A stretch of 64,000 bases of DNA, taken from an uncultured bacterium (GTDB taxonomy: Bacteria > Bacillota_I > Bacilli_A > Erysipelotrichales > Erysipelotrichaceae). The notes under the pieces are model-generated. The model saw only the letters and a program-made list of their open reading frames with translations, was not told the DNA's origin and did not search any database. The translations under genes and the position numbers were made by a program. Location: NCBI GenBank assembly GCA_903847945.1, contig CAINEY010000044.1:1-64000 (forward strand), written 5' to 3'. Positions 1 through 64,000 of the stretch are shown one piece after another. Positions within the stretch are counted from its first letter, which is position 1. The number at the start of each line of letters is the position of its first letter.

Positions 1-3000
1 CATCGTTGATCACGGTGGCGAGTTCTCGTCCATTGGCCCAGGTGAATGACAGGTTATCCCGATACGTGGTCGGATTGCCGATAGCATCGTAGGAGAGTGA
101 CTGTCCGTCATAACTGGTCAGTTTGTCTTTCCAAGCATCGGTATAGCCATAGACAATCGTATCTTCCAGGGCTCCACGAACGCCACCGGTATAGGCGTAG
201 ATCGTTTTACTGGTGAGGTTTCCACCGACGTCATAGGTGACATCGATGGACTTCTCGGAATACGCACTGTCTTCCCGAATCAACTGATTCATCTTGTCGT
301 AGGTATACTCTGCTTTAAGGGTCGATCCTTCCGTGATGGTACGGATGTTGCCGCTAGCATCATAAGTATAACTGTAAGTTGGATTCGAGCCATTGGTCAA
401 ACTGGCCAACAGGGTCGTGGTCGAGGTGGAGCCAGATCCATTGAGATAGGTGTAGGTCGTGGTATACGAGGTTGTGGTCGCAATCGTTCTGGAGGACAGA
501 CGAGCCAACTGATCAAAATCGTAACTTAAGCGAGTTGTGCCATTGAGCTTGACGGTATAGATGAGCCCAGGGATCTCGCCTTCTTTGGTGGCATCCCCAT
601 ATACATAGCTGTGAGTATACGATGAGGTACCCAATCGATTGCTCAACACATCCACCCGACCAAACGTGTCGTAATGGTAGTTGAGCGTATTGCCGTTGGA
701 GCTCACCATCTTGGTCAGACGGTTCAAGAAGTCATAAACGTAAGTCGTCGTCACCATCGATGTTCCGATGTGTTCGACAGTACGTGCCAGGTTGCCTTGA
801 TGATCATAGGCATATTCATACTTCAAGACATCATCGATCGTTTTAGAAATAACACGATGATAATCATCATAAGCAAAACTCACATCATTCCCATTCGCAT
901 AAGCAATCGAATTCAATAGTCCGTTGTTGTCTTGATAGGTATTGGTGATCAGGGTGTTTCCGGCGACCTTGATCTGATGGGGATTCCCAAAGATATCGTA
1001 GGTGAATTCATAGTCAAACCCGTTATGGGTGATCTTGGTAAGCTTATCCAAATCATACGTGTACGAGTTGGTATATGTCTTCCCATCGACGGTTTTCTTA
1101 ACATTAGTCAATAGATCCGTTCGATTATAAGTACCATTCTCATCACTATAGTCATAATAATATTTCGTAGCCTCATTTGCGGTTTCCTCAGGCGCTCTGA
1201 AGGTGTCCAAGCGACCAAAAGTCGTATTGTAACTATAATTTGCCGTGTTTCCACGCGAATCAGTCACAGAGGATATGTAATTTCCATCCAAGGTATAGGT
1301 TGCTGTAGATGTTATCCGTTTGTCCCAAGTAATCGAGTTTACCGGTGTGTCCGGATCATAGGTTCCGTTTGTTAAAGCTGTGGTATTTTCACTCACTTCA
1401 TCGGCGGTCAAAGCGTAGTTGTAAATCTGGATATTGTCGATCGTCCCATCGAAGAAATCGGATGCAGTTGAACTGTCCCATTCCTGCCCAATCACCCATG
1501 CTTTCCCACTGGTGTTTCCCAATAGAGTGTTGATTGTATAGTTTTCAGGGTAAATCGGAGATCCGTTAACATACACTTGGATCACCGACTGTGTGGCGTT
1601 GATCTGATTGATCGTGTAAACCACGGTATAACAGGTGTTAGCCAGCATGGTTCCCTGATTCTTGATGTTGCCGCGAACATTCATCTCCCAACCGCCATAG
1701 TAGCCACTTACCAGAATGTTTGATCCTGCCGTGGTGTGTTTGGCGAATAGCGCAGCATTCTTGACCACATCGGCCTTGACCGTCATGGCGACGGACAGGC
1801 TATTCCCGATGTTGAAGTCATCGAGCTGCATGTAGCCCGTCGACCCATTGAGCACTAACTGCCCATTGGAGAACGTCGCACCGCCAACGACAGTCGCATG
1901 ATGTCCATTGTTGGTTACATCGGGGACTGAAGTCCCTGAAGCGCCGGTGAAATCGTATTTGGCAATCAACTGCTTCGTATTGGCCTGCTCATAAATGGTT
2001 TCTATTTCTTGTAATTCCAAAGCGCCTTCATAGAACGCCAATTCATCGATGCTGCCTTGGAAGAAATCTGATTTGTTATTACTATCCCACTCCATCCCTA
2101 AAGCCCAGGGCTTACCGGTTGAAGTGTCTCCAACGGCTTTCGCAATGTTTGCATCATAGATCTTAATCAAATCCTTATAAACAACTACATTCGTGGTCGT
2201 ATCATTGATTTTAGTGTAGATGGCAGTAATGAAATGATAACCAAGCGTTTTGGTTCCCAGGGCATAACTCAAACCCCCAATATCAACGGTTAATGTCGAA
2301 TTGTATTCACCTATAAGTAGCTGATTATATCCCTCAGATGTATTCTTGCCGATTATGCATTCATTCGCGGAGAATCGCTCATTCTTGACCCACATGGATA
2401 CCGAGAAGGTGTCAGGAACTTTGAAATAGCCAAGTTCCGCATACTGAGTGCTGCCATCAAATCGAATTGCACTTCCAACTTTGCCATCAACAAATGTACC
2501 ACTGTTAGAGGTTGCATCGTGATTGTTACCGCTCTTATCTTCAACATCTCCATCAAAGTCATAATAGGCGATCAACTTTTTCATAAAAACGTCACTGGAA
2601 ATTGAAGTCGATGTTGGATTTCCATATTGATCGTAGGTGATCTTCGTCGATACGCCGGTTGAGCTTAGAGCGGCGGTGACCCGTTGGAAATTATCGTAAT
2701 CATAGGCAACGTAAGTTCCATCCGCGTTGATTTGACTCAAGAGTTGATTCGATTGATCATAAGTGGTCAAATCAGTATTCCCTTCAAGGTCCTTTGCCGA
2801 AAGCAAATTGCCGTTCGCATCGTAACTGAAGGTTTGCCCAAACTCCTCGCGATACAACTGAGCTCCATCAAAGGTGACCGTATTGAGTTGTTTCTTGTAC
2901 TCGAATTTGATAGTTACCGAGTTATAGGTCTTCGTAGCTACCGCTTTACCTTCCACGTACTGCCAAGAAGTTGAAGAATTTTTAAACGGGACACTCACCA

Positions 3001-6000
3001 CGGTTGTGGTCGCATCTGTGTTATTAAACGTTAGAGACATGTGGAAACTGCGCGAGGCTCCAGAAGGCGCGGCATTCGCTTTCGCCCATCCGCCAAAGGA
3101 GAACACATCCCCAGCAATTCCACTCACCGCGATCGTTTGATCGAGTGTTTTATCAGTTAAAGCGTTTCCACTGATTTGATAAGACATTGAACCAAAAACG
3201 GAGGCTGTGCTTGTCGAGAAATCAACACTGCTCGATGTACCGCTCCCACTCCAACCAACCGGTAGCGTTCCACTAACCTCTTCCAAACTCGGGTTTTCAA
3301 CCAAGTTGTACCGATTGACACCCAGTCCTTCTTCCAGTTGAATCCCGTCAAAATAGACAATTGCAGTTCCATCAACAACCAACTGGATCTGAAGTGAGGT
3401 CACCGTTTGAGGAACGGTGATCGTCGCAGAAATGCGTTGCCAGACATTCGCTTCATCCACTGCAATGTCAATGCTTGTGGCACTACCGCCAACCAAACTG
3501 ACATGAGCGACTCCTACTGCATTCGATTTCACATACGCCGAAACGGTGAAATTCGTTTCTTGATCTAGAGTAACAGGAATGTTTTCATACGCTTTGATGA
3601 CTCGCTCAGCTGTACCATCGTGTGTGATTGTTAAGCTGTTTGCCCCGAAGAGTTTATCGGTCGTGGAGTAGATGGGGGTAATCAAAAGACCGGAAGTATC
3701 ACTTTGTGCCCAATCACTCGTCGTCTCAAAACTGATATTCTTCGCAAGATTGACGGTCGTCGTCTGCAGTTTGGAGACACTTGTTAACTTATTCTTTTCC
3801 CCTCCAGAGGCTCCATATTGATAATACTGTGCAGCATTGTTGATGTCTTTGATCCCGATCGTACGTCCATAATTATCAAACTGATAGTAGACAGTTTGAT
3901 CATATTTGTCCGTAATTGACGTTTCGTAAGGTTGATAACTAAATGCATACTCATTCCCGGTAGTTACTTCATCAGTCCCATACTCAGTCATGCTGGTAAT
4001 AATCTTGGGAGATCCCAAATAAGTGAATTGTACGGAGGAACCATCACTGTCTTCCGCTTTAGTGATCTTGTACTCAGCATCATAGTAATAGGAAACTTCA
4101 CTTGAATCTGGATAGGTTACCATCATGGTTTTTGCATTGCTATCATAGGTGTAACTAACCGTTCTTAAAACGGTCGATCCCGTGCCTAAGTACTCGATCT
4201 TGGTTAAAAAACCGTTGGTGTACGTAAAATCGTATTTTCTTTCAGAGGAGTCTTTGATGTAATCAATCAGAGATCCTGCGTAGGTAATCTCAACTTCATT
4301 GACCGTTTCGCCAAAATCCTTCAACTTCATAAGATAACCCGTGCTGTTGAACTCGAGTTTGTTTTTATTCTTATCCGTAATCACATACCGTGCCGTCGTA
4401 CTACCCGTATCGATTGTAAGTGTCAGTCCTTTTCCTAACTCATCGATCCACTGTCCATTGAGTGAGTAAAAGTAAACGGTAGTCCCATCCCCATCCAAAT
4501 ACTTGTAATAAGTGGTTCCGCCAATAGATGTTGATCCAATCGTTTGGTTGTAGTTAGTTTTCCAGCTGTACCGTTCACCGGTCGCTTTTGGATCATAATT
4601 ATAGAATGACGTGATCGAGACCGGAAGTTTTCCACCGGTTATAGCCAGATCATCACGCATCAGGGTCAGAAATCCGGTGTTATTATTGACAAGCGCCAAC
4701 CCAGCTCTACCCATATCTTGTGTCGTATAAGTCCACAAATCCTCAAGACCGTTGGTGTTGACGTAGGTGATTTGAAGCGAGGGATACAATCCATCAATGC
4801 CATATCCGGTGCCAACATATTTGTTACGAGCATACAATGTGCCAGCTTCAAAAGCGTCGGTTGATTTGATCATCACTCCGTTATTTATTTTCGTGCCATC
4901 ATACCAGCTTTGCACAAGTTGGGTAATATCCCAAGTATTGTATTCAACATTGTATGCGGAACTGGTAATAAAATAGTCAGAAATGATGTCAGTGTCATAA
5001 TCGACATTCGTATTCCAGGTGGTGGTCGTTAAGTCCCAGTCCTCAGTGATCTCGTGAAGATTCAATTGAAGGGTCGAAGGACCCCCAGAACTAAATCCAC
5101 TGACATCCTGCAGCATATTCAATTTGGCACTGATGACTTTATCGCCATTCCCTAATGGTGGTAACGTTGGATACTTGATCAAAATACGACAAGTTCCGTA
5201 AGTAGCTCCTTCACGGCCCACCCATGTGGATCCCATATAGTAATAAGCGGTATTTGGTTTCCAGGAGCTGACAAATGTATCCGAGATCTTACTGATATCT
5301 TGAGCGGTATATGTGGTGGGGTCAACGGTCACAGGATAGACAGTTGACGGATCATTCAACCAATTCGAGTCAGCTTTCGTCTGCAGAATCATTTTTCCAT
5401 TATCTTGGGAAATGATATTAAGTTGAACATCAAGACTAAAGCGACCACTCGCATCACTCATTAAAGGAGCTGATAAGATGATTTGTGGTACATCCGGCTG
5501 ATCTGGATCAATCAATACGATCGTTTGGCTATCCCTTTGTATTGCTATTAACTCGCCTAACTGATATTCGGAGACAAAGGTGTTTTGAGCAAACTGATTC
5601 TTCAAAATAATGTCTTCTTTTAACGACAAAGAGCTAAGTGTATATCTGACATCCACATTCGGGAATATGTCACGATAAATCACCTGAGACTGCTTATTCT
5701 TCAAATTCAGGTATGCATCATCACTGGTAAGGTAAGTCGGATTAGTGCCAACCAACACTTCCGCAAAGACTTTATTAGCGTTAACAAAGTCCCATTTCAA
5801 TGGATAGGTATTGATCGTCGTCGATACCAGGTTTCGATTTTGAGTATTTCTTGAGAACTTAACTGTAAACTTACCACGGTTATTTTGGAGGATTTGAACA
5901 TCAGTGGGATCTTCGGCATTTATGATTGAAAACGAGTTATCAATGTCATCCCATTGCCCCGTGCTTCCCTTGACATGAATGGGTTCATCGTAGACTGCGA

Positions 6001-6196
6001 TCATCTCCGTACGATCGCTCAATAAGAAGGTCTTACTGTACTCGTCACGCTTCTCTGTGACCTCACCAACGATAACGGCTTCTTGTTTTGAGATGTTGGG
6101 CAAATCTGAATTGATTGCCAGAACGCGCTCGGTTAGCGCAGCAAAAAACAAACTTATACTCAGCAAGCCGATGACGAACGATCTAAGATGTTTCAT
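1..6196 (-). CDS. Giant secreted RHS/YD-repeat protein with DNRLRE and LamG-like domains, 5' part only
   Basis: The frame is open from an ATG at 6196 to the left edge, 2065 codons with no stop, so the C-terminus lies outside the window. A GGGGGA ribosome site sits just upstream. Residues 1-27 form a signal peptide (KH, hydrophobic stretch, ending VLA). A DNRLRE-like domain covers about 290-480. An RHS-type start (GKLPVSITSFYNY) lies near 519, followed by YD repeats. Two carbohydrate-binding-like jelly-roll modules fall near 815-955 and 963-1115. Two LamG-like modules (YYDFDGDVEDKSGNNHDA and KYDFTGASG) lie at about 1206-1390 and 1406-1594. YD repeats resume to the edge, ending FTWANGRELATVIND. 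Such proteins are secreted or wall-bound and often carry a toxin tip at the C-terminus, in the WapA style. Whether this one does cannot be seen. It is transcribed in the same direction as plsC but 255 bases away. Confidence 0.9.
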   Translation of the reverse strand, partial: MKHLRSFVIGLLSISLFFAALTERVLAINSDLPNISKQEAVIVGEVTEKRDEYSKTFLLSDRTEMIAVYDEPIHVKGSTGQWDDIDNSFSIINAEDPTDVQILQNNRGKFTVKFSRNTQNRNLVSTTINTYPLKWDFVNANKVFAEVLVGTNPTYLTSDDAYLNLKNKQSQVIYRDIFPNVDVRYTLSSLSLKEDIILKNQFAQNTFVSEYQLGELIAIQRDSQTIVLIDPDQPDVPQIILSAPLMSDASGRFSLDVQLNIISQDNGKMILQTKADSNWLNDPSTVYPVTVDPTTYTAQDISKISDTFVSSWKPNTAYYYMGSTWVGREGATYGTCRILIKYPTLPPLGNGDKVISAKLNMLQDVSGFSSGGPSTLQLNLHEITEDWDLTTTTWNTNVDYDTDIISDYFITSSAYNVEYNTWDITQLVQSWYDGTKINNGVMIKSTDAFEAGTLYARNKYVGTGYGIDGLYPSLQITYVNTNGLEDLWTYTTQDMGRAGLALVNNNTGFLTLMRDDLAITGGKLPVSITSFYNYDPKATGERYSWKTNYNQTIGSTSIGGTTYYKYLDGDGTTVYFYSLNGQWIDELGKGLTLTIDTGSTTARYVITDKNKNKLEFNSTGYLMKLKDFGETVNEVEITYAGSLIDYIKDSSERKYDFTYTNGFLTKIEYLGTGSTVLRTVSYTYDSNAKTMMVTYPDSSEVSYYYDAEYKITKAEDSDGSSVQFTYLGSPKIITSMTEYGTDEVTTGNEYAFSYQPYETSITDKYDQTVYYQFDNYGRTIGIKDINNAAQYYQYGASGGEKNKLTSVSKLQTTTVNLAKNISFETTSDWAQSDTSGLLITPIYSTTDKLFGANSLTITHDGTAERVIKAYENIPVTLDQETNFTVSAYVKSNAVGVAHVSLVGGSATSIDIAVDEANVWQRISATITVPQTVTSLQIQLVVDGTAIVYFDGIQLEEGLGVNRYNLVENPSLEEVSGTLPVGWSGSGTSSSVDFSTSTASVFGSMSYQISGNALTDKTLDQTIAVSGIAGDVFSFGGWAKANAAPSGASRSFHMSLTFNNTDATTTVVSVPFKNSSTSWQYVEGKAVATKTYNSVTIKFEYKKQLNTVTFDGAQLYREEFGQTFSYDANGNLLSAKDLEGNTDLTTYDQSNQLLSQINADGTYVAYDYDNFQRVTAALSSTGVSTKITYDQYGNPTSTSISSDVFMKKLIAYYDFDGDVEDKSGNNHDATSNSGTFVDGKVGSAIRFDGSTQYAELGYFKVPDTFSVSMWVKNERFSANECIIGKNTSEGYNQLLIGEYNSTLTVDIGGLSYALGTKTLGYHFITAIYTKINDTTTNVVVYKDLIKIYDANIAKAVGDTSTGKPWALGMEWDSNNKSDFFQGSIDELAFYEGALELQEIETIYEQANTKQLIAKYDFTGASGTSVPDVTNNGHHATVVGGATFSNGQLVLNGSTGYMQLDDFNIGNSLSVAMTVKADVVKNAALFAKHTTAGSNILVSGYYGGWEMNVRGNIKNQGTMLANTCYTVVYTINQINATQSVIQVYVNGSPIYPENYTINTLLGNTSGKAWVIGQEWDSSTASDFFDGTIDNIQIYNYALTADEVSENTTALTNGTYDPDTPVNSITWDKRITSTATYTLDGNYISSVTDSRGNTANYSYNTTFGRLDTFRAPEETANEATKYYYDYSDENGTYNRTDLLTNVKKTVDGKTYTNSYTYDLDKLTKITHNGFDYEFTYDIFGNPHQIKVAGNTLITNTYQDNNGLLNSIAYANGNDVSFAYDDYHRVISKTIDDVLKYEYAYDHQGNLARTVEHIGTSMVTTTYVYDFLNRLTKMVSSNGNTLNYHYDTFGRVDVLSNRLGTSSYTHSYVYGDATKEGEIPGLIYTVKLNGTTRLSYDFDQLARLSSRTIATTTSYTTTYTYLNGSGSTSTTTLLASLTNGSNPTYSYTYDASGNIRTITEGSTLKAEYTYDKMNQLIREDSAYSEKSIDVTYDVGGNLTSKTIYAYTGGVRGALEDTIVYGYTDAWKDKLTSYDGQSLSYDAIGNPTTYRDNLSFTWANGRELATVIND

Positions 6197-6451
6197 AAGT
6201 CCCCCTGATTATTTGCTTACTGTTTTCATAATAATCTCTGATCTCTAAAATGTCCATAATCCGATTTGAGATTCAAACTGATTATCATAAATATCAGCAA
6301 ATAATGTGAGTTAGGTTAGTCCATTATCAATCTTTCTATATTATTGATTTCTCATTAGCTGATTAACAAAAACAGTTAAGAATTGACAAAACAAACGCAA
6401 TACTATAGCACCAATTTCCTGATTTTAACTTTGAATTTGATCAACTTATTA
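6197..6451. other. AT-rich intergenic region upstream of the RHS gene
   Basis: This is one of the longest non-coding stretches in the window and is much richer in A+T than its surroundings. It should hold the promoter of the RHS gene and the end of the fatty-acid operon. On the minus strand a TTGTCA is followed 17 bases later by TTAATC, a weak fit. On the plus strand a TTGACA near 6383 has TATAGC only 15 bases away and no gene in front of it. I see no clear hairpin terminator. Confidence 0.4.
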
Positions 6452-7153
6452 TTAACGATTATCTTTTTTTGTTACTGAGTTTTTAATATTTTGTTCGATT
6501 TGAGCCTGGATTTTTTGTGTCAACTCGGCATAAGAGGTCTGTTTATAGGCCTCATACGGAATCGGTTCATCCAGTATAACTTCCAAGGTGTGTTGCCACT
6601 CTCCACTGCGATCCAGCTCATGCGTGTGGATCTGGGTGACCGGAACGATGGGCACTTTGGCTAAGTAGGCTGGCAGCAGTGCTCCAGCCTTAAACGGCAA
6701 CGTCGCATTGGATTTGGATCGCGTTCCTTCGGGAAAGATCAGCAAGCTGCGTCCTTCCTTGAGCACACGTGCTGCCTGTCGCAACATCCCCACGTTTTCA
6801 TCGTAGGACTCGCGTTTGAACGTGATGAACTCGATGAGTCGTCCCCAGGTGCCGATGACCGGCAACTTCAGGTTTTCGGCTTTGGAAATAAACGTTAAGG
6901 GTTGATCGATCGCTGCCAGTAGAAGAATCGGATCGAAGGTCCCCTGGTGATTACTGACGTAATAGGCCACCGGAGGTGGTGTGCTTTGACGGTTGGTCAC
7001 CCGATAAGTTCGTTTCATCTTCACAAAGAAGACCCGACAGTAACTTTGAAGCGTTGACCACCGTTCATTGAAACCGGTGTTTTTGTGGTTGTTTGCTGAA
7101 ATCATCAGCGAAGGAAACATCCCCAGGAAACGCAGCCATTGAACCAGGTTCAT
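6452..7153 (-). CDS. plsC: 1-acyl-sn-glycerol-3-phosphate acyltransferase PlsC
   Basis: Transfers an acyl chain to lysophosphatidic acid to make phosphatidic acid at the membrane. The family's HX4D catalytic motif is present as NHQGTFD (His69, Asp74), followed by the substrate-binding FPEGTRSKS motif. The length of 233 residues is typical. The N-terminus (LVQWLRFLGMFPSLMI) is hydrophobic and probably binds the membrane. The start lies 2 bases after the fabZ stop, so it is the last gene of the fatty-acid operon and links acyl chain synthesis directly to phospholipid synthesis. The acyl donor (acyl-ACP or acyl-CoA) cannot be read from the sequence. Confidence 0.93.
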   Translation of the reverse strand: MNLVQWLRFLGMFPSLMISANNHKNTGFNERWSTLQSYCRVFFVKMKRTYRVTNRQSTPPPVAYYVSNHQGTFDPILLLAAIDQPLTFISKAENLKLPVIGTWGRLIEFITFKRESYDENVGMLRQAARVLKEGRSLLIFPEGTRSKSNATLPFKAGALLPAYLAKVPIVPVTQIHTHELDRSGEWQHTLEVILDEPIPYEAYKQTSYAELTQKIQAQIEQNIKNSVTKKDNR

Positions 7154-7155
7154 GA

Positions 7156-7581
7156 CTAATCCCCGACTTTAAAGATCAGCTCGCCGCTGGCAACGAGTGT
7201 TTTCCCAACATACGCCGTAGCGGAAGCGAAACCCACTGGACCCCGCTGACGGGTCAGTTCAACCACTAATTTGAGCGTATCACCGGGAATGACCGGCGCT
7301 TTAAAGCGCACGTTCTCCATCCCAGCAAAGTAAGCAATCTTTCCGCGATAGGCTTCCTGACTTAAAAGCAGGACAGCTCCGGTTTGAGCCAAAGCCTCCA
7401 TGATGAGGACTCCCGGCATGATGTGCTTCTGCGGGAAATGCCCCACAAAATGCAACTCATTGGCACTGACAGCCTTAATTCCAACGATTTTGGTCGCTTC
7501 AAGTTCATCGATGCGATCGACCAAGAGAAACGGATAGCGGTGCGGGATGATGGCTTGGATCTGGTTGGAATCGTAAATCAT
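7156..7581 (-). CDS. fabZ: 3-hydroxyacyl-ACP dehydratase FabZ
   Basis: Dehydrates 3-hydroxyacyl-ACP to trans-2-enoyl-ACP in type II fatty acid synthesis. The hot-dog fold signature [23 protein letters not shown] is clear in pieces: catalytic His48 in GHFP and Glu62 in MEALAQ. The start was set at MIYDSNQ rather than the longer MGGAMIYD: the ATG at 7581 overlaps the fabF stop as ATGA and has GGGAGG six bases upstream. The length is 141 residues, normal for FabZ. No fabA or fabM isomerase gene is seen in the cluster, so the source of unsaturated chains, if any, is elsewhere. Confidence 0.95.
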
Positions 7582-8816
7582 TGCACCTCCCATTTCCGCA
7601 GGACGATGGAGGCATTGTGACCCCCAAAACCCAGGGAATTGCTCATGACGACTTTAAGGTCAGCTTTGCGCGGGGTAGTGGGCACGATATCCAAGTCACA
7701 CAGCGGATCGCTTTCCGCATAACCGATGGTAGCTGGAATCAAGCCTTCTTGGAGTGCTTTGACACAGATCACAGCTTCAACGGCGCCTGAAGCCCCCAAC
7801 AAGTGTCCCGTCGAAGATTTGGTGGAAGAGACAGGCACTTTCGTCGTCGATCCAAAGACCTTTTTTACGGCCAAAGTTTCTGTTTTATCATTGAGCGGCG
7901 TACTGGTACCGTGAGCATTGATGTAGTCGATGTCGTTTGGTGTCAATCCGGCATCCGCAATGGCTAAGGCCATCGCATGCGCTCCCATCGCTCCGTCTTC
8001 CAACGGCGCCGTGATGTGATTGGCATCGCATGAGGTTCCATACCCGACCATTTCAGCCAGGATAGGCGCTTTTCGGGCTAAGGCGTGTTCTAAAGACTCA
8101 AGAACAACCACCGCTGCCCCTTCGCCCATCACAAACCCCGAACGTTGCGCATCGAAAGGAATGCTGGCACGAAGTGGATCAGAACCTTCATGCAAGGCCC
8201 GCATGACCATAAAGCCAGCGATGCCTAAGGGCGTGATGGCCGCTTCCGAACCACCCGCCAACATGATGTCCTGTTGACCGCTGCGGATCTTGTGGAAGGC
8301 TTCGCCGATGGCGTTGGTTCCGGCGGCACACGCCGTCACGACGGCACTGCAATGCCCCTGAGCCTTCGCATCGATGGCGACCTGACCGGCGGCTAAGTTG
8401 ATGAGCGTCATGGGAATGAAGAATGGGGAAATGCGGGAAGGACCGCGCTCTTTAAGGTTGGTCACGGCGCTCTCCAAGGACGCTAAACCGCCGATCCCGG
8501 AACCGATGATGACCCCGTACTTCGTGGGATCACCGACCTGTCCTTCCAGACAGCTGTCGGCGATGGCTTGTTTGGCGGCAATGCGCGCAAACTGGGTGAA
8601 CCGGTCGTTGAACTTGAGTTCACGGGCACTGAAATAGGCTTCCATATCGAAAGGTTTGACTTCAGCGGCCAGCTTGGTTTTGTAGTCGGTCGTATCAAAG
8701 GCCTTGATCGGACCAATCCCGCACTGCGCGGTTTTGATGCCGTCCCACAGGTCGTTGACGGTAGAACCTAAGGGAGAAACGGCTCCCAATCCGGTAATGA
8801 CAACACGTTGATTCAT
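7578..8816 (-). CDS. fabF: 3-oxoacyl-ACP synthase II FabF
   Basis: Condenses malonyl-ACP with a growing acyl-ACP. The Cys-His-His triad is visible: Cys163 in TACAAGTNA, one His in [11 protein letters not shown] and one in [10 protein letters not shown]. The start [13 protein letters not shown] at 8816 is preferred over an upstream ATG at 8843, because GAGGTGA lies just before it and the family begins there. The length is 412 residues, as expected. The gene follows fabG after 7 bases and ends in an ATGA overlap with fabZ, which suggests translational coupling. It is the only elongating ketoacyl synthase in the cluster. Confidence 0.96.
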
Positions 8817-8823
8817 GTTCACC

Positions 8824-9561
8824 TCACATGGCCATTCCGCCATCGACAGCGATGACTTGGCCGGTTATGTAGGAAGCCTGATCCGAAGCCAGAAACAAGG
8901 CCGTGTAAGCGATGTCTTCCGGCTGACCGAAACGGGCTAAGGGAATCTGAGTAAGCACAGACGCTTTGACGTCGTCCGACAAAGCATCCGTCATCTTGGT
9001 TTGGATGAAACCGGGAGCGATCGCATTGACCGTGATTCCGCGCGAGGCAAACTCACGAGCGACGGATTTGGTTAGGGCGATGAGTCCCCCTTTGGAGGCG
9101 GCGTAATTGGCTTGTCCGGCATTGCCTAATAAACCAATGACACTCGAAAGGTTGATGATGCGACCTTTCTTGTTGCGCAACATGGTCTTCGACACGTGTT
9201 GGATCGTGTTAAAACTGCCTTTGAGGTTGACCGCAATCACGTCATCGAAGTCGCTCTCCTTCATGCGCAGGATCAGGTTGTCTTTGGTGATGCCAGCGTT
9301 GTTGATGAGCACGTCGATAGTTCCGAAGGTGCTTAGGCTTTGATTGACCATGGCACCCACAGCCGCATAATCCGCCACATTGCATTGCACGCTGAGGACA
9401 GACGCGCCTAACGCTTCACACGAAGCCGCGACTTCCGCAGCCGCAGCGGCGGAACTGCTGTAGTTGAGAATGAGGTCATAGCCGTGGGATGCAAAGGTCA
9501 AGGCCATCTGCTTGCCGATCCCATGCGATGCCCCGGTAATCAGCGCAACTGGTTTAGCCAT
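8824..9561 (-). CDS. fabG: 3-oxoacyl-ACP reductase FabG
   Basis: A short-chain dehydrogenase that reduces 3-oxoacyl-ACP, normally with NADPH. The nucleotide-binding motif is TGASHGIG near residue 10, NNAG follows, and the catalytic Ser-Tyr-Lys appears as NLSS and NYAASKGG. The length of 245 residues and the C-terminal [13 protein letters not shown] are typical. The gene overlaps the end of fabD by 8 bases and sits in the middle of the fatty-acid operon, which supports FabG over other reductases of this fold. Confidence 0.95.
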
Positions 9562-10468
9562 AAAGTTCTCCTTTCACTGCGAGAATGGATTCCGCGCTTT
9601 CCACGGAATAGGTACGTACGCTTGGATCGATCTGACGGATCAGTCCGGCCAGTGTTTTCCCGGGACCGACTTCAATAAAGGTGTCATAGCCATCTTGGAT
9701 CATGGTTTGGATCGTGGTGACCCATTGCACACTCGAACAGATCTGTTGGGTTAAGGCTGAGGTGATCTCCGTTTCCGGTTTTCCGCTGACATTGAAGTAC
9801 ACGGGTATCTCAGGTTGTTTTACATCAACCTTCTTTAACACCTCAGCCAAGGCGCTGGATGCCGGTTTGAGGAGCGAGGTATGGAAGGCTCCGGAGACCT
9901 TCAGGGGAATGATGCGAGTCACGCCTTGGGCTTTGAGAGCCGTTTCAGCGTTCTTGAGGGCGTCCCACTGTCCGGAGATGACGGTTTGTTGAGGCGAGTT
10001 GAAGTTGGCGACTTCCGCCAGTCCGCCGTGATCCTGAGCCAGTACGGACTGGATCAGATCCAAACGATCACTGAGGATTGCACTCATCCCGCTGCTGCCT
10101 AAAGGCAAAGCGTTGGACATCAACTGTCCGCGCTGACGAACGACATTAAGAGCTGTATCCAGGGATAAAGCTTTGGCGTACGTCAAGGCACTGTATTCAC
10201 CCAGACTGAGTCCGGCGACCCCTTGGGCCACAATGCCTTCGGCACGTAAGGCTTCACTGATGGCGAGCGACGTCACCAAGAGGCAGACTTGTGTGTAGGC
10301 CGTATCATTTAAAATACCTTCTGGGTCTTCGAAACAGACTGACCTCACGTCAAAGTCCAAATGGACTTGATCATAGATTGCTTTGGATTGCGGATAGGTC
10401 GAATACACCGATTGACCCATTCCGACTTTCTGGGATCCTTGACCCACAAAGAGAAACGCGATTTTCAT
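9554..10468 (-). CDS. fabD: Malonyl-CoA:ACP transacylase FabD
   Basis: Moves malonyl from CoA to acyl carrier protein. The N-terminal GQGSQ motif and the nucleophile elbow GLSLGE (Ser88) are present, with GAFHTSLL carrying the catalytic His further on. Many family members have GHSLG; here the residue before Ser is Leu, a common variant. The length of 304 residues is normal. The start overlaps the stop of the flavoprotein gene upstream as ATGA, and the end overlaps fabG. Confidence 0.95.
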
Positions 10469-11520
10469 GAGAGGCTCAACTCCATTTCAGTAACCAGTTC
10501 ATTGATCAGGTCGTGAACCTTGACGATTGAGGTGATGCGGTAACCGTTAACACCGGTAAACACCAAGCCATGATCGACATTGCCGCTGACGGACTGAATC
10601 AATGCTTCCGTGATGCAGTAAGGCGTCGTGGCAGGGATACAGGGCTTTAAGCACTTCACGCAGCGTATGGGGGCGATACGCCCCTGACGCAAGGCTTGAA
10701 CGTGGGGGTTGATGATGGCCCGACCGGGATAACCGGAAGGACTGATGACCAAATCGATGTCCGATTCGTTGGCGGCGATGAATTGAGCTTTAAAGGCCGG
10801 ATGGGCATCGCACTCTTCGGTGGCGATGAAACGCGTCGCCATTTGAACGGCAGACGCTCCCTCGTTGATAAACTCAGCGATATCACTACCCGTGTAGATT
10901 CCTCCGGCGGGAACCAGGGGAATGTTTAAACCTAAATCTTTCAGAACAACTTTGACTTCCGTAAAGATCTCCTGAAGACTTTGGGTGGTTTTGGCTTTGA
11001 GCTCATCCCAAGAAAATCCTAAGTGACCTCCGGCCAAAGGTCCTTCGATCACGATGAAATCGGGATAACGAGCATAGCGTGAAAACCAGCGCTTACAAAG
11101 AAGATAGGCTGCTTTCGCGGAAGATACGATTGGGGCCAAAGCCACCGGTTTGTTTTCAGCGAACTTGGGCAACTCCAAGGGTAATCCGGCTCCGGAGATA
11201 ATCACGTCGATGTCCATGTCGGCAATCGCCGTGGCGTATTCATCGTAGCGTTCACCGGCTACCATGAGATTGACACCTAAAAGTCCTTGACCTTGCGAGA
11301 TGGCTCGGGCTTTGGCGATTTCGGCTTTCAAAGCGCGCAGATTGGCGTGAAAAGTGTTGGTGAAGAAATCGGGTTCACGATAACCGGGTTGAGCGGCGGA
11401 GATGACCCCCATCCCGCCTTCTTTCATGACGTGACCGGCTAAGTTACCCAGGGAAACCCCGATGCCCATGCCCCCTTGGATGATGGGGACTCGCAGGGTT
11501 TTTCCGTTTATGGTCAGCAT
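10465..11520 (-). CDS. Nitronate monooxygenase / FabK-like flavoprotein
   Basis: An FMN-binding TIM-barrel protein of the 2-nitropropane dioxygenase family, 351 residues. The start VPIIQGGMGIGVS and the glycine-rich GPLAGGHLG and PAGGIYTG motifs are typical. A cysteine-rich segment, CVKCLKPCIPATTPYC, near residue 290 is absent from the neighbouring FabK. It lies between fabK and fabD with 2- and 4-base junctions, so it is translated with the fatty-acid enzymes. It may be a second enoyl reductase or a detoxifying or repair enzyme for the pathway. The sequence does not settle which. Confidence 0.85.
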   Translation of the reverse strand: MLTINGKTLRVPIIQGGMGIGVSLGNLAGHVMKEGGMGVISAAQPGYREPDFFTNTFHANLRALKAEIAKARAISQGQGLLGVNLMVAGERYDEYATAIADMDIDVIISGAGLPLELPKFAENKPVALAPIVSSAKAAYLLCKRWFSRYARYPDFIVIEGPLAGGHLGFSWDELKAKTTQSLQEIFTEVKVVLKDLGLNIPLVPAGGIYTGSDIAEFINEGASAVQMATRFIATEECDAHPAFKAQFIAANESDIDLVISPSGYPGRAIINPHVQALRQGRIAPIRCVKCLKPCIPATTPYCITEALIQSVSGNVDHGLVFTGVNGYRITSIVKVHDLINELVTEMELSLS

Positions 11521-11522
11521 GC

Positions 11523-12467
11523 CTACCCCAAAGCCGCGACTTTCGCGCTTAAGGTTTCAACCTGTTTCTTCGCATCGTTCACCATGGTTTCAAAGATGAC
11601 CGATAAAGGTTCGATGCGTTTGACCATTCCGGCAATCTGACCCATCATGACCGATCCGGTTTCCATGTCGCCATCAAAAACGGCGCGACGCAAGGAACCC
11701 AGGGTCAGTTTTTCGAGTTCTTCCCGGGTGGCCCCTTCTTTTTCGAGCTTGACGTATTGTTGAGCCATGCGGTTCTTCTTGATGCGCACCGGTGCCGATA
11801 CCGAACGACCGGTGACGATCGTATCGGTGTCTTTGGCGGTGATGATGGCTTGTTTGTAGTTGTCGTGAATCGGGCATTCTTCGGCCGCTAAGAGGCAGGT
11901 TCCGACTTGAACGCCAATGGCGCCTAAACTGAGGGCTGCGTTGAACCCGCGACCATCCGCGATCCCTCCGGCGGCAATGACCGGAATATCCACAGCATCC
12001 ACGACTTGAGGAACCAAGGCCATGGTGGTGAGTTCCCCAACGTGGCCCCCGGATTCCGTGCCTTCAACGATAACGGCATCGGCTCCCGCTTGTTGCATGC
12101 GTAAAGCTAAGGCCACGGTCGGAACGATCGGCATGACCAAAATGCCCAGTTCTTTGAGTCGCGGAATGAACTTTCCGGGATTACCGGCACCCGTGGTGAC
12201 CACGGCTGGTTTGAGTTCGCAGATGACTTCAAAGATGGCATCGGCATTGGGGTTCATCATCATGACGTTGACCCCAAACGGTTTATCGGTGAGTTTACGG
12301 CACTTGAGAATGGCTTCACGGGAGACTTCGGCGTTCCACCCTCCGGTTCCGATGATGCCTAAGGCGCCGGCATTCGAGACCGCTGCCGCAAACTCGGCGG
12401 TGGCGATGTTGGCCATCGCGCCTTGGATAATGGGGTACTTGATCCCTAAACGTTGACTCAGTAACAT
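11523..12467 (-). CDS. fabK: Enoyl-ACP reductase II FabK
   Basis: An FMN-dependent enzyme that reduces enoyl-ACP with NAD(P)H, the last step of each elongation cycle. Features are QRLGIKYPIIQGAMANIA at the N-terminus, the EGTESGGHVGE motif with the expected His, AAGGIADGRG for the phosphate site, and the C-terminal GSVMMGQIAGM segment. The length of 314 residues fits FabK. No FabI or FabL is seen, so this is the likely main enoyl reductase; FabK enzymes tolerate triclosan. The start overlaps the end of fabH by 10 bases. Confidence 0.95.
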   Translation of the reverse strand: MLLSQRLGIKYPIIQGAMANIATAEFAAAVSNAGALGIIGTGGWNAEVSREAILKCRKLTDKPFGVNVMMMNPNADAIFEVICELKPAVVTTGAGNPGKFIPRLKELGILVMPIVPTVALALRMQQAGADAVIVEGTESGGHVGELTTMALVPQVVDAVDIPVIAAGGIADGRGFNAALSLGAIGVQVGTCLLAAEECPIHDNYKQAIITAKDTDTIVTGRSVSAPVRIKKNRMAQQYVKLEKEGATREELEKLTLGSLRRAVFDGDMETGSVMMGQIAGMVKRIEPLSVIFETMVNDAKKQVETLSAKVAALG

Positions 12468-13447
12468 GTCGTGTCCTCCTTGAGTTCAATCAGTGTGGCG
12501 GCCCAGGTCAGTCCGGCTCCGAAGCCGACCAAGGCCATCGTCATTCCGGGACGCAAGCGACCGGATGCTTTAGCGTGGGTGTAAGCGATGGGTATGCTGG
12601 CGGAAGAGGTGTTTCCGTACTCTTCCAGATTCATCACGAAGCGTTCAATGGGTAATCCCATCTTGTCGGCCACATGGCGGATGATGCGCGCATTGGCTTG
12701 ATGGGGAATGATCAAATCGAGATCGTTAACCGAGATTCCGCGTTTGATGCACACTTGCGTGAGCGCATCTTCCACGGCCTTGACCGCAAAGCGGAAGACG
12801 GCTTGACCTTTCATCCGCAAGTATGGGACTTCAGAAGGATGATTCGTAAGCTCCGGATTGAGCGCTAACGATTCGGTGATCAGGGTTTCTTCCAGATCCC
12901 CTTCGGTGTTGGCGAAGTGGGTCATTTGGGTCCCTTGAGCCGCTTCAACCACGAAGCATCCGGCCCCATCTCCAAAGAGTACAGCAGTACTGCGATCGGA
13001 GTAGTCCAAGATCTTACTGAGCGTTTCCGCTCCGATCACCAGCATGCGTTTGGCACTGCCGGCTTGAATCAAGGCATCCGCCGTTTGAAGCGCCAAGAGG
13101 AATCCGCTGCAGGCGGCATTGAGATCGAAGGCTAAACAACGTTGCGCTTTTAAGCCCAGTTTGGCTTGGATCAGAGCCGCTGTTGACGGCATCATCGCAT
13201 CCGGAGTCAAGGTCGCACAGAGGATCCCGTCGATGGTTGAGGGATCGATCTTGGCGTCCTTGAGAGCGTTGAGTGCCGCTTGGGTCCCCAGATCCGAGGT
13301 GTTCTCGGTGGTACTCAGATAACGGGATCCGATACCGGTGCGTTCACGGATCCAGGCATCGCTGGTGTCCATGACTTGGGCCAAGTCATCGTTAGTGACT
13401 CTGCGGCCAGGTACAGCCATTCCGGTGCCTAAGATGGCTAAGCTCAT
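12458..13447 (-). CDS. fabH: 3-oxoacyl-ACP synthase III FabH
   Basis: Starts fatty acid synthesis by joining an acyl-CoA primer to malonyl-ACP. The triad is Cys113 in NAACSGF, His249 in IIPHQAN and Asn279 in EYGNTSSAS. The length of 329 residues is usual. If the branched-chain acyl-CoAs from the Vor operon at 30485-38075 are used as primers, branched lipids would result; that is inference, since primer choice cannot be read here. The start overlaps the accA stop as ATGA. Confidence 0.96.
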   Translation of the reverse strand: MSLAILGTGMAVPGRRVTNDDLAQVMDTSDAWIRERTGIGSRYLSTTENTSDLGTQAALNALKDAKIDPSTIDGILCATLTPDAMMPSTAALIQAKLGLKAQRCLAFDLNAACSGFLLALQTADALIQAGSAKRMLVIGAETLSKILDYSDRSTAVLFGDGAGCFVVEAAQGTQMTHFANTEGDLEETLITESLALNPELTNHPSEVPYLRMKGQAVFRFAVKAVEDALTQVCIKRGISVNDLDLIIPHQANARIIRHVADKMGLPIERFVMNLEEYGNTSSASIPIAYTHAKASGRLRPGMTMALVGFGAGLTWAATLIELKEDTTCY

Positions 13448-14244
13448 ACGCGGGCTCCGATCTGACGGTACTTGGCGTAACGGCGATCCAACAAAACCGT
13501 TTCTTTAAGACTTCCCAGAGTGTTAAGGTCTTGGCGCAAAAGGTCTTTGATTTGGGCAACGACATCGGGAATGCCACTGGCAAAGCCTTGGGCAGGCTCG
13601 GGAATGATCCCGTCGATGAGTTTCTTGGCGTAAAGATCTTGAGCCGTACATTCCATCAACTCGGCCGCTTCTGCGGCTCGGCTTTCATCCTTCCACAGGA
13701 TGGACGCAAAGCCTTCGGGGGAGAGGATCGAATAGATCGCATTCTCCAGCATGTACAGCTTGTCGCACACACTAAGGGCCAAAGCTCCACCGCTGCCTCC
13801 TTCCGAAAGCACGACGGTAATGACCGGGGTCTTTAGGGTAGCGAAGAGTTTCAAGGAGGCCGCAATAGCTTCGGCTTGACCGCGCTCTTCAGCGCCTAAA
13901 CCCGGATAGGCTCCGGCGGTATCGACCAAACACAAGATCGGACGTTTGAATTTCTCGGCTTGTTTGGCTAAACGCATGGCTTTACGATACCCTTCCGGAT
14001 GCATCATTCCGAAGTGCCGGCTCATGTTTTCTTGAAGATCACGGCCTTTGGATTGAGCCAAGATGGTAATGGGCTGGCCTTCGAAACTGCCGAGTCCACC
14101 TAAGAGGGCTTGATCGTCTCCGTAGTGCCGATCACCAGAAAGTTCGATGAAGTGATCGATCAGGTACGGAATCAGATCCATGGCTTTGGGACGATTGGGT
14201 TGACGGGCGGCTTGGACCCGATCCCAGGCTTTTTGCGGACTCAT
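13444..14244 (-). CDS. accA: Acetyl-CoA carboxylase carboxyltransferase subunit alpha
   Basis: With AccD, it transfers the carboxyl group from carboxybiotin to acetyl-CoA. Typical segments are AWDRVQAARQPNRP at the N-terminus, FIELSGDRHYGDD, GMMHPEGYRKAMRL, LVDTAGAYPGLGAEERGQ and EGGSGGALAL. The 266 residues are a compact form without the long N-terminal extension of proteobacterial AccA. The gene overlaps accD and fabH by 4 bases each (ATGA), giving an unbroken chain of coupled genes. Confidence 0.96.
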   Translation of the reverse strand: MSPQKAWDRVQAARQPNRPKAMDLIPYLIDHFIELSGDRHYGDDQALLGGLGSFEGQPITILAQSKGRDLQENMSRHFGMMHPEGYRKAMRLAKQAEKFKRPILCLVDTAGAYPGLGAEERGQAEAIAASLKLFATLKTPVITVVLSEGGSGGALALSVCDKLYMLENAIYSILSPEGFASILWKDESRAAEAAELMECTAQDLYAKKLIDGIIPEPAQGFASGIPDVVAQIKDLLRQDLNTLGSLKETVLLDRRYAKYRQIGARV

Positions 14245-15107
14245 GCGTGCCTCCGGTGCAGTTTTAAGAGCTGACCCAGGGTTTGACGCAACGCTGTGCG
14301 ATCGACGATGCGATCCACAAAGCCACGTTCGAGTAAGAACTCGGCGGTTTGAAAGGATTCGGGAAGTTGCTGGTTGATGGTTTTTTCGATGACGCGCCGT
14401 CCCGCAAAGCCGATCAACGCTTTGGGTTCTGCCAGGATGATGTCCCCCAACATGGCGAAACTGGCGGAGACACCACCCGTGGTCGGATGGGTCAAGACGG
14501 TGATGTAGAAACCGCCGGCTTCATCGAAACGAGCTAAAGCCGCACTGGTTTTGGCCATTTGGAAGAGGGACAAGACCCCTTCCTGCATGCGGGCTCCTCC
14601 GGAAGCCGTCAAGATCACCAGCGGCAGTTTCTTCTTGGTGGCCACTTCGATCAGTCGCGTGATCTTCTCCCCGACGATTTGACCCATGGAGCCCATGATA
14701 AAACGGCTGTCCATGATGCCTAAAGCAATCTTCTCCCCGTCGATTTCGGCGATTCCGCAAGCGACAGCTTCCTTGAGTCCGGTGAGTTCCTGAGCTTTGT
14801 GGAGCTTTCGGTCATAATCGGGGAAGGTGTTTATTTTGAGGCTATTGGCCGAACGATAAAGTTCTTTAAAGCTCTTGGGATCAACCAGGGTACTTAAGCG
14901 TTCTTGAACGCCTAAAGGAAAGTGATATCGGCATCCCGGACAAACGTGCGCTTGCGCATTTAGGTCGTACTGCGAGATCGGGTGATTGCAGGACGGACAC
15001 ATGACGATGCTCAAATCCGCAGCCGTTTTGGTTTGCTCGGAGCGTTGGGGAAACAGTTTTTGAAACAGCGAGAGCCGTTCTTTACGGGTGTTGAATTGCG
15101 GATTCAC
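14241..15107 (-). CDS. accD: Acetyl-CoA carboxylase carboxyltransferase subunit beta
   Basis: Partner of AccA in the carboxyltransferase. A four-cysteine zinc ribbon, CPSCNHP then CPGCRYHFP, lies near the N-terminus, followed by the crotonase-type core with MDSRFIMGSMGQIVGEK and TASGGARMQEG. The start was placed at a GTG at 15107 ([16 protein letters not shown]). It has AAGGAG ten bases upstream, overlaps accC by 26 bases, and gives 288 residues, normal for AccD. The ATG at 15224 would add a low-complexity tail read from inside accC and is unlikely. Confidence 0.93.
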   Translation of the reverse strand: MNPQFNTRKERLSLFQKLFPQRSEQTKTAADLSIVMCPSCNHPISQYDLNAQAHVCPGCRYHFPLGVQERLSTLVDPKSFKELYRSANSLKINTFPDYDRKLHKAQELTGLKEAVACGIAEIDGEKIALGIMDSRFIMGSMGQIVGEKITRLIEVATKKKLPLVILTASGGARMQEGVLSLFQMAKTSAALARFDEAGGFYITVLTHPTTGGVSASFAMLGDIILAEPKALIGFAGRRVIEKTINQQLPESFQTAEFLLERGFVDRIVDRTALRQTLGQLLKLHRRHA

Positions 15108-16458
15108 GGGTCTTGAGCTCCTTGATCCACTCGGCAGCGAAGTCGGTGGTGTATTTGCCCCCGATGAAGGTGGCATTGTGCATGGTGAAATAGCAGAATT
15201 CGATGTTGTTTTCGATGCCGTCAATGATGAACTCTTCCAAAGCTCCGCGCATGCGTTTGATGGCTGCCAAACGGGTTTCTCCGAAAGTAATCAGTTTGGC
15301 GATCATCGAATCGTAGAACGGAACGATCGTGTAGCCGTTGTAGGCGGCACTGTCGATGCGCACGTCTTTTCCGCCCGGAGCGTGATAGAACGTGATCTTG
15401 CCGGCTGACGGTTTGAAATCGTTGCGGAAATCTTCGGCATTGATGCGGCATTCGATGGCATGGCCCAGGATCTTGATGTCGGCTTGTTCATAAGGCAGGC
15501 TCATGTTGGCGGCGGCTCGAATCATGTTCTTGATGAGATCGATCCCGGTGATCATCTCGGTCACGGGATGTTCGACCTGGATGCGCGTGTTCATTTCCAT
15601 AAAATAGTACTTGTCGTCACTGTCCAACAGAAATTCAACGGTACCGACGGAATCGTACCCAACAGCTTTAGCCGCTTTGACCGCATCGGCACAGATGGAT
15701 TCGCGTAAAGCCGGGCTCAGGTAATGGCATGGGGCTTCTTCAATGACTTTTTGATGACGGCGTTGAAACGAACAGTCGCGTTCGTAAAGGTGCAGGACTT
15801 TTCCATGGCGATCGGCCATGATCTGGACTTCGATGTGTTTAGCCGCTTTGACCAACTTCTCCAGATACACGCTTTCATCATTGAAGTAGTTTTTTGCTTC
15901 CTGACGGATAATGGGATAGACACTGCGGAACTCCTCATCGGTATTGACGATGCGGATCCCGCGTCCTCCCCCACCGGCAGCGGCTTTGAGCATGAGCGGA
16001 TAGCCTAAAGCGGTGGCTTGACGCAAACCGTCATCCAGTGAAAGCACCGGATCGATGGAACCGGGAATAATGGGGACCTGGGCGTCATGCATCAAGCGTC
16101 GGGCATTGATCTTGTTGCCCATGAGATCGATGGCGGTGGCGTTAGGGCCGATAAAAATGAGGCCGCACTCGTTCACGAGGCGGGCGAATTTCGCGTTCTC
16201 GGCCAAGAAGCCGAAACCGGGATGGATCGCGTCACAGCGTTTGAGGGTTGCGGCACTGATGATGTTGGCTTGATTAAGGTAACTGTCTTTGGAGTTGGCT
16301 TTCCCCACGCACACCGACTCATCGGCCAGATGCACGTGCAGGGATTCTTTATCGGCTTCGGAGTAGATGGCCACCGTTTTGATGCCCAAGTCTTTGCAGG
16401 CTCGGATGATGCGCACGGCGATTTCACCGCGATTGGCAATCAAGATCTTGCGCAGCAT
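15082..16458 (-). CDS. accC: Biotin carboxylase AccC
   Basis: ATP-grasp enzyme that carboxylates biotin on AccB using bicarbonate. It has the N-terminal [18 protein letters not shown], the glycine-rich ATP loop [14 protein letters not shown], the [12 protein letters not shown] and [18 protein letters not shown] segments, and the catalytic [14 protein letters not shown]. The length is 458 residues, as usual. It starts one base after the accB stop and its tail overlaps accD. All residues expected for an active biotin carboxylase that I can recognise are present. Confidence 0.97.
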
Positions 16459-16459
16459 G

Positions 16460-16918
16460 TCAGTCTCCGATCAACACGAGGCGTTGATTGAATTCGACCA
16501 TGGTTCCGTTTTCGGTGTTAATGGCTAATACAGTACCGGCTTTGTGGGCTTTGATCTCATTCATGACTTTCATGGCTTCGATCACGCACACGACTTGACC
16601 TTCCTCGACCTTTTGTCCGACGGTGACATACGCCGGGGCTGTCGGTGAAGGTGCCAAGTACGCCGTACCGACCAAGGGGGCTTTGACCCACTGTTTCTCA
16701 TCGATGGCTGGCACTGCGGTTTCCGGGGCACTCAACTGACTGACGGTTGGGGCAACCGAAAGGGGCACGGTGGATGCCGCGACACTCGAAGCGGACACGA
16801 TGACCGGAGCACTTTCGCGTTTTAAACGAATCCGCGATCCGTCGATTTCCACTTCCATCTCGGAGATGGCGCTTTTCTCAAAGAGCGCCAGAATCTTTTT
16901 GATTTCCTGAATGTCCAT
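16460..16918 (-). CDS. accB: Biotin carboxyl carrier protein AccB
   Basis: Carries biotin between AccC and AccAD. The biotinylation site EAMKVMNE is near the C-terminus, Lys117 being the biotinyl lysine. An N-terminal helix (MDIQEIKKILALFEKS) and an Ala/Pro/Ser/Val-rich linker come before the lipoyl-like domain. The ATG at 16918 was chosen over a GTG at 16930, since GGGTGG lies eight bases before it and MDIQEI is the family start. The cognate ligase birA is divergent just beyond acpP. Confidence 0.94.
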   Translation of the reverse strand: MDIQEIKKILALFEKSAISEMEVEIDGSRIRLKRESAPVIVSASSVAASTVPLSVAPTVSQLSAPETAVPAIDEKQWVKAPLVGTAYLAPSPTAPAYVTVGQKVEEGQVVCVIEAMKVMNEIKAHKAGTVLAINTENGTMVEFNQRLVLIGD

Positions 16919-16934
16919 TCGGCAAGCCACCCGA

Positions 16935-17162
16935 TTAAGCTTTCTTCGACGACACGACGTCCACGACGTCTTGAACGGTCACCAGCTTGACCAGCTCTTC
17001 ATCCTCGATGCGTACTTCAAAAGCACTTTCGAGTTCCAAGGCCAATTCAACGGCAGCCAGCGAATCGATATCGAGGTCTTCGCGCAGTTTCGCCGTAGGG
17101 ACAACCAGCGTCGGATCGACGTGAATGGCATTGACTAAGACCGCTTTGATTTCTTCAAACAT
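16935..17162 (-). CDS. acpP: Acyl carrier protein
   Basis: Small acidic carrier that holds growing acyl chains on phosphopantetheine. The DSL attachment motif is present as DIDSLAAVE with Ser34. The start at 17162 (MFEEIKAVLV) has AAGGAGA upstream and gives 75 residues, the normal size; a longer in-frame ATG at 17195 lies in the promoter leader. It is the first gene of the operon. No holo-ACP synthase gene is in the window. Confidence 0.95.
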   Translation of the reverse strand: MFEEIKAVLVNAIHVDPTLVVPTAKLREDLDIDSLAAVELALELESAFEVRIEDEELVKLVTVQDVVDVVSSKKA

Positions 17163-17202
17163 GGGGTTCTCCTTGGCTTCATCACACTGAAGCATGCGTT
17201 CA

Positions 17203-17245
17203 AGTATAGCCCTGAAGCGGGACTTGTAAAGCGTTCAAAGTGAAC
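17203..17245 (-). promoter_or_regulatory. Promoter of the acpP-acc-fab-plsC operon with an adjacent palindrome
   Basis: On the minus strand TTTACA (17225-17230) and TATACT (17203-17208) are separated by 16 bases, a good housekeeping promoter about 40 bases before acpP. Directly upstream of the -35 is the perfect inverted repeat GTTCA-AAG-TGAAC at 17233-17245, a possible operator. It does not match the FapR operator as I know it. Which regulator binds is unknown. Confidence 0.65.
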
Positions 17246-17275
17246 AATATGTGAAATTATGGGGGTGAAAAGTCA

Positions 17276-17320
17276 ATTAAGCGCTTACACCTTGGGTCAC
17301 ACGATGCGTTGTGTTAGAAT
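17276..17320 (+). promoter_or_regulatory. Promoter of birA with a cre-like site
   Basis: TTGGGT (17292-17297) and TAGAAT (17315-17320) are 17 bases apart, leaving a leader of about 12 bases with GAGGT before the birA ATG. Just upstream, 17276-17289 reads ATTAAGCGCTTACA. This matches the CcpA cre consensus TGWAANCGNTNWCA at all but its first two positions and contains the palindrome TAAGCGCTTA. It may serve either divergent promoter. Confidence 0.5.
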
Positions 17321-17338
17321 AGGAACAGAGGTAAGCTC

Positions 17339-18130
17339 ATGGACACACTCGATCGCCCGGCCTTGGATGCCGCCCTGATTTCAGCCCACTGCCCACCCCC
17401 CTTCACGTCGATTACCGTCATCGAGAGCACTGGTTCCACCAACGATGACCTCAAGAAAAACGCCGCCAAACTGAAGCATGGCAGCGTTTTGATCAGCAAT
17501 ACCCAAACCGCCGGTAAAGGCCGAAACGGACGGACGTTCTTTTCAGCGCCGGATGTCGGGATCTATTGTTCGATCTTATTGAAGCCGAAGTTCGATCCGT
17601 ACAATTATCTGCGTTTATCGATCCTTTCCGGCATCATTCTGTGTGAGACGATCCGCGAGTACACGGGAATCGCTCCGACCTTGAAATGGCCCAACGACAT
17701 CCTGATCCGCGGCAAGAAAGTCGCCGGGATCTTATGCGAAAGTCAATACCAAGCCAACAAAGCTTCTCCTTTCATCATCGGTTGGGGACTAAATGTTTAC
17801 ACTCAGGAGTTCCCCAAAGAGCTTGAGGACATCGCCACGACTTTGGAGGACAATAGCTCCTGGCCCTTGGACAGAAACCTCTTGGTTCAGGATTTCCTGA
17901 TTCGATTGGCAGCGTATCTTCCGCGCTTGGAAGGGCTGGAGTTAGGTAAAATGGCGTACACGTACGATCTTAAACGCGGTACGCCGATTACCGTCCAAGA
18001 TCCCAAAGGCGCCTATCCGGCCAACATCGTGGGCATCAATGATTTGGGTCAACTGATCATCAGTCGCGGGGATGAAATATCCACCCTGGTCTCTTACGAA
18101 ATCACGATCCGCGAAGACGGAGACGAATAG
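17339..18130 (+). CDS. birA: Biotin--[acetyl-CoA-carboxylase] ligase, without DNA-binding domain
   Basis: Activates biotin with ATP and attaches it to the AccB lysine. The ligase core has STGSTNDDLKK, the biotinyl-AMP loop TAGKGRNGR and KWPNDILIRGKKVAGIL, followed by the small C-terminal SH3-like domain. The protein is 263 residues and begins directly with the ligase domain, so it lacks the helix-turn-helix that lets longer BirA proteins repress biotin genes. It is therefore a pure enzyme (group I). It is divergent from the operon that encodes its only visible substrate. Its 3' end overlaps the convergent amidohydrolase gene by 37 bases. Confidence 0.93.
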   Translation: MDTLDRPALDAALISAHCPPPFTSITVIESTGSTNDDLKKNAAKLKHGSVLISNTQTAGKGRNGRTFFSAPDVGIYCSILLKPKFDPYNYLRLSILSGIILCETIREYTGIAPTLKWPNDILIRGKKVAGILCESQYQANKASPFIIGWGLNVYTQEFPKELEDIATTLEDNSSWPLDRNLLVQDFLIRLAAYLPRLEGLELGKMAYTYDLKRGTPITVQDPKGAYPANIVGINDLGQLIISRGDEISTLVSYEITIREDGDE

Positions 18131-19695
18131 ACCCATTCCCCGTTCAACATCGTCGCTTCCACCCTTACATGTTGAATCGACAAGGAATCGATCGTAAAGA
18201 CATCTTCGCTGAGGACGACTAAATCGGCCCATTGGCCTAATGCCAATCGGCCTTTTTTTGTGTCGTCAAAGGAACACCAGGCTCCACCTGAAGTGCACGC
18301 ATCGATTGCGCTATAAATGTCCGAGGCGTGTTGCGGGGTAAACGGTAAATCCTGCGATCCTACCGGAAGTCGATTGACGGCACAATGGATCCAGTGAAGG
18401 ACGTTCATGGTTTCGATCGGTGCATCGGAACTGTACGCGACCGGTATTCCCAGCCGTTCCATCGATCCAAACGCATACGAACTGGACATCAAGGTTTTTT
18501 CAACCCGTTGAGGAACGATTGCGATATCGGTGTTTAAAAAGATCGGTTGAACATACCCAATCAGTTTGAGTCGCGCCATACGTTCGAGTTGTTCCAAGCG
18601 GGAGATCTGAACGTGCACGATGCCCCAGCGGTGCGGATTATCCGGTTTCAGGTGTTTCTCGTACGCATTGAGTACGCGCTCCAATGCTTCATCCCCGATG
18701 GCATGGATCAAGATCGGAACATCCTTCATCGCTCCGACCAAGTCATCCAACTCGGTTTGAGTGTAATTGGCGATTCCGTGATTGTCCGGTTCGTTGAGAT
18801 ACCCCTCACGCATGAACGCCGTCTTAGCGCCTAATGAACCATCCATGTAGAACTTGATGGCCCCAAACACATGAAACGGATCCGGTTTTCCCATGAGCGA
18901 ACGCAAAGGTTCTTGATGAAGCTGATGGGGATCCTCCAAGAAGATCTGATGGAAGATGCGCAGTTTATTGTGCTTCACAAAACGCTGATACCCTTCAAAT
19001 CGGGCGTTGAATTCCACATCCATAAAAGTGATATCATTGGGTTGAACCGAGGTGATTCCGTAGGCGTGCACTTCCGGCAGCATCGCCAATAATGCCTCTT
19101 CGACGCGCTGCGGCGTCAACTTCTCCCGAAACGGAGCCAATAGGTCAATGGCGGATTCGGTAAAGATCCCTACGGGAGATCCGTGCCCATCCACCGGAAT
19201 GTTTGGGGCGTAAGCAGCGACGATTTCATTGGAAAGGCTCAGCGATTTAAGTACCATCGAGTTGACAGAAACCACATGGCCGCAGGTCCGATACAAAAGG
19301 ATCGGAACCGTGGTGGAGATCTCATCCAGATCTTTGGCTTCCGGCAAGCGTTGAGGACCTTCGATAAATCGGTTCTGGTCGTAACCGCGTCCCCACAGGA
19401 CCAGCGTTGGGTGATCCTGAAGAAATGATTTCCCTTGGGTGATCAACTCACTGAGTGACGTGACGCCATCCAAATGCAGTTGATCCCGCATCAATGCCAT
19501 ACCTAAAAGGTGGAGGTGCGAATCGTTGAAGCCGGGAACAACGGTCTTTCCGTGAAGATCGATGACTCGATCACCCGGTTGGGCTTGAACATCCAGTCCG
19601 ACAATGGTGCCGTGATCAATGCGGCATGAGGACGCAAAATGATCTCGGTAGAGGTAGAATTTCCCGTTGATCAGCGTCAGGGCTTGGGGTCTCAT
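18094..19695 (-). CDS. YtcJ-type metal-dependent amidohydrolase
   Basis: A 533-residue amidohydrolase of the YtcJ / N-substituted formamide deformylase branch. The metal-binding HxH motif is in VPGFNDSHLHLLG near residue 55, with later ligands in PILIHAIGDEALE and HVQISRLEQLERM, and Asp in AYSSDAPIETMN. Substrates of this group are poorly known. There is no signal peptide, so it acts in the cytoplasm. It is a single gene, convergent and overlapping with birA. The ATG lies only 8 bases from an extended -10 box and has no ribosome site, so the mRNA may be nearly leaderless. Confidence 0.85.
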   Translation of the reverse strand: MRPQALTLINGKFYLYRDHFASSCRIDHGTIVGLDVQAQPGDRVIDLHGKTVVPGFNDSHLHLLGMALMRDQLHLDGVTSLSELITQGKSFLQDHPTLVLWGRGYDQNRFIEGPQRLPEAKDLDEISTTVPILLYRTCGHVVSVNSMVLKSLSLSNEIVAAYAPNIPVDGHGSPVGIFTESAIDLLAPFREKLTPQRVEEALLAMLPEVHAYGITSVQPNDITFMDVEFNARFEGYQRFVKHNKLRIFHQIFLEDPHQLHQEPLRSLMGKPDPFHVFGAIKFYMDGSLGAKTAFMREGYLNEPDNHGIANYTQTELDDLVGAMKDVPILIHAIGDEALERVLNAYEKHLKPDNPHRWGIVHVQISRLEQLERMARLKLIGYVQPIFLNTDIAIVPQRVEKTLMSSSYAFGSMERLGIPVAYSSDAPIETMNVLHWIHCAVNRLPVGSQDLPFTPQHASDIYSAIDACTSGGAWCSFDDTKKGRLALGQWADLVVLSEDVFTIDSLSIQHVRVEATMLNGEWVYSSPSSRIVIS

Positions 19696-19703
19696 ATGCC
19701 AAA

Positions 19704-19712
19704 ACTATACCA
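19704..19712 (-). promoter_or_regulatory. Extended -10 of the amidohydrolase gene, very close to its ATG
   Basis: On the minus strand TGG-TATAGT ends 8 bases before the ATG at 19695 (spacer TTTGGCAT). A start of transcription about 7 bases past the -10 would leave a leader of 0-2 bases and no ribosome site. Confidence 0.6.
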
Positions 19713-19720
19713 CATATTCA

Positions 19721-19754
19721 TTGTTTTCATGGCTTACATCATTTACAATGTAAA
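19721..19754 (+). promoter_or_regulatory. Promoter and operator-like palindrome of the aconitase operon
   Basis: TTGTTT (19721-19726) and TACAAT (19744-19749) are 17 bases apart. The perfect palindrome TTTACA-A-TGTAAA (19742-19754) covers the -10 box, a position expected for a repressor site. It is not a cre site (no central CG) and not the ATAA-N7-TTAT dyad of CcpC. GGAGG precedes the ATG at 19776. Confidence 0.65.
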
Positions 19755-19775
19755 CATATTCATGGAGGTTGACCC

Positions 19776-21713
19776 ATGGGACTGACCCTTACTGCCAAGA
19801 TCTTGCAACAGCATTGCCTTAAAGGCAACTTAGTTGCCGGCGAAGAGATCGCCGTCAGAGTACACCAAACCCTGACTCAGGACTCCACCGGAACGATGGT
19901 GTACCTGCAGCTTTTAGCTTTGGATCCACAAAAAGTCCAAACCGAGGTCTCCGTGGCCTACATCGATCACAACATGCTGCAGACCGGATTTGAGAATGCC
20001 GATGATCACGTATTCATTCAATCCGTGGCTCAGCATTACGGGATCATCACCTCCAAAGCCGGAGGAGGCATCTGTCACCAGGTCCATTTGGAACGCTTTG
20101 CCAAGCCCAATACCGTACTGATCGGATCGGACAGTCATACGCCGACCTGTGGCGGTTTAGGTGCTTTGGCCATTGGTACCGGCGGTTTGGATGTCGCCGT
20201 AGGCATGGCGAAAGGACTCTATTTCCTGAAAGTCCCCAAAGTTTATCAGATCGTTCTGACGGGTAAACCCTCTACCACCATCAACGGTAAAGATATCATT
20301 CTCAGTGTCCTGCGTCACATCAGCGTGACCGGCGGATTAGGCCATGTGTTGGAGTACTCCGGGGATGGGATCCACTACCTCAGTGTGACCGATCGAGCCA
20401 CGATCTGCAACATGGGTGCCGAAGCCGGAGCGACCACCTCCATCTTCCCGTCCGACCAACAAACCCTCACGTACCTGACTCAACAAGGTCGTCCCCAGGA
20501 TTATGTGCCGCTCGAAGCCGATAAAAATGCGGTTTATGATCAAACCTTGACCTTGGATCTCTCCACCATCGTCCCGATGGCGGCCAAACCGCATTCACCG
20601 GACAATGTCGTCCCCGTGAGTGACGTCGCCGGCATCAAGATCGATCAGGTCTCCATCGGATCGTGCACGAACTCTTCGTATGCCGACATGATGAAAGTCG
20701 CCAAGATCCTCAAAGGTCGTCAAGTCCATCCGGATGTCTCCCTGGTAATTACTCCGGGCTCCGCCAACATCTTGCGTTTGATGGCGGAAAACGGTGCTTT
20801 GGCTGATATGGTCACGGCGGGAGCCCGGATCTTGGAATCCGCCTGTGGTCCCTGCATCGGGATGGGACAAGCCCCGCGTTCCGGAGGAGTTTCTTTACGC
20901 ACGTTCAACCGTAACTTCAAAGGACGCAGCGGAACGGCTGATGCGCAAGTTTACATCGTGTCACCGGAAACGGCAGCCTACTCCGCGATTACCGGAACCC
21001 TCAGCGATCCGCGTGAACTTAACCAGGATCTGCGGGTCATTCAACCCGCCAGTTACGGAAAGGTCGATCGTTTCTTCGTCTACCCGGGTCAACCCAAAGT
21101 CACTCCGGTGATCATGGGTCCCAACATCAAGCCTTTCCCCTTAGCCAAACCCTTACCGGACACCCTGCGTTATCCGGTCCTCTTAAGTGTGGGTGACAAC
21201 ATCACCACCGATGACATTGTTCCTTCGCACGCCAAGCTCTTACCGTTTCGATCCAACATCCCGCATTTGGCGACCTTCTGTTTCACCGCCATTAATTCCA
21301 CTTTTGCGCAACGAGCCGCTGATGCCCAAGGCGGTTTCATCATCGCCAAGTCCAATTACGGTCAAGGATCCAGCCGTGAGCACGCGGCTCTGATTCCCCT
21401 TTACCTCGGCATCAAAGCCGTCATTGCGATCAGTTTTGCCCGCATTCACCGTTCCAACCTCATCAACGCCGGCATCTTACCTTTAGTGGTGGATGATCCT
21501 TCGCTTATTGACACGATCAAACCCGGTGACGTTTTGGCCTTGGATAGTCTTCAAAGCACCGTCGATCATAACGGCCATGTGACCGTGCTCAATGAAACGC
21601 AAGGTACGTCGTTGACGTGTTCGATGAGTCTTTCTCCCCGTGAAGCGCAAGTATTGCGGCATGGCGGTTACCTCAACACCATCAAATCGGTCGATCTTCA
21701 GGAGATTGCATGA
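19776..21713 (+). CDS. Aconitate hydratase
   Basis: Interconverts citrate and isocitrate using a 4Fe-4S cluster. The cluster cysteines are Cys297 (GSCTNSS) and Cys357/Cys360 (SACGPCIGMGQ). SDSHTPTCGGLGALAIG and the swivel-domain motifs SNYGQGSSREHAAL and IHRSNLINAGILPL are present. At 645 residues this is the shorter single-chain form found in anaerobes, not the ~900-residue AcnA. The last codons overlap the start of the isocitrate dehydrogenase gene by 4 bases. Confidence 0.95.
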   Translation: MGLTLTAKILQQHCLKGNLVAGEEIAVRVHQTLTQDSTGTMVYLQLLALDPQKVQTEVSVAYIDHNMLQTGFENADDHVFIQSVAQHYGIITSKAGGGICHQVHLERFAKPNTVLIGSDSHTPTCGGLGALAIGTGGLDVAVGMAKGLYFLKVPKVYQIVLTGKPSTTINGKDIILSVLRHISVTGGLGHVLEYSGDGIHYLSVTDRATICNMGAEAGATTSIFPSDQQTLTYLTQQGRPQDYVPLEADKNAVYDQTLTLDLSTIVPMAAKPHSPDNVVPVSDVAGIKIDQVSIGSCTNSSYADMMKVAKILKGRQVHPDVSLVITPGSANILRLMAENGALADMVTAGARILESACGPCIGMGQAPRSGGVSLRTFNRNFKGRSGTADAQVYIVSPETAAYSAITGTLSDPRELNQDLRVIQPASYGKVDRFFVYPGQPKVTPVIMGPNIKPFPLAKPLPDTLRYPVLLSVGDNITTDDIVPSHAKLLPFRSNIPHLATFCFTAINSTFAQRAADAQGGFIIAKSNYGQGSSREHAALIPLYLGIKAVIAISFARIHRSNLINAGILPLVVDDPSLIDTIKPGDVLALDSLQSTVDHNGHVTVLNETQGTSLTCSMSLSPREAQVLRHGGYLNTIKSVDLQEIA

Positions 21714-22711
21714 TCACCGTTACGCTGATTCCTGGGGATGGCATCGGGCCAGAAATCACTCATAGCCTTCAAACGGTCTTTTCGGCAGCCAAAGCACCTA
21801 TCAAATGGGATGTTCAGGAAGCCGGATTGGATGGGCTCGAAAAGACTGGAAGTTTGGTTCCCGATTCCGTCTTTGAATCGATCGAACATAACCGCATCGC
21901 CCTGAAGGGACCTTTGGCGACGCCCATTGGAAAAGGTCACCGGTCGCTCAATGTGATGCTAAGACAACGCTATGATCTGTATGCCTGTGTCCGACCGGTC
22001 AAATCGATTCCCGGTATTACCACACGCTACACCCAGGTCGACTTGGTCATCTTTCGGGAGAACACGGAAGATCTGTATGCCGGAAAAGAAGTTCAGATCT
22101 CAGCCGATGAAGCCCACAGCCTCAAAGTCATCACCCGTCAGGCCAGCACCCGGATTGCCCAAGCTGCTTATGATTACGCCGTGGCGAATCACCGCCAACA
22201 AGTCACCATCGTCACCAAAGCCAACATCATGAAACTCAGTGACGGCTTGTTTTTGGAGGCTTGTCGCGAGGTGTCCAAACATTATCCGCTAATCAAGACG
22301 TCAGAAATCTTAGTTGATAACCTGTGCATGCAACTGGTGGTCGATCCCTCGCGCTTCGATATCCTATTGACGGAGAACCTGTATGGGGACATCCTGTCGG
22401 ATCTGGCAGCCGGTCTGGTGGGCGGATTGGGATTTGTGCCGGGAGCGAACTTGGGCACTGAAACCGCCATCTTTGAAGCCGTTCATGGAACGGCTCCCGA
22501 TATCGCCGGTCAAGATAAAGCCAATCCCACGGCGATGCTTCTGAGCGGCGTGTTGATGCTGCGACATCTTCAACTCAACGACGTGGCTGATCGCATCGAA
22601 AACGCCATCTTGTCCGTACTCTCAGATCCCAACGTAATCACTGTAGATCGCGGAGGGTCGGTCGGTACGCAAGCCTTGACTCAGTTGATTTGCCGCGCCT
22701 TAGGCGCCTAA
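21710..22711 (+). CDS. NAD-dependent isocitrate dehydrogenase
   Basis: Oxidises isocitrate to 2-oxoglutarate. The family N-terminus VTLIPGDGIGPEIT, the substrate segment GKGHRSLNVMLRQRYDLYACVRPVKS, and NLYGDILSDLAAGLVGGLG are clear. The cofactor region reads HGTAPDIAGQDKANPTA. An Asp after AP and Ile in place of the Lys-Tyr of NADP enzymes points to NAD. The 333 residues fit the short homodimeric or octameric NAD type; 3-isopropylmalate or homoisocitrate dehydrogenase are close relatives, but the aconitase and citrate synthase neighbours favour isocitrate. Confidence 0.9.
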   Translation: MITVTLIPGDGIGPEITHSLQTVFSAAKAPIKWDVQEAGLDGLEKTGSLVPDSVFESIEHNRIALKGPLATPIGKGHRSLNVMLRQRYDLYACVRPVKSIPGITTRYTQVDLVIFRENTEDLYAGKEVQISADEAHSLKVITRQASTRIAQAAYDYAVANHRQQVTIVTKANIMKLSDGLFLEACREVSKHYPLIKTSEILVDNLCMQLVVDPSRFDILLTENLYGDILSDLAAGLVGGLGFVPGANLGTETAIFEAVHGTAPDIAGQDKANPTAMLLSGVLMLRHLQLNDVADRIENAILSVLSDPNVITVDRGGSVGTQALTQLICRALGA

Positions 22712-22720
22712 GGAGATCCG

Positions 22721-24073
22721 ATGAAAAAAGCGGAACGACTGCAGTTGCTCAGTCAATGGGCCGAGATCGTCAAAGCCACCAATGTCATCCCCCAAGAGCT
22801 TTACGAGAAAAACAACGTCAAACGCGGGTTACGCAATGCGAATGGAACCGGTGTTTTGGTTGGCATTACCCATGTGGGGAGCGTGGTCGGCTACGAAAAA
22901 ATCAATGACGTCAAGATTCCGGTGGAAGGCCAACTCTATTACCGAGGCATCAGCCTATTCGATATCGTCGACGGTTTTCAGCGCGACGGTCGATTGGGCT
23001 TCGAAGAGACCACGTTTCTTTTACTGTTTGGGCATTTACCCAACACGACGGAGTTGGCTGAGTTCAATGAACTTCTGGATGATGCCCGGTCGTTACCGCA
23101 CGGCTACAAAGAAGACGTCATCTTAAAAATTCCCGCCACCAACATCATGAACAAGCTACAACGCACCGTGTTGACGCTTTACTCTTACGATGAAACCCCA
23201 GATGACATCGATACCGCCAATGTCTTGCGTCAATCCATCGATCTCATCGCCAAGCTACCACTCATCGCAGCCTATGCCTATCAAGCTAAACGGCATTATT
23301 TCGATCATGAGAGCCTGGTACTACATACCCCTAAGAAAGGCGTAGGAACAGCCGAGAACTTCCTTCACTTGATTCGACCGGACGGGAAATACACGCGCGA
23401 AGAAGTGGAAATGCTGGATCTGTTGATGGTCATCCAAGCCGAACACGGTGGTGGAAACAATTCCGCCTTTGCGACCCATGTGGTCTCCTCCACAGGCACG
23501 GATACCTATTCGGCCATCGCCACCGCCATCGGTTCCCTCAAAGGACCCAAGCACGGTGGAGCCAACTCCATGGTGGAAGCCATGATCGACGACATCAAAG
23601 CCCATGTTCCGGAGCGTAATGATGATGCCTTGGAAGCGTATCTGCGCAAGATCCTGCGCAAAGAAGCGTTCGACGGGAAAGGATTGATCTATGGCTTAGG
23701 CCATGCGGTCTATACCCTCTCCGATCCGCGCGCCATTCTTCTCAAACAGAAAGCTTCCCAACTGGCCGCCCATAAAGGACAAACCGAAGCGTTTGATTAC
23801 TTGACGGATATCGAACGAATCGGGGTTCGTTGCCTCAGCGAAAAACTGAAGAGCGATAACGCGATGGCTGCCAATGTCGACCTGTACGCCGGGTTTGTCT
23901 TGAAGATGCTGGGAATTCCAGAAGAACTGTATACCCCGGTTTTTGCGATCTCCCGCATTGCCGGTTGGAGCGCTCATCGCTTGGAACAGATCCAAGACGA
24001 GAAGATCATGCGTCCGGCTTATGTCACGATCAAAGACAACACGGACTATGTCCCCCTCAAGGAGCGTCCATGA
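22721..24073 (+). CDS. Citrate synthase
   Basis: Condenses acetyl-CoA with oxaloacetate. The catalytic residues are visible as His242 (AEHGGGNNS), His278 (GPKHGGAN) and Asp387 (NVDLYAG). At 450 residues it belongs to the longer clostridial-type citrate/2-methylcitrate synthase group, with an N-terminal extension before the GVLVGITHVGSVVGYEK segment. An AAGGAGA site is 6 bases from the start, 9 bases after the upstream stop. With aconitase and isocitrate dehydrogenase it completes the oxidative branch to 2-oxoglutarate. Confidence 0.94.
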   Translation: MKKAERLQLLSQWAEIVKATNVIPQELYEKNNVKRGLRNANGTGVLVGITHVGSVVGYEKINDVKIPVEGQLYYRGISLFDIVDGFQRDGRLGFEETTFLLLFGHLPNTTELAEFNELLDDARSLPHGYKEDVILKIPATNIMNKLQRTVLTLYSYDETPDDIDTANVLRQSIDLIAKLPLIAAYAYQAKRHYFDHESLVLHTPKKGVGTAENFLHLIRPDGKYTREEVEMLDLLMVIQAEHGGGNNSAFATHVVSSTGTDTYSAIATAIGSLKGPKHGGANSMVEAMIDDIKAHVPERNDDALEAYLRKILRKEAFDGKGLIYGLGHAVYTLSDPRAILLKQKASQLAAHKGQTEAFDYLTDIERIGVRCLSEKLKSDNAMAANVDLYAGFVLKMLGIPEELYTPVFAISRIAGWSAHRLEQIQDEKIMRPAYVTIKDNTDYVPLKERP

Positions 24074-24738
24074 TCCGCATCGGCATCGCAACCCGTTTAA
24101 CTACTAACGGTAACTATGATGTCCTTCCAGCCTACCTTCACGCCATCGAAGAAGCCGGGGGAACCCCAGTATTGATTCGACCAGAAGACACTACGGAAAC
24201 CTTGTTTTCTACTCTACACGGGATCCTGATTCCCGGAGGAGCGGATGTGGATCCAGCCCTTTACGGACAACCCAATTCCGCCAGTGAAGGCATCGATCCG
24301 GCGACGGATGAACTGGATTTGCGTCTGATTCGTTGGGCGATCGATCATCGTCTACCGCTGCTGGGCATCTGTCGCGGCATCCAAGTGATCAATGTTGCGC
24401 TTGGAGGGTCACTGGTTCAAGACTTACCTTCCCAACGGGATGCTACCATCGATCACAACGTCAAAAACCCGCTGAAGGGTCATCGGGTTCACTTGGATCC
24501 GGAATGTCGATTAGCAGGCATTTTGGGACCTGACCCAGAGGTCAACACCTACCATCACCAAGGCCTCGATCGTTTGGGATCGGGCTTAAAAGCGATCGGT
24601 TGGGCAGATGATGGTCTGATCGAAGCAGTGGAAGGCGATCGGATTCTGGCAGTACAGTGGCATCCGGAACGGATGACTGGTCTTCCTGAAGTTCAAGCCT
24701 TGTTTAAAGACTTCGTTACGTCGTGTTTACCGCAATAA
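24070..24738 (+). CDS. Class I glutamine amidotransferase-like hydrolase (peptidase C26, PuuD-like)
   Basis: A gamma-glutamyl-gamma-aminobutyrate hydrolase family protein. The nucleophile elbow is GICRGIQ and the catalytic His-Glu is WHPE near the C-terminus. IPGGADVDPALYG is typical of the family. The start at 24070 (MIRIGIATR) overlaps the citrate synthase stop as ATGA and has GGAG upstream; the longer frame beginning at 23965 reads through the citrate synthase 3' end. In this operon it may release glutamate from a gamma-glutamyl compound, linking to 2-oxoglutarate metabolism, but the substrate is not shown. Confidence 0.87.
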   Translation: MIRIGIATRLTTNGNYDVLPAYLHAIEEAGGTPVLIRPEDTTETLFSTLHGILIPGGADVDPALYGQPNSASEGIDPATDELDLRLIRWAIDHRLPLLGICRGIQVINVALGGSLVQDLPSQRDATIDHNVKNPLKGHRVHLDPECRLAGILGPDPEVNTYHHQGLDRLGSGLKAIGWADDGLIEAVEGDRILAVQWHPERMTGLPEVQALFKDFVTSCLPQ

Positions 24739-25317
24739 ATCATCGATAATGGGTCGCAATACCGTGACCCATTTTTTATAGCCCAATGGATTTAAATGAA
24801 GCTGGTCTTCCACGAAACATGCCGGATCCGGCGTGTTTTCGATTAAAACCGAAGAAGCCGTATCGACCACCCGGTACCCTTCTCGAAGGGCATAGCGATG
24901 GATCAAGACATTGGCTTGATCGACCAGATGACGAACGTGAGCCCGACTGGGGGTCGGGGTGATGGGTAACACAATACGGACAGTTTGGGGATTCTCCAAG
25001 TGAACCAGTTTCATTAGTTGGGCGATGCTTTCAGCCACATACATTGGAGTGGCCGTGCTTTCATCACCGCACAAATCGTTGGTTCCCGAAAACATCACCA
25101 CGATTTTGGGGTGATAACGATTGATCAAGCGATCGTGATAGGTGATCGCATCGGCAATGCGAGATCCTCCAAAACCGGCCTGAACGACCGTATACGGGGA
25201 AAAATCCCGTTTCAAGGACTCCCACAAGGCGATACTGCTTGAACCTATAAACACCAGATCTGCATTTTTGATGTCCAAATGCCGTCCTTCAATTGCCTCA
25301 ATCTCGTTTTCCCACAT
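24727..25317 (-). CDS. SGNH/GDSL-type esterase
   Basis: A 196-residue SGNH hydrolase. The four blocks are present: GSSSIALWES with the nucleophile Ser, the oxyanion Gly in GFGGSRI, Asn in SGTNDLCG, and the Asp-x-x-His pair in EDQLHLNPLG. No signal peptide or membrane segment is seen, so it is probably cytoplasmic. It has AAGGAG before the ATG. It overlaps the ligase gene upstream by 20 bases and converges with the C26 hydrolase by 12 bases. It probably cleaves an ester or thioester made by its two operon partners; the substrate is unknown. Confidence 0.85.
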   Translation of the reverse strand: MWENEIEAIEGRHLDIKNADLVFIGSSSIALWESLKRDFSPYTVVQAGFGGSRIADAITYHDRLINRYHPKIVVMFSGTNDLCGDESTATPMYVAESIAQLMKLVHLENPQTVRIVLPITPTPSRAHVRHLVDQANVLIHRYALREGYRVVDTASSVLIENTPDPACFVEDQLHLNPLGYKKWVTVLRPIIDDLLR

Positions 25318-26650
25318 CTGATGTCTCCTTCTTGGCGGTGTTCACTTCAAAGCGTTTAAACTTCCTGTTGTCCGCGGGATAGGTCAGGGTGACCAACTCT
25401 AAGCTGATCTTCGCACGTAAATCATACTCGGCTAAGTGTTTCAACAGATCCCGCTTGAGTTGACCCAAAAATCGGTCTTCCACCGCATGCGGTTGCGTAT
25501 CGATCAGCACACGCAATTCTCCGATAGCTGCTTGGATGACCTTGAACTCCCGGATCCGCGCATCGAAGGTGATGATCCAGCGGCTCATCAGATCCGGAAA
25601 GACTGGTCTAAGCTGGCCAAGGTGATTGGTAAACACCATCACGTCATCCTGACGACCAATCACATGGTCGATGGCCCGGAAATGACTTCCGCACGGACAT
25701 CCGTCTTTAAGGACGAGCCAGTCATTCATGCGGTAACGAATCAAGGGTTGAACCCGATTGACCAAGTTAGTGATGATGAGTTGTCCGGGAATGCCCGGTT
25801 GAGTCACCGGATGTCCTAGATCATCCACCAATTCAGCGACCACCAGGTCTTCATTGATGTGTAAGGTTCCGTGAGCGCAAGCACTGGCGATCTGCCCTTC
25901 CGAAGCCTGGTAGATCTCGATGACCCGACAGCCAAACTGCGATTCAAACCGAACCTTGTCTTCTTTCGGCAAGACTTCCGCATAACACACGATGGTTTTA
26001 AGTTGTCCCTTAAATGACGAAGCATGGACCAGCAACAACCTCACGAAACTCGGTGGCGCCATCAACACATTGATGCGCCGTTCCTGGATCTCCCGTTTGA
26101 CCTCATCGATCGGGGTCATCGTCGCTACGTAATGCAGCGATACGCCAGGAGCGTTGATGTCCGCAAAGCCTTGCGAGAAGACCCGTAGACAAAAGAGGAT
26201 GCGAAACGGCAGATCCCGTAAACGTAATCCGCTGCGGGCTAAAAAGACAAACGGTAGGCGTTGAGTCAGGGCCTTGTCGGTCAAGAAGAGTCCTTTGTTT
26301 CCACTGGTTCCACTGGAAAGTCCAACCACGAACCGATCCTGATAATACCCCAGGTAGTCTTTATTGCGTTCTTTCTCCACCGCATACCGCTCAATGTCAT
26401 CCCGTTTGAGCCCTTCCGTGTTGATCCCATCGAAATGAGTCATCAAGGTGGTTTTATCCATGATGGGCAAGGCCCGATAGGCATCCCACGACGATAAGCC
26501 TTCCTTGGGCAGAATGGAGGCGTAATACGGAGATTTCTGAGCCGCATAGCGAATCAGCGCGTTCAGCTCCCGCCATTGGTAATCGCGGATGTCACGCTCA
26601 CTGAAAGCTCGGGTATGCCACTTGAGTTTCAGATAATCCGATAGGCCCAT
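25298..26650 (-). CDS. AMP-forming CoA ligase-like protein (PaaK/CapK family)
   Basis: A 450-residue adenylate-forming enzyme resembling phenylacetate-CoA ligase and coenzyme F390 synthetase. The ATP loop is SSGTSGNKGLF, and YQASEG matches the family's A5-type motif. It ends with the usual small domain (GRQDDVMVF, then DNRKFKRF). A short Cys-containing turn (CPCGSH) lies before GRQDD. It starts inside the stop of the membrane acyltransferase gene (TAATG) and overlaps the esterase gene. It likely activates a carboxylic acid; the acid is unknown. Confidence 0.82.
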   Translation of the reverse strand: MGLSDYLKLKWHTRAFSERDIRDYQWRELNALIRYAAQKSPYYASILPKEGLSSWDAYRALPIMDKTTLMTHFDGINTEGLKRDDIERYAVEKERNKDYLGYYQDRFVVGLSSGTSGNKGLFLTDKALTQRLPFVFLARSGLRLRDLPFRILFCLRVFSQGFADINAPGVSLHYVATMTPIDEVKREIQERRINVLMAPPSFVRLLLVHASSFKGQLKTIVCYAEVLPKEDKVRFESQFGCRVIEIYQASEGQIASACAHGTLHINEDLVVAELVDDLGHPVTQPGIPGQLIITNLVNRVQPLIRYRMNDWLVLKDGCPCGSHFRAIDHVIGRQDDVMVFTNHLGQLRPVFPDLMSRWIITFDARIREFKVIQAAIGELRVLIDTQPHAVEDRFLGQLKRDLLKHLAEYDLRAKISLELVTLTYPADNRKFKRFEVNTAKKETSDVGKRD

Positions 26651-27864
26651 TAACGTTCCAGTTTCGCTTTCTTGGTGCTGGGAGCAAAACGTGCCAACCA
26701 GTGACTGAGCAGATACTCGATCCCATATTTATAATGTGCTTTTTCCCACAGGATTAGTCCACTCCCCCATCCCAAGGCCAGAATGAAGCCATAGCCCAAA
26801 GCCATGGGAATATCCAGGGTGATGGAGAGTCCAGCTCCGCGCAGAATCGCCATGATGGCAGCACTGACTACGGATTCCACGAAGAACACTGTCAGACCTC
26901 CTTTGGAGAAACGACTGAAGAAACGAGCCACCTTACCGGGTTTTCGAGGTTTGACGTCGAAGAAACGGATCATCCCGGAAATCAGGAGTACGAACAAACC
27001 GATCTGAGCCATCATGATCGCAAACCACACCGGATCGATCTGACGTTGCAGCATCGTTTCGGGTAGGACGATGTAGGCTGTGATTCCAATCACAAACAAG
27101 ATGCCACCTACGATTGCGGTCTTCATCGAGAACCGCCGATCCTGATCGATCAACAGGTATGCCATCCACATTCCAAATAACGCAAAAGCCAGATATGGTA
27201 AGACCGGATTGTTCTTATTGACGATCCAGTTCAGGGCTATAATCACCGGCCAGTTCATCGCATCCCTGGCTTCCAGATACACGTTATAAAGTGGGATTCG
27301 AATCAACGACAGCGCAAAGAAGCCGATTCCACCAAAGAGACTGATATTGGCTTTGACTTTAGGGCTTTGGATCTTGCGGTACGCCAGCACCAATAGTCCC
27401 ACCAAGAGTACATTCATGGCAATCATCACCAAAGAGTCGATGTAGAGAAAACGATCCAAGCTGGGCAGAATCAGGGTTCCAGTGTTGATCCAGTGCACCA
27501 GGATACTTTCATCCATGCTGCGTAAAGCCATGTTGACGATCCCGGGACCGGTCACATTGAAATACGCATAGGCAATGACCATCATGCCTACGAAATAAGC
27601 CACCACATACCTCAACACCTGTTTGGGGGGAAGTTTCTGTTCGTGGAGTTTCCGTTCGTGTTGCAGCGTATGAACAAGTCCGCTGATCATGGCAAACAGT
27701 CCGGCAAACATCAACAAAAAGCCGATTAGGGTCACAATTAACGGCGGATTATCCAAATCCAAATCATACAAGCCGGAGAAATGATAAAACGCGGTATGCA
27801 TCGTCACCAGCACAAACAAGCCGAATCCACGCAAGACATCCAGTCCCTGGTATTCACGGTTCAT
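26650..27864 (-). CDS. Multi-pass membrane acyltransferase-like protein (DUF1624/DUF418 type)
   Basis: A 404-residue membrane protein with about ten hydrophobic segments. The opening REYQGLDVLRGFGLFVLVTMHTAFYHFSG resembles the heparan-alpha-glucosaminide N-acetyltransferase and OpgC/DUF418 families, which move acyl groups across or onto membrane-facing acceptors; the exact family is uncertain. It is the first gene of a three-gene operon with a CoA ligase-like enzyme and an SGNH esterase. The promoter is an extended -10 (TGC-TACAAT, 27885-27893), and the leader has AGAGGACC before the ATG. The transferred group and acceptor are unknown. Confidence 0.75.
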   Translation of the reverse strand: MNREYQGLDVLRGFGLFVLVTMHTAFYHFSGLYDLDLDNPPLIVTLIGFLLMFAGLFAMISGLVHTLQHERKLHEQKLPPKQVLRYVVAYFVGMMVIAYAYFNVTGPGIVNMALRSMDESILVHWINTGTLILPSLDRFLYIDSLVMIAMNVLLVGLLVLAYRKIQSPKVKANISLFGGIGFFALSLIRIPLYNVYLEARDAMNWPVIIALNWIVNKNNPVLPYLAFALFGMWMAYLLIDQDRRFSMKTAIVGGILFVIGITAYIVLPETMLQRQIDPVWFAIMMAQIGLFVLLISGMIRFFDVKPRKPGKVARFFSRFSKGGLTVFFVESVVSAAIMAILRGAGLSITLDIPMALGYGFILALGWGSGLILWEKAHYKYGIEYLLSHWLARFAPSTKKAKLER

Positions 27865-27884
27865 AGTGAGGTCCTCTTTGTTTT

Positions 27885-27893
27885 ATTGTAGCA
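27885..27893 (-). promoter_or_regulatory. Extended -10 promoter of the acyltransferase-ligase-esterase operon
   Basis: TGC-TACAAT on the minus strand, 20 bases before the ATG, just after the terminator of the ABC transporter operon. The -35 region is poor. Confidence 0.5.
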
Positions 27894-27906
27894 TAGTCCC
27901 TCCATG

Positions 27907-27930
27907 AAAAAGGATGCCTTAGGCATCCTT
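27907..27930 (-). terminator. Intrinsic terminator of the amino-acid ABC transporter operon
   Basis: AAGGATGCC and GGCATCCTT pair across a 3-base loop, and on the minus strand a T run follows. The loop is the TAA stop codon of the ATPase gene itself. Confidence 0.85.
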
Positions 27931-28617
27931 GAGGGAATCAAAATAGGCTGTAGCCGGGACATCCGCCGCGATCTTACCGTCTCGCAGTTCAATAACCCGT
28001 TCACACAAGGCTTGGGCAAACGGCATGTCATGGGTGATCAAGACCAGCGTCAATCCAGTCCGGTGCAGATCCTTCAGGATCTCCACGATGACTTGCGTGT
28101 TCTCTTGATCCAGACTTGAGGTCGGTTCATCGATTAGAAGGACCTGAGGTTTAAGAATCAACGCTCGTCCGATGGCGATGCGCTGTTGTTGACCTCCGGA
28201 ACACTCATGGGGATACTTATCCGCCTGATCCCGTAAGCCCAGTGAAGCCAGGACATTAAGGGCTTCTTCGCGGCACACTGCTTTGGATTTCTTCGACCGC
28301 AATCGATACGGCAAAGCCAGATTATCCACGACCGTCAAATGCATGAAAAGGTTGAATTGCTGGAAGACGACCCCCAGTTCCGTGGGAAGTGCTTTAGAAC
28401 GCTTTCCACTGAGATAGACCGGTTTATCCTCCAAGGTGTAGGACCCAGTCTTCATCGGGGAAAGACCACTGAGGATCTTCAAAAGGGTGGTCTTTCCGCT
28501 TCCGGAAAGACCCAGTAGACCCACGATTTCCCCTTGGTTGATGGTGAAACTGATGTCGGAGAGGACCTCTGTCGTTCCGTAGGCGTAACTGACTTGGTTG
28601 ATGGAGAGTAAACTCAT
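27919..28617 (-). CDS. Amino-acid ABC transporter ATPase
   Basis: The ATPase of a polar amino-acid importer. Walker A is GLSGSGKTTL, the signature is CSGGQQQRIAIGRAL and Walker B is VLLIDEPTSSLD, followed by the His switch LITHDM. The start MSLLSINQVSYAYG at 28617 overlaps the permease stop as ATGA; the frame upstream to 28659 is read-through of permease sequence. The length is 232 residues. GlnQ-like by family, though the substrate cannot be named. Confidence 0.92.
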   Translation of the reverse strand: MSLLSINQVSYAYGTTEVLSDISFTINQGEIVGLLGLSGSGKTTLLKILSGLSPMKTGSYTLEDKPVYLSGKRSKALPTELGVVFQQFNLFMHLTVVDNLALPYRLRSKKSKAVCREEALNVLASLGLRDQADKYPHECSGGQQQRIAIGRALILKPQVLLIDEPTSSLDQENTQVIVEILKDLHRTGLTLVLITHDMPFAQALCERVIELRDGKIAADVPATAYFDSLKDA

Positions 28618-29255
28618 CGTTGCACCAACAGTTTCTTTTCGAAACGCTTTCCGATCCAAACCACAACCAAACTAAAGGTCAAGTAGAAGAGTCCGGCCAT
28701 CACATAGGCATCCACACGCATGTCCAAAGAAACGATTTCGCGGGCAGCCCTTAGCATCTCACCAATGGCGATGGCCGCCAACAGTGACGTGTCTTTGACC
28801 AGCGTGATGGCTTCGTTGATGAGTGGCAAGAGGGTATTTCGGAACATGGTCGGTAAGATCACATACCAGACGGTTTGCCACTTCTTAAGGCCCAACACCG
28901 TTCCGGCTTGCCACTGTCCGACCGGTATGATAGCTAAGCCGCTGCGGAAGATTTCCGTGTAATAAGCGGCATAGTTGATGATGAAGGTCACCGTTCCAGC
29001 CATAAAGCGATCCATACGAATGGGAAGAAGCAATGGAATCCCATACATCGTGAGGTACAGCTGCAAAAGCAGCGGCGTCCCGCGAAAGAGCCAGGTGAAG
29101 ACGGTGATGGGTTTACGCAGAGCCGGTACCAGATCCGCCAAAAGACCGATGCCCATGCCCAGTGGCATCGCAAAAAGTAACGTCAAAACGTAAACACTCA
29201 ATGAAACGGTAAACCCGTCCCAAAGGACGGGAAATATTTTTACCCAGTAGTCCAT
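28614..29255 (-). CDS. Amino-acid ABC transporter permease
   Basis: A 213-residue permease of the HisM/GlnP family with about five membrane segments. The typical EAA-like loop is INYAAYYTEIFRSGLAIIPVGQWQAGTVLGL. It lies between the binding protein (2 bases upstream) and the ATPase (overlapping), so it probably forms a homodimer, as no second permease gene is present. Confidence 0.9.
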   Translation of the reverse strand: MDYWVKIFPVLWDGFTVSLSVYVLTLLFAMPLGMGIGLLADLVPALRKPITVFTWLFRGTPLLLQLYLTMYGIPLLLPIRMDRFMAGTVTFIINYAAYYTEIFRSGLAIIPVGQWQAGTVLGLKKWQTVWYVILPTMFRNTLLPLINEAITLVKDTSLLAAIAIGEMLRAAREIVSLDMRVDAYVMAGLFYLTFSLVVVWIGKRFEKKLLVQR

Positions 29256-29257
29256 AC

Positions 29258-30043
29258 TCAGCGCAACAACAGGTCTTCACCGAACCATTGAATCGAAATG
29301 TCGGCAGCCGTTCCATCGTCAGCCATGTCATCCAAGATCTCATCGATCTTGTCGCGTAAGGCGACATCCGTCAAACGGAAGCCAATCCCGTAGTTTTCAG
29401 AATTGAAGACTTCGGTGGCAATGACATACGCTCCGGCATCTTTCGAAACAGCGTAGCGGGCGAAGATTTCATCGGCCACAATGGCATCGATGTTGCCGGC
29501 ATTCAGATCCAAGACCGCTTCAGTGATCGTCCCAAACTTCACCAGTTCAGCCAAGTTCGCAAACACGGCGTTGCCTTCAAGGGCACTTTGTCCGCTGCTG
29601 GCGAGTTCGACACCGACTTTCTTGCCGGCCAAATCCGCGATCGCATCCAATCCGGATCCGACTTTACTGAGAATGACGATGCGGTTATCGAAGTACGGCT
29701 TGGAGAAGAGGATCTCTTCTTTGCGGGCATCAGTAATGGTCAAGCCATTCCAGATCACATCGATATTTTTGTTGTTGAGTTCCATGACTTTTGCATCCCA
29801 ATCGATGATCTGGAATTCGCAGTCCACGCCCAAGCGTTCACACACTTCTTTGGCAATGTCGATATCAAAGCCGGTGACTTCCCCGTTTTCGGTAAAGCCC
29901 ATCGGCGGATACTCGGTATATCCGACAACCAGTTTCCCGGCTTTCTCCACATCACTCAACGATGTATCTTTGTCGCCGGTGTCCGTCGTACAACCCGCCA
30001 ACAAGGCGATGACGGCACCAATCAGAACTAATTTCTTCAACAT
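29258..30043 (-). CDS. Amino-acid ABC transporter substrate-binding lipoprotein
   Basis: Residues 1-18 are a lipoprotein signal ending in the lipobox LLAGC, so the protein is anchored by a lipid on Cys18 outside the membrane. The mature part is a family 3 periplasmic-binding fold: KLVVGYTEYPPMGFTENGE, FDIDIAKEVCERLG, IWNGLTITDARKE. The usual amino-acid carboxylate contact Arg (TDARKEEILFS) is present. The length is 261 residues. It is the first gene of its operon, behind a strong promoter covered by an 18-bp palindrome. Confidence 0.92.
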   Translation of the reverse strand: MLKKLVLIGAVIALLAGCTTDTGDKDTSLSDVEKAGKLVVGYTEYPPMGFTENGEVTGFDIDIAKEVCERLGVDCEFQIIDWDAKVMELNNKNIDVIWNGLTITDARKEEILFSKPYFDNRIVILSKVGSGLDAIADLAGKKVGVELASSGQSALEGNAVFANLAELVKFGTITEAVLDLNAGNIDAIVADEIFARYAVSKDAGAYVIATEVFNSENYGIGFRLTDVALRDKIDEILDDMADDGTAADISIQWFGEDLLLR

Positions 30044-30071
30044 ATCAAGACCTCCAGGTTCTAATGCCTAG

Positions 30072-30102
30072 AGTATACCTGATTACTTTACTGTTGTAAA
30101 GT
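30072..30102 (-). promoter_or_regulatory. Promoter and palindromic operator of the amino-acid ABC transporter
   Basis: On the minus strand TTTACA (30095-30100) and TATACT (30072-30077) are 17 bases apart. A perfect palindrome ACTTTAC-N4-GTAAAGT (30085-30102) covers the -35 and much of the spacer. A related repeat lies in the promoter of the yerC-like gene next door. Confidence 0.75.
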
Positions 30103-30125
30103 GTTAAAGCACTCTTTTTTATGTT

Positions 30126-30407
30126 TTATTTTTCGCTAGACAAAACAAGCTTGTATCCGCCGGGTCCATACTGGATGCACCGGTTGACCCGCGAGATCGT
30201 TGCGGAGCTCATGCCGGTCTGTTTTTCGATTTGTTCGTAGGTGATGCCCTGGATCAGTAATCGGGCCACTTCAAGTCGATCGGCCATATCCTGCACTTCC
30301 TTGATGGTGCACAGATCGTCAAAGAAGGCGTAACACTCGTCTTTGGTTTTTAAGGATAGAATTGCGTCAAAGAGCGCATCATGCGCTGAATCGTGCTTTA
30401 GAGCCAT
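30126..30407 (-). CDS. YerC/YecD-type TrpR-family DNA-binding protein
   Basis: A 93-residue all-helical protein of the Trp repressor superfamily as found in Gram-positives. The segment LCTIKEVQDMADRLEVARLLIQGITYEQIEKQTGMSSATISRVNRC contains a helix-turn-helix (YEQIEKQTGMSSATISRV). It is encoded just upstream of the amino-acid ABC transporter, with its own promoter. A 4-base-spaced inverted repeat in its promoter resembles the transporter operator, so it may repress itself and the transporter; that link is inference. AAGGAG precedes the ATG. Confidence 0.88.
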   Translation of the reverse strand: MALKHDSAHDALFDAILSLKTKDECYAFFDDLCTIKEVQDMADRLEVARLLIQGITYEQIEKQTGMSSATISRVNRCIQYGPGGYKLVLSSEK

Positions 30408-30434
30408 ACGGTTCTCCTTGATGAAGTTGGTTTC

Positions 30435-30463
30435 ATTCTATCACTTCATAAGAGTAAAGTAAA
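30435..30463 (-). promoter_or_regulatory. Promoter of the yerC-like gene with a second operator-like repeat
   Basis: TTTACT (30458-30463) and TAGAAT (30435-30440) on the minus strand, 17 bases apart. Inside lies ACTTTAC-N4-ATGAAGT (30443-30460), identical in one half-site and 5 of 7 in the other to the repeat before the ABC transporter. The -35 is carved from the T run of the upstream operon's terminator. Confidence 0.65.
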
Positions 30464-30487
30464 AAAACACCGGAAGTTCCGGTGTTA
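30461..30487 (-). terminator. Intrinsic terminator of the branched-chain fermentation operon
   Basis: AACACCGGAA pairs with TTCCGGTGTT and a run of seven T follows on the minus strand. The TAA stop of the last oxidoreductase gene forms part of the stem. Confidence 0.88.
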
Positions 30488-31021
30488 TTGGTGATAGGCT
30501 TTGGTGAAGGCAGCCTTGTTGAGGGCGTTGAGATCCGGGGCTTTGGCTCCGAATTTCTCTTCGATGATGGCTAATCCGTCGTTCTCTTCAAAGATGGGCA
30601 GCTTAGCGACCACTGTTCCTAGGGCAGCCATGTTTTGAACTTTGAGGTTACCGACTTCTTGGGCAATCGCTGTGAAGTCGACGCTGTTGATCGTGATGCC
30701 CTTGGGGACCGCATCGGTCTTGACCATGGAGGCATTCGCAATCAACGTCCCTTTAGGATTCATGTGGGGCAGAAACTTGGTCAGCGAGGGCTGATTCATC
30801 GCCAGCAAGACATCGATCCCGTCGGTGATGATCGGGGAAGCAATCGGATCCTTATCGATGACGACGTGGCAATTGGCCGTTCCACCGCGCATCTCCGGTC
30901 CATACGAAGGCATCCAACTGACTTGGTACCCCTTCTTCATGGCCATCATGGCCACCAGTTGACCCATGGAAAGTACACCTTGTCCGCCGAATCCGGCACA
31001 GACGATTTTGAGGGCACTCAT
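30485..31021 (-). CDS. vorC: 2-oxoisovalerate:ferredoxin oxidoreductase, gamma subunit
   Basis: The 178-residue gamma subunit of a four-subunit 2-oxoacid:ferredoxin oxidoreductase. It opens with CAGFGGQGVLSMGQLVA and has PSYGPEMRGGTANC, both hallmarks of gamma domains that help bind CoA. It is the last gene of the operon, overlapping the beta subunit gene by 4 bases, with its stop inside the terminator. The operon context (leucine dehydrogenase, Ptb, Buk) and the VorB-type alpha subunit favour branched-chain 2-oxoacids. Confidence 0.9.
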   Translation of the reverse strand: MSALKIVCAGFGGQGVLSMGQLVAMMAMKKGYQVSWMPSYGPEMRGGTANCHVVIDKDPIASPIITDGIDVLLAMNQPSLTKFLPHMNPKGTLIANASMVKTDAVPKGITINSVDFTAIAQEVGNLKVQNMAALGTVVAKLPIFEENDGLAIIEEKFGAKAPDLNALNKAAFTKAYHQ

Positions 31022-31764
31022 GACTGGACCCCTTTGTCTTTGAAGTTACCCAAGGGATAGTATGGCACCATCTTGTCCTTGATGAATTTCAAAGAATCCA
31101 CCGGTGAGAGTCCCCAACCGATGTTGCAGGAGGAGAGCACCTCCACCATGGAGAATCCGCCGTTGCGCAACTGCACTTCGAAAGCTTTCTTGATGGCCGT
31201 CTTGGCTTTACGGATCGTCAAGGGATCGACGACGGTAACCCGTTCCACGAAGGCAGCCCCCGGAATGGTCGCAATCATTTCGCTGATGCGAATGGGTTCC
31301 CCTTGGAGGTGGGTATCACGGCCATATGGCGACGTGGTGGTCACTTGTCCAGGTAAAGTAGTCGGAGCCATCTGGCCGCCGGTCATTCCGTAAATGGCGT
31401 TGTTGACGAAGATCACGGTGATGTTTTCCCCGCGATGTGCCGCTTGAACGATTTCCCCGGTGCCGATGGAAGCGAGGTCGCCATCGCCTTGATAGGTGAA
31501 GACGATGGAATCCGGACGAACGCGTTTGACGCCGGTGGCGACCGCTGGAGCCCGACCATGCGCAGCTTGAACGGCATCGCAATTGAAGAATTCATAGCTC
31601 ATGACGGAACAACCCACCGAGGCAATCAGGACACTGCGGTCGATGATGTTGAGTTCTTCCAACACTTCCGCCACTAAGCGGTGAATGATGCCGTGGGTAC
31701 AGCCCGGGCAGTAGGTAAAGGGGGTATCGGTCAACCCTTTGGTTTTCTTGAAGATGACGCTCAT
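31018..31764 (-). CDS. vorA: 2-oxoisovalerate:ferredoxin oxidoreductase, beta (thiamine-PP) subunit
   Basis: Binds thiamine pyrophosphate and an iron-sulfur cluster. YCPGCTHGIIHR near the N-terminus carries two cluster cysteines, Cys in ASVGCSV is the next, and the TPP motif is GDGDLASIGTGE ending NNAIYGMTGGQ. The start MSVIFKKTK at 31764 follows the alpha subunit stop by one base and has AAAGGGGA before it; the ATG at 31797 lies in the alpha subunit frame overlap. The length is 248 residues, normal for these beta subunits. Confidence 0.92.
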   Translation of the reverse strand: MSVIFKKTKGLTDTPFTYCPGCTHGIIHRLVAEVLEELNIIDRSVLIASVGCSVMSYEFFNCDAVQAAHGRAPAVATGVKRVRPDSIVFTYQGDGDLASIGTGEIVQAAHRGENITVIFVNNAIYGMTGGQMAPTTLPGQVTTTSPYGRDTHLQGEPIRISEMIATIPGAAFVERVTVVDPLTIRKAKTAIKKAFEVQLRNGGFSMVEVLSSCNIGWGLSPVDSLKFIKDKMVPYYPLGNFKDKGVQS

Positions 31765-31765
31765 G

Positions 31766-32821
31766 TCAGTCCCCTTTCCGATGCGATTTGACCGCATCGA
31801 CGATTTCGGAGGGTTCGAAGATCACCCCGCCGGTCCGTCCATAGAAATGGACCGGAACGGTACCTTCGATCGCCAGTTTCACATCCACCAGCATTTGTCC
31901 GAGTGAGAGTTCAGCGACCAAGACAAATTGCTTGCCTTGAGCTGCCGCTTTGAGTTGTTTGGACGGGAACGGCAAGAGGGTTTTCGGACGGAAGAGTCCG
32001 GCCTTGATGCCTTGTTCGCGTAAAGTGGCGATTGCTGATTTCACGATGCGGGATGGCGTTCCATACGCCACCAGCAAGACGTCCGCATCGTCCGTCTGCA
32101 CCGTTTCATACATGACGTCTTCGCGTTCCATGCGTTCGTATTTGGCTTGTAGATCGCGGTTATGTTGCTCGAGCTTGTAGGCATCCAGATTCATGGAGTT
32201 GACGACATTGCGTTGAGCCCGGCCGCGTTGCCCTTCGGCAGCCCAGGGACGATCCACCGGGGGTAAAGGTTCCGGATTGATCTCAACCGGTTCCATCATC
32301 TGTCCGATGATGCCGTCCGCCATGACCATGACCGGATTACGGTACTTCTCAGCCAGTTCAAAAGCTTTACGAACCAGTTCCGTGGCTTCCTGAACTCCGT
32401 TAGGAGCCAGCACCATGACTTTGTAGTCCCCGTTACCGCCACCGCGGGTAGCTTGATTGTAGTCAGCCTGGGACGGTAAGATCCCGCCAAGTCCTGGGCC
32501 TCCACGCGAGACGGACACAATGACAACGGGCAGTTCCGCCCCGGCACAGTACGAAATGCCTTCCTGTTTGAGAGCAATGCCCGGGGAAGAGGAAGACGTC
32601 ATGACGCGCGCTCCGGCTCCAGCCGCTCCATAAACCATGTTGATGGCGGCTAGTTCGCTTTCAGCTTGAACGAAGACGCCGTTATTTTTAGCCAAGTATT
32701 TGGCCATGTATTCGATCAGTTCGTTTTGCGGGGTGATGGGATAACCGAAGAACGCTTCACATCCGGCGGAAACCGCCGCTTGGGCAATCGCTTCATTGCC
32801 TTTCATCAAGATCTTGGCCAT
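31766..32821 (-). CDS. vorB: 2-oxoisovalerate:ferredoxin oxidoreductase, alpha subunit
   Basis: The 351-residue alpha subunit with the pyrimidine-binding GYPITPQNELIEYM motif and Glu in AESELAAINMVYGAAGAGAR. SSSSPGIALKQEGISY and GGPGLGGILPSQADYNQATRGGG match the family called VorB. It also has the C-terminal transketolase-like domain (VLLVAYGTPSRIVKSAI). It begins right after the ferredoxin gene. The complex would turn a branched 2-oxoacid, CoA and oxidised ferredoxin into acyl-CoA, CO2 and reduced ferredoxin. Pyruvate or 2-oxoglutarate cannot be excluded on sequence alone. Confidence 0.92.
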   Translation of the reverse strand: MAKILMKGNEAIAQAAVSAGCEAFFGYPITPQNELIEYMAKYLAKNNGVFVQAESELAAINMVYGAAGAGARVMTSSSSPGIALKQEGISYCAGAELPVVIVSVSRGGPGLGGILPSQADYNQATRGGGNGDYKVMVLAPNGVQEATELVRKAFELAEKYRNPVMVMADGIIGQMMEPVEINPEPLPPVDRPWAAEGQRGRAQRNVVNSMNLDAYKLEQHNRDLQAKYERMEREDVMYETVQTDDADVLLVAYGTPSRIVKSAIATLREQGIKAGLFRPKTLLPFPSKQLKAAAQGKQFVLVAELSLGQMLVDVKLAIEGTVPVHFYGRTGGVIFEPSEIVDAVKSHRKGD

Positions 32822-32822
32822 C

Positions 32823-33044
32823 TTAGCTTTCCAACCTTTCCACCGTAATCACAACATCCGGACAAATGAGCGCACAACTGCTGCACGCGATGCATTTTTC
32901 CGGTTCAAAACAGAAAGCGGGGGTGTACCCGATGGCGTTGACCCGGGACGTATCCAGTTTGAGGATCTTGACCGGACACACGGAGACACACAGGCCACAG
33001 CCTTTGCACGTGTCTTCGTTAAAACTGACTCTGCCTTTGATCAT
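32823..33044 (-). CDS. vorD: 2-oxoacid oxidoreductase delta subunit, two-[4Fe-4S] ferredoxin
   Basis: A 73-residue ferredoxin with two full cluster motifs: CKGCGLCVSVCP and CIACSSCALICP. Such small subunits pass electrons from the thiamine site to free ferredoxin. It overlaps the P-loop protein gene upstream by 4 bases (ATGA) and precedes the alpha subunit gene. Confidence 0.93.
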   Translation of the reverse strand: MIKGRVSFNEDTCKGCGLCVSVCPVKILKLDTSRVNAIGYTPAFCFEPEKCIACSSCALICPDVVITVERLES

Positions 33045-33694
33045 AACGTGGTTCCTTTCATCCAGTCGCTGCGTAAGATCAAACGATCAAACACCAGGAT
33101 CGGATTGGCAAACTGCTCAGGGTGAAGATCCAAACGGGCATCCACCATCGTCATGACGATGGGAAGTCCCAAGCGCTGTGCCTCTTTCTCAAGCGTTGCT
33201 TGCGCATTCAGGATCATGGGAGGATCGGTGAGATCCAGAAGGTGGGTGTTGTGCACCAGACCGGTAATGGTCAAGGCACTGCGGGATTCAAAGAGGTCGA
33301 TCATTGGTTCGATCTGATCGAAGAAGGATTCGGGGCGATTGGCGTTGACGACCAACCAAACCTCCGAGCCTTCCAGCACATCCATGAAGGTCGCTAACGG
33401 CTTCAGACCGTTTTCACTGCCGGCACAATCGATGATCAGGGGCAGTCCTTTGGCAATCACCCCACGGATGTCCCCGCTGAAGGCGGGAAGATCCTGGTTG
33501 ACGTGATGTTTGATCATCGATCCGACGATGGTCACGCCTTGGGTGGCCAACCAGTCGGTTTCTTCCCGAGGGCGAAAGTACGGGTTGATAATGTCGAAGT
33601 CCGCTAAAACGCAGGGGGCGTGTTGAAGCGCCCATTGCGTGGCGAATTCGCTTTTACCGACGCCGTAAGCCCCGGTGATGATGATGGGCTTCAT
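33041..33694 (-). CDS. Uncharacterised P-loop NTPase in the branched-chain fermentation operon
   Basis: A 217-residue soluble protein with Walker A GAYGVGKS at residues 8-15. It continues with ADFDIINPYFRPRE, reminiscent of MinD/CobB-type NTPases, and IDCAGSENGL, which may be the Walker B/DxxG region. The rest shows no known catalytic motif. Both ends overlap neighbours by 4 bases, between leucine dehydrogenase and the ferredoxin subunit, so it is made in step with the complex. A role in assembling or regulating the oxidoreductase is a guess. I do not recognise a named gene. Confidence 0.8.
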   Translation of the reverse strand: MKPIIITGAYGVGKSEFATQWALQHAPCVLADFDIINPYFRPREETDWLATQGVTIVGSMIKHHVNQDLPAFSGDIRGVIAKGLPLIIDCAGSENGLKPLATFMDVLEGSEVWLVVNANRPESFFDQIEPMIDLFESRSALTITGLVHNTHLLDLTDPPMILNAQATLEKEAQRLGLPIVMTMVDARLDLHPEQFANPILVFDRLILRSDWMKGTTL

Positions 33695-34770
33695 TTGCCG
33701 ACGTAGATGCTGTTGATGTTGCGCATCATTTCGATGCGGCGTTCGGCCATGCGATCCGCAACCAGGTAGGTCGGGACATTGGTGTCTTTAGATTCACGGA
33801 TAATTTCACGGATACGGTCGTAGATGGCATCAATGGCATGAATCGAGGAATCGCGATTATAACCGATGCGTTCCTGATAGACGTTGATGAGACCACCGGC
33901 ATTGATAACGTAGTCCGGCGCGTAGACGATGCCGCGTTCGTGCAACATGACGCCGTGCTTGTTGCTGTCTTCGAGTTGATTGTTGGCACTGCCGGCCACG
34001 ATCTTGGCTTTTAAACGTGGGATCGTGTTGTCATTGAGGATGGCTCCCAAAGCACACGGAGCAAACACATCGACATCCAAGTCATAGATGGCATTGGGTT
34101 CGACAATGATGGCACCGGTCTTGGCACTGACTTCGGCCAAGGCGTCCTGATCGATGTCAGAGATCCACAGTTTAGCGCCTTCAGCCGCCAACATCTCCGC
34201 CAGCGAGGCTCCGACATGGCCGACTCCGGAAATGGCCACTTTGACCCCTTCCAGTTTGGATGATCCGAGTTCTTCTTTGACACAAGCCTTGATGCCTTTG
34301 ATGACCCCGTGTGCCGTAAACGGCGAAGGATCCCCGGACGTTTCAGGTAAGCCCAGTACAGAATCGGTTTCCTGACGGACTAGGGTCATATCGAAGGGGG
34401 TGGTACCCACGTCTTCGGCGGTGATGTAACGCCCGCCCAAGGTTTCCACGTAACGTCCGTACGCGCGCCAGAAGGCTTCGCGTTTGACGGTGTCTTTGCG
34501 TAAGTTCTTTGAATTCCCGATCAAAACGGCTTTTCCGCCACCCAAGTTCAAGCCGGCACACGCGGCTTTCTTGGTCATCCCGCGCGCTAAGCGCAGGCAA
34601 TCCAACGCTGCGTCTTCTTCATTCTCATACTCCCAGATGCGGGTTCCGCCCAATGCTGGACCCAGGGTAGTGTTGTGAATGCAGATGAAACCGCGAAGGC
34701 CGGAGTTACGGTCGTATAAATAGACGAGCTGTTCGTAACCGTACTTCTCCATGTACTCAAATTTATTCAT
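33691..34770 (-). CDS. Leucine/valine dehydrogenase
   Basis: NAD-dependent deaminating dehydrogenase of branched amino acids, 359 residues. The catalytic lysines lie in LARGMTKKAACAGLNLGGGKAV, with GTRIWEYENEEDA before it and the Rossmann motif SGVGHVGASLAEML. TAEDVGTT and PCALGAILN are typical of leucine dehydrogenase. It supplies 2-oxoacids to the Vor complex below it. A separate promoter with a cre-like site precedes it, and its ribosome site is AAGGAG. Phenylalanine dehydrogenase is the nearest alternative. Confidence 0.92.
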   Translation of the reverse strand: MNKFEYMEKYGYEQLVYLYDRNSGLRGFICIHNTTLGPALGGTRIWEYENEEDAALDCLRLARGMTKKAACAGLNLGGGKAVLIGNSKNLRKDTVKREAFWRAYGRYVETLGGRYITAEDVGTTPFDMTLVRQETDSVLGLPETSGDPSPFTAHGVIKGIKACVKEELGSSKLEGVKVAISGVGHVGASLAEMLAAEGAKLWISDIDQDALAEVSAKTGAIIVEPNAIYDLDVDVFAPCALGAILNDNTIPRLKAKIVAGSANNQLEDSNKHGVMLHERGIVYAPDYVINAGGLINVYQERIGYNRDSSIHAIDAIYDRIREIIRESKDTNVPTYLVADRMAERRIEMMRNINSIYVGK

Positions 34771-34861
34771 GGTTCTCCTTAGTTAACGAGGTGAGACCCT
34801 CGTTCTGTCCCTTTTATCTTACCAAAACACCTTTAAAAATGAAAGCGTTTTCAGGAAAATT
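34771..34861 (-). promoter_or_regulatory. Internal promoter, cre-like site and leader hairpin before leucine dehydrogenase
   Basis: A perfect match to the CcpA cre consensus, TGAAAGCGTTTTCA, lies at 34840-34853. On the minus strand TTTCAT overlaps its edge and is followed 17 bases later by an extended -10, TGG-TAAGAT. Further on, AACGAGG (34785-34791) and CCTCGTT (34798-34804) form a 7-bp hairpin in the leader just before AAGGAG. A CcpA-type repressor there would block the promoter when sugar is present. Confidence 0.72.
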
Positions 34862-35923
34862 CTAGTAGGTCTGGAGTTTTTCCTCACCACGCAGGTAGCG
34901 TAACGCACCCCGAGCCAAAGCGCCTAACTCGTCTTCTCCGGGATAGACACTGATCCCTGCGATCCAATCCACTTTCGAACGCAACCGATCGATCAACGAC
35001 GCATCGTACGCCAGTCCGCCGGTAATCAAGATCTGATCGACATGACCTTCCAAAACGGTCGCCATGGCACCGATCTCTTTAGCAATCTGATAAATCATGG
35101 CATCCACGGCCAGGTTGACCTCAGGATCGGTTTGTGCGCGCATCATGATGTCGCGCATGTCATTGGAGCCCACTAAAGACACCATGCCGCCCTTACCGAC
35201 CAGTACACGTTGAACGACTTTGGGATCGTTTCCGTATTCCGCCATCACCCGATACATCACCCGGGATGGTAAAGCTCCCGAACGTTCCGGTGACAGTGGC
35301 CCTTCCCCATCCAAAGGATTATTGACATCAATGACCCGACCAAGGTGATGGGCGCCAATGGAGATTCCCCCACCCAGATGAGCCACGATCAGATTCAACT
35401 CGTCAACGGATTTATGGATCGAAGCGGCATACTGCCGGGCAATCTCTTTCTGATTGAGCGCATGAAAGCCGCTGCGGCGCTGAAAGCCTTTAAGACCGAC
35501 AACTCTCGCCACGTCCTGAAACTCATCCGTCATCGGGGCATTCACGAACACCACATCCAAGCCGGTTTCTTTAGCCCACCGGTAGCCGATGCACATGCCG
35601 ACGTTACTGATGTGGGATCCGTGGATCTCCGCATGGACTTCGTTATAAATCTGTTCGGTGATTTTATAAATGCCGCCTTGGATGGGTTTGACGATTCCTC
35701 CGCGCACCACCAAGAGATCCATATCAGAGACCTTGATGTTGATGGAGGACAACCACCCTTCAATGAGTCCCTTACGGAACTCCATTTGATCCATGATCAT
35801 CGGGTAGGGTGCCAACTCGGCACTGGTGTGACGCAGAGTTTGAGAGGACGTTACAGTGTCATCGTGATAAAGAGCCACCTTGGTGGAGGTGGAACCCAGG
35901 TTGAGTACGAGCAGTTTAGCCAT
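34862..35923 (-). CDS. buk: Butyrate kinase
   Basis: Makes ATP and a free short-chain acid from acyl phosphate. ASKHA-family motifs: LVLNLGSTSTKVALY at the N-terminus, VAHLGGGISIGAH in the middle and TGGLAYD near the C-terminus. The 353 residues match butyrate kinase rather than the ~400-residue acetate kinase. It overlaps ptb by 8 bases. In this operon it probably acts on isobutyryl, isovaleryl and 2-methylbutyryl phosphates. Confidence 0.95.
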   Translation of the reverse strand: MAKLLVLNLGSTSTKVALYHDDTVTSSQTLRHTSAELAPYPMIMDQMEFRKGLIEGWLSSINIKVSDMDLLVVRGGIVKPIQGGIYKITEQIYNEVHAEIHGSHISNVGMCIGYRWAKETGLDVVFVNAPMTDEFQDVARVVGLKGFQRRSGFHALNQKEIARQYAASIHKSVDELNLIVAHLGGGISIGAHHLGRVIDVNNPLDGEGPLSPERSGALPSRVMYRVMAEYGNDPKVVQRVLVGKGGMVSLVGSNDMRDIMMRAQTDPEVNLAVDAMIYQIAKEIGAMATVLEGHVDQILITGGLAYDASLIDRLRSKVDWIAGISVYPGEDELGALARGALRYLRGEEKLQTY

Positions 35924-36827
35924 GCGTTTTCTCCTGCGTCATCAAGACGGCCAAGGCAATCGAGTTCAGTTTAGCCTCATCATCGTCCGCCCGGGAGGTC
36001 AACACGATGGGGGCTTGAGCTCCGCTGATCACACAGGCCACGGTTCCCTTCGCTAAGAACGTCATAGCTTTATACAGGATGTTTCCAGCTTCGATGTTGG
36101 GCATGAGCAGCACATCAGCGCGTCCGGCATTGACGTTCGTAATGCCTTTATGATGGGCGGCTTCGATGCTGATGGCATTATCCATCGCAAACGGTCCATC
36201 CACGTCACACCCGACGATCTCCCCGGCTTTGGCCATGTCGCTCAAGGCTTGAGCATCCAGGGTTGCCTGCATTTTCGGATTCACCTTTTCCACGGCACAG
36301 ACGACAGCGACTTTAGGATGACTGAGTCCGAGAGCCCGAGTGACCGGCAAGACGTTTTCGATGATTTGTTTCTTAGCCATAAGCTCAGGTGCGATATTCA
36401 TAGCCCCATCCGACATGAAGAAGAGGCGTTCATGATCGGGCACGGTAAAGACCGTCACGTGCGACAAGAGATGATCGGTGCGTAAGCCCCAATCTTTGTT
36501 GAGGACGGCTTTGAGGAGCACACTGGTATCCACCAAACCTTTCATCAACAAGTCCGCTTTTCCGCTGGACACCAGTTTGACAGCCGTTTCACAGGCCAAC
36601 ACCGGATCGGGTTCATGGATGAGGGTCGATCCATGGAGGTCGAGTCCATGGATTCCGGCAACCTTGCGAATCTCTTCCTCGTGACCAACCAGAATGGCGT
36701 CCACCAGGTTGAGTTTCATGGCTTGGGTCACGGCAGACAGCACTTCGGCATCTTCGGCGACGGCAACGGCCAACACGGCTTTCTTCGAAGACTGAATGCG
36801 GGATACGATCAAGTGTCTGAGGTTCAT
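35916..36827 (-). CDS. ptb: Phosphate butyryltransferase
   Basis: Exchanges CoA for phosphate on short acyl-CoAs. 303 residues in the phosphate acetyl/butyryl-transferase family, with DILLKAVLNKDW-like LLKAVLNKDWGLR, SHVTVFTVPDHERLFFMSDGAMNIAP, and the C-terminal NIEAGNILYKAMTFLAKG and SGAQAPIVLTSRADD. It follows the DUF308-papain-like gene after 9 bases with GGAGCGCT as ribosome site. With Buk it gives one ATP per branched acyl-CoA from the Vor complex. Confidence 0.94.
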   Translation of the reverse strand: MNLRHLIVSRIQSSKKAVLAVAVAEDAEVLSAVTQAMKLNLVDAILVGHEEEIRKVAGIHGLDLHGSTLIHEPDPVLACETAVKLVSSGKADLLMKGLVDTSVLLKAVLNKDWGLRTDHLLSHVTVFTVPDHERLFFMSDGAMNIAPELMAKKQIIENVLPVTRALGLSHPKVAVVCAVEKVNPKMQATLDAQALSDMAKAGEIVGCDVDGPFAMDNAISIEAAHHKGITNVNAGRADVLLMPNIEAGNILYKAMTFLAKGTVACVISGAQAPIVLTSRADDDEAKLNSIALAVLMTQEKTHG

Positions 36828-36836
36828 AGCGCTCCT

Positions 36837-38075
36837 TTAGTAGGTCCGTCGTTGGACGATGGTTTGAGTTTGAAGGCGGTAAGCAGTGTTCATGAGGGTA
36901 AAATACATGCCGGGGGTCAACACCGGAGTCAGTCGGATCATGGCTACCCGGCGATCCTTGATCAGGGATTCCACCATGGTGACGCAGTTGATGCTGACGG
37001 CGAAGTAAGTTCTGAATAAGCCGGAGGTAAACTTGAGTAAGCGGGCTCCCGTGGCTTTTTGAAGGCGGTCGATATAGATCGGCGAAGTGGGATCACTGGA
37101 CACCGGTTGCCACGGCTCACTGCGCGCCAACAAGCGATTCAACCGGGTTTCAAAGGCACTGAGGGTGTCAGGACCCGGTTCGATCACATAGCCCACCATG
37201 CGTTTGTGTTCGCTGTTGAGGCAGAACTCCAGATAAGGCTGAGCCTTGGCGATAATGAAGACTCCGTCACCGAATCCGTTGAGGATGCGGCGTTTAAGCG
37301 GATCGTGGGCTCCATAACTGTAGACGACGCCGCGATGAATCAGATCGACATGGCCAATTGCATCGGCTCCAGCCCGTTTCATGTGGAAGAGGATTTCAAA
37401 CTGATGATCCTCCAACGGCTTTAACGTACTTTCGGGGATCGGCGATTGGGCTTCCACCGAAGCGAAGATCTGTTGGGGAACGAACAAGGACAGAAACAAG
37501 GGCATCGGGGACGAAATGATGTGGGAAACGACTCCTTTCAGCCGATGTTGGAAAGCGGCCAAGAGTCCCCCGGTCAAGGTGACACTACCCAAATACAAGG
37601 CATAGATCCCCGCCACGGTCATCAACCGCAAATACCCCGGAAGCGGATCCACCAACAGAATGAGGGCAAAACTCAACGTGATCAACGCATCCGCCATGGC
37701 CAGCCATCGGGGTCGAATGTGATCCATCCGATACGCCAACCAGCTGAGAAACTTGGAGATGGCCCGTAGTACAGCCCATACCCCATAGAGAATCGGAATC
37801 AAGACTTCCAGAATGATCGGTAATCGCCAGCTCAGGATCGCCAGCCCCAACAACACAAATCCCATCCATCCGGATTGACGCGAGGAGGAAGGGCCACTGA
37901 ATCGTTGAAGCAGGGTCAAAACACTGAGCCCCAATAGACCCAACGTATTGAAAAGGACGGCCCACTGACCGACCCGTTGCGGGTCCATGACAGCCAACAC
38001 CCCTAAGCCCATCAACACCAGACCGGAAATGATCAAGGTGGAAGCATGGAGTTGTTGTCGCCAGAAGCGGTTCAT
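36837..38075 (-). CDS. DUF308-like membrane protein with C-terminal permuted papain-like domain
   Basis: 412 residues. Roughly residues 12-175 hold six or seven membrane segments in a repeat typical of HdeD/DUF308 proteins, and another hydrophobic stretch runs from about 183 to 205. The C-terminal soluble half has AIGHVDLIHRGVVYSYG (His242) and, much later, VSINCVTMVES (Cys364). A His before a Cys, in that spacing and with these contexts, fits the permuted papain-like (YiiX/LRAT/DUF4105) fold, which cleaves or transfers acyl or peptide groups; this is inference. It heads the ptb-buk-vor operon. TTGTTT-17-TATACT stands 6 bases before the ATG, with no ribosome site. Confidence 0.72.
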   Translation of the reverse strand: MNRFWRQQLHASTLIISGLVLMGLGVLAVMDPQRVGQWAVLFNTLGLLGLSVLTLLQRFSGPSSSRQSGWMGFVLLGLAILSWRLPIILEVLIPILYGVWAVLRAISKFLSWLAYRMDHIRPRWLAMADALITLSFALILLVDPLPGYLRLMTVAGIYALYLGSVTLTGGLLAAFQHRLKGVVSHIISSPMPLFLSLFVPQQIFASVEAQSPIPESTLKPLEDHQFEILFHMKRAGADAIGHVDLIHRGVVYSYGAHDPLKRRILNGFGDGVFIIAKAQPYLEFCLNSEHKRMVGYVIEPGPDTLSAFETRLNRLLARSEPWQPVSSDPTSPIYIDRLQKATGARLLKFTSGLFRTYFAVSINCVTMVESLIKDRRVAMIRLTPVLTPGMYFTLMNTAYRLQTQTIVQRRTY

Positions 38076-38081
38076 ACTCTC

Positions 38082-38110
38082 AGTATAAGAGAGCGCCTGC
38101 CGTTAAACAA
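38082..38110 (-). promoter_or_regulatory. Promoter of the branched-chain fermentation operon, nearly leaderless
   Basis: TTGTTT (38105-38110) and TATACT (38082-38087) are 17 bases apart on the minus strand. Only six bases (GAGAGT) separate the -10 from the ATG at 38075. Confidence 0.72.
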
Positions 38111-38111
38111 G

Positions 38112-38138
38112 CATCCGATGAAACGGATGTGCTACACT
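38112..38138 (+). promoter_or_regulatory. Extended -10 promoter of the DUF438 gene with inverted repeat
   Basis: TGC-TACACT ends at 38138, six bases before the ATG at 38145. Upstream CATCCG-N6-CGGATG (38112-38129) is a perfect inverted repeat filling the spacer, a possible operator. The back-to-back promoter at 38082-38110 is immediately adjacent. Confidence 0.6.
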
Positions 38139-38144
38139 GGAATT

Positions 38145-39308
38145 ATGGAGACCATTATGAACCCATCTTTAACCCGTCAAGAGCGCTTATTGGCGTATTT
38201 TCAATTGTTGGAGAATGGTCAAGGCAGCCTGGATGCCTTCCGAACGATCGAATCCGAGTTGAACACCTTGACCCACTTGGAGCTCTTCGAACTCTTCAAT
38301 CTGAAACTGAAGACCCAACAACCCCGGGAGATCCTACCTTATGTGGATCGCGTCATGCATGTGGTGACCCCGTTTCTCAAATCCCAAGTAGTGGACTTAC
38401 CCAACGATTCGATCTTGGCCCTTCTCGTCAAGGAGAACGATGCTCTCAAACTGAAGCTTCAAGCCATCCAAACCAAACTTCAGCGTTTTCCGATCGTCCC
38501 TTCCGAACTCAAGGAAGATTTCGAAATCCTTAACGCCTTTACACCGCATTACCTGAAGATCCAGAATGTACTCTTCCCTCATTTGGAACGCAAAGATTCG
38601 CGCTTGACGGGAACCAAGATCTTGTGGTCACTCCAAGACCAAACCAAGGCCATTCTCAAAACCCTGATTCAGGATTGCCAAACCAAAACCCAAACTGATG
38701 ATGCCTTCCATCAACATTTGGGCACTTATTTCTTCAACGCATACGGGCTCATTCAGAAAGAAGAAGTGATCCTCTTTCAAGTGGCCATGCAGGTGTTGAG
38801 CGCCGAAGATCTGGATCTGATCTACGACCAATGTCTGGAATTTCCGTGGTGCTATATCGAGGTCCCAGCTCGTTTACCTAAAGCCACCGCAAAGAGTTCG
38901 ACTGCTGTATCGAGCCTGACCGGTCAGCTTACCCCGGATCAGTTGGAATTGTTGTTGAATGCTTTGCCGCTGGATCTGACCTTGATCGATGAACACGATA
39001 AGGTTCGTTACTTCAATAAACCTAAGGATCGAACTTTTCCCCGTTCACCAGCGGTCATTGGTCGGGATGTTCGCAACTGTCATCCGGCGGAAAGTGTGCA
39101 CGTGGTCAACGCGATCTTGGAGGCCTTCCGTAACGGTGAACGCGATGAAGCCAAGTTCTGGCTCCCCATCAAGCACCAGTTCTTGCTGATCCGATATCTG
39201 GCTCTACGGGATGAGCACGGCACGTATCGGGGATGCTTGGAGATCACGCAAGATATCGCACCGATCCAAGCCATCACCGGAACCCGACGTTTACTCGATT
39301 GGGACTAA
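38145..39308 (+). CDS. DUF438 / hemerythrin / PAS domain protein
   Basis: About 387 residues. The first 80 or so match DUF438 (RQERLLAYFQLLENGQ, HLELFELFNLKL). The middle has a hemerythrin-type HHE helix bundle (APH-like FTPHYLKIQNVLFPHLERKD, later HQHLG and EEVILFQVAMQVLS). The C-terminal part is a PAS domain (LDLTLIDEHDKVRYFNKP, GRDVRNCHP, FWLPIKHQFLLIRYLALRDEHG). Together they suggest a cytosolic sensor of oxygen, nitric oxide or iron state. Two starts are possible: 38145 (METIMNPS, six bases from a -10) and 38157 (MNPSLTRQ, GGAG seven bases away). Confidence 0.85.
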   Translation: METIMNPSLTRQERLLAYFQLLENGQGSLDAFRTIESELNTLTHLELFELFNLKLKTQQPREILPYVDRVMHVVTPFLKSQVVDLPNDSILALLVKENDALKLKLQAIQTKLQRFPIVPSELKEDFEILNAFTPHYLKIQNVLFPHLERKDSRLTGTKILWSLQDQTKAILKTLIQDCQTKTQTDDAFHQHLGTYFFNAYGLIQKEEVILFQVAMQVLSAEDLDLIYDQCLEFPWCYIEVPARLPKATAKSSTAVSSLTGQLTPDQLELLLNALPLDLTLIDEHDKVRYFNKPKDRTFPRSPAVIGRDVRNCHPAESVHVVNAILEAFRNGERDEAKFWLPIKHQFLLIRYLALRDEHGTYRGCLEITQDIAPIQAITGTRRLLDWD

Positions 39309-39332
39309 AAAGAATGCTCTAGGGCATTCTTT
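39309..39332. terminator. Bidirectional terminator between the DUF438 and GGDEF genes
   Basis: AAAGAATGC and GCATTCTTT form a 9-bp stem with a 6-base loop; T-rich tracts follow in both directions. The stop of the diguanylate cyclase gene lies in the loop. Confidence 0.82.
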
Positions 39333-41013
39333 CTTGTTTATGACGAGTTTTCTCCTCATACATGCGCTGATCTGCTTCGTGGATGATGCGATCCGGATCG
39401 GTCTTTTGCGGATCGATCGTTGAGGTGCCGATGGACAGGCGAATTTGCAGGGTGATCTCTTCCACCTGCATCGGTTCCTCGAATTGCATATTAAGCCGTT
39501 CAACGACCAATTCGATCGGGTACTCCGCATCGAGTGCAACGACGATGACGAACTCATCACCCGCAAAGCGTACAACATGGTCATTATCCCGAACCGCCGC
39601 CTTTAAGCGCAAGGACGCTTGACGAAGCACCGTATCTCCGGCTTCATGGCCATAGGTATCGTTGATGAGCTTGAAATCATCGATGTCGATAAAGATCAGG
39701 TAATGGGATTCAGTCGTACTCGTCTTGGGTAAATGGGTTAGCACCTCATACAGGTATGCCCGATTACCCAGCCCAGTCAGATAGTCTGTCATCACGTCTT
39801 TTTCAAGGGATTCCTTTTCGACTTTCAAGGAACTGAAACGAATGACGACTGAAACGGCAACACTGACAACAAAAGCAAAGGAAGTAAAGAACACCGCGTA
39901 TTGGATCGAATCGACAAACAGTTCCGCAAAAGTCCCGCTCACCAGCGCAATTCCACCGATCAAAAGATACCCGGCAGACTCATCCCGCTTCTTCAGTCCT
40001 TGGATCAGCAAGTAGAAAGCAAACAGCGAATAAGCAACAATGATGGCGCGATTGATCGAGTAGGACCATTCCAAAGCCACATCATTGGCCAACAGGATGA
40101 ACAGGGTAACGACAAGCGCATAGCCCTTGATGACACGTTCACGCTGGGGATTATGGGGCAAGAACTCCAACGATTCCAAAATCATAGCCAAGACAGGTAC
40201 CAGAATGTAACCGCTCCAGTATTCCAATTTCAAGATCCAAATCAAGGGTAAACCACCAACCACCGGAGCAATCAAATGCGTCCCGGTGCTGATCACGCGA
40301 AGCGCCATGATCAATGCAAACAGACTGGTGTAAAAGGAAGTCATCTCTTTTCTAATGCTGGAGAACAGCAAAAACAACAGACCGATGCTCAGCATGACCG
40401 CAAACACCAACACTTCAAATCCGACGATCATCGTGTAATGGTTCACGATTACATCCGGAAATCCAAACTCCATCGCGTGCCAGAAGCCTCCGGTTCGACG
40501 GGTGAAATTGGCCATCTCCAGTTGGAAGTCGGCTTGACCCAACTCATCAGTCGTAAAGAAACCAACGACGGTCTTAACCGCCGGTATATACGACTCGGGA
40601 GAATCGCTAACGACACCATTCCCCATGACGTAATTCCCGTTAACAGTCAGTTTATAAGATCCAGCTTCATCTTGGGTGGTGACCGCATAGACGGTGTTGG
40701 GCAATAAGCCTCTCACCGTTAAGCGGTAGGTCGCCACCCCTTTGAGGTTTTGACCTTCAATTTCGGCCCACAGGTGTTCACCATCCACCCAAACCATCGG
40801 AGTAGAGTCCGTGATATCCTTGGCGAGGGTATTGGGGTAAAGTGCCCATTCTCCTTGTAATTGAACACGGGCATTGCCGATCGATGACGAAAAAGCTACA
40901 ACGCCTTGATTGGCTGTGACTGTCGTGATCGACGATTGATTGATGCGCGCAAAGAATAACCCTATCAATACGAGGATTGTTCCTACGACGAGAATAAAGC
41001 GGCTCTTTTTCAT
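39319..41013 (-). CDS. Membrane diguanylate cyclase with 7TM-DISM-like sensor region
   Basis: 564 residues. An N-terminal anchor (residues 7-22) is followed by an extracytoplasmic beta-rich domain like 7TMR-DISMED2 (WALYPNTL, YRLTVRGL, YKLTVNGN), then seven membrane segments (about 205-390) and a GGDEF domain at the C-terminus. The active-site loop reads AGDEF, an accepted variant. The inhibitory RxxD site is present as RDND five residues before it. It should make cyclic di-GMP in response to an external signal. The -10 (TGT-TAAAAT) is 11 bases from the ATG, so the leader is very short. Confidence 0.88.
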   Translation of the reverse strand: MKKSRFILVVGTILVLIGLFFARINQSSITTVTANQGVVAFSSSIGNARVQLQGEWALYPNTLAKDITDSTPMVWVDGEHLWAEIEGQNLKGVATYRLTVRGLLPNTVYAVTTQDEAGSYKLTVNGNYVMGNGVVSDSPESYIPAVKTVVGFFTTDELGQADFQLEMANFTRRTGGFWHAMEFGFPDVIVNHYTMIVGFEVLVFAVMLSIGLLFLLFSSIRKEMTSFYTSLFALIMALRVISTGTHLIAPVVGGLPLIWILKLEYWSGYILVPVLAMILESLEFLPHNPQRERVIKGYALVVTLFILLANDVALEWSYSINRAIIVAYSLFAFYLLIQGLKKRDESAGYLLIGGIALVSGTFAELFVDSIQYAVFFTSFAFVVSVAVSVVIRFSSLKVEKESLEKDVMTDYLTGLGNRAYLYEVLTHLPKTSTTESHYLIFIDIDDFKLINDTYGHEAGDTVLRQASLRLKAAVRDNDHVVRFAGDEFVIVVALDAEYPIELVVERLNMQFEEPMQVEEITLQIRLSIGTSTIDPQKTDPDRIIHEADQRMYEEKTRHKQERMP

Positions 41014-41051
41014 ACCTTAACTAGATTTTAACACAATATTGCAAACAAATA

Positions 41052-41459
41052 TTATACTTTTGGATTATTAATCTGGATTTTTGGTCCTTGACGACAGGCT
41101 AAACAGATGCCTTCGATTTCTAAGCGGTGATCCAACACCTGATAACCGTCGATTTCGGAACGCAAATGAACCGGACAGTAGGACATTGGAACCCGTTGGT
41201 CACAGATCACGCAATGCAGGGTATGACGATGCGAAATTCCTGCCAATTGGTAATGTTTCTCCTTAGGTTGAAACTCATCGCTACGCACTAATACCCCGTG
41301 CTCCACAAACGAATCCACAATACGATACAGTGTAGCGATATTGATATTCGGTAAGGATTGGTGAACGGAAAGAACACTCAGGGCTTTGGTGGAGCGGGTA
41401 AATTCCCCCAACACCGCCACCCGTTGAGCCGTCTTTTTAAGTCCCTTGGGCCAGTTCAT
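41052..41459 (-). CDS. zur: Fur-family regulator, probably Zur
   Basis: 135 residues with the Fur winged helix (LKKTAQRVAVLGEF, NINIATLYRIVDSFVEHGVL) and zinc-binding CVICDQ and CLAC pairs, plus HRHTLHC. The start at 41459 (MNWPKGLKK) overlaps the znuB stop as ATGA and has GGAGGAA upstream. Being the last gene of the znuACB operon, whose promoter carries a Zur-type palindrome, it is most likely the zinc sensor and controls its own synthesis. Fur or PerR would be less likely. Confidence 0.88.
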   Translation of the reverse strand: MNWPKGLKKTAQRVAVLGEFTRSTKALSVLSVHQSLPNINIATLYRIVDSFVEHGVLVRSDEFQPKEKHYQLAGISHRHTLHCVICDQRVPMSYCPVHLRSEIDGYQVLDHRLEIEGICLACRQGPKIQINNPKV

Positions 41460-42256
41460 CTCGTATTCCTCCGAGGCAAGGCAAGCGTGATCCCATAGAG
41501 TGCTACCGCCAACAAGACCACAGCTCCTCCGGGTTTCAACCCGAAGTAAAAGGAACCGAGTAGACCTCCAAGCATGGTCACCAAGGAGAAACCAATCGCC
41601 CACATCAAGGTCGTTTTATAACTCTTGGCCACTTGCAGGGCACTGGCAACCGGTAACACCAGCAAAGACGAAAGGATCAATGACCCCACGGTTTTGGCAG
41701 CCATGCTCAGGGTCACACCTAATAACAACATCGTGACGAAATTGATGATCTTGACCGGCATGCCGGAGAAGGCAGCCATGGTTTCATCAAAGGTCACCGC
41801 GAAAATTTCCTTATAGAAGATCAAGTAAACCATGGCTACTAGAGCCACGACAATCGTGATCAACAGGACTTCCTGTTCGCTGATGGCTACGATCGATCCA
41901 AACAGAAACGACGTAAATCGATTGGTATCCCGGACAAAGGACGACAAGGTACCGGCTAAACCGATGCCCAGTGACATCAGTATGGCAATCGACACTTCCG
42001 CGTAATGGGGTAAACGCGTGCGCAAGAGATCCACCACAACCACCCCAATTACCGAGGTCAACAGCGCCGTGATCAACGGATCAATGCCCAGAATAAGCCC
42101 TATGGCAACCCCCGCCAAGGTGGTGTGAGCCACAGCATCTCCCACCATCGACATGCGCCGCAAGACGATGGTTTGACCGATGAGCGGTGCGGTCAAACTA
42201 ATTAAGAGGCCGACCCAGAGGGCCCTGACCATGAAGTCATACTCAAAGATGTTCAT
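41456..42256 (-). CDS. znuB: Zinc ABC transporter permease ZnuB
   Basis: 266 residues of the ABC-3 family with eight or so membrane segments and the typical RRMSMVGDAVAHTTLAGVAIG coupling segment. The start MNIFEYDFM at 42256 has GGGAGGTCC before it; the frame extending to 42331 belongs to the overlap with znuC. It overlaps znuC by 14 bases and zur by 4. Manganese is an alternative cargo, but the Zur box favours zinc. Confidence 0.9.
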   Translation of the reverse strand: MNIFEYDFMVRALWVGLLISLTAPLIGQTIVLRRMSMVGDAVAHTTLAGVAIGLILGIDPLITALLTSVIGVVVVDLLRTRLPHYAEVSIAILMSLGIGLAGTLSSFVRDTNRFTSFLFGSIVAISEQEVLLITIVVALVAMVYLIFYKEIFAVTFDETMAAFSGMPVKIINFVTMLLLGVTLSMAAKTVGSLILSSLLVLPVASALQVAKSYKTTLMWAIGFSLVTMLGGLLGSFYFGLKPGGAVVLLAVALYGITLALPRRNTR

Positions 42257-42968
42257 GAGGACCTCCCAGATGCGTGTGACGATGCGCCAGTTCTTCCGCG
42301 ATCGCATGATCATCCAATCGCAGGATATCATTATCTTCCAAGCAGAAAATCCGAGAGGCCACGGTCTGAGCCAAAGCCAAATCGTGCGTGATCATGACCA
42401 AGGTGAGTCCCTTGGCTTGACGGGCTTTCAGCCGATGAAACAAGTCTAAAGTAAATTGGGCATCCAGCGCACTGGTCGGTTCATCCAGAAACAACAGTTT
42501 CGGATTCGACAACAGCGCCTTAGCGATGAAAACCCGCTGACGCTGACCTCCGGAGAGATCACTGAGGCGATGATGCAGGTGTTCACCCAACCCCATCTCT
42601 TCGAGGATCGACTTGACTGCGTTTTTATGAACGGATCCAGGTTGTTTGAAAAGACCCAATTGAGGGGTAAACGCGCTCAGGGCGACCTCATAGGCCGTTG
42701 CCGGAAATGCCGAATGTTCACTGAACTCGTGCTGACCGACATAGGCTTTGTCTTTGGGTGATAAAGGTCCTTGATCATCCCACCACTCCACCGATCCGGT
42801 TTGAACCGGCAAAAGACCGGCCAACAGCTTCAACAGTGTGGTTTTCCCGGTCCCGTTGTTCCCGATGATGACGATCCACTCGCCCGATTCGACCTCCAAA
42901 GAAAAGTCATTGAACAGGGCTTTGCCTTGGTAACCGTAAGCGAGATGCTTCGCGATGAGCCGCTTCAT
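42243..42968 (-). CDS. znuC: Zinc ABC transporter ATPase ZnuC
   Basis: 241 residues with Walker A GNNGTGKTTL, signature LSGGQRQRVFIAKALL, Walker B LLFLDEPTSALD and the switch MITHDLA. The C-terminal HRHTHLGGPHEHL is His-rich, common in zinc transporters. The start MKRLIAKHLAYGY at 42968 overlaps the znuA stop as ATGA. Confidence 0.91.
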   Translation of the reverse strand: MKRLIAKHLAYGYQGKALFNDFSLEVESGEWIVIIGNNGTGKTTLLKLLAGLLPVQTGSVEWWDDQGPLSPKDKAYVGQHEFSEHSAFPATAYEVALSAFTPQLGLFKQPGSVHKNAVKSILEEMGLGEHLHHRLSDLSGGQRQRVFIAKALLSNPKLLFLDEPTSALDAQFTLDLFHRLKARQAKGLTLVMITHDLALAQTVASRIFCLEDNDILRLDDHAIAEELAHRHTHLGGPHEHL

Positions 42969-43846
42969 TCGGTCACAGCTTTCGTCAACCATTCCAGGTT
43001 TTGTCGCATGATGCTTAAGTAATCCTCCCCGTCAGCCACTTGCTGAGCGGTCAACGATTCGATGGGTTGAAGGATCCCGGTCTTGGCTCCGGTGGCTTCT
43101 GCGATAACCTCAGCCACAGCGGAATCGGTGACATCCTCATAAAGAATGTAGGGAATTCCATAAACCTTAACCGTATCGATCATGATGGCCAGGGTTTGAG
43201 CATCCGGTTCCGCATCCGGTTCAAGTCCCATGATGGGGATCATCACAAGACCGTAGTCTTTCGCCAAATAGCCAAACGCTGCATGATTGGTCACAAACTC
43301 ATCGCGGACCCGTTGACTCAGCGCAGAGACGTACTCCTGATCCAAAGCCTCAAATGCTGCTTTGGCAGCGTTAAAGTTGGTTTCAAACTGATCTGCCAAG
43401 GCAGGATAAGCATCGCTGAAATAGTCCTTGATGGTTTCCATCAAGGTGATGGCGTTGCGTAAACTCAGCCAAAGGTGCGGATCGACTTGATTTACTAGCG
43501 GATCACTGATGGTTTCAACATTTTGTCCGACTACCAGAACCCTTTCGGTATTCAATGGATCAGTATAGATGTCATCCACCCAGTGTTCAAAATCGTTACC
43601 CAGGATCAACACATGATCGGCATCTTCAATCGTTTTCCGATCGGTCACGCTCAGCTCAAAATCATGCGCATCTCCACCGTTAGGCATCAGATTGATGATG
43701 GTCACTGAATCCCCGACGATGCGCTTCGTAAATTCTTCCAGAATATAAAAGCTGACAACGACAGTCGGCTTGTCTGTAAGTTGGGCGGATGGGACACATC
43801 CGACTAATCCTAAAGCGACAATCAGGCTAAGTATGATTTTCTTCAT
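42965..43846 (-). CDS. znuA: Zinc-binding lipoprotein ZnuA
   Basis: 293 residues of cluster A-I binding proteins. The lipobox is GLVGC after a short signal sequence. Metal ligands are visible as His in GGDAHDFE, His in DPHLWLS, His in TNHAAFGY and an acidic residue in LYEDVTD, a set typical of zinc and manganese binders. There is no long His-rich loop. It is the first gene of the operon, and its ribosome site overlaps the end of the Zur palindrome. Confidence 0.91.
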   Translation of the reverse strand: MKKIILSLIVALGLVGCVPSAQLTDKPTVVVSFYILEEFTKRIVGDSVTIINLMPNGGDAHDFELSVTDRKTIEDADHVLILGNDFEHWVDDIYTDPLNTERVLVVGQNVETISDPLVNQVDPHLWLSLRNAITLMETIKDYFSDAYPALADQFETNFNAAKAAFEALDQEYVSALSQRVRDEFVTNHAAFGYLAKDYGLVMIPIMGLEPDAEPDAQTLAIMIDTVKVYGIPYILYEDVTDSAVAEVIAEATGAKTGILQPIESLTAQQVADGEDYLSIMRQNLEWLTKAVTE

Positions 43847-43851
43847 AACCC

Positions 43852-43902
43852 CTCTAAATGCGAATCATTCGCATTTAGAGTATATCTTCTCGTGGTCAGC
43901 GG
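43852..43902 (-). promoter_or_regulatory. Zur-type operator and promoter of znuACB-zur
   Basis: A perfect 29-bp palindrome fills 43852-43880: CTCTAAATGCGAAT, one base, then its exact complement. It contains the TAAAT...ATTTA pattern of Zur boxes. On the minus strand TTGCGC and TATACT are 17 bases apart and the -10 abuts the palindrome, so binding would cover the start of transcription and the ribosome site. Confidence 0.88.
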
Positions 43903-43918
43903 CGCAAGTGACACGCAT

Positions 43919-43945
43919 AAAAAAGCGATCCTTAGAGGATCGCTT
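43919..43945 (-). terminator. Terminator of the C39-like gene
   Basis: AAGCGATCC pairs with GGATCGCTT and six T follow on the minus strand. The TAA stop of the gene is in the loop. Confidence 0.85.
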
Positions 43946-44543
43946 CAAAATATAAGAATCCGCCTCCGGCCCGTGAACTGGTGAGCCAGAGAATCAAATC
44001 GATGAAGAAGACTTTTCCGCCGTCCACGATTTCCACTTCCACTTGGGAGTGATCCGCCGTACAACGAATCGCGGTTACCAACACCCAATGATAAGCCTCC
44101 AAGTTTCGCACTTGACCGTTGTGCAAGTTGAGAAACGGCACCGGGATGTCTTTCTCCAGCGCCTCACGAATGAAGTGAATCGAGTCTTCGATCAAGGGAC
44201 GTTTGTCTTTGGCCTTGGGTATGGGCAGGCAATGAACCGTATGTTGAATCGAGTGTTCCGCCAAGTACGCCGAGAACCCGGTTTTGAAACGTTCCAGCGT
44301 ATCGACACCACGCATGTTTGGGGTAACGTACTTCCAGGTTTCTTCCATCCGTAAAAGAGCGGATTCCTTGGAGAGCGGCACACTGGGGAAGAACTGAAGG
44401 AGCGACAAGGAGGCTGCCGTGGTTGGACCGCAACCTGAAAGGCGCTGCCAACGGGTGGTGTACCACTCCTGATCGCAACCGGTATGATCCACAGCTTCTA
44501 GACGTAAGCGGTCGAGATGACGAATCCGCAACAATCGTTCCAT
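43932..44543 (-). CDS. Cytosolic C39-like papain-fold protein of unknown function
   Basis: 203 residues. The Cys of SGCGPTTAASLSLLQF (Cys38), His of EAYHWVLVTAI (His152) and Asp of EIVDGGKVFFI (Asp174) match the triad of the peptidase C39-like family. No signal peptide or membrane segment is seen, so it may act inside the cell, unlike most of the family. The start at 44543 was chosen because TGC-TACACT ends six bases before it; the frame to 44729 only repeats korB sequence in another phase. No ribosome site is visible. Confidence 0.75.
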   Translation of the reverse strand: MERLLRIRHLDRLRLEAVDHTGCDQEWYTTRWQRLSGCGPTTAASLSLLQFFPSVPLSKESALLRMEETWKYVTPNMRGVDTLERFKTGFSAYLAEHSIQHTVHCLPIPKAKDKRPLIEDSIHFIREALEKDIPVPFLNLHNGQVRNLEAYHWVLVTAIRCTADHSQVEVEIVDGGKVFFIDLILWLTSSRAGGGFLYFEAIL

Positions 44544-44549
44544 ACGTTC

Positions 44550-44558
44550 AGTGTAGCA
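44550..44558 (-). promoter_or_regulatory. Extended -10 of the C39-like gene, six bases from the ATG
   Basis: TGC-TACACT on the minus strand, then GAACGT and ATG at 44543. The same nine-base element and spacing precede the DUF438 gene at 38145. Confidence 0.6.
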
Positions 44559-44590
44559 GGTTTTGGCGGTTGCGGAAGACAGATGCCCGA

Positions 44591-45448
44591 TTAACCGGCT
44601 TTGGCGTCCACCAAGGCTTGAACCTTGGTCAGATCCCGCGTACGTCGATAGAACGGGGTCAGATCGCCCTGATAGAACGGATGACGGCTGGTGTAGGGTT
44701 GAGATTCGGACTGATACAGAATCCCGCACGCCAAACGATCTTCATCCAAGGCCAAGGCCATGGCATTGAGTTTGTTGGAGCGGTCATGGGTTTCATCCAG
44801 CCAGAAGGTATGTTGTTTGTACCAGGCAAAGGTGTTGATCTTGTTGTAGGTTACACACGGATGGAAGATGTCGATGATGGCGTAGCCATCATGACGCAGG
44901 GCGGCTTTGATCAGTTCTTTGGTTCTTTCCTGATCGCCGCTGAAACCGCGGGCGACAAAGGTTGCCCCCATCGCAATGGCCAAGGCCATCGGGTTGATGG
45001 GTTGGTTGTAGACCCCTTCCGATTGGACGGGAGTCACCAGCCCGATCGGTGAGGTCGGAGAAGCCTGGCCTTTGGTCAAGCCATAAACCATGTTGTTGTG
45101 GACGATGTGGATGAGTTTGGGGTTACGACGGATGTTGTGGATGAGGTGATTGCCCCCTTCCCCATACATGTCCCCATCTCCGCCTTCAGCCACCACCGTC
45201 AAGGACGGATTGACCGCGCTGATGGCACTGGCCACCGCTAAACCACGACCGTGCAAGCCGTTGAAGTAGTTGGTATCCAAGTATTGCGGCATTTTGGCCG
45301 CTTGTCCGATCCCGGATGAGAACACGACTTGAGTCGGATCAAGGTTCATTTCCTGCAAGGCACTGATCAAAAGTTTACGCAACGGGAAGTTTCCGCATCC
45401 CGGGCACCATGCCATATCAATGTCGTGATTGAAGTCGAAGTGAGCCAT
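44591..45448 (-). CDS. korB: 2-oxoacid:ferredoxin oxidoreductase beta subunit (KorB-type)
   Basis: 285 residues. WCPGCGNFPLRKLL carries the cluster cysteines, and the thiamine-PP motif is GDGDMYGEGGNHLIHNIRRN ending HNNMVYGLTKGQASPTS. This is the beta subunit of the two-subunit (alpha-gamma fusion plus beta) type, usually specific for 2-oxoglutarate. The ATG overlaps the korA stop. With citrate synthase, aconitase and isocitrate dehydrogenase at 19776-24073 it could extend the path to succinyl-CoA. Pyruvate cannot be ruled out as substrate. Confidence 0.9.
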   Translation of the reverse strand: MAHFDFNHDIDMAWCPGCGNFPLRKLLISALQEMNLDPTQVVFSSGIGQAAKMPQYLDTNYFNGLHGRGLAVASAISAVNPSLTVVAEGGDGDMYGEGGNHLIHNIRRNPKLIHIVHNNMVYGLTKGQASPTSPIGLVTPVQSEGVYNQPINPMALAIAMGATFVARGFSGDQERTKELIKAALRHDGYAIIDIFHPCVTYNKINTFAWYKQHTFWLDETHDRSNKLNAMALALDEDRLACGILYQSESQPYTSRHPFYQGDLTPFYRRTRDLTKVQALVDAKAG

Positions 45449-47130
45449 TAGTTTGCCTCCAAAAGGGTTTCCAGTTCATCCACGTAGAAAGGTTCTCCCG
45501 TGGACTTGTTGATGCGACGGGTCACTTTGATCCCGTAGGTTTGTTGAATGAGGTTGGCCAGTTGACCCGTGGCGTTGTTTTCGATCACGGTAATGGATTT
45601 GGCTTTAGCCAAGGCCGACTCGAGATGCTTGGGCAAGGGGAACACTTGAATGAAGTGCCAATGCGTCCAGGACTTCTCCGGATGCGAATCGACCACTTCC
45701 TTGACAATCCCATACGTCGAACCCCAGCTGATCAACAGGTCTTCCCCGCGATTCGAACCGCCTTGGATCGGATCCAACTGATCCGCCTTAAGCAGATTGA
45801 GCTTGTTGAGGCGCTTCTGGTTCATGGCTTGACGAACGGTGAAGGATTCGGTGATGGTGCCGTCTTCATGGTGTTCGTCGGAGTCGACTTTCACCAAGCC
45901 TTTGCCGTAACCCGGAATACCCCGCGGTGAGATGCCGGAGGGATCCAGCTTGTAACGCAGATAATCTTCCTCGGTTTTGACGATGTTGAGGTTAGCGTAG
46001 TTTGTCGGAACGGTAATGGGTTCATGTTGGGTGATGGACTCCAGCCAGTACTGGTCGGAAAGCACGAACGCCGGAATTTGATATTTATCGGCCAGATGGA
46101 AGGCTCTGGCCATGAGTTCAACCCCATCTTCAATGCGGGCCGGAGCGAAAATCACGCGCGGGAATTCCCCGTGACCGGCATACAAGGCCAGATTGAGATC
46201 GCCCTGTTCGGTACGGGTCGGTAAACCAGTAGCCGGACCGGGACGCTGGGCGATATGGATGACGGCTGGTGATTCAGTGATCCCAGCCAAACTGACCGCT
46301 TCGGTCATCAAGGCAAAACCGCCCCCGGAAGTCGTGGTTAACGCACGGGCACCTGCATACCAGGCTCCGATCACCATGTTGAGGGCTGCAATCTCGTCTT
46401 CGGCATGTTCGACCAAGACGCCAAAATCCCGGCTCTGGTCTTCCAATAAGGTCATCAAGGTGGTTCCCGGCGACATCGGATAGGCCGCAACATAATTGAC
46501 GCCACCGGCCAAGGCACCGATCGAAAGGGCCTCATTGCCGGTCATGATGGGTTTGCGGGTAAAGTCCTTCGGCATCACCAGATTCGGTTTATCCGGATCG
46601 GCACTGCCGACCGCATACCCCAAATCAAAGGCAGCCAGGTTACCGTCCACCACCGCTTCACCGCGTTTGGCGAAGCGCTTGGTGATGAGGGCTTTGGCAT
46701 TGGCGGTGTTGACCGATAAGAGACCTGCGATGTAGCCAAACATCGCCGTATTCTCATACAAGCGGTTGCCGGCTTGTTTGGCCATGTCGATAAACGGTAC
46801 CGCTTTAGTGGTGTGACCGTTGAGATCGGAAGCCGCCAAGAAGTTGGCTTCGCCGATAATGACGGTCTTGTCGGTCAAGCGCGGACGCAAACGATCGACC
46901 GCGTGATCATTGAATAAAAACAAGTAATCGATGGTGTAACGAAGCGCAAAAACCGGGTGATTGGACACTCGGATCTCCACGGAGTTGTTTCCGCCGCGGA
47001 CTCGGCTCATGACTTCTTTGGAGGAGAAAACGTAGGTCTCCTGAGTTAAGGCTTCGACGAGGAACTCTTCAACGGTTTGAAGACCCTGTCCCGCCTCACC
47101 AGAAAGCACAAGGGTAATGGAATCGTGCAT
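45448..47130 (-). CDS. korA: 2-oxoacid:ferredoxin oxidoreductase alpha subunit with fused gamma domain (KorA-type)
   Basis: 560 residues. The first 190 are a gamma domain (SGEAGQGLQTVEEFLVEAL, MSRVRGGNNSVEIRVS). The rest is the alpha domain with AAYPMSPGTTLMTLLEDQSRD and VEHAEDEIAALNMVIGAWYAGARALTTTSGGGF, written here only as landmarks of the pyrimidine-binding region. The gamma-alpha fusion distinguishes it from the separate-subunit Vor complex. AAGGAG precedes the ATG, and a TATAAT lies at 47190-47195 on the minus strand with a weak -35. Confidence 0.9.
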   Translation of the reverse strand: MHDSITLVLSGEAGQGLQTVEEFLVEALTQETYVFSSKEVMSRVRGGNNSVEIRVSNHPVFALRYTIDYLFLFNDHAVDRLRPRLTDKTVIIGEANFLAASDLNGHTTKAVPFIDMAKQAGNRLYENTAMFGYIAGLLSVNTANAKALITKRFAKRGEAVVDGNLAAFDLGYAVGSADPDKPNLVMPKDFTRKPIMTGNEALSIGALAGGVNYVAAYPMSPGTTLMTLLEDQSRDFGVLVEHAEDEIAALNMVIGAWYAGARALTTTSGGGFALMTEAVSLAGITESPAVIHIAQRPGPATGLPTRTEQGDLNLALYAGHGEFPRVIFAPARIEDGVELMARAFHLADKYQIPAFVLSDQYWLESITQHEPITVPTNYANLNIVKTEEDYLRYKLDPSGISPRGIPGYGKGLVKVDSDEHHEDGTITESFTVRQAMNQKRLNKLNLLKADQLDPIQGGSNRGEDLLISWGSTYGIVKEVVDSHPEKSWTHWHFIQVFPLPKHLESALAKAKSITVIENNATGQLANLIQQTYGIKVTRRINKSTGEPFYVDELETLLEAN

Positions 47131-47236
47131 GGTGCTCCTTATTCCCGCATCATCACGGGTTGCACACCCAATTTACTTAAAACTTGTGAATTATACAACT
47201 CATTTACTCATATTTTGGTTATTTTGACTAAAGCAC

Positions 47237-47265
47237 AAAAAAGAACTGAAGCTCAGTTCTTTTTT
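47237..47265. terminator. Bidirectional terminator after the helix-hairpin-helix gene
   Basis: AAAAAAGAACTGA and its exact complement enclose a 3-base loop, so A and T runs flank the stem on both strands. Confidence 0.87.
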
Positions 47266-47275
47266 ATCGATCGGT

Positions 47276-47680
47276 CTAGTATTCGACAACGCGCGGAAGT
47301 TTACCGGCTTGTTTGACCCAGTCAGCGACTTGCGCTTCGGTGGGCAGTTTGCGAACCAGTTTCTTGGCTGTATTGACTTCCACGATCTTCTTGAAGAGGT
47401 TTTCGGGTTTGCGATTAGCCAATTCAACGACCGTATCCACACCGGCTTCTTCCAACAGGTCCGCATATTCCGATCCGACGCCGCGGATACGGAACAAATC
47501 GGCAGCGTTGACCCATTCCAAGATGTTCTTTTCACTCAGTCCTGACTTTTCAGCCAAGCCGACGCGACCCTTCTTGGTGGCCCCTGCTTTCAACAACCCT
47601 TCGACCGTCTTGACGCCGGCGGCATTCAGTTTCGTTTCAAACGCTGGACCAATGCCTTCAATCTCATTCAATTTTGCCAT
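47276..47680 (-). CDS. Helix-hairpin-helix / DUF4332-like protein
   Basis: 134 residues made of repeated helix-hairpin-helix units: LNEIEGIGPAFETKLNAAGV near residue 4, a second at TKKGRVGLAEKSGLS, and IRGVGSEYADLLEEAGV near 65. DUF4332 proteins look like this; many bind DNA, but a function for this one is not shown. The start has AAAGGA upstream. It has its own promoter with TATAAT and a palindrome in the leader. Confidence 0.85.
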   Translation of the reverse strand: MAKLNEIEGIGPAFETKLNAAGVKTVEGLLKAGATKKGRVGLAEKSGLSEKNILEWVNAADLFRIRGVGSEYADLLEEAGVDTVVELANRKPENLFKKIVEVNTAKKLVRKLPTEAQVADWVKQAGKLPRVVEY

Positions 47681-47707
47681 GATGTCCTTTCTTCAACCGA
47701 GGTTGAC

Positions 47708-47743
47708 GTTCGTTTACGAACAAATAATTCTATGTTCATTATA
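47708..47743 (-). promoter_or_regulatory. Promoter and leader palindrome of the helix-hairpin-helix gene
   Basis: TATAAT (47738-47743, minus strand) with a weak -35, followed by the perfect inverted repeat GTTCGT-TT-ACGAAC (47708-47721) in the leader. The same TTCGT-N2-ACGAA core stands before the CPBP gene at 56486. Confidence 0.6.
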
Positions 47744-47808
47744 ACCAAATTTCTAAAACAACAAGCCTTTTTGACTGCTAAAATCATGACCTTTTCACGC
47801 TTGGGCAG

Positions 47809-47814
47809 TATAAT
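47809..47814 (+). promoter_or_regulatory. -10 box of the DUF853 gene
   Basis: A consensus TATAAT, 20 bases before the ATG at 47835, with AAGGAG between. The -35 is poor (CATGAC at 18 bases). Confidence 0.5.
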
Positions 47815-47834
47815 AAGAAAAAAGGAGTCTATTC

Positions 47835-49361
47835 ATGAGCGATAATCTCAACGTTCTCATCGGAAAAGGCGAACAACCTGTTAACCTGGTTCTAAGGATG
47901 GCTAACCGGCACGGGCTGATTGCCGGTGCCACCGGTACCGGGAAAACCATTACTTTGAAAGTCTTGGCCGAGTACTTCAGTGATTTGGGCGTTCCCGTCT
48001 TTTTGGCTGACGTCAAAGGCGACTTGGCTTCGGTGGCGATGCCGGGAGCCATCAATCCCAAGCTTCAGGAGCGCATTGATAAGCTCGGTTTGAACCCCTT
48101 TGAATTCAAAGCCTACCCGACCCGTCTGTGGGATCTTTTTGGAGAGTTGGGTCATCCCCTGCGCACCAGCGTCTCGGAAATGGGGCCCTTGCTGTTGGCC
48201 CGCATTCTCAACCTCAATGATGTCCAAGCCGGTGTCCTCAACATCGTCTTCCGCATTGCGGATGATCAGGGACTACTTTTGGTCGATCTCAAAGACATCC
48301 GGGCCATGTTGCAGTTTGTTGGGGATCATTCCGAGGAATTCACGACCGAATACGGCACCATCGCCAAGACCTCCATCGGGGCGATCCAACGCGCTTTATT
48401 GACCCTGGAAGATCAGGGCGGAACGCACTTCTTTGCGGAACCGGCGTTTGAGATTGCTGATTTCTTTAAAATCGATCCGTACGGAAAAGGCTATATCAAC
48501 GTCTTGGCTTCAGAGAAGCTCTTCATGGCTCCGGCACTCTATTCGACCTTCTTACTGTGGTTACTGGCGGAGCTCTTTGAAGAGTTGCCGGAAGTCGGTG
48601 ACCTTGATAAACCAAAACTGGTCTTCTTCTTCGATGAAGCGCATCTTCTGTTTGAAGATGCCCCCAAACCTTTACTCGATAAAATCGAACTGGTCGTACG
48701 GCTGATCCGTTCGAAAGGCGTCGGGGTCTTCTTCGTTACCCAGAATCCGATCGACATTCCGGATAAAGTCTTGGGACAGCTCGGGAATCGCGTTCAGCAC
48801 GCCATACGAGCCTATACCCCCAAAGATCAAAAAGCCATCACGGCGATGGCAGAAACCTTCCGTCAGAATCCGGCCATCGACATTCCGTCGACCATCACCG
48901 AACTGCGGACCGGGGAAGCCTTGGTTTCCCTCTTGGATGAAGAAGGCCGTCCCAGTATTGTTCAACGGGCCATGATCTTGCCACCGCATTCCATCATCGG
49001 GACGATCACTCCGCAAAAGCGCGAGGAGCTCATCACCAACTCCCCCTTCTACTACAAGTACCATCAGGTCGTCGATAAGGAAACGGCTTATGAGTTGATC
49101 AAAGCCAAAGTCGCCCAGCAACAAGCCGCCATTACGGCACAAGCCCTTGAGAAAGAAAAGGAAGCTGCGGCGAAACTCGCAGAGATAGAAGCGCTTCAGC
49201 GGGAGAAGGAAGCGGCTCGACAAGCCAAGCAAAGCGCCAAATCCAAATCCGGAAGTACCGAGCTTCAGAAGATGACCAAGTCGCTCTTAGGAACCCTCAG
49301 CAGTTCCGTCGGCCGTGAGATCGCCCGAAACATCTTCGGAACCCTCGTCAAAAAACGCTAA
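47835..49361 (+). CDS. HerA-like ATPase, DUF853 (YjgR family)
   Basis: 508 residues. Walker A is [11 protein letters not shown] near residue 33 and Walker B is [17 protein letters not shown] near 257. [37 protein letters not shown] matches the HerA/FtsK-like sensor and arginine-finger region in landmark positions. A coiled-coil with Lys/Glu/Ala repeats (about 435-480) comes before a basic tail. The family is common and uncharacterised. HerA relatives move DNA with nucleases, but no NurA-type nuclease lies nearby. Confidence 0.9.
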
Positions 49362-49363
49362 AG

Positions 49364-49392
49364 AAAAAATGCTCGTTCATCGAGCATTTTTT
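49364..49392. terminator. Bidirectional terminator between the DUF853 and FrnE genes
   Basis: AAAAAATGCTCG and CGAGCATTTTTT enclose TTCAT; T runs occur on both strands. Confidence 0.87.
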
Positions 49393-50041
49393 AAACGTTT
49401 CGTCGTGCCGAATTTGTCAGCAATGCTTTCTTTAGGGTATCGAGTACTATAAGCAAGGGTTGGGCTCCGGAGATGCGGAACTGTCTATCCAACACCATCA
49501 ACGGGACTCCACGAATGCCCAGAGCTTTGGCTTGGGTCAGATCCCCTTCCACCTTTTGAAGCGTGTTGGGATCCGCCAAAGCCTGCATGACCTCTGCCCG
49601 ATCGATGCCGACCGAAGATGCGATATCCACCAGAACCAGCGGATCAGCCAAGTTCTTTCCTTCTGTGAAATACGCCGCATAAAGAGCAGATGCGAGTGCG
49701 GATTGTTTGGAGACACCGATTCCCGCCATCAAGCGATGGGCAGCCAAGGTGGTGGTGGCTTGAACGGTATCGTAATTGAACGATAAACCTTGAAGTTTGG
49801 CACGCTGAGTCACATTATCCAACATGCCTTGCGCTTCTTCACTGCTGACCCCATACTTGTGGGCTAACGCATCACGGGCGGATTGAGTCGCCCGAAGCGG
49901 GGCTTGCGGATCTAAGAGATAGGCTTTGTAGACGATCGTGATTTGATCCTTAACGTTGAGTTGTTGGATGGCCTCTTCAAGCGTTGTTTTTCCAAGGTAA
50001 CAGAACGGGCAGCTGAAGTCGGCCCAGATTTCGATTTTCAT
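49391..50041 (-). CDS. DsbA-family oxidoreductase, FrnE-like
   Basis: 216 residues, thioredoxin-fold with an inserted helical domain. The active site is SCPFCYLG at residues 10-17, and the cis-Pro loop is RGVPLMVLD near 185. There is no signal peptide, so it works in the cytosol. The start MKIEIWADFSC at 50041 has GGGAGGA before it, while the frame to 50071 adds a few unlikely residues. FrnE-like proteins take part in disulfide exchange and stress tolerance. Confidence 0.9.
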   Translation of the reverse strand: MKIEIWADFSCPFCYLGKTTLEEAIQQLNVKDQITIVYKAYLLDPQAPLRATQSARDALAHKYGVSSEEAQGMLDNVTQRAKLQGLSFNYDTVQATTTLAAHRLMAGIGVSKQSALASALYAAYFTEGKNLADPLVLVDIASSVGIDRAEVMQALADPNTLQKVEGDLTQAKALGIRGVPLMVLDRQFRISGAQPLLIVLDTLKKALLTNSARRNV

Positions 50042-50104
50042 AGGTAGTCCTCCCGTGTCATTATAGCGCATCCCCTACGATCTTCGCGGTGGAACGCCTT
50101 AAGA

Positions 50105-50124
50105 AAAGCACCGTGAGGTGCTTT
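50105..50124 (-). terminator. Terminator of the acyltransferase-3 gene
   Basis: AAAGCACC-N4-GGTGCTTT, with TCTT following on the minus strand. The stop codon begins inside the stem. Confidence 0.75.
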
Positions 50125-51202
50125 AATATAAGTTCGAAATCAAGCGGGTGAAGACCCCGTGCTCTTTGAGCTTCAAGAGGATATAAGATGCCATGAAGGA
50201 CGCTGTGAACACGAAACTGAACTTGATGATCGATCGGATGGCCATGTAATGGACCCCGAACCCGTCGAAGTAATGATCGAAGAGAATGATGAAGAGCGGG
50301 TGGATGAAGAAGATCAGGGCACTCATGTCGCGAAGGAACTTATAATCCAAGCGATCCGGCAGTTTGACCTGAGCCAAATATTGAAACAGGAAATACGCCA
50401 CCGGAATGAGTCCAAACATCAGGTTATGATCGATGGGATCACTGAAATAATGCAGGGCCAACGATTCGGCCGCTAAGAGTCCCAGTGAAAGGATGAGCCA
50501 ACGCCGGGAAGTCATGACCGGCAAGAGTTGCGGTTTCTTGGCCAAATAAGCCCCCATCGCCACAAAGAAGAAACCAAAAAAGAGCCCATTACGCGTCGTC
50601 AGCATGAACGTAAAGATCGTTTGATAGAATGTGTTGACGACCTCGACATCTTTGATCATTCCGTAATAGGATTCTCCGAAAAGTCCGATCACAAAAAGGA
50701 TAAAGGCCGCCACCAAGAGTTTCTTGATGGAGTATTTCTTACTGAGAAAGTGCACCAGGGAGATGGCCAGCACAACCGCCGGGAAGAACCACAGATGCAG
50801 ATACGTGCCATAGATGACTGCAGCGTAAGCATAAAGGGCCCCAAACTCCCACCAGGATAAACCCATGGTGACATAGAAACGATGCACGACATCAAAGAGG
50901 TAAATAAGGCTCCAAATCATGTACACCAGCAGGAGCCGGGTCATGTAGTTGTAATAATGGGCATTGACTTCAAACTTCCAGAGTTTCTTGGTTTCCGTCA
51001 CGGTCTCTGCTTTCTTGAAGAAGAGATACCCGGAAATGGTAAAGAATACGGGAACCGCAATGCGCGATAAGATCTGCACCAGCCAAAAGTTCACATCAAG
51101 GGAGAACGATTTGAGTGGTGACGTATGAACACTGACGACCAGGATCGACATGAGAAATTTGCCGAGATCGAGTCCGTTGTGATTGATACGGGATTTACCC
51201 AT
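50123..51202 (-). CDS. Acyltransferase 3 family membrane protein
   Basis: 359 residues with about ten membrane segments. The N-terminal GLDLGKFLMSILVVSVHTSPLKSF has the catalytic-site His of acyltransferase 3, and RIAVPVFFTISGYLFFKK is the next family block. These proteins acetylate or acylate cell-surface sugars. The start MGKSRINHNG at 51202 has GGAGGAACCCG upstream. An extended -10 (TGG-TATTCT, 51241-51249) is likely its promoter. No glycan genes are adjacent, so the acceptor is unknown. Confidence 0.86.
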   Translation of the reverse strand: MGKSRINHNGLDLGKFLMSILVVSVHTSPLKSFSLDVNFWLVQILSRIAVPVFFTISGYLFFKKAETVTETKKLWKFEVNAHYYNYMTRLLLVYMIWSLIYLFDVVHRFYVTMGLSWWEFGALYAYAAVIYGTYLHLWFFPAVVLAISLVHFLSKKYSIKKLLVAAFILFVIGLFGESYYGMIKDVEVVNTFYQTIFTFMLTTRNGLFFGFFFVAMGAYLAKKPQLLPVMTSRRWLILSLGLLAAESLALHYFSDPIDHNLMFGLIPVAYFLFQYLAQVKLPDRLDYKFLRDMSALIFFIHPLFIILFDHYFDGFGVHYMAIRSIIKFSFVFTASFMASYILLKLKEHGVFTRLISNLY

Positions 51203-51305
51203 CGGGTTCCTCCTTTCGGCCTGACGCACGAGTTGTCAAGAGAATACCACACTATCGGGGTACCTTTGTGTCAAATTTCACCAATTTCACAAAACATTCA
51301 TCCAA

Positions 51306-51335
51306 ATAAAAACGATCACCACAGTGGTGATCGTT
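51306..51335 (-). terminator. Terminator of the TspO-like gene
   Basis: AACGATCACCAC and its exact complement around a single base, with TTTTT following on the minus strand. Confidence 0.82.
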
Positions 51336-51341
51336 AAGCGT

Positions 51342-52130
51342 TTAGCGTGAATTGAGGGCATTGAGCCGTTGTTGGTAGAGGCCCAGCCAAGCAAAGACGA
51401 AGGCAGCAAGAGCGGCTGAGGCGGTGACAATGACCCCGGGATAGCCGTAGTTGAACCCCGGATTGACCGAGACATGTTTCAAAAGAATCCCGAAGTACGC
51501 CCAGGTAAATACGGCTAAGATCGCGGTGGAACGGAGGGTTTTGGCACTGAGCACGGCGACTAACGCACCGACAACCATGACGGCCATGGTCCACCAGGCG
51601 GGATCGATCCCCCAACCGTTAAAGCCCAGACTGACCAAGGCTGTCGTTGTGTTTGCGATCACGGCGACCGTGATCCACGCCACATAGACCTGTAACGGAA
51701 CAACGATCCATTTGATGGCTTTGGGACTAAGCGACAGGCGGCTGAGCGTCAACACGGCAACCCATAAACTTCCAAACACGACCAGAATCAACCCAAACGT
51801 GATCACAATGGCTTGTTGGTGCCAGAAGATGACCCACAGTGTATTGGCCCACGACGAGACACTGAAAGCCCAAAGGACCCGTCGCAAGGACGCTTCGTGT
51901 TCGTTGATCCGGAAACTCATGATCACCAAACCCGCCAACAACGCATAGATCACACCCCAGATCGCAAAAGTCAATCCAGCCGGCGCAAACAGATTAAAGT
52001 ACGCATCTGAGACTTCCCCGGTGGTGATCCCGTACAGGGGCAGAATATTGGCCAAGGCATTCATGATCACCATGACCAGGTAACTGAGTGCCGCGATCCC
52101 GCGGACGATGATTCCGGAAGATTTGGTCAT
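51342..52130 (-). CDS. TspO/MBR-like tryptophan-rich membrane protein
   Basis: 262 residues with about seven membrane segments. NALANILPLYGITTGEVSDAYFNLFAPAGLTFAIWGVIY is the recognisable N-terminal signature of this longer TspO-related group, given as a landmark. Tryptophans are spread through the helices. Function is uncertain; TspO relatives bind porphyrins and respond to stress. It overlaps the DUF1801 gene upstream by 4 bases (ATGA). Confidence 0.8.
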   Translation of the reverse strand: MTKSSGIIVRGIAALSYLVMVIMNALANILPLYGITTGEVSDAYFNLFAPAGLTFAIWGVIYALLAGLVIMSFRINEHEASLRRVLWAFSVSSWANTLWVIFWHQQAIVITFGLILVVFGSLWVAVLTLSRLSLSPKAIKWIVVPLQVYVAWITVAVIANTTTALVSLGFNGWGIDPAWWTMAVMVVGALVAVLSAKTLRSTAILAVFTWAYFGILLKHVSVNPGFNYGYPGVIVTASAALAAFVFAWLGLYQQRLNALNSR

Positions 52131-52519
52131 GGGTTTCCTCCTGTAGGTTTCTTACCCCGTTTGGCTTGCTTAGCCAAGCGATTGGCTTCATTCTCGGCCA
52201 ACCGGTAACGCACGATCTGACGAACCAGATCGTAAGGAATGGGTTGATTCAGCGGAAAGCGAATGGTGCCTTTGGAGTGATCATAAGCTCCCAGTTGATC
52301 TTCAAAGGCTTCGACTCCGCTGGATCCCGGATAAAAGCCGATGTGTTGGGATTGGGCCGCAAAGTGCACCAGATTGGTATCCACGGTAAAGGTCGGCATT
52401 CCGTAAGCCATGCGCTCCACGGCCATAGGCGCTTCTTCAAGGATAACCCGACGCAGTTCTTTCAAGCGGTCTTGAACGTCGATTGGGCACGTCTGAATGT
52501 AGGTTTCGATGGGGTTCAT
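52127..52519 (-). CDS. DUF1801 (YdhG-like) protein
   Basis: 130 residues. AMAVERMAYGMPTF and HFAAQSQHIGFYPG, then GTIRFPLNQPIP, are the usual DUF1801 blocks, a fold related to the YdhG/frataxin-type iron chaperones. The C-terminus is Lys-rich. The start MNPIETYIQ at 52519 has GGAGGAT before it. It is co-translated with the TspO-like gene. Confidence 0.85.
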   Translation of the reverse strand: MNPIETYIQTCPIDVQDRLKELRRVILEEAPMAVERMAYGMPTFTVDTNLVHFAAQSQHIGFYPGSSGVEAFEDQLGAYDHSKGTIRFPLNQPIPYDLVRQIVRYRLAENEANRLAKQAKRGKKPTGGNP

Positions 52520-52629
52520 AGATCCTCCGTACATATCATAAGCCATTTTATCCGATTGCGTCATCCCAACGCCTTCTCAACGTGAAAATTCATGTGATAT
52601 GTTAAAATAGAACCATTGAGGAGCACACA

Positions 52630-53142
52630 ATGATTCAACCTTACCGTGGACAATGGCCTAAACTGGGCAAGAACGTTTATATCGCACCGACCGCATCGGT
52701 CATCGGGAATGTGACCTTGGGGGATGATGTGTCGGTGTGGCCCTCAGCCGTCATTCGCGGGGATATGGCCCCGATCGTGATTGGGGATCGCACCAACATC
52801 CAAGACGGAGCGGTGATCCACACGGACAACCACTCGCCGTCCACCATCGGCAGTGATGTTACGATCGGACACTTGGCGCACATTCACGGGGCGATCATCG
52901 AAAGTGAGAGCCTGATCGGCAGCACTTCGACCATCTTGGATTTTGCGGTCGTGGAAACCCGCGCCATGGTCGCAGCGGGAGCACTGGTTCCTCCGCGATC
53001 CCGTGTCCCTTCCGGCCAACTGGTCGCCGGGATTCCGGCAGCCGTAAAACGGCCGCTTAAACCCGAAGAGATCGAGCACATCAAAGCCAACGCGCAGGAA
53101 TATCTTTACCTTAAAGCTGGATACCTTCCTCAAGTCGATTAA
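52630..53142 (+). CDS. Gamma-carbonic anhydrase-like hexapeptide protein (YrdA/PaaY)
   Basis: 170 residues with a left-handed beta helix of hexapeptide repeats (VIGNVTLGDDVSVWPSAVIRGD and similar). The metal-binding histidines are seen in VIHTDN and in GHLAHIHG. A gamma-carbonic anhydrase or thioesterase-accessory role is usual for the family. The promoter is an extended -10 (TGT-TAAAAT), and GAGGAG stands before the ATG. A T-rich terminator follows. Confidence 0.9.
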   Translation: MIQPYRGQWPKLGKNVYIAPTASVIGNVTLGDDVSVWPSAVIRGDMAPIVIGDRTNIQDGAVIHTDNHSPSTIGSDVTIGHLAHIHGAIIESESLIGSTSTILDFAVVETRAMVAAGALVPPRSRVPSGQLVAGIPAAVKRPLKPEEIEHIKANAQEYLYLKAGYLPQVD

Positions 53143-53143
53143 C

Positions 53144-53165
53144 TTAACCCCTAAGGGGGTTTTTG
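53144..53165 (+). terminator. Terminator of the carbonic anhydrase-like gene
   Basis: AACCCC-TAA-GGGGGTT followed by TTTTGTTTG. Confidence 0.82.
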
Positions 53166-53217
53166 TTTGTCGCCACAAACCCATCCCTCAAGTGTATGAT
53201 GAAGAAAAGAGGTTCCT

Positions 53218-54681
53218 ATGGCCCACAAAAAACTGGTACTCCTTCATTCCAACGACATGCATGGGGATTTTCTGTCCAAAGACAAAGACACCAAGCTCAT
53301 CGGCGGCGTATCGATGCTCTCCGGGTATGTCAACCGGGTGCGTTCCACTGAGGACACCGTGCTGTACGCCATTGCCGGCGACATGCTTCAAGGCTCGCTG
53401 ATCGACTCGGAGTACAAAGGCATCTCCACGATGGAAATCATGAATTACCTGGGACCGGATATTGCCTGCGTCGGCAATCATGAGGTCGATTACGGCTTGG
53501 CGCACCTTCTGTTTCTGGAGAAGTACGCGAAGTTTCCCATCATCTCCGCCAACTTCTACATCAAAAACCAAAACACGCGCTTGCTCAATCCCAGTAAACT
53601 GATCGAGATCGATGGACTCAAGATCCTCTTCATCGGAATCATTACCGAGAGTATCCTGGATTCCATCAAAGCCGATACGCTGATCGGCACATTCATCGAT
53701 GTGAAGGACGCAGCCCAGGAAGTCGCCAAGATCTGTAACGCCTATCGCACCACGGATGTCGATCTGACGGTCTTATTGACGCACATCGGGTTTGAGAATG
53801 ATCTTGAACTGGCCAAGTTGTTGGATCCTGCGTTGGGTGTTGACTTGATCATCGGTGGACACTCCCACACGATTCTTCAGAAACCGGCTGAAGTCCATGG
53901 AATTCGGATCACACAAGCCGGGGTCGGTACGATCCAACTGGGCCGCTTTGATCTGGTGATCGACTCGGATACCAACGCCATTGTATCTTCACACTGGCAA
54001 TTGGTGCCCATCGACGAAAACCATTGCCCGCACGATCCGGTACTCGAGGAAGTAATCCATCGCTACCAAGATCAGGTCGATGCGAAATATAAGCGGATCC
54101 TGACGCGATTTACGAAAACCTTGACACATCCCAGCCGATTGGTGGAAACCGAACTGGGAAACCTGTTTGCGGATATCGGAAAAGAGCTCTTGGGAGTCGA
54201 TCTGATGCTGTTGGGATCGGGCTCCTTACGCAAGAGCGAGATGGGTCCGATCGTGACGATGGCCGATCTTTATGCCATCTTCCCCTTTGCCGAAGCTGTT
54301 CATCAACTGAAACTCACTGGAAGACAACTCAAACACCTCTTCACCACGGTGATGGATCCGCAAAAGGACACCACATCGTATGAGCATTACCAGCTCTCCC
54401 AAGGGTCACAGATCATTTACGATAACACGAATCGGCGCATCACATCGCTGATCATCAACGGCGAACCGGTCGAAGATGAACGGCTATACAAGGTCGGCAT
54501 CCAAACCTACCACATCAACAACACGGACCGGTTCTGGGATATCCCCCTCTCCGAGATCCTGGCTAACGGAAAGAGCGTGGTCTTGTGCACCTCGATGACC
54601 GACATCATCGAAGAGTACTTCATGACCCACACCAACCTCAAAGCCAAGGTCGAAGGCCGGATTCAACGAATCGGAGGATAG
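53218..54681 (+). CDS. Cytosolic 5'-nucleotidase-like metallophosphatase (YunD type)
   Basis: 487 residues. The metallophosphatase core has HSNDMHGDF, AGDMLQGS, GNHEVDYG, THIGFEND and GGHSH, all metal ligands. The C-terminal domain (ETELGNLFADI, GSGSLRKSEMG, DLYAIFPF) matches the 5'-nucleotidase substrate domain. There is no signal peptide and no wall anchor, which sets it apart from UshA and agrees with YunD. It may hydrolyse nucleotides or sugar nucleotides in the cell. GAGGTTCCT precedes the start. Confidence 0.88.
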   Translation: MAHKKLVLLHSNDMHGDFLSKDKDTKLIGGVSMLSGYVNRVRSTEDTVLYAIAGDMLQGSLIDSEYKGISTMEIMNYLGPDIACVGNHEVDYGLAHLLFLEKYAKFPIISANFYIKNQNTRLLNPSKLIEIDGLKILFIGIITESILDSIKADTLIGTFIDVKDAAQEVAKICNAYRTTDVDLTVLLTHIGFENDLELAKLLDPALGVDLIIGGHSHTILQKPAEVHGIRITQAGVGTIQLGRFDLVIDSDTNAIVSSHWQLVPIDENHCPHDPVLEEVIHRYQDQVDAKYKRILTRFTKTLTHPSRLVETELGNLFADIGKELLGVDLMLLGSGSLRKSEMGPIVTMADLYAIFPFAEAVHQLKLTGRQLKHLFTTVMDPQKDTTSYEHYQLSQGSQIIYDNTNRRITSLIINGEPVEDERLYKVGIQTYHINNTDRFWDIPLSEILANGKSVVLCTSMTDIIEEYFMTHTNLKAKVEGRIQRIGG

Positions 54682-54689
54682 TTTATAAA

Positions 54690-54768
54690 TTAGCACTCAT
54701 TGCTTGACAGTGCTAATTTTTATGTTATACTAGAGTTAGGATTAGCACTTAAGCATAGAGAGTGCTAA
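54690..54768 (+). promoter_or_regulatory. hsp20 promoter flanked by two CIRCE elements
   Basis: TTGACA (54704-54709) and TATACT (54726-54731), 16 bases apart. The first CIRCE, TTAGCACTC-N9-CAGTGCTAA at 54690-54716, covers the -35. The second, TTAGCACTT-N9-GAGTGCTAA at 54742-54768, lies in the leader. Each differs from the consensus by one base. HrcA would block both polymerase binding and progress. Confidence 0.93.
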
Positions 54769-54781
54769 GAAAGGAGGCCCC

Positions 54782-55183
54782 ATGCGCAACAGTCTAGTCC
54801 GTCGTCCCACTTCGCTACTGGATGAATTCTTCAATGATGAGTTCTTCCTGCCCACCCTGTCCCGTTCCAACGCGCTCGATGTGTACCAGGAAAATGACAA
54901 TTACATCGTGGAGGTCGACCTGCCCGGGTTCACGAAAGATGACATCAGCATCGCCTACAACAACGACCTGCTGACCATTCGTGCTCAGCATGCGGAAGAA
55001 ACCACGGACGACACCAAGAAGTACGTCTATCGCTCCCGCAGCCGTTCGCTCTTTACCCGCCAGATCCGCTTCTCCAACATTGATTCCGAAGCCATCGAAG
55101 CCAAGTACGACAACGGGGTGTTGAAAGTCACCCTGCCATGCAAACTCAACACCGCCACCACCAAACAAATCGAAGTGAAGTAA
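54782..55183 (+). CDS. Small heat shock protein Hsp20
   Basis: 133 residues with an alpha-crystallin domain: YIVEVDLPGFTKDDISIAYNNDLLTI, then FTRQIRF, and the conserved AKYDNGVLKVTLP near the end. It holds unfolding proteins in the cytosol. It is a single gene with GGAGG before the ATG, followed by a terminator. The control region with two CIRCE elements indicates HrcA regulation. Confidence 0.95.
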   Translation: MRNSLVRRPTSLLDEFFNDEFFLPTLSRSNALDVYQENDNYIVEVDLPGFTKDDISIAYNNDLLTIRAQHAEETTDDTKKYVYRSRSRSLFTRQIRFSNIDSEAIEAKYDNGVLKVTLPCKLNTATTKQIEVK

Positions 55184-55209
55184 AAACAGCCCGAATTCGG
55201 GCTGTTTTT
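55182..55209. terminator. Bidirectional terminator between hsp20 and the RibBA-like gene
   Basis: AAAAACAGCCCGAA and its exact complement form a perfect 28-bp palindrome with T runs on both strands. Confidence 0.88.
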
Positions 55210-55210
55210 C

Positions 55211-56404
55211 TTACTCTTCGAAGCGAAGCAGATGACTGAGTTTGGCTTGTTTGGTTTTGAGGTAGAGTTCGTTGGCTTCGTTGTGGTTGAGCTGGATCGG
55301 AATACGTTCGACAATGTCGATCCCATATCCGGATAACCCCACCAGTTTACGCGGGTTATTGGTCATCAGACGTAACTTCTTAACGTTGAGATCGGCTAAG
55401 ATCTGAGCACCGATCCCATAGTCCCGCATGTCCGCCGCCAAGCCCAACGCCAGATTGGCTTCCACGGTGTCTAGACCTTGGTCTTGGAGGTGATAAGCTT
55501 TGATCTTGTTGATAAGACCGATCCCACGCCCTTCCTGACGCATGTACACCAGCAAGCCCCGACCTTCCTGGGCAATGCGTTTCATGGCCGCATCATACTG
55601 TTGTCCGCAGTCGCAACGCAAGGAGCCCAAGGCATCCCCCGTCAAACACTCGCTGTGGACGCGGATGAGTACGGGTTCACCGTTACTCACGTCCCCCATC
55701 GCCAACGCCACGTGGTGTTCTTTGGTCAGCGTGTTCTCATACCCGTAGATCGTAAATTCACCGTAACGGGTCGGCAATTTGGCGGATGAAGCCCGTTTGA
55801 TGGTGGATTCGCGTTGACGGCGATGGGCGATGAGATCCGCGATGGTGATCACGTTCAGGCGCTTGGATTGAGCCCATGCTTCCACTTCCGCATGCGTCAT
55901 TCGCTTGCCGTCCGCATCAGCGATCTCACTGATCAAGCCCACGGGATGCAGGTTGGCTAAACGTGCCAAGTCGACCGAAGCTTCGACGGCTCCGGCCCGT
56001 TTCAAAACACCGCCAAAGGCCGATTGGGTGATAAAAAGGTGTCCGGGCTGATTGAAGTCGGCCAAGGTTGAATTGTAGTCAGCCAGCTTTTGAATGGTGA
56101 CCAAGCGACCGTCATGCCGCGACTCTTTGGCAGTTTTGGCTTCCACGGAACTGGAGTTGATGACCCGGTAGTGTTGATCATCAAAACTGGCCTGAAAGCC
56201 CAAATCGATCATGCGCGTGGCTTCCAGGATCACATGAAGGGTGTTGTGACCGACGCTGGTGAAAAGGGAGAGCGTGGACGGTGTGATCTTCTCTGCTGCC
56301 ATGATGAGGTGAACTTTGGCATCAGGACTTTCGTCGTCAAACAAAACGACCTGTTGTCCCAACTGGATGGCACTGATGGCCAAGGGGATGGTGTTGAATT
56401 TCAT
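55211..56404 (-). CDS. RibBA-like protein with intact GTP cyclohydrolase II and degenerate RibB domain
   Basis: 397 residues. The C-terminal GTP cyclohydrolase II domain is intact, with the zinc cysteines in SECLTGDALGSLRCDCG and the motif QEGRGIGLINKI. The N-terminal half has the RibB (DHBP synthase) fold, including PGHLF with its His and the Glu of VEASVDLARL. However, the active-site stretch DDEDRENEGD reads DDESPDAKVH, losing the Arg, both Glu and the Asp. The AxDRxxTI motif is also broken (SRHDGRLVTI). The RibB half therefore looks inactive. No other riboflavin genes or FMN riboswitch are nearby. Confidence 0.9.
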   Translation of the reverse strand: MKFNTIPLAISAIQLGQQVVLFDDESPDAKVHLIMAAEKITPSTLSLFTSVGHNTLHVILEATRMIDLGFQASFDDQHYRVINSSSVEAKTAKESRHDGRLVTIQKLADYNSTLADFNQPGHLFITQSAFGGVLKRAGAVEASVDLARLANLHPVGLISEIADADGKRMTHAEVEAWAQSKRLNVITIADLIAHRRQRESTIKRASSAKLPTRYGEFTIYGYENTLTKEHHVALAMGDVSNGEPVLIRVHSECLTGDALGSLRCDCGQQYDAAMKRIAQEGRGLLVYMRQEGRGIGLINKIKAYHLQDQGLDTVEANLALGLAADMRDYGIGAQILADLNVKKLRLMTNNPRKLVGLSGYGIDIVERIPIQLNHNEANELYLKTKQAKLSHLLRFEE

Positions 56405-56485
56405 GAGAGTCTCCTTTAAAGGCTTGCTCTTGTTTTATATCATACTCCCCGATCAAAACCATGCCGCATGACCACCTTTGTGCGC

Positions 56486-56508
56486 TTCGTTCACGAACGC
56501 GTTATAAT
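56486..56508 (+). promoter_or_regulatory. Promoter region of the CPBP gene with inverted repeat
   Basis: TATAAT (56503-56508) stands 9 bases before the ATG. Upstream TTCGT-TC-ACGAA (56486-56497) repeats the core found in the leader of the gene at 47680; 12 of 13 bases agree. Confidence 0.55.
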
Positions 56509-56517
56509 GGGCTTAAG

Positions 56518-57207
56518 ATGCGTGATCAACACCCTTTCACATTGGATCCAACCCGACATCTCATTCTGCTGATCCTCACCGGCTGTGGTTTGATGGCAGT
56601 GATCGATGCCTCCCCCTGGCCTTATCCCATCAAGGCACTCTGCAAGATGACCCTGTTCATCGGGATCCCTTTCACGTGGTCCCTTCGACATCCCGACTGG
56701 CCTAAAACCGATCTAAAACTTCCTACCCGACCATTGGTGATCAAGCTGCTGTGGTTGGCTCTGGCGGAGATCGTGGCGATCGTGGCGATTATTGGGCTGG
56801 TATTGCCGTGGGTTGATACCTCCCTGCTTGAAGGGGTCTTGCGGGAGAACTTTGACGGTCGACCCTGGGTGTTTTTGGGGGTCACTGTATATATCGTCAT
56901 CATCAATGCCTTTTTGGAAGAGTGGTACTTCCGGGACTTTGCCTATTTGAGATTACGTCAATGCTTACCCCAAAACATGGCATTGATCTTGAGTGCTTTC
57001 TTGTTTTCGGCGTACCATCTGGCCCTGATGGCCGGATTGTTTCCGTTGCCTCTCTACATCATCTTTGTGATTGGACTAGCCGGCGTTGGTGCCGTATTCA
57101 ATGTGATCGATGATCGGTATAATTCGTTGTGGCCTTCGTTTGTCATTCATGCTTCCGCTAATCTGGCCATGAATCTGATCGCTATGCAGATCTTGGGTTT
57201 CCTATAA
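56518..57207 (+). CDS. CPBP (CAAX protease-like) membrane protein
   Basis: 229 residues with about six membrane segments. The three CPBP motifs are present: EEWYFRDF (Glu-Glu and Arg), SAYHL (His) and HASANLAMN (His, Asn). Such proteins are membrane glutamic proteases, sometimes linked to bacteriocin immunity. The ATG at 56518 lies 9 bases from the -10 with no ribosome site; an ATG at 56461 is upstream of the -10 and cannot be used from this promoter. Confidence 0.83.
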   Translation: MRDQHPFTLDPTRHLILLILTGCGLMAVIDASPWPYPIKALCKMTLFIGIPFTWSLRHPDWPKTDLKLPTRPLVIKLLWLALAEIVAIVAIIGLVLPWVDTSLLEGVLRENFDGRPWVFLGVTVYIVIINAFLEEWYFRDFAYLRLRQCLPQNMALILSAFLFSAYHLALMAGLFPLPLYIIFVIGLAGVGAVFNVIDDRYNSLWPSFVIHASANLAMNLIAMQILGFL

Positions 57208-57229
57208 AAAAGGAACCTTAAGGTTCCTT
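57206..57229 (-). terminator. Terminator of the zinc-ribbon / coiled-coil gene pair
   Basis: AAGGAACC-TTAA-GGTTCCTT followed on the minus strand by TTTTT. The TAA stop of the gene at 57218 lies in the loop. Confidence 0.83.
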
Positions 57230-57517
57230 GGGTTCATCCGAAAGACCGCAATGGGCTAATTGAGCCTCAATGTTGGCATAAACCAATTTGGATATGAAGA
57301 GTTCACGAAAACGCACGGACTTGGTTTGATTACGCTCGCGTAAGCGATCCATTTCGGTTAGGATCGCTTCACGCTCGGATCGGATCAACTCCAAAAAATC
57401 CTCACACCGACCTAACTGATCGATGGCCGGACCGGTGAGTTGATGCGTTGGCAATGCCGTGACATCCGTCGCCTTGATCACGTAGTGGCGATCGGTGGGT
57501 TGCGAATAGCGTTTCAT
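57218..57517 (-). CDS. Small protein of unknown function
   Basis: 99 residues, unrecognised. The central part (RCEDFLELIRSEREAILTEMDRLRERNQTKSVRFRELF) is a charged helix that could form a coiled coil. There is no signal or membrane segment. It overlaps the zinc-ribbon membrane protein by 4 bases, so the two are probably made together. Confidence 0.7.
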   Translation of the reverse strand: MKRYSQPTDRHYVIKATDVTALPTHQLTGPAIDQLGRCEDFLELIRSEREAILTEMDRLRERNQTKSVRFRELFISKLVYANIEAQLAHCGLSDEPKEP

Positions 57518-57882
57518 GCGTTAGGCAGGTTGGTTCCGCAGTAGGGACAGACTTTGAAATCCGGCCCCACTTCTTTGTGACAACTCGGGCAATGCCGCTG
57601 TAACGTTGTCGCACAATACGGACAAACCTGATAATCGGCTTGGATCGGCTTCTTGCACGTCGGACAGACCGGTTGGACAGGGCTTGCCGGGATGGATTTT
57701 GCCGCCTTCGATCCGGCAGTCGCATTGCTGATGACCATCAGGAAACCAAACACGAAGGCCACAATGATCATGATCCGCCCTTGGTCGGTCTTTGAGGCCG
57801 GTTCATTGGATAAGTAGGCTCCTACCGCAAAAAACAGGAGTGCAGCTCCAAGTAATGCTCCGATCACACGATTTGCTTTCAT
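57514..57882 (-). CDS. Membrane protein with double zinc ribbon
   Basis: 122 residues. Two membrane helices (about 7-24 and 36-53) are followed by a cytosolic tail with two or more zinc ribbons: CPTCKKPIQ...CPYCATTL and CPSCHKEV...CPYCGTNLP. Such domains occur in adaptor proteins; no specific function is known. It ends in an ATGA overlap with the 99-residue gene. It lies 22 bases below the ABC transporter stop, so it is divided from it by little space, but transcription order places it downstream only of 57905's promoter if read-through occurs in reverse; on this strand the ABC gene lies upstream in coordinates beyond it. Confidence 0.75.
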   Translation of the reverse strand: MKANRVIGALLGAALLFFAVGAYLSNEPASKTDQGRIMIIVAFVFGFLMVISNATAGSKAAKSIPASPVQPVCPTCKKPIQADYQVCPYCATTLQRHCPSCHKEVGPDFKVCPYCGTNLPNA

Positions 57883-57904
57883 GATAAACCCTCCCTTGTT
57901 AGTT

Positions 57905-59734
57905 CTATTTTATCACTGTATCCGGGTTGGATTGAGTCTCTTCTTGCGTTAGGAATTGGGTGGCATAGAGTTGAGCGTAGAGTCCTTTATGATTCAACAG
58001 GTCGTTGTGCGTTCCGCTTTCGACCAAGTCACCTTTATCCAAGACGATCAAACGGTCAGCCCGCAAGACCGTGGATAAACGGTGTGCGATGATCAGGGCC
58101 GTGCGTCCTTCAAGCAGCGGACCCATGGCTTTTTGGATGTAGGCTTCGGATAAGGAATCCAAGGAAGAGGTGGCTTCATCGAAAATGATGATTTTGGGAT
58201 TCTTTAGGATGACCCTGGCGATCGACAAGCGTTGTTTCTCGCCCCCGGAGAGTTTGATTCCGCGATTACCGACTAAGGTGTTGTAACCTTCGGGCAGGCT
58301 GATAATGAAGTCGTGGATGTAGGCAGCCGTACACGCAGCGATCATCTCCGCATCACTGGCATCCGATTTTGCGTAGCGCAGATTCTCCGCGATCGTCGCA
58401 TTGAACAAGTACGGTTCTTGGGGAACGATCCCGATGTTTCGGCGCAAAGAATTCAAGGTGACGGCTTGGATGTTTTGGCCATCGATGGTCAAAGTTCCGG
58501 ATTGGATCTCATACAAGCGTGGAATCAGGTTGGTGATGGTGCTCTTGCCGGCTCCGCTGGGTCCCACTAACGCCGTGACCGTATTGGGCTCACACGTCAA
58601 GGAAATGCCGTGCAAGATTTCTGTTTCCAGTTGATATGCGAAGTGAACGTTCTCGAAGACGATCCGTCCGTCGTTTACCCTTAATTCATGGGCTTGTGGA
58701 GCATCCGTGATTTCCTGATCGGCATCCAACAGATCAAAGATCCGACCAAACAAAGCAAACGATCGGGTCACTTCGATGTGGATGTTGGAGAGTTGGGTAA
58801 CCGGCCCATAGAGCCGATTCAACAGGGCGACAAACGCGACGATGGCTCCGACTGTCAACTCCCCTTGGATCATCAAGTACCCGCCATAAAGGTAGACCAG
58901 CATCGGTCCGATGGTCATAAAAATCTGGATCGTCATCATGAACCAGCGACCCACTAGGGTTTCTTTGAGTTGGAGTTTGATCAGTTCTTGATGGGTGGTT
59001 TCAAATTCCCGGCGATGATCGGCTTCTTTGGTGAAGATCTTCATCAAGAGAACTCCGCTGATCCCTAAGGTTTCCGAGATGATCTGATGCAGTTCACTCA
59101 CCTTTTCCTGACTCTTTTGCGCGATCTTCCATCGGGCTTTCCCGACTTTTCGGGTGGGCAAGATAAACAGCGGCAACACTGCCAGACTCAGTAAACCCAG
59201 CTTCCAATTCATCAGCATCAGCACGATGGCCGTGGTGAACAATGTAAAACCGCTGTTGAGCGCATTGACGACCGTGGAATTGAAAATATCTTGGATGCCA
59301 TCCACATCTGAACTCAATCGGGTCAGGATATCCCCGGGTTTGGCGGTTGTAAAGTACCGCATCGACATGCCCTGAAGATGATGGTAAAGCGTATTCTTGA
59401 GGTTGAAAACGATGTGTTTGGCGATCCACTGGTTCAAATACGACTGCCCCACTTGAAGCAGATTGATCCCCACCGTCGCCAGAATGGACCCTCCCACAAG
59501 AAGCCCCAACAATCCCAAATCCTTAGTGGGAAGCGCCTCATCGATAATGGAGCGCAAGACCAGCGGCGGAACCAGGCTTAGGCTGGTCTGGAAAAGAATG
59601 ATGAAAACCGCCAGCGCCAAGGGCCACCGATAAGGTTTGAAGTACGCCAAAATCCGACTAAACAGACTCCACGACGGTTTGGAAGCTTGTTCATCATCGT
59701 CCATGAATCGGACACGGCCTAGACCATAAGGCAT
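57905..59734 (-). CDS. ABC transporter, fused permease-ATPase (exporter type)
   Basis: 609 residues. Six membrane segments (about 30-310) of the type 1 exporter fold precede one ATPase: Walker A GPSGAGKST, signature LSGGEKQR, Walker B IIIFDEATSSLD and the His switch IIAHRLS. It probably works as a homodimer, as no partner half is adjacent. The start MPYGLGRVRFMDDDE at 59734 has GAGGT before it; the frame to 59788 reads the end of the upstream gene. Cargo is unknown; multidrug or lipid export is usual for this group. Confidence 0.9.
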   Translation of the reverse strand: MPYGLGRVRFMDDDEQASKPSWSLFSRILAYFKPYRWPLALAVFIILFQTSLSLVPPLVLRSIIDEALPTKDLGLLGLLVGGSILATVGINLLQVGQSYLNQWIAKHIVFNLKNTLYHHLQGMSMRYFTTAKPGDILTRLSSDVDGIQDIFNSTVVNALNSGFTLFTTAIVLMLMNWKLGLLSLAVLPLFILPTRKVGKARWKIAQKSQEKVSELHQIISETLGISGVLLMKIFTKEADHRREFETTHQELIKLQLKETLVGRWFMMTIQIFMTIGPMLVYLYGGYLMIQGELTVGAIVAFVALLNRLYGPVTQLSNIHIEVTRSFALFGRIFDLLDADQEITDAPQAHELRVNDGRIVFENVHFAYQLETEILHGISLTCEPNTVTALVGPSGAGKSTITNLIPRLYEIQSGTLTIDGQNIQAVTLNSLRRNIGIVPQEPYLFNATIAENLRYAKSDASDAEMIAACTAAYIHDFIISLPEGYNTLVGNRGIKLSGGEKQRLSIARVILKNPKIIIFDEATSSLDSLSEAYIQKAMGPLLEGRTALIIAHRLSTVLRADRLIVLDKGDLVESGTHNDLLNHKGLYAQLYATQFLTQEETQSNPDTVIK

Positions 59735-59741
59735 ATGTACC

Positions 59742-60302
59742 TCATTTCTTGATCCAGGGACGAATGATCGACCCCACTGCCAATCCACTGACTAACAGCA
59801 TCGATCCCACCACAAAGAACCATTTCACCGGGATCATCAGAACCGCCAGTTCAGTAAGGCCAAGAATTCGTTGCGGATAAAACACGAAAACCAGCGAAAC
59901 GAGTGTATTTTCCAAGTAATCAAACACGACCCCCAACGGAATGATGACCAAGGTTTGTTTCAATCCAAATCCAGCCTTCAAACGTTTCATCCAATAAAGG
60001 CCGCTGACCCATAGAAATCCACCGTACACCAACGGAAACGCAAGATCAAACGTCCACCGTTGAATAAGGTAAGCTTGACGTAACGAACTCCCGTACCCTT
60101 CCGCAATTGTCCACAACTGATCGGCACTCAAGCCAAACGATGTATCGATGGATTGGGTCAGTCCGACACTTTCTCCCCATTGTGAAACGGCCGGGAGCAC
60201 CCAAAGGATAAAGGCGAGGAAAACAAGCGAAAACAGACTGCCCCATCGGCCATTAACGCGGTTCATTCCGCGATCGATGAGATTGTTCCACCAGGATTTC
60301 AT
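59742..60302 (-). CDS. Membrane protein of unknown function
   Basis: 186 residues with four or five membrane segments (SLFSLVFLAFILWVLPAV, LAFPLVYGGFLWVSGLY, TLVIIPLGVVFDYLENTLVSLVFVF, WFFVVGSMLLVSGLAVG). No family is recognised. It precedes the ABC transporter gene by 7 bases and is presumably cotranscribed. The ATG at 60302 lies six bases from an extended -10 and has no ribosome site; the longer frame to 60365 starts upstream of that promoter. Confidence 0.72.
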   Translation of the reverse strand: MKSWWNNLIDRGMNRVNGRWGSLFSLVFLAFILWVLPAVSQWGESVGLTQSIDTSFGLSADQLWTIAEGYGSSLRQAYLIQRWTFDLAFPLVYGGFLWVSGLYWMKRLKAGFGLKQTLVIIPLGVVFDYLENTLVSLVFVFYPQRILGLTELAVLMIPVKWFFVVGSMLLVSGLAVGSIIRPWIKK

Positions 60303-60308
60303 GGTTTT

Positions 60309-60317
60309 ATTATACCA
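60309..60317 (-). promoter_or_regulatory. Extended -10 promoter, nearly leaderless, of the membrane protein-ABC operon
   Basis: TGG-TATAAT on the minus strand, then AAAACC and the ATG at 60302. Confidence 0.65.
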
Positions 60318-60380
60318 TCCGTACCTTACCCAGGCACTTTGAAGCGGACATGTTTCAACAGGCAAAGCACAATACCTCTA

Positions 60381-60408
60381 AAAAAAGAGTGCTTAATGAG
60401 CACTCTTT
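60381..60408 (-). terminator. Terminator of the LPDTG surface protein gene
   Basis: AAAGAGTGCT-N5-AGCACTCTTT with a T run on the minus strand. The TAA stop spans the stem end and loop. Confidence 0.85.
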
Positions 60409-62174
60409 ATGTTAACGCGTTGACGGGAAATCACCCATAATCCTAAACCCAGAACCGCAAAGATCGGCCAGAGGTCATTCTCTCCCGTATCCGGAAGCTG
60501 ATCTTCGCCTAAGGTCAAGGTCACTTCGATGGGATCGGAACACCCCAACCCATCGCACACCCGATAGGTAAAGGTGTAAGTTCCGGCTTTACCGGCCGGC
60601 GGAGTGAAGGTGTAAGACCCATCCGGATTGAGGACCAGCTCCCCTTCCAAAGGTTCGTCTTCGAGTTCAAAGGTGATGTCGTCATTCTCGGGATCGGTTC
60701 CTTCGAGCTGGCCGTTGTACGGTGCTCCCGGGGTCAGTTCGATCGTTTGCGGTTCACCCAAAGGGAGATCGTTTTGAGGAGTAATGGTCAACGTAACGGT
60801 CGCCGTGTTGGAATCCAAGGTGCCATCGTTTACGTAGAACGTGAAGGAATCCTCGAAGTTTTCACTCCCGTCATGGGTGTAGGTATATGTCCCATCACTG
60901 TTGAAGGTCAGAGTTCCGTAAAGCGGTGCCTTAACCAGGGTGTAGGTCAATGGCTTCGATTCCGGATCGCTTCCGGTCACGCTGGATTCCAGGGTCTCAC
61001 CTTCATTGACGCTCTTCGAATCATCGTCGGCTGTCGGGGGCAGATTGAGCGTGAACGTGATGGTAGCCGGATCGGAAGTGTGCGTGCCATCGTTGGCGGT
61101 AAAGTTGAGGGTTACGTCGTTGGTGCAAACGCCCAGATCCGTGTAAGTATACACCCCATCGACCGGTCCGCTGAGGGTCCCGCATTCGGGGTGACTGAGA
61201 TCGCTTTGAGTCAAGGTCGGCAGAGTCAGTTCATCCTCCTCAGGATCTGAAGCGCCTAAGGTGAACGTTACCGTTCCGTTGGAGGTCAATGCATAAGTTG
61301 CACTGACGGCCACCGGAGCCAGATTGATGATGACCGGATCCCCTGTCGGATTGACCACCGGAGCGAACACCCCTAAGTCAGCCCACGTCGTGGTGCTCTT
61401 CGTATCGATGCCTTCGATTCCTCCCATATCTTGGTTGTAGGAATTGTCCTGGGATGCGGTTCCGATCACCATGCGCAAAGGCGTAGTCACGGTCATGATC
61501 CAAGATGGATTTACGGCAGCCAAAGCGTCATTGATGTCGGAAAGATTGTACTTCCAGCTGATAAAGTAGTCGGTATCCCCGCTGAACAGACTCCCGTCAT
61601 CCACTTCAACAAGACTCCAGTTATCATTTTTGACTGGGGTGATTTCTTTCAATTGTGCTCCAAAACCGGTCGTACTCGGAGAAATGTTGAGTTTACCGGG
61701 ATCGGATGAATAGATGCTGATGGATTTACTACCGGTGTTGTCCGGATTATACATGCCTAAAAAGAAGTCAATGGATCCATTCAGATCATAATCCAAGCCT
61801 ACAAACACATAGAACTGGAACGTATCTTTCTTAACCCCATCCGCATCATTGATCCGCATGCGGAAAGCCAGCTCATCATCCGTGGTCGCACCCGTACCTT
61901 GATCATCGAATTGGATGTAGAAGACCCCATAGTCTGTCAAACCGGATCCAAAATCAACCGGTCCTCCCACTAAATCTTGCGAAACGGAACCGCTACCGGT
62001 CTGTTGGTCCTGCAGATAATCGAACGCGTTGGTGTCGGGAACCACCGAGACCCACAAGGAATCACCACTGACTCCGGTCGTCACATCGACAACGGCTTTG
62101 ACATCAATCGTTTTGACAATCAGCAATAAAATCAGGATCAAACTGCTATTCAAAAGTATCTTTTTTTGTTTCAT
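60393..62174 (-). CDS. LPXTG-anchored surface protein with cadherin-like repeats
   Basis: 593 residues. A signal peptide covers about 1-27. A beta-rich N-terminal region (30-285) is followed by three Ig/cadherin-like repeats of about 90 residues near 288-378, 380-470 and 470-557, with the pattern SDPE...YTYTHDGSENFEDSFTFYVNDGT in the middle one. The C-terminus has the sorting signal LPDTG at 560-564, a hydrophobic stretch and a short basic tail. A sortase would fix it to the cell wall; no sortase gene is in the window. GAGGATGA precedes the start. Probably adhesive or structural. Confidence 0.9.
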   Translation of the reverse strand: MKQKKILLNSSLILILLLIVKTIDVKAVVDVTTGVSGDSLWVSVVPDTNAFDYLQDQQTGSGSVSQDLVGGPVDFGSGLTDYGVFYIQFDDQGTGATTDDELAFRMRINDADGVKKDTFQFYVFVGLDYDLNGSIDFFLGMYNPDNTGSKSISIYSSDPGKLNISPSTTGFGAQLKEITPVKNDNWSLVEVDDGSLFSGDTDYFISWKYNLSDINDALAAVNPSWIMTVTTPLRMVIGTASQDNSYNQDMGGIEGIDTKSTTTWADLGVFAPVVNPTGDPVIINLAPVAVSATYALTSNGTVTFTLGASDPEEDELTLPTLTQSDLSHPECGTLSGPVDGVYTYTDLGVCTNDVTLNFTANDGTHTSDPATITFTLNLPPTADDDSKSVNEGETLESSVTGSDPESKPLTYTLVKAPLYGTLTFNSDGTYTYTHDGSENFEDSFTFYVNDGTLDSNTATVTLTITPQNDLPLGEPQTIELTPGAPYNGQLEGTDPENDDITFELEDEPLEGELVLNPDGSYTFTPPAGKAGTYTFTYRVCDGLGCSDPIEVTLTLGEDQLPDTGENDLWPIFAVLGLGLWVISRQRVNIKSAH

Positions 62175-62197
62175 AAAATCATCCTCGCCGCTAGTTA

Positions 62198-62229
62198 TAA
62201 CACATCGATAATTAGGTTGTAAATTACAA
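62198..62229 (-). promoter_or_regulatory. Promoter of the LPDTG surface protein with palindrome
   Basis: On the minus strand TTTACA is followed after 18 bases by an extended -10 (TGT-TATAAC). The perfect palindrome TTGTAA-A-TTACAA (62217-62229) overlaps the -35 and may be an operator. Confidence 0.55.
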
Positions 62230-62314
62230 ACCTCTATTTCGAGGTATATTATACTTTTCCTCTACGATTAAGCCTTTAAAAACGGTAGAATAAATCCATC
62301 AGCGAGGTGACATC

Positions 62315-63928
62315 ATGATCGATCTCAAAGATCCCAGTATCCCATATACAGCCAATCCGGTCCTTGCCCGTCACGGCATGGTCATTACCGGCAATGCAGC
62401 AGCTTCATCAGCAGGACTTTCAATCCTTCGTCAAGGTGGAAACGCCATTGATGCTGCTATTGCCACAGCAGCAACCTTAACCGTGACCGAACCCACCACC
62501 AACGGACTAGGAGGCGATGCGATGGTCTTGGTCTGGAAAGACGGGCAATGTCGTGCCCTCAATGCTTCCGGTTATGCACCTGCAACACTCAGCGTTGATG
62601 CCATCAAAGCTAAACATGGCGAGGTCAACGCAATGCCTCAGTTAGGTTGGACCCCCATCACCGTTCCCGGTCAGATTGCGGGATGGGAAGCCCTCCATCG
62701 TCGTTACGGAAAGTTATCCTTCGCACAATGCCTTCAACCGGCCATCGATGCTGCCACAACTGGTTTCGTAGTCGGCGTCACCCTCGCACGTTTTTGGGCT
62801 AATGCAGCCAAACGGTATAAAGAATCAGATGACCATAGCGGTCAATTCGATGCCTGGTTTTCGACATTTGCACCAAACGGACAGACTCCGCAGGCTGGTG
62901 ATGTGGTGAAGTTCCCGGATCACGCCAAAACCCTACAACGCATTGCTCAGTACGGATCTCAAGACTTTTATCAAGGCGAAATCGCCCAGGCTATTGCCAA
63001 GAGTGCCCAACGGCATGGTGGTTTTCTCTCATACCCCGATCTGGCATCTTACCAGCCCCGCTGGACCGATCCGTTGACTTTGGATTATCGCGGCTCTATG
63101 ATCTACGAATTGCCCCCCAATACGCAAGGAGCCATTACCTTGATCGCCCTCAATATCCTTCGACAATTCCCAACATTAAAACCACACTCCACTGAAACCC
63201 TTCATCGCATGTTTGAATCCACCAAACAGGCGTATGTGGAAGGATTTGCGGCCATTACGGATCCATTGCACATGACTACTGACCTTCGTAGTTTGTTGAC
63301 GGAGGACTACGGCAAGATTCACGCTCAACGCATTCAGAAACAAGCCGTCCCGATGGCCAACCTGAATCCTGCCTCCTCAGATACCGTATATCTGTGTACG
63401 GCGGATGAGGAAGGCACCTTGGTGTCCATGATTCAAAGTAACTATGCTGGCTTTGGTAGCGGGATCGTGGTGGAAGGAACCGGGATTGCCCTTAACAATC
63501 GAGGGGCCAAGTTCTCTCTGGATCCAAGTCACATCAATGCCCTGTTACCCGGAAAACAACCTTTTCATACGATTATCCCCGGCATGATGAATCATCCCGA
63601 TGGGAGCGTCACGGCCTTTGGGGTCATGGGCGGACACATGCAACCCCAAGGGCATCTTCAGATGATCACCAAACTGATTGATTTCGGGGTTAACCCGCAG
63701 ACGGCTCTGGCTCTTCCCCGCTGGCAATGCCTTGAAGACGGGAAATTTGTGATCGAACCGGGCTTTGATTCACGAATCATCCGCGCCTTACGTCAGCGAG
63801 GTCATGACATCACGATCGCAACCGATAAAGCCGGATTTGGACGCGGACAGATCATCCATCGCCTGCCTAACGGAACTTTGGTGGGGGGCTGTGATCCGCG
63901 AACGGATTCCCTGATTTCATGTTATTAA
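62315..63928 (+). CDS. Gamma-glutamyltransferase family protein, cytosolic (YwrD-like)
   Basis: 537 residues. The Ntn-hydrolase fold shows NGLGGDAMVLVW near the N-terminus and the autocleavage site before a Thr in PASSDTVYLC, with QSNYAGFGSGIVVEGTGIALNNRGAKFSLDP as later landmark and GVMGGHMQPQGHLQ near the C-terminus. The usual signal peptide is missing, so it is probably cytosolic. It may act on gamma-glutamyl compounds or, like some relatives, on other amides. GAGGTGA precedes the ATG, and a terminator follows directly. Confidence 0.88.
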   Translation: MIDLKDPSIPYTANPVLARHGMVITGNAAASSAGLSILRQGGNAIDAAIATAATLTVTEPTTNGLGGDAMVLVWKDGQCRALNASGYAPATLSVDAIKAKHGEVNAMPQLGWTPITVPGQIAGWEALHRRYGKLSFAQCLQPAIDAATTGFVVGVTLARFWANAAKRYKESDDHSGQFDAWFSTFAPNGQTPQAGDVVKFPDHAKTLQRIAQYGSQDFYQGEIAQAIAKSAQRHGGFLSYPDLASYQPRWTDPLTLDYRGSMIYELPPNTQGAITLIALNILRQFPTLKPHSTETLHRMFESTKQAYVEGFAAITDPLHMTTDLRSLLTEDYGKIHAQRIQKQAVPMANLNPASSDTVYLCTADEEGTLVSMIQSNYAGFGSGIVVEGTGIALNNRGAKFSLDPSHINALLPGKQPFHTIIPGMMNHPDGSVTAFGVMGGHMQPQGHLQMITKLIDFGVNPQTALALPRWQCLEDGKFVIEPGFDSRIIRALRQRGHDITIATDKAGFGRGQIIHRLPNGTLVGGCDPRTDSLISCY

Positions 63929-63952
63929 AAAGACGGCATCTGCCGTCTTTTT
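63927..63952. terminator. Bidirectional terminator at the right end
   Basis: AAAAAGACGGCA, two bases, then its exact complement, with T runs on both strands. Confidence 0.87.
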
Positions 63953-64000
63953 ACGCTTTTAGGACCGTTATGGCTTCGATGTAACCACGTTCTCCACGCG
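63951..64000 (-). CDS. 3' end of a gene running in from the right edge
   Basis: On the minus strand one frame reads RGERGYIEAITVLKA then TAA at 63951-63953, directly against the shared terminator. Another frame is also open here, so this is only likely, based on its position. Product unknown. Confidence 0.4.
   Translation of the reverse strand, partial: RGERGYIEAITVLKA

Follow-up and report, generated by a model that had tools for sequence, protein, structure and literature searches.

The bkd operon of Bacillus combines ptb, leucine dehydrogenase, and buk genes with an acyl-CoA-forming 2-oxo acid enzyme, the NAD- and lipoate-dependent Bkd. A VOR route is known from experiments on C. difficile, C. 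sporogenes, and I. bartlettii, with phosphotransacylase and kinase genes near those of a four-subunit Vor (PMC13285125, PMC13290082). In both C. difficile and C. sporogenes, the kinases encoded beside VOR prefer isobutyrate, isovalerate, and propionate (PMC13285125). The VOR of I. bartlettii prefers branched 2-oxo acids, and that of C. sporogenes is broad, with strong activity on pyruvate and substantial activity on phenylpyruvate; two VOR-like enzymes of B. hydrogenotrophica prefer aromatic 2-oxo acids (PMC13290082). The same logic of a ferredoxin oxidoreductase, a phosphotransacylase, and a kinase is seen in HpdDEFG-HpdJ-HpdK of C. scatologenes, although Hpd acts on hydroxyphenylpyruvate derived from tyrosine (PMC13285125).

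The locus described here shares ptb, leucine dehydrogenase, and buk genes with the Bacillus operon, whereas the acyl-CoA-forming enzyme beside them is a ferredoxin enzyme. It very probably serves an oxidative, Stickland-type fermentation of branched-chain amino acids, with a probable cre-controlled unit running from leuDH to vorC and a putative P-loop accessory protein. The window (the whole 64-kb stretch of DNA that was analysed) contains its nine genes, all on the minus strand, and their family identities were checked against NCBIfam, Pfam, and PDB sequences:

36837..38075, minus strand: DUF308 gene, with a DUF308 membrane domain and a possible permuted-papain domain
35916..36827, minus strand: ptb, phosphate (branched) acyltransferase (NF004472, 399.1 bits)
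34862..35923, minus strand: buk, acyl kinase of the butyrate kinase family (TIGR02707, 402 bits)
34771..34861, minus strand: 91-bp gap between buk and leuDH, with cre-like palindrome, -10-like box, leader hairpin, and Shine-Dalgarno sequence
33691..34770, minus strand: leuDH, leucine (branched-chain amino acid) dehydrogenase, by best PDB matches
33041..33694, minus strand: uncharacterised P-loop NTPase with a SIMIBI fold, a probable Vor partner by AF2 model, Foldseek, and adjacency
32823..33044, minus strand: vorD, ferredoxin-like subunit with two 4Fe-4S motifs (8 Cys invariant)
31766..32821, minus strand: vorB, large TPP-domain subunit (NF005507 VorB, 529 bits)
31018..31761, minus strand: vorA, TPP/Mg-binding subunit with one 4Fe-4S cluster (GDGD..NN motif)
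30485..31021, minus strand: vorC, gamma subunit (PF01558, 137 bits)
30460..30490, minus strand: intrinsic terminator after vorC, with a 9-bp stem and 7 T (30486-30466)

The order and positions of the nine genes agree with the preliminary description, which had also noted overlaps or tiny gaps between them. Most junctions are indeed of this kind: DUF308 and ptb are separated by 9 bp, vorD and vorB by 1 bp, and vorB and vorA by 4 bp, while ptb and buk overlap by 8 bp and leuDH and the P-loop gene, the P-loop gene and vorD, and vorA and vorC by 4 bp each. The 91-bp gap between buk and leuDH, however, had been overlooked. The terminator that had been placed after vorC was borne out by a strong hairpin followed by a T run (-12.9 kcal/mol, z -4.7; no shuffle was as good).

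Reading of the cluster as a single operon, as had been proposed, is made doubtful by the buk-leuDH gap. A cre-like palindrome, TGAAAACGCTTTCA, is located there at 34839-34853, along with a -10-like TAAGAT, a leader hairpin (z -1.75), and a Shine-Dalgarno sequence. The strict cre pattern has no other match in the window, a count that by itself says little because about 1.4 matches are expected by chance; its position is what matters. Relatives carry a palindrome at the same place (strict in loci L029-L032, and TGAAAGGGCTTTCA in L026-L028), with a TATAAT-like box downstream of it. Among 34 leuDH loci, three of which are near-copies, 10 strict cre sites are found in 8.4 kb upstream of leuDH, compared with 12 in 494 kb elsewhere. 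The conserved cre-like site and the -10-like box thus suggest that leuDH, the P-loop gene, and vorDBAC probably form a separate, catabolite-repressed unit with its own promoter, while ptb-buk may be read from a promoter of their own. Through the cre site, the leuDH-vorC unit would be switched off when sugar is plentiful, a possible mechanism by which these bacteria change over from sugars to amino acids. The genome encodes a CcpA-like LacI protein, which scores below the curated cut-off, and HprK (HPr kinase) is seen as a fragment cut by a contig end. Literature searches on CcpA control of bkd gave nothing useful.

The catalytic parts of the cluster look intact, as judged from conserved motifs and family models. 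VorB exceeds the cut-off of its model by a wide margin (529 against 399 bits), the eight cluster cysteines of VorD are invariant in 107 of 107 sequences, and C18, C21, C51, and C212 of VorA are invariant in 96 of 96, with a conserved GDGD..NN thiamine motif. With a TPP motif, a single cluster in the TPP subunit, and a pair of clusters in the delta subunit, the enzyme fits a four-subunit VOR. Scores for ptb are lower, being below the cut-offs of two curated models (TIGR02706, 382.9 against 410.5 bits) and at the cut-off of one (NF004472, cut-off 399).

The assembly that holds the window comprises 1.53 Mb and is 79% complete, which limits absences in this genome; these were tested family by family. 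In this 79%-complete genome, no lipoyl E2 acyltransferase (PF00198) was found, which indicates that Bkd is missing from it and agrees with the earlier proposal that a ferredoxin-linked Vor stands in place of Bkd. Within the same assembly, buk is the only close copy of its kind. A PFOR-like gene (POR domain in a 1180-codon open frame) is located on another contig, and the window itself encodes a two-subunit KOR-type oxidoreductase at 44591-47130, as well as a citrate synthase, aconitase, and isocitrate dehydrogenase set at 19776-24073. With PFOR and a KOR-type enzyme encoded elsewhere, the genome has three OFORs including Vor, which appears not to be required for pyruvate or 2-oxoglutarate. The suggestion that reduced ferredoxin might drive an Rnf-type pump or hydrogen formation elsewhere is matched by the gene content: RnfC, D, and G are encoded at an Rnf locus (C33) and NqrF at another locus (C21), and C49 carries an NADH-type [FeFe] hydrogenase of group A6 together with a NuoF-like partner. 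A viral fold search gave nothing below an E-value of 0.001.

In the proposed pathway, leucine dehydrogenase would remove the amino group of Leu, Val, or Ile, yielding NADH and the 2-oxo acid, and VorABCD would convert the 2-oxo acid and CoA to branched acyl-CoA and CO2 with reduction of ferredoxin. Ptb would then form the acyl phosphate, and Buk would use it to phosphorylate ADP, so that one ATP is gained and isovalerate, isobutyrate, or 2-methylbutyrate is released. The ratio of NADH to reduced ferredoxin would be 1:1, which fits a bifurcating-type hydrogenase; both could be disposed of via the NADH-type [FeFe] hydrogenase, or ferredoxin might feed Rnf. From protein, such a pathway would provide an oxygen-avoiding bacterium with ATP and low-potential electrons, branched short-chain acids being the products.

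The set of leuDH, P-loop gene, vorDBAC, ptb, and buk recurs in tens of other genomes, and the cluster order is not due to chance. Carriers include Clostridioides, Peptostreptococcus, Alkaliphilus, Thermoanaerobacter, Spirochaetaceae, and a Calditrichales genome, so that the same gene block is found from Thermoanaerobacter to Spirochaetota. Thermoanaerobacter wiegelii (L130) has nearly the same parts list, arranged as buk-ptb-leuDH-buk-P-loop-vorDBAC-ptb, but differs in the order of ptb, buk, and leuDH and has extra copies of buk and ptb. In the C. difficile loci (L102 and L104), the P-loop gene is present as well; no leuDH match was found in them, whereas leucine dehydrogenase is built into the cluster described here. 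Among the best 80 of at least 579 P-loop loci, the fetched stretch contains a ptb and/or buk match in 39 and a leuDH match in 8. Searches of the literature for the exact cluster gave nothing useful. The oxidative Stickland route in C. difficile and C. sporogenes nevertheless uses this combination of VOR, phosphotransacylase, and acyl kinase, so the central idea of the preliminary description holds for this locus but has precedents; the replacement of Bkd by Vor is no novelty either, as it belongs to a widespread block and a route known by experiment (PMC13285125, PMC13290082). Already known from gut and environmental anaerobes, the pathway extends well beyond the few studied clostridia.

A clear unknown within this much-discussed gut pathway is the P-loop gene, which sits in the same kind of block in C. 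difficile. Its product has no sequence match in Pfam, NCBIfam, or PDB, yet several motifs are invariant or nearly so (GxxGxGK[ST]E, DxD[IV][IV]NPYFR, DxGGxxxG, an N..R pair, and NN[ST]). The AF2 model is good (pLDDT 90) and shows a Rossmann-like fold with Walker A, and Foldseek relates it to Ffh (E 5.6e-07), FtsY, and HypB, with TM values of 0.5-0.6. Because the model matches SRP-type GTPases and the ATPase HypB, the protein is assigned to the SIMIBI class, outside any named family. The possibility of a NifH/HgdC-like archerase (an ATP-driven electron carrier) was rejected, as the protein has no conserved Cys (best column 15%). No mention of the gene was found by text search in the main OFOR papers, and literature searches on a P-loop protein with VOR gave nothing useful.

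A scan with the single P-loop protein of the window as query gave no matches, and an alignment query was needed; the resulting collection-wide scan identified at least 579 relatives, of which the best 80 were kept. They occur in Bacillota, Spirochaetota, Calditrichota, Zixiibacteriota, and other phyla. Among 245 sampled genomes of the phylum, 30 encode a close VorB; the P-loop protein is present in 16 of these and absent from 14, and no case of the P-loop protein without Vor was observed among the 245. In the VorB tree, genomes without the P-loop gene fall in two places, one of them nested among carriers, so that the gene has been lost two or more times from genomes that retained Vor and is not indispensable. 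Mirror-tree correlation does not separate it from other linked genes, being no higher than for buk. Such losses and the unexceptional correlation would also suit a passenger functionally unrelated to Vor, but this is unlikely in view of the gene's placement across phyla. It immediately precedes vorD in all 22 loci taken from the phylum sample and its relatives, and does so in 69 of 80 further loci, the latter being the best 80 of at least 579, ranked by likeness to a Vor-linked query, so that adjacency counts favour Vor-linked cases. At least two of the 11 exceptions are cut by a contig end, and 10 of the 11 genomes still encode a VorB-like protein elsewhere (nine close, and one, in G299, only 39% identical). 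In genome G255, moreover, two Vor loci (L029 and L034) each have their own diverged P-loop gene.

The P-loop protein is thus most likely an NTP-dependent accessory of Vor, potentially acting in assembly, cluster loading, or activity control, and useful rather than indispensable. A stronger proposal, made tentatively and with slightly less than even confidence, is that VOR-type enzymes have in it a dedicated accessory of a kind not described before, dependent on NTP and conserved across phyla, which might be a maturase, an activator, or an energy-state switch. If so, it would tie the nucleotide state of the cell to amino acid oxidation.

In a comparison with PDB sequences, leuDH is nearer to leucine dehydrogenases (430 bits) than to tryptophan dehydrogenase (353 bits), phenylalanine dehydrogenase (172 bits), or glutamate dehydrogenases, and it retains Ala in ITAED. 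At one pocket position it has Leu (NAGGLINV), where the compared leucine dehydrogenases have Val; many Vor-linked relatives also have Leu there, and others have Val. This Leu, the existence of VOR-like enzymes with aromatic preference, and the placement of HpdDEFG in the VOR cluster of a similarity network are compatible with Vor and its partners acting on aromatic amino acids (via phenylpyruvate and hydroxyphenylpyruvate) or on a wide range of substrates instead of chiefly on branched ones. That is improbable, however, given the dehydrogenase scores, the retained Ala, and a kinase assigned to butyrate kinases by curated cut-off (TIGR02707, cut-off 289 bits). The activity of the C. sporogenes VOR on pyruvate and phenylpyruvate, the aromatic VOR-like enzymes of B. 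hydrogenotrophica, and Leu for Val in leuDH are observations that run against the branched-chain reading. The reversibility of the reaction, the 79% completeness of the genome, the score of the CcpA-like protein, and the 14 of 30 Vor genomes without the P-loop gene likewise weigh against the module as proposed.

Buk and Ptb can activate acids, and VOR is reportedly reversible (by the title of a 1996 work of Heider), so the module might also operate backwards: external isobutyrate or isovalerate would be activated to branched acyl-CoA, and addition of CO2 would then lead to branched-chain amino acids, or else the module would supply acyl-CoA primers for branched lipids. Either is improbable as well, since the catabolite-type cre site and the deaminating dehydrogenase point to catabolism.

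The DUF308 gene is probably not a core part of the branched-chain module, as only some members of the genus have it upstream of ptb. Pfam gives only DUF308, right at the threshold (25.1 against 25 bits), and the AF2 model is poor; the term 'papain-like' derives solely from a conserved order of His followed by Asn-Cys, recognized by eye in three relatives.

VorB of the genus to which the window belongs is placed in a 41-row set made up largely of clostridia (99/99), and most other VorB sequences of its class form a separate set of 30 rows (100/100). Together with the P-loop gene, which is missing in most of the family, this placement suggests that the Vor of the genus may have been gained laterally from a clostridial source.

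Immediately 5' of the Shine-Dalgarno sequence of the leucine dehydrogenase gene (leuDH), the window carries a hairpin, AACGAGG..CCTCGTT (34771-34812). A hairpin of another sequence (GAAGCC..GGCTTC) occupies the equivalent position in L026 and L027, two Vor loci from relatives, and the folding z-scores of the pre-leuDH hairpins are weak (-0.6 to -1.75). A YerC/TrpR-like regulator gene (30126-30407) lies directly past the vorC terminator, a location that it retains in L026-L028.

The P-loop gene is absent from Vor loci L078-L091 of the same class, in most of which leuDH adjoins vorD directly. In the clostridial locus L139, a single open frame (7672-9675) encodes the P-loop protein together with a folylpolyglutamate-synthase-like protein, representing either a fusion or a read-through.

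Elsewhere in the window, a KOR-type two-subunit 2-oxoacid oxidoreductase (44591-47130) and an aconitase-isocitrate dehydrogenase-citrate synthase set (19776-24073) constitute an oxidative route to 2-oxoglutarate. Genes for a GDSL lipase, an F390-synthetase/phenylacetate-CoA-ligase-like protein, and a membrane acyltransferase-like protein (24727-27864) form a trio whose synteny is kept within the genus.

Follow-up and report, generated by a model that had tools for sequence, protein, structure and literature searches.

Genes with a -10 box close to the start codon form a putative leaderless class in an uncultured Erysipelotrichaceae bacterium

How is a gene transcribed and translated when its -10 box lies so near the ATG that a ribosome-binding site has no room? 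This question is raised by a 64,000-nucleotide stretch of DNA (the window), located on contig C44 of the 1.53-Mb genome of an uncultured bacterium (63 contigs, 79% complete). The aconitase-family protein of this genome shares 68-70% identity with those of Erysipelotrichaceae MAGs, the nearest named relatives (Bacillota, class Erysipelotrichia). A preliminary description of the window had reported a nearly leaderless class of six genes, together with a similar cyclase gene, in which the -10 box is found 6-11 bases from the ATG and no usable ribosome site is present. The seven boxes and their spacings were all found as described, and none of the seven ATGs has a Shine-Dalgarno (SD) match of at least 4 bases at a usable spacing. 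The TGn extension, stated for four or five of the genes, is present at 38145, 44543, 60302, 19695 and 41013 and absent at 38075 (TCT) and 56518 (CGT). Neither Rfam nor tRNA scans gave matches in the window.

For the DUF308-type membrane protein (gene 36837-38075, minus strand), the putative leaderless start covers positions 38073-38087, with TATACT at 38082-38087, 6 nt before the ATG at 38075. The three same-genus orthologs found (G001, G002 and G003) all carry TATACT-N6-ATG without a usable SD; an SD is present in most of the more distant relatives. The divergent PAS_10 gene (38145-39308, plus strand) has a candidate leaderless start at 38130-38147, where TGC-TACACT (38130-38138) ends 6 nt before the ATG at 38145. 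Its alternative start is confirmed: the ATG at 38157 is in frame, has GGAG in front of it and would give a 12-nt leader. Orthologs in G002, G003, G005, G006 and G007 are SD-led and start near this second ATG (residue ~5-9), so the membership of 38145 is doubtful; the gene may be translated from the second ATG with a 12-nt leader, or both starts may be in use. In G003 the PAS_10 ortholog (L124, G003:C26:77898-78924) is divided between two frames that overlap, pointing to either a frameshift or a mistake in assembly.

A gene without a Pfam family (43932-44543, minus strand) has its putative leaderless start at 44541-44558, with TGC-TACACT at 44550-44558, 6 nt before the ATG at 44543. Its orthologs show TGC-TAAGAT 7 nt from the ATG in G004 and G005, TGA-TATGAT 9 nt from the ATG in G007, and longer leaders in G001-G003. 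The membrane-protein-like gene 59742-60302 (minus strand) carries TGG-TATAAT (60309-60317), 6 nt before the ATG at 60302, within a putative leaderless start at 60300-60317; no homologs were found among 20 relatives.

Near-leaderless starts are predicted for two further genes. In the amidohydrolase gene (18094-19695, minus strand; start region 19693-19712), TGG-TATAGT (19704-19712) lies 8 nt before the ATG at 19695, and an in-frame stop is found 12 nt upstream. The N-termini of its orthologs align within a few residues; these orthologs are mostly SD-led, and the one in G038 has TATAAT-6-ATG. The G001 ortholog (L153, G001:C27:4081-5679) contains an in-frame TAA. In the CPBP/Rce1-like protease gene (56518-57207, plus strand; start region 56503-56520), TATAAT (56503-56508) is placed 9 nt before the ATG at 56518, and the orthologs in G001 and G002 have an SD-like leader. 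The diguanylate cyclase gene (39319-41013, minus strand; start region 41011-41033) had been called similar. It does have TGT-TAAAAT (41025-41033) 11 nt from the ATG at 41013, but this spacing is beyond the 6-9 nt peak described below and would give, at best, a very short leader. The divergent pairs 19695-19776 and 38075-38145 have intergenic regions of 69-80 bp, and the former pair is near-leaderless on one side with a normal SD leader on the other.

By itself, the window evidence for a class is suggestive. For its 94 candidate ATGs, chance predicts 0.28 boxes at 6-9 nt when at least 5 positions must match TATAAT, and 1.3 boxes when 4 suffice. Four of the described genes qualify at the stricter threshold and six at the looser one, 56518 having been entered by hand as its automatic start lay downstream. 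The boxes of 44543 and 38145 could individually be chance boxes, and 38145 and 41013 are weak members of the set. Because the window is only suggestive, the test was extended to the genome.

The census covered 677 kb of the genome, window included, with 569 genes called by a hexamer coding score in which upstream signals are unused. A TA...T hexamer upstream of a candidate ATG counted as a box if it agreed with TATAAT at 5 or more positions, and ATGs internal to the same genes served as the null (~0.75 per 1000 per position; 0.69 expected per position). The genome-wide count of -10-to-ATG distances, which had been proposed as a check, gives a sharp peak: 24 boxes lie exactly 6 nt before the ATG vs 0.69 expected (p ~1e-28). 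A simpler gene caller reproduces the peak (25 vs 0.78 expected). Spacings of 7, 8 and 9 nt account for 11, 8 and 5 boxes, and the 6-9 nt range as a whole for 48 vs 2.7 expected. About 2.7 of these 48 are thus expected by chance, and the excess of ~45 genes corresponds to ~8% of genes, about one in twelve. Spacings of 0-5 nt have 0-4 boxes each, with a single box at 5 nt, and a second, broad hump at 17-23 nt marks the -10 position of SD-led genes. Other start codons in the 677 kb lack a clear peak at 6 nt (TTG 0, GTG 3).

The 6-nt genes share the consensus T-G-n-TATAAT-RRRR-(C/G)-Y-ATG. The first T of the box falls at -12 and TANNNT exceeds chance genome-wide, as in the TA-like signal discussed below. 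An SD match of at least 5 bases is found in 0 of the 24 genes; the figure is 69% for leadered genes (those with a -10 15-25 nt away) and 50% for the remaining ATG genes. Among the 7-9 nt genes such a match occurs in 2 of 24, which makes them a less pure set than the 6-nt genes. A pyrimidine occupies -1 in 24/24 of the latter, compared with 72% of the remaining and 95% of the leadered genes; this fits a transcription start at the A of the ATG but is not decisive. TGn precedes 28 of the 48 boxes at 6-9 nt and only 16 of 391 -10-like hexamers inside genes. It is also common in leadered promoters (25/61), and a higher rate in the class is suggestive only (p=0.08). No -35 excess is detected in the class, where -35-like sequences (4 or more of 6) occur in 17% vs 12% in shuffles, in contrast to leadered promoters (30% vs 12% shuffled). 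The class thus combines TGn with a weak or absent -35, the combination that characterizes extended -10 promoters.

The class includes LspA, IspH, UppP/BacA, RlmA, a LysR regulator, a penicillin-binding protein and a MutY-like glycosylase. Conserved domains begin close behind the ATG, at residue 3 (RlmA ribbon), 4 (LysR HTH), 9 (LspA), 10 (UppP/BacA) and 12 (IspH), and use of the following in-frame start codon would truncate the domain in both the LysR and the RlmA gene. These onsets and the 38075 orthologs indicate that the ATG is probably the true translation start in the class, though not clearly so at 38145. The own 16S of the genome was searched for and not found. The 16S 3' end of relatives, from complete or partial genes, carries the normal anti-SD GGATCACCTCCTTTCT, so the SD absence appears gene-specific and an altered anti-SD was rejected as its cause.

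Relatives were surveyed with the pattern TATAATRRRN{1,3}YATG, which admits 5, 6 and 7 nt equally, and with the reversed pattern as control. The pattern gives 22 matches in this genome vs 0 for the reversed form. It is present in 8/8 genomes of the genus, with a 6-nt spacing in 121 of the 150 matches listed. The control yields 0-4 per genome, except in G007, where 13 reversed against 16 pattern matches make the genome weak evidence by itself. The 6-nt excess is also seen in G004, of the same genus with 40% GC (12 vs 1.9 expected), and in G009, from another genus of the family with 30% GC (21 vs 2.2 expected; SD of at least 4 bases in 1/22). In G009 (L207-L216) the class is denser still, with 21-22 boxes at 6 nt in ~150 genes. 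The 6-nt peak is absent in G021 (family), in G014 and G018 (order), in a small named Erysipelotrichaceae set (82 genes), and in 1.1 Mb of DNA drawn mainly from Clostridia and Tissierellia. The trait is therefore patchy. Since the orthologs of 19695 and 56518 are mostly SD-led, class membership also appears to turn over gene by gene.

Leaderless mRNAs are translated from a 5'-terminal AUG by a ribosome already bound to initiator tRNA. We propose that the genes of the class are leaderless and that their mRNAs arise mostly from extended -10 promoters, a reading that the sequence evidence makes very probable. The preliminary proposal of a near-leaderless class is borne out by the genome-wide 6-nt peak, the SD absence, the -1 pyrimidine, the recurrence in the genus, and the orthologs of 38075 and part of those of 44543. 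The class is real at the sequence level, and production of leaderless mRNAs is its most likely meaning. A housekeeping-sigma -10 box, TATAAT-like, often with TGn and without a recognizable -35, ends ahead of the ATG, most often by 6 nt and in fewer genes by 7-9 nt. From this spacing we infer that RNA polymerase starts at the A of the AUG or no more than ~3 nt from it. The resulting mRNA would have no space for an SD sequence, and a ribosome with initiator tRNA already bound would start on the 5'-terminal AUG. About 8% of genes would be leaderless in this way beside an SD-led majority, with single genes entering or leaving the class in evolution.

Other explanations were weighed against leaderless initiation. 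The main transcripts could come from further upstream, the near boxes being secondary promoters. In Clostridium phytofermentans, ~4% of intergenic TSSs could give leaderless transcripts, and the genes retain an upstream TSS and RBS (PMC5171806). Several class genes lie less than 60 nt behind a same-strand gene, from which read-through is possible. Longer transcripts, however, would need an RBS that is missing here (SD of at least 5 bases in 0/24), and we regard this arrangement as unlikely. Slightly less probable still is that the boxes are real promoters of genes whose translation begins further downstream in the frame, at a codon that has its own ribosome site, which would make the ATG incidental. 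The preliminary description had named later start codons as an outcome that would count against it. This outcome finds support at 38145, where GGAG stands at good spacing before 38157 and the SD-led orthologs start at the corresponding place. It fits poorly with several other class genes, whose conserved domains start only 3-12 residues in from the ATG. Moreover, an incidental ATG would not cluster at one spacing (24 boxes at 6 nt against a single one at 5 nt), and the spacing at 38075 is kept in orthologs.

The boxes could also represent chance AT-rich sequence near start codons, as a weaker box with 4 TATAAT matches is expected ~1.3 times among the window's candidate ATGs. This is very improbable given the internal-ATG null and the reversed pattern, and for the class as a whole these two controls rule out chance AT-richness.

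The proposed initiation is of a known kind. Zheng et al. 2011 described leaderless genes with a TA-like signal, TAtaaT ~12 bp upstream of the start codon and no SD. Of 209 Firmicutes genomes, 56 have such genes, which make up 2.4-16.6% of their genes with a mean of 4.2%, and most of these genomes belong to Lactobacillales and Mycoplasma; the Firmicutes form is TAtAAT, with a TG peak (Lactococcus) replacing the -35 (PMC3160421). The earlier remark that leaderless initiation is not usually stressed in this phylum is therefore only partly right. The genes reported here resemble those of Zheng et al. in box position, in the TG and in the lack of an SD, and differ in lineage (Erysipelotrichia) and in their patchy distribution. 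In Deinococcus-Thermus, a -10 motif beside the ATG was experimentally shown to drive leaderless mRNA; ~30% of ORFs have a loose TANNNT (PMC12340547), whereas here ~8% have a near-consensus TATAAT, often with TGn, on sequence evidence. The Mollicutes, low-GC Gram-positive relatives with leaderless mRNAs, have TSSs on the first base of the start codon in M. gallisepticum (PMC4245973) and Mesoplasma florum (PMC7745072), with about nine cases each by 5'-end mapping; more genes are indicated here, from sequence alone.

In the literature covered by our search, no dedicated report of leaderless genes for Erysipelotrichia or Erysipelothrix was found, and the class is apparently unreported in this lineage, which it would add to those with leaderless genes. 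Tentatively, the leaderless extended -10 class may be an old, patchily kept feature of Erysipelotrichia and Mollicutes, with genes switching between leaderless and SD-led forms within one genus, although we would not favor this over its contrary. If true, such an ancient patchy class could serve as a model for the exchange of initiation modes. Species of one genus appear to differ in whether a given gene is leaderless or SD-led, which makes the mode switch open to study. Gene finders that expect an SD will misplace some class starts, and the coding-potential caller placed the starts of 60302 and 56518 too far downstream. Elsewhere in the window, 2-6196 (minus strand) is occupied by one reading frame, at least 2065 codons long, that runs off the left end.
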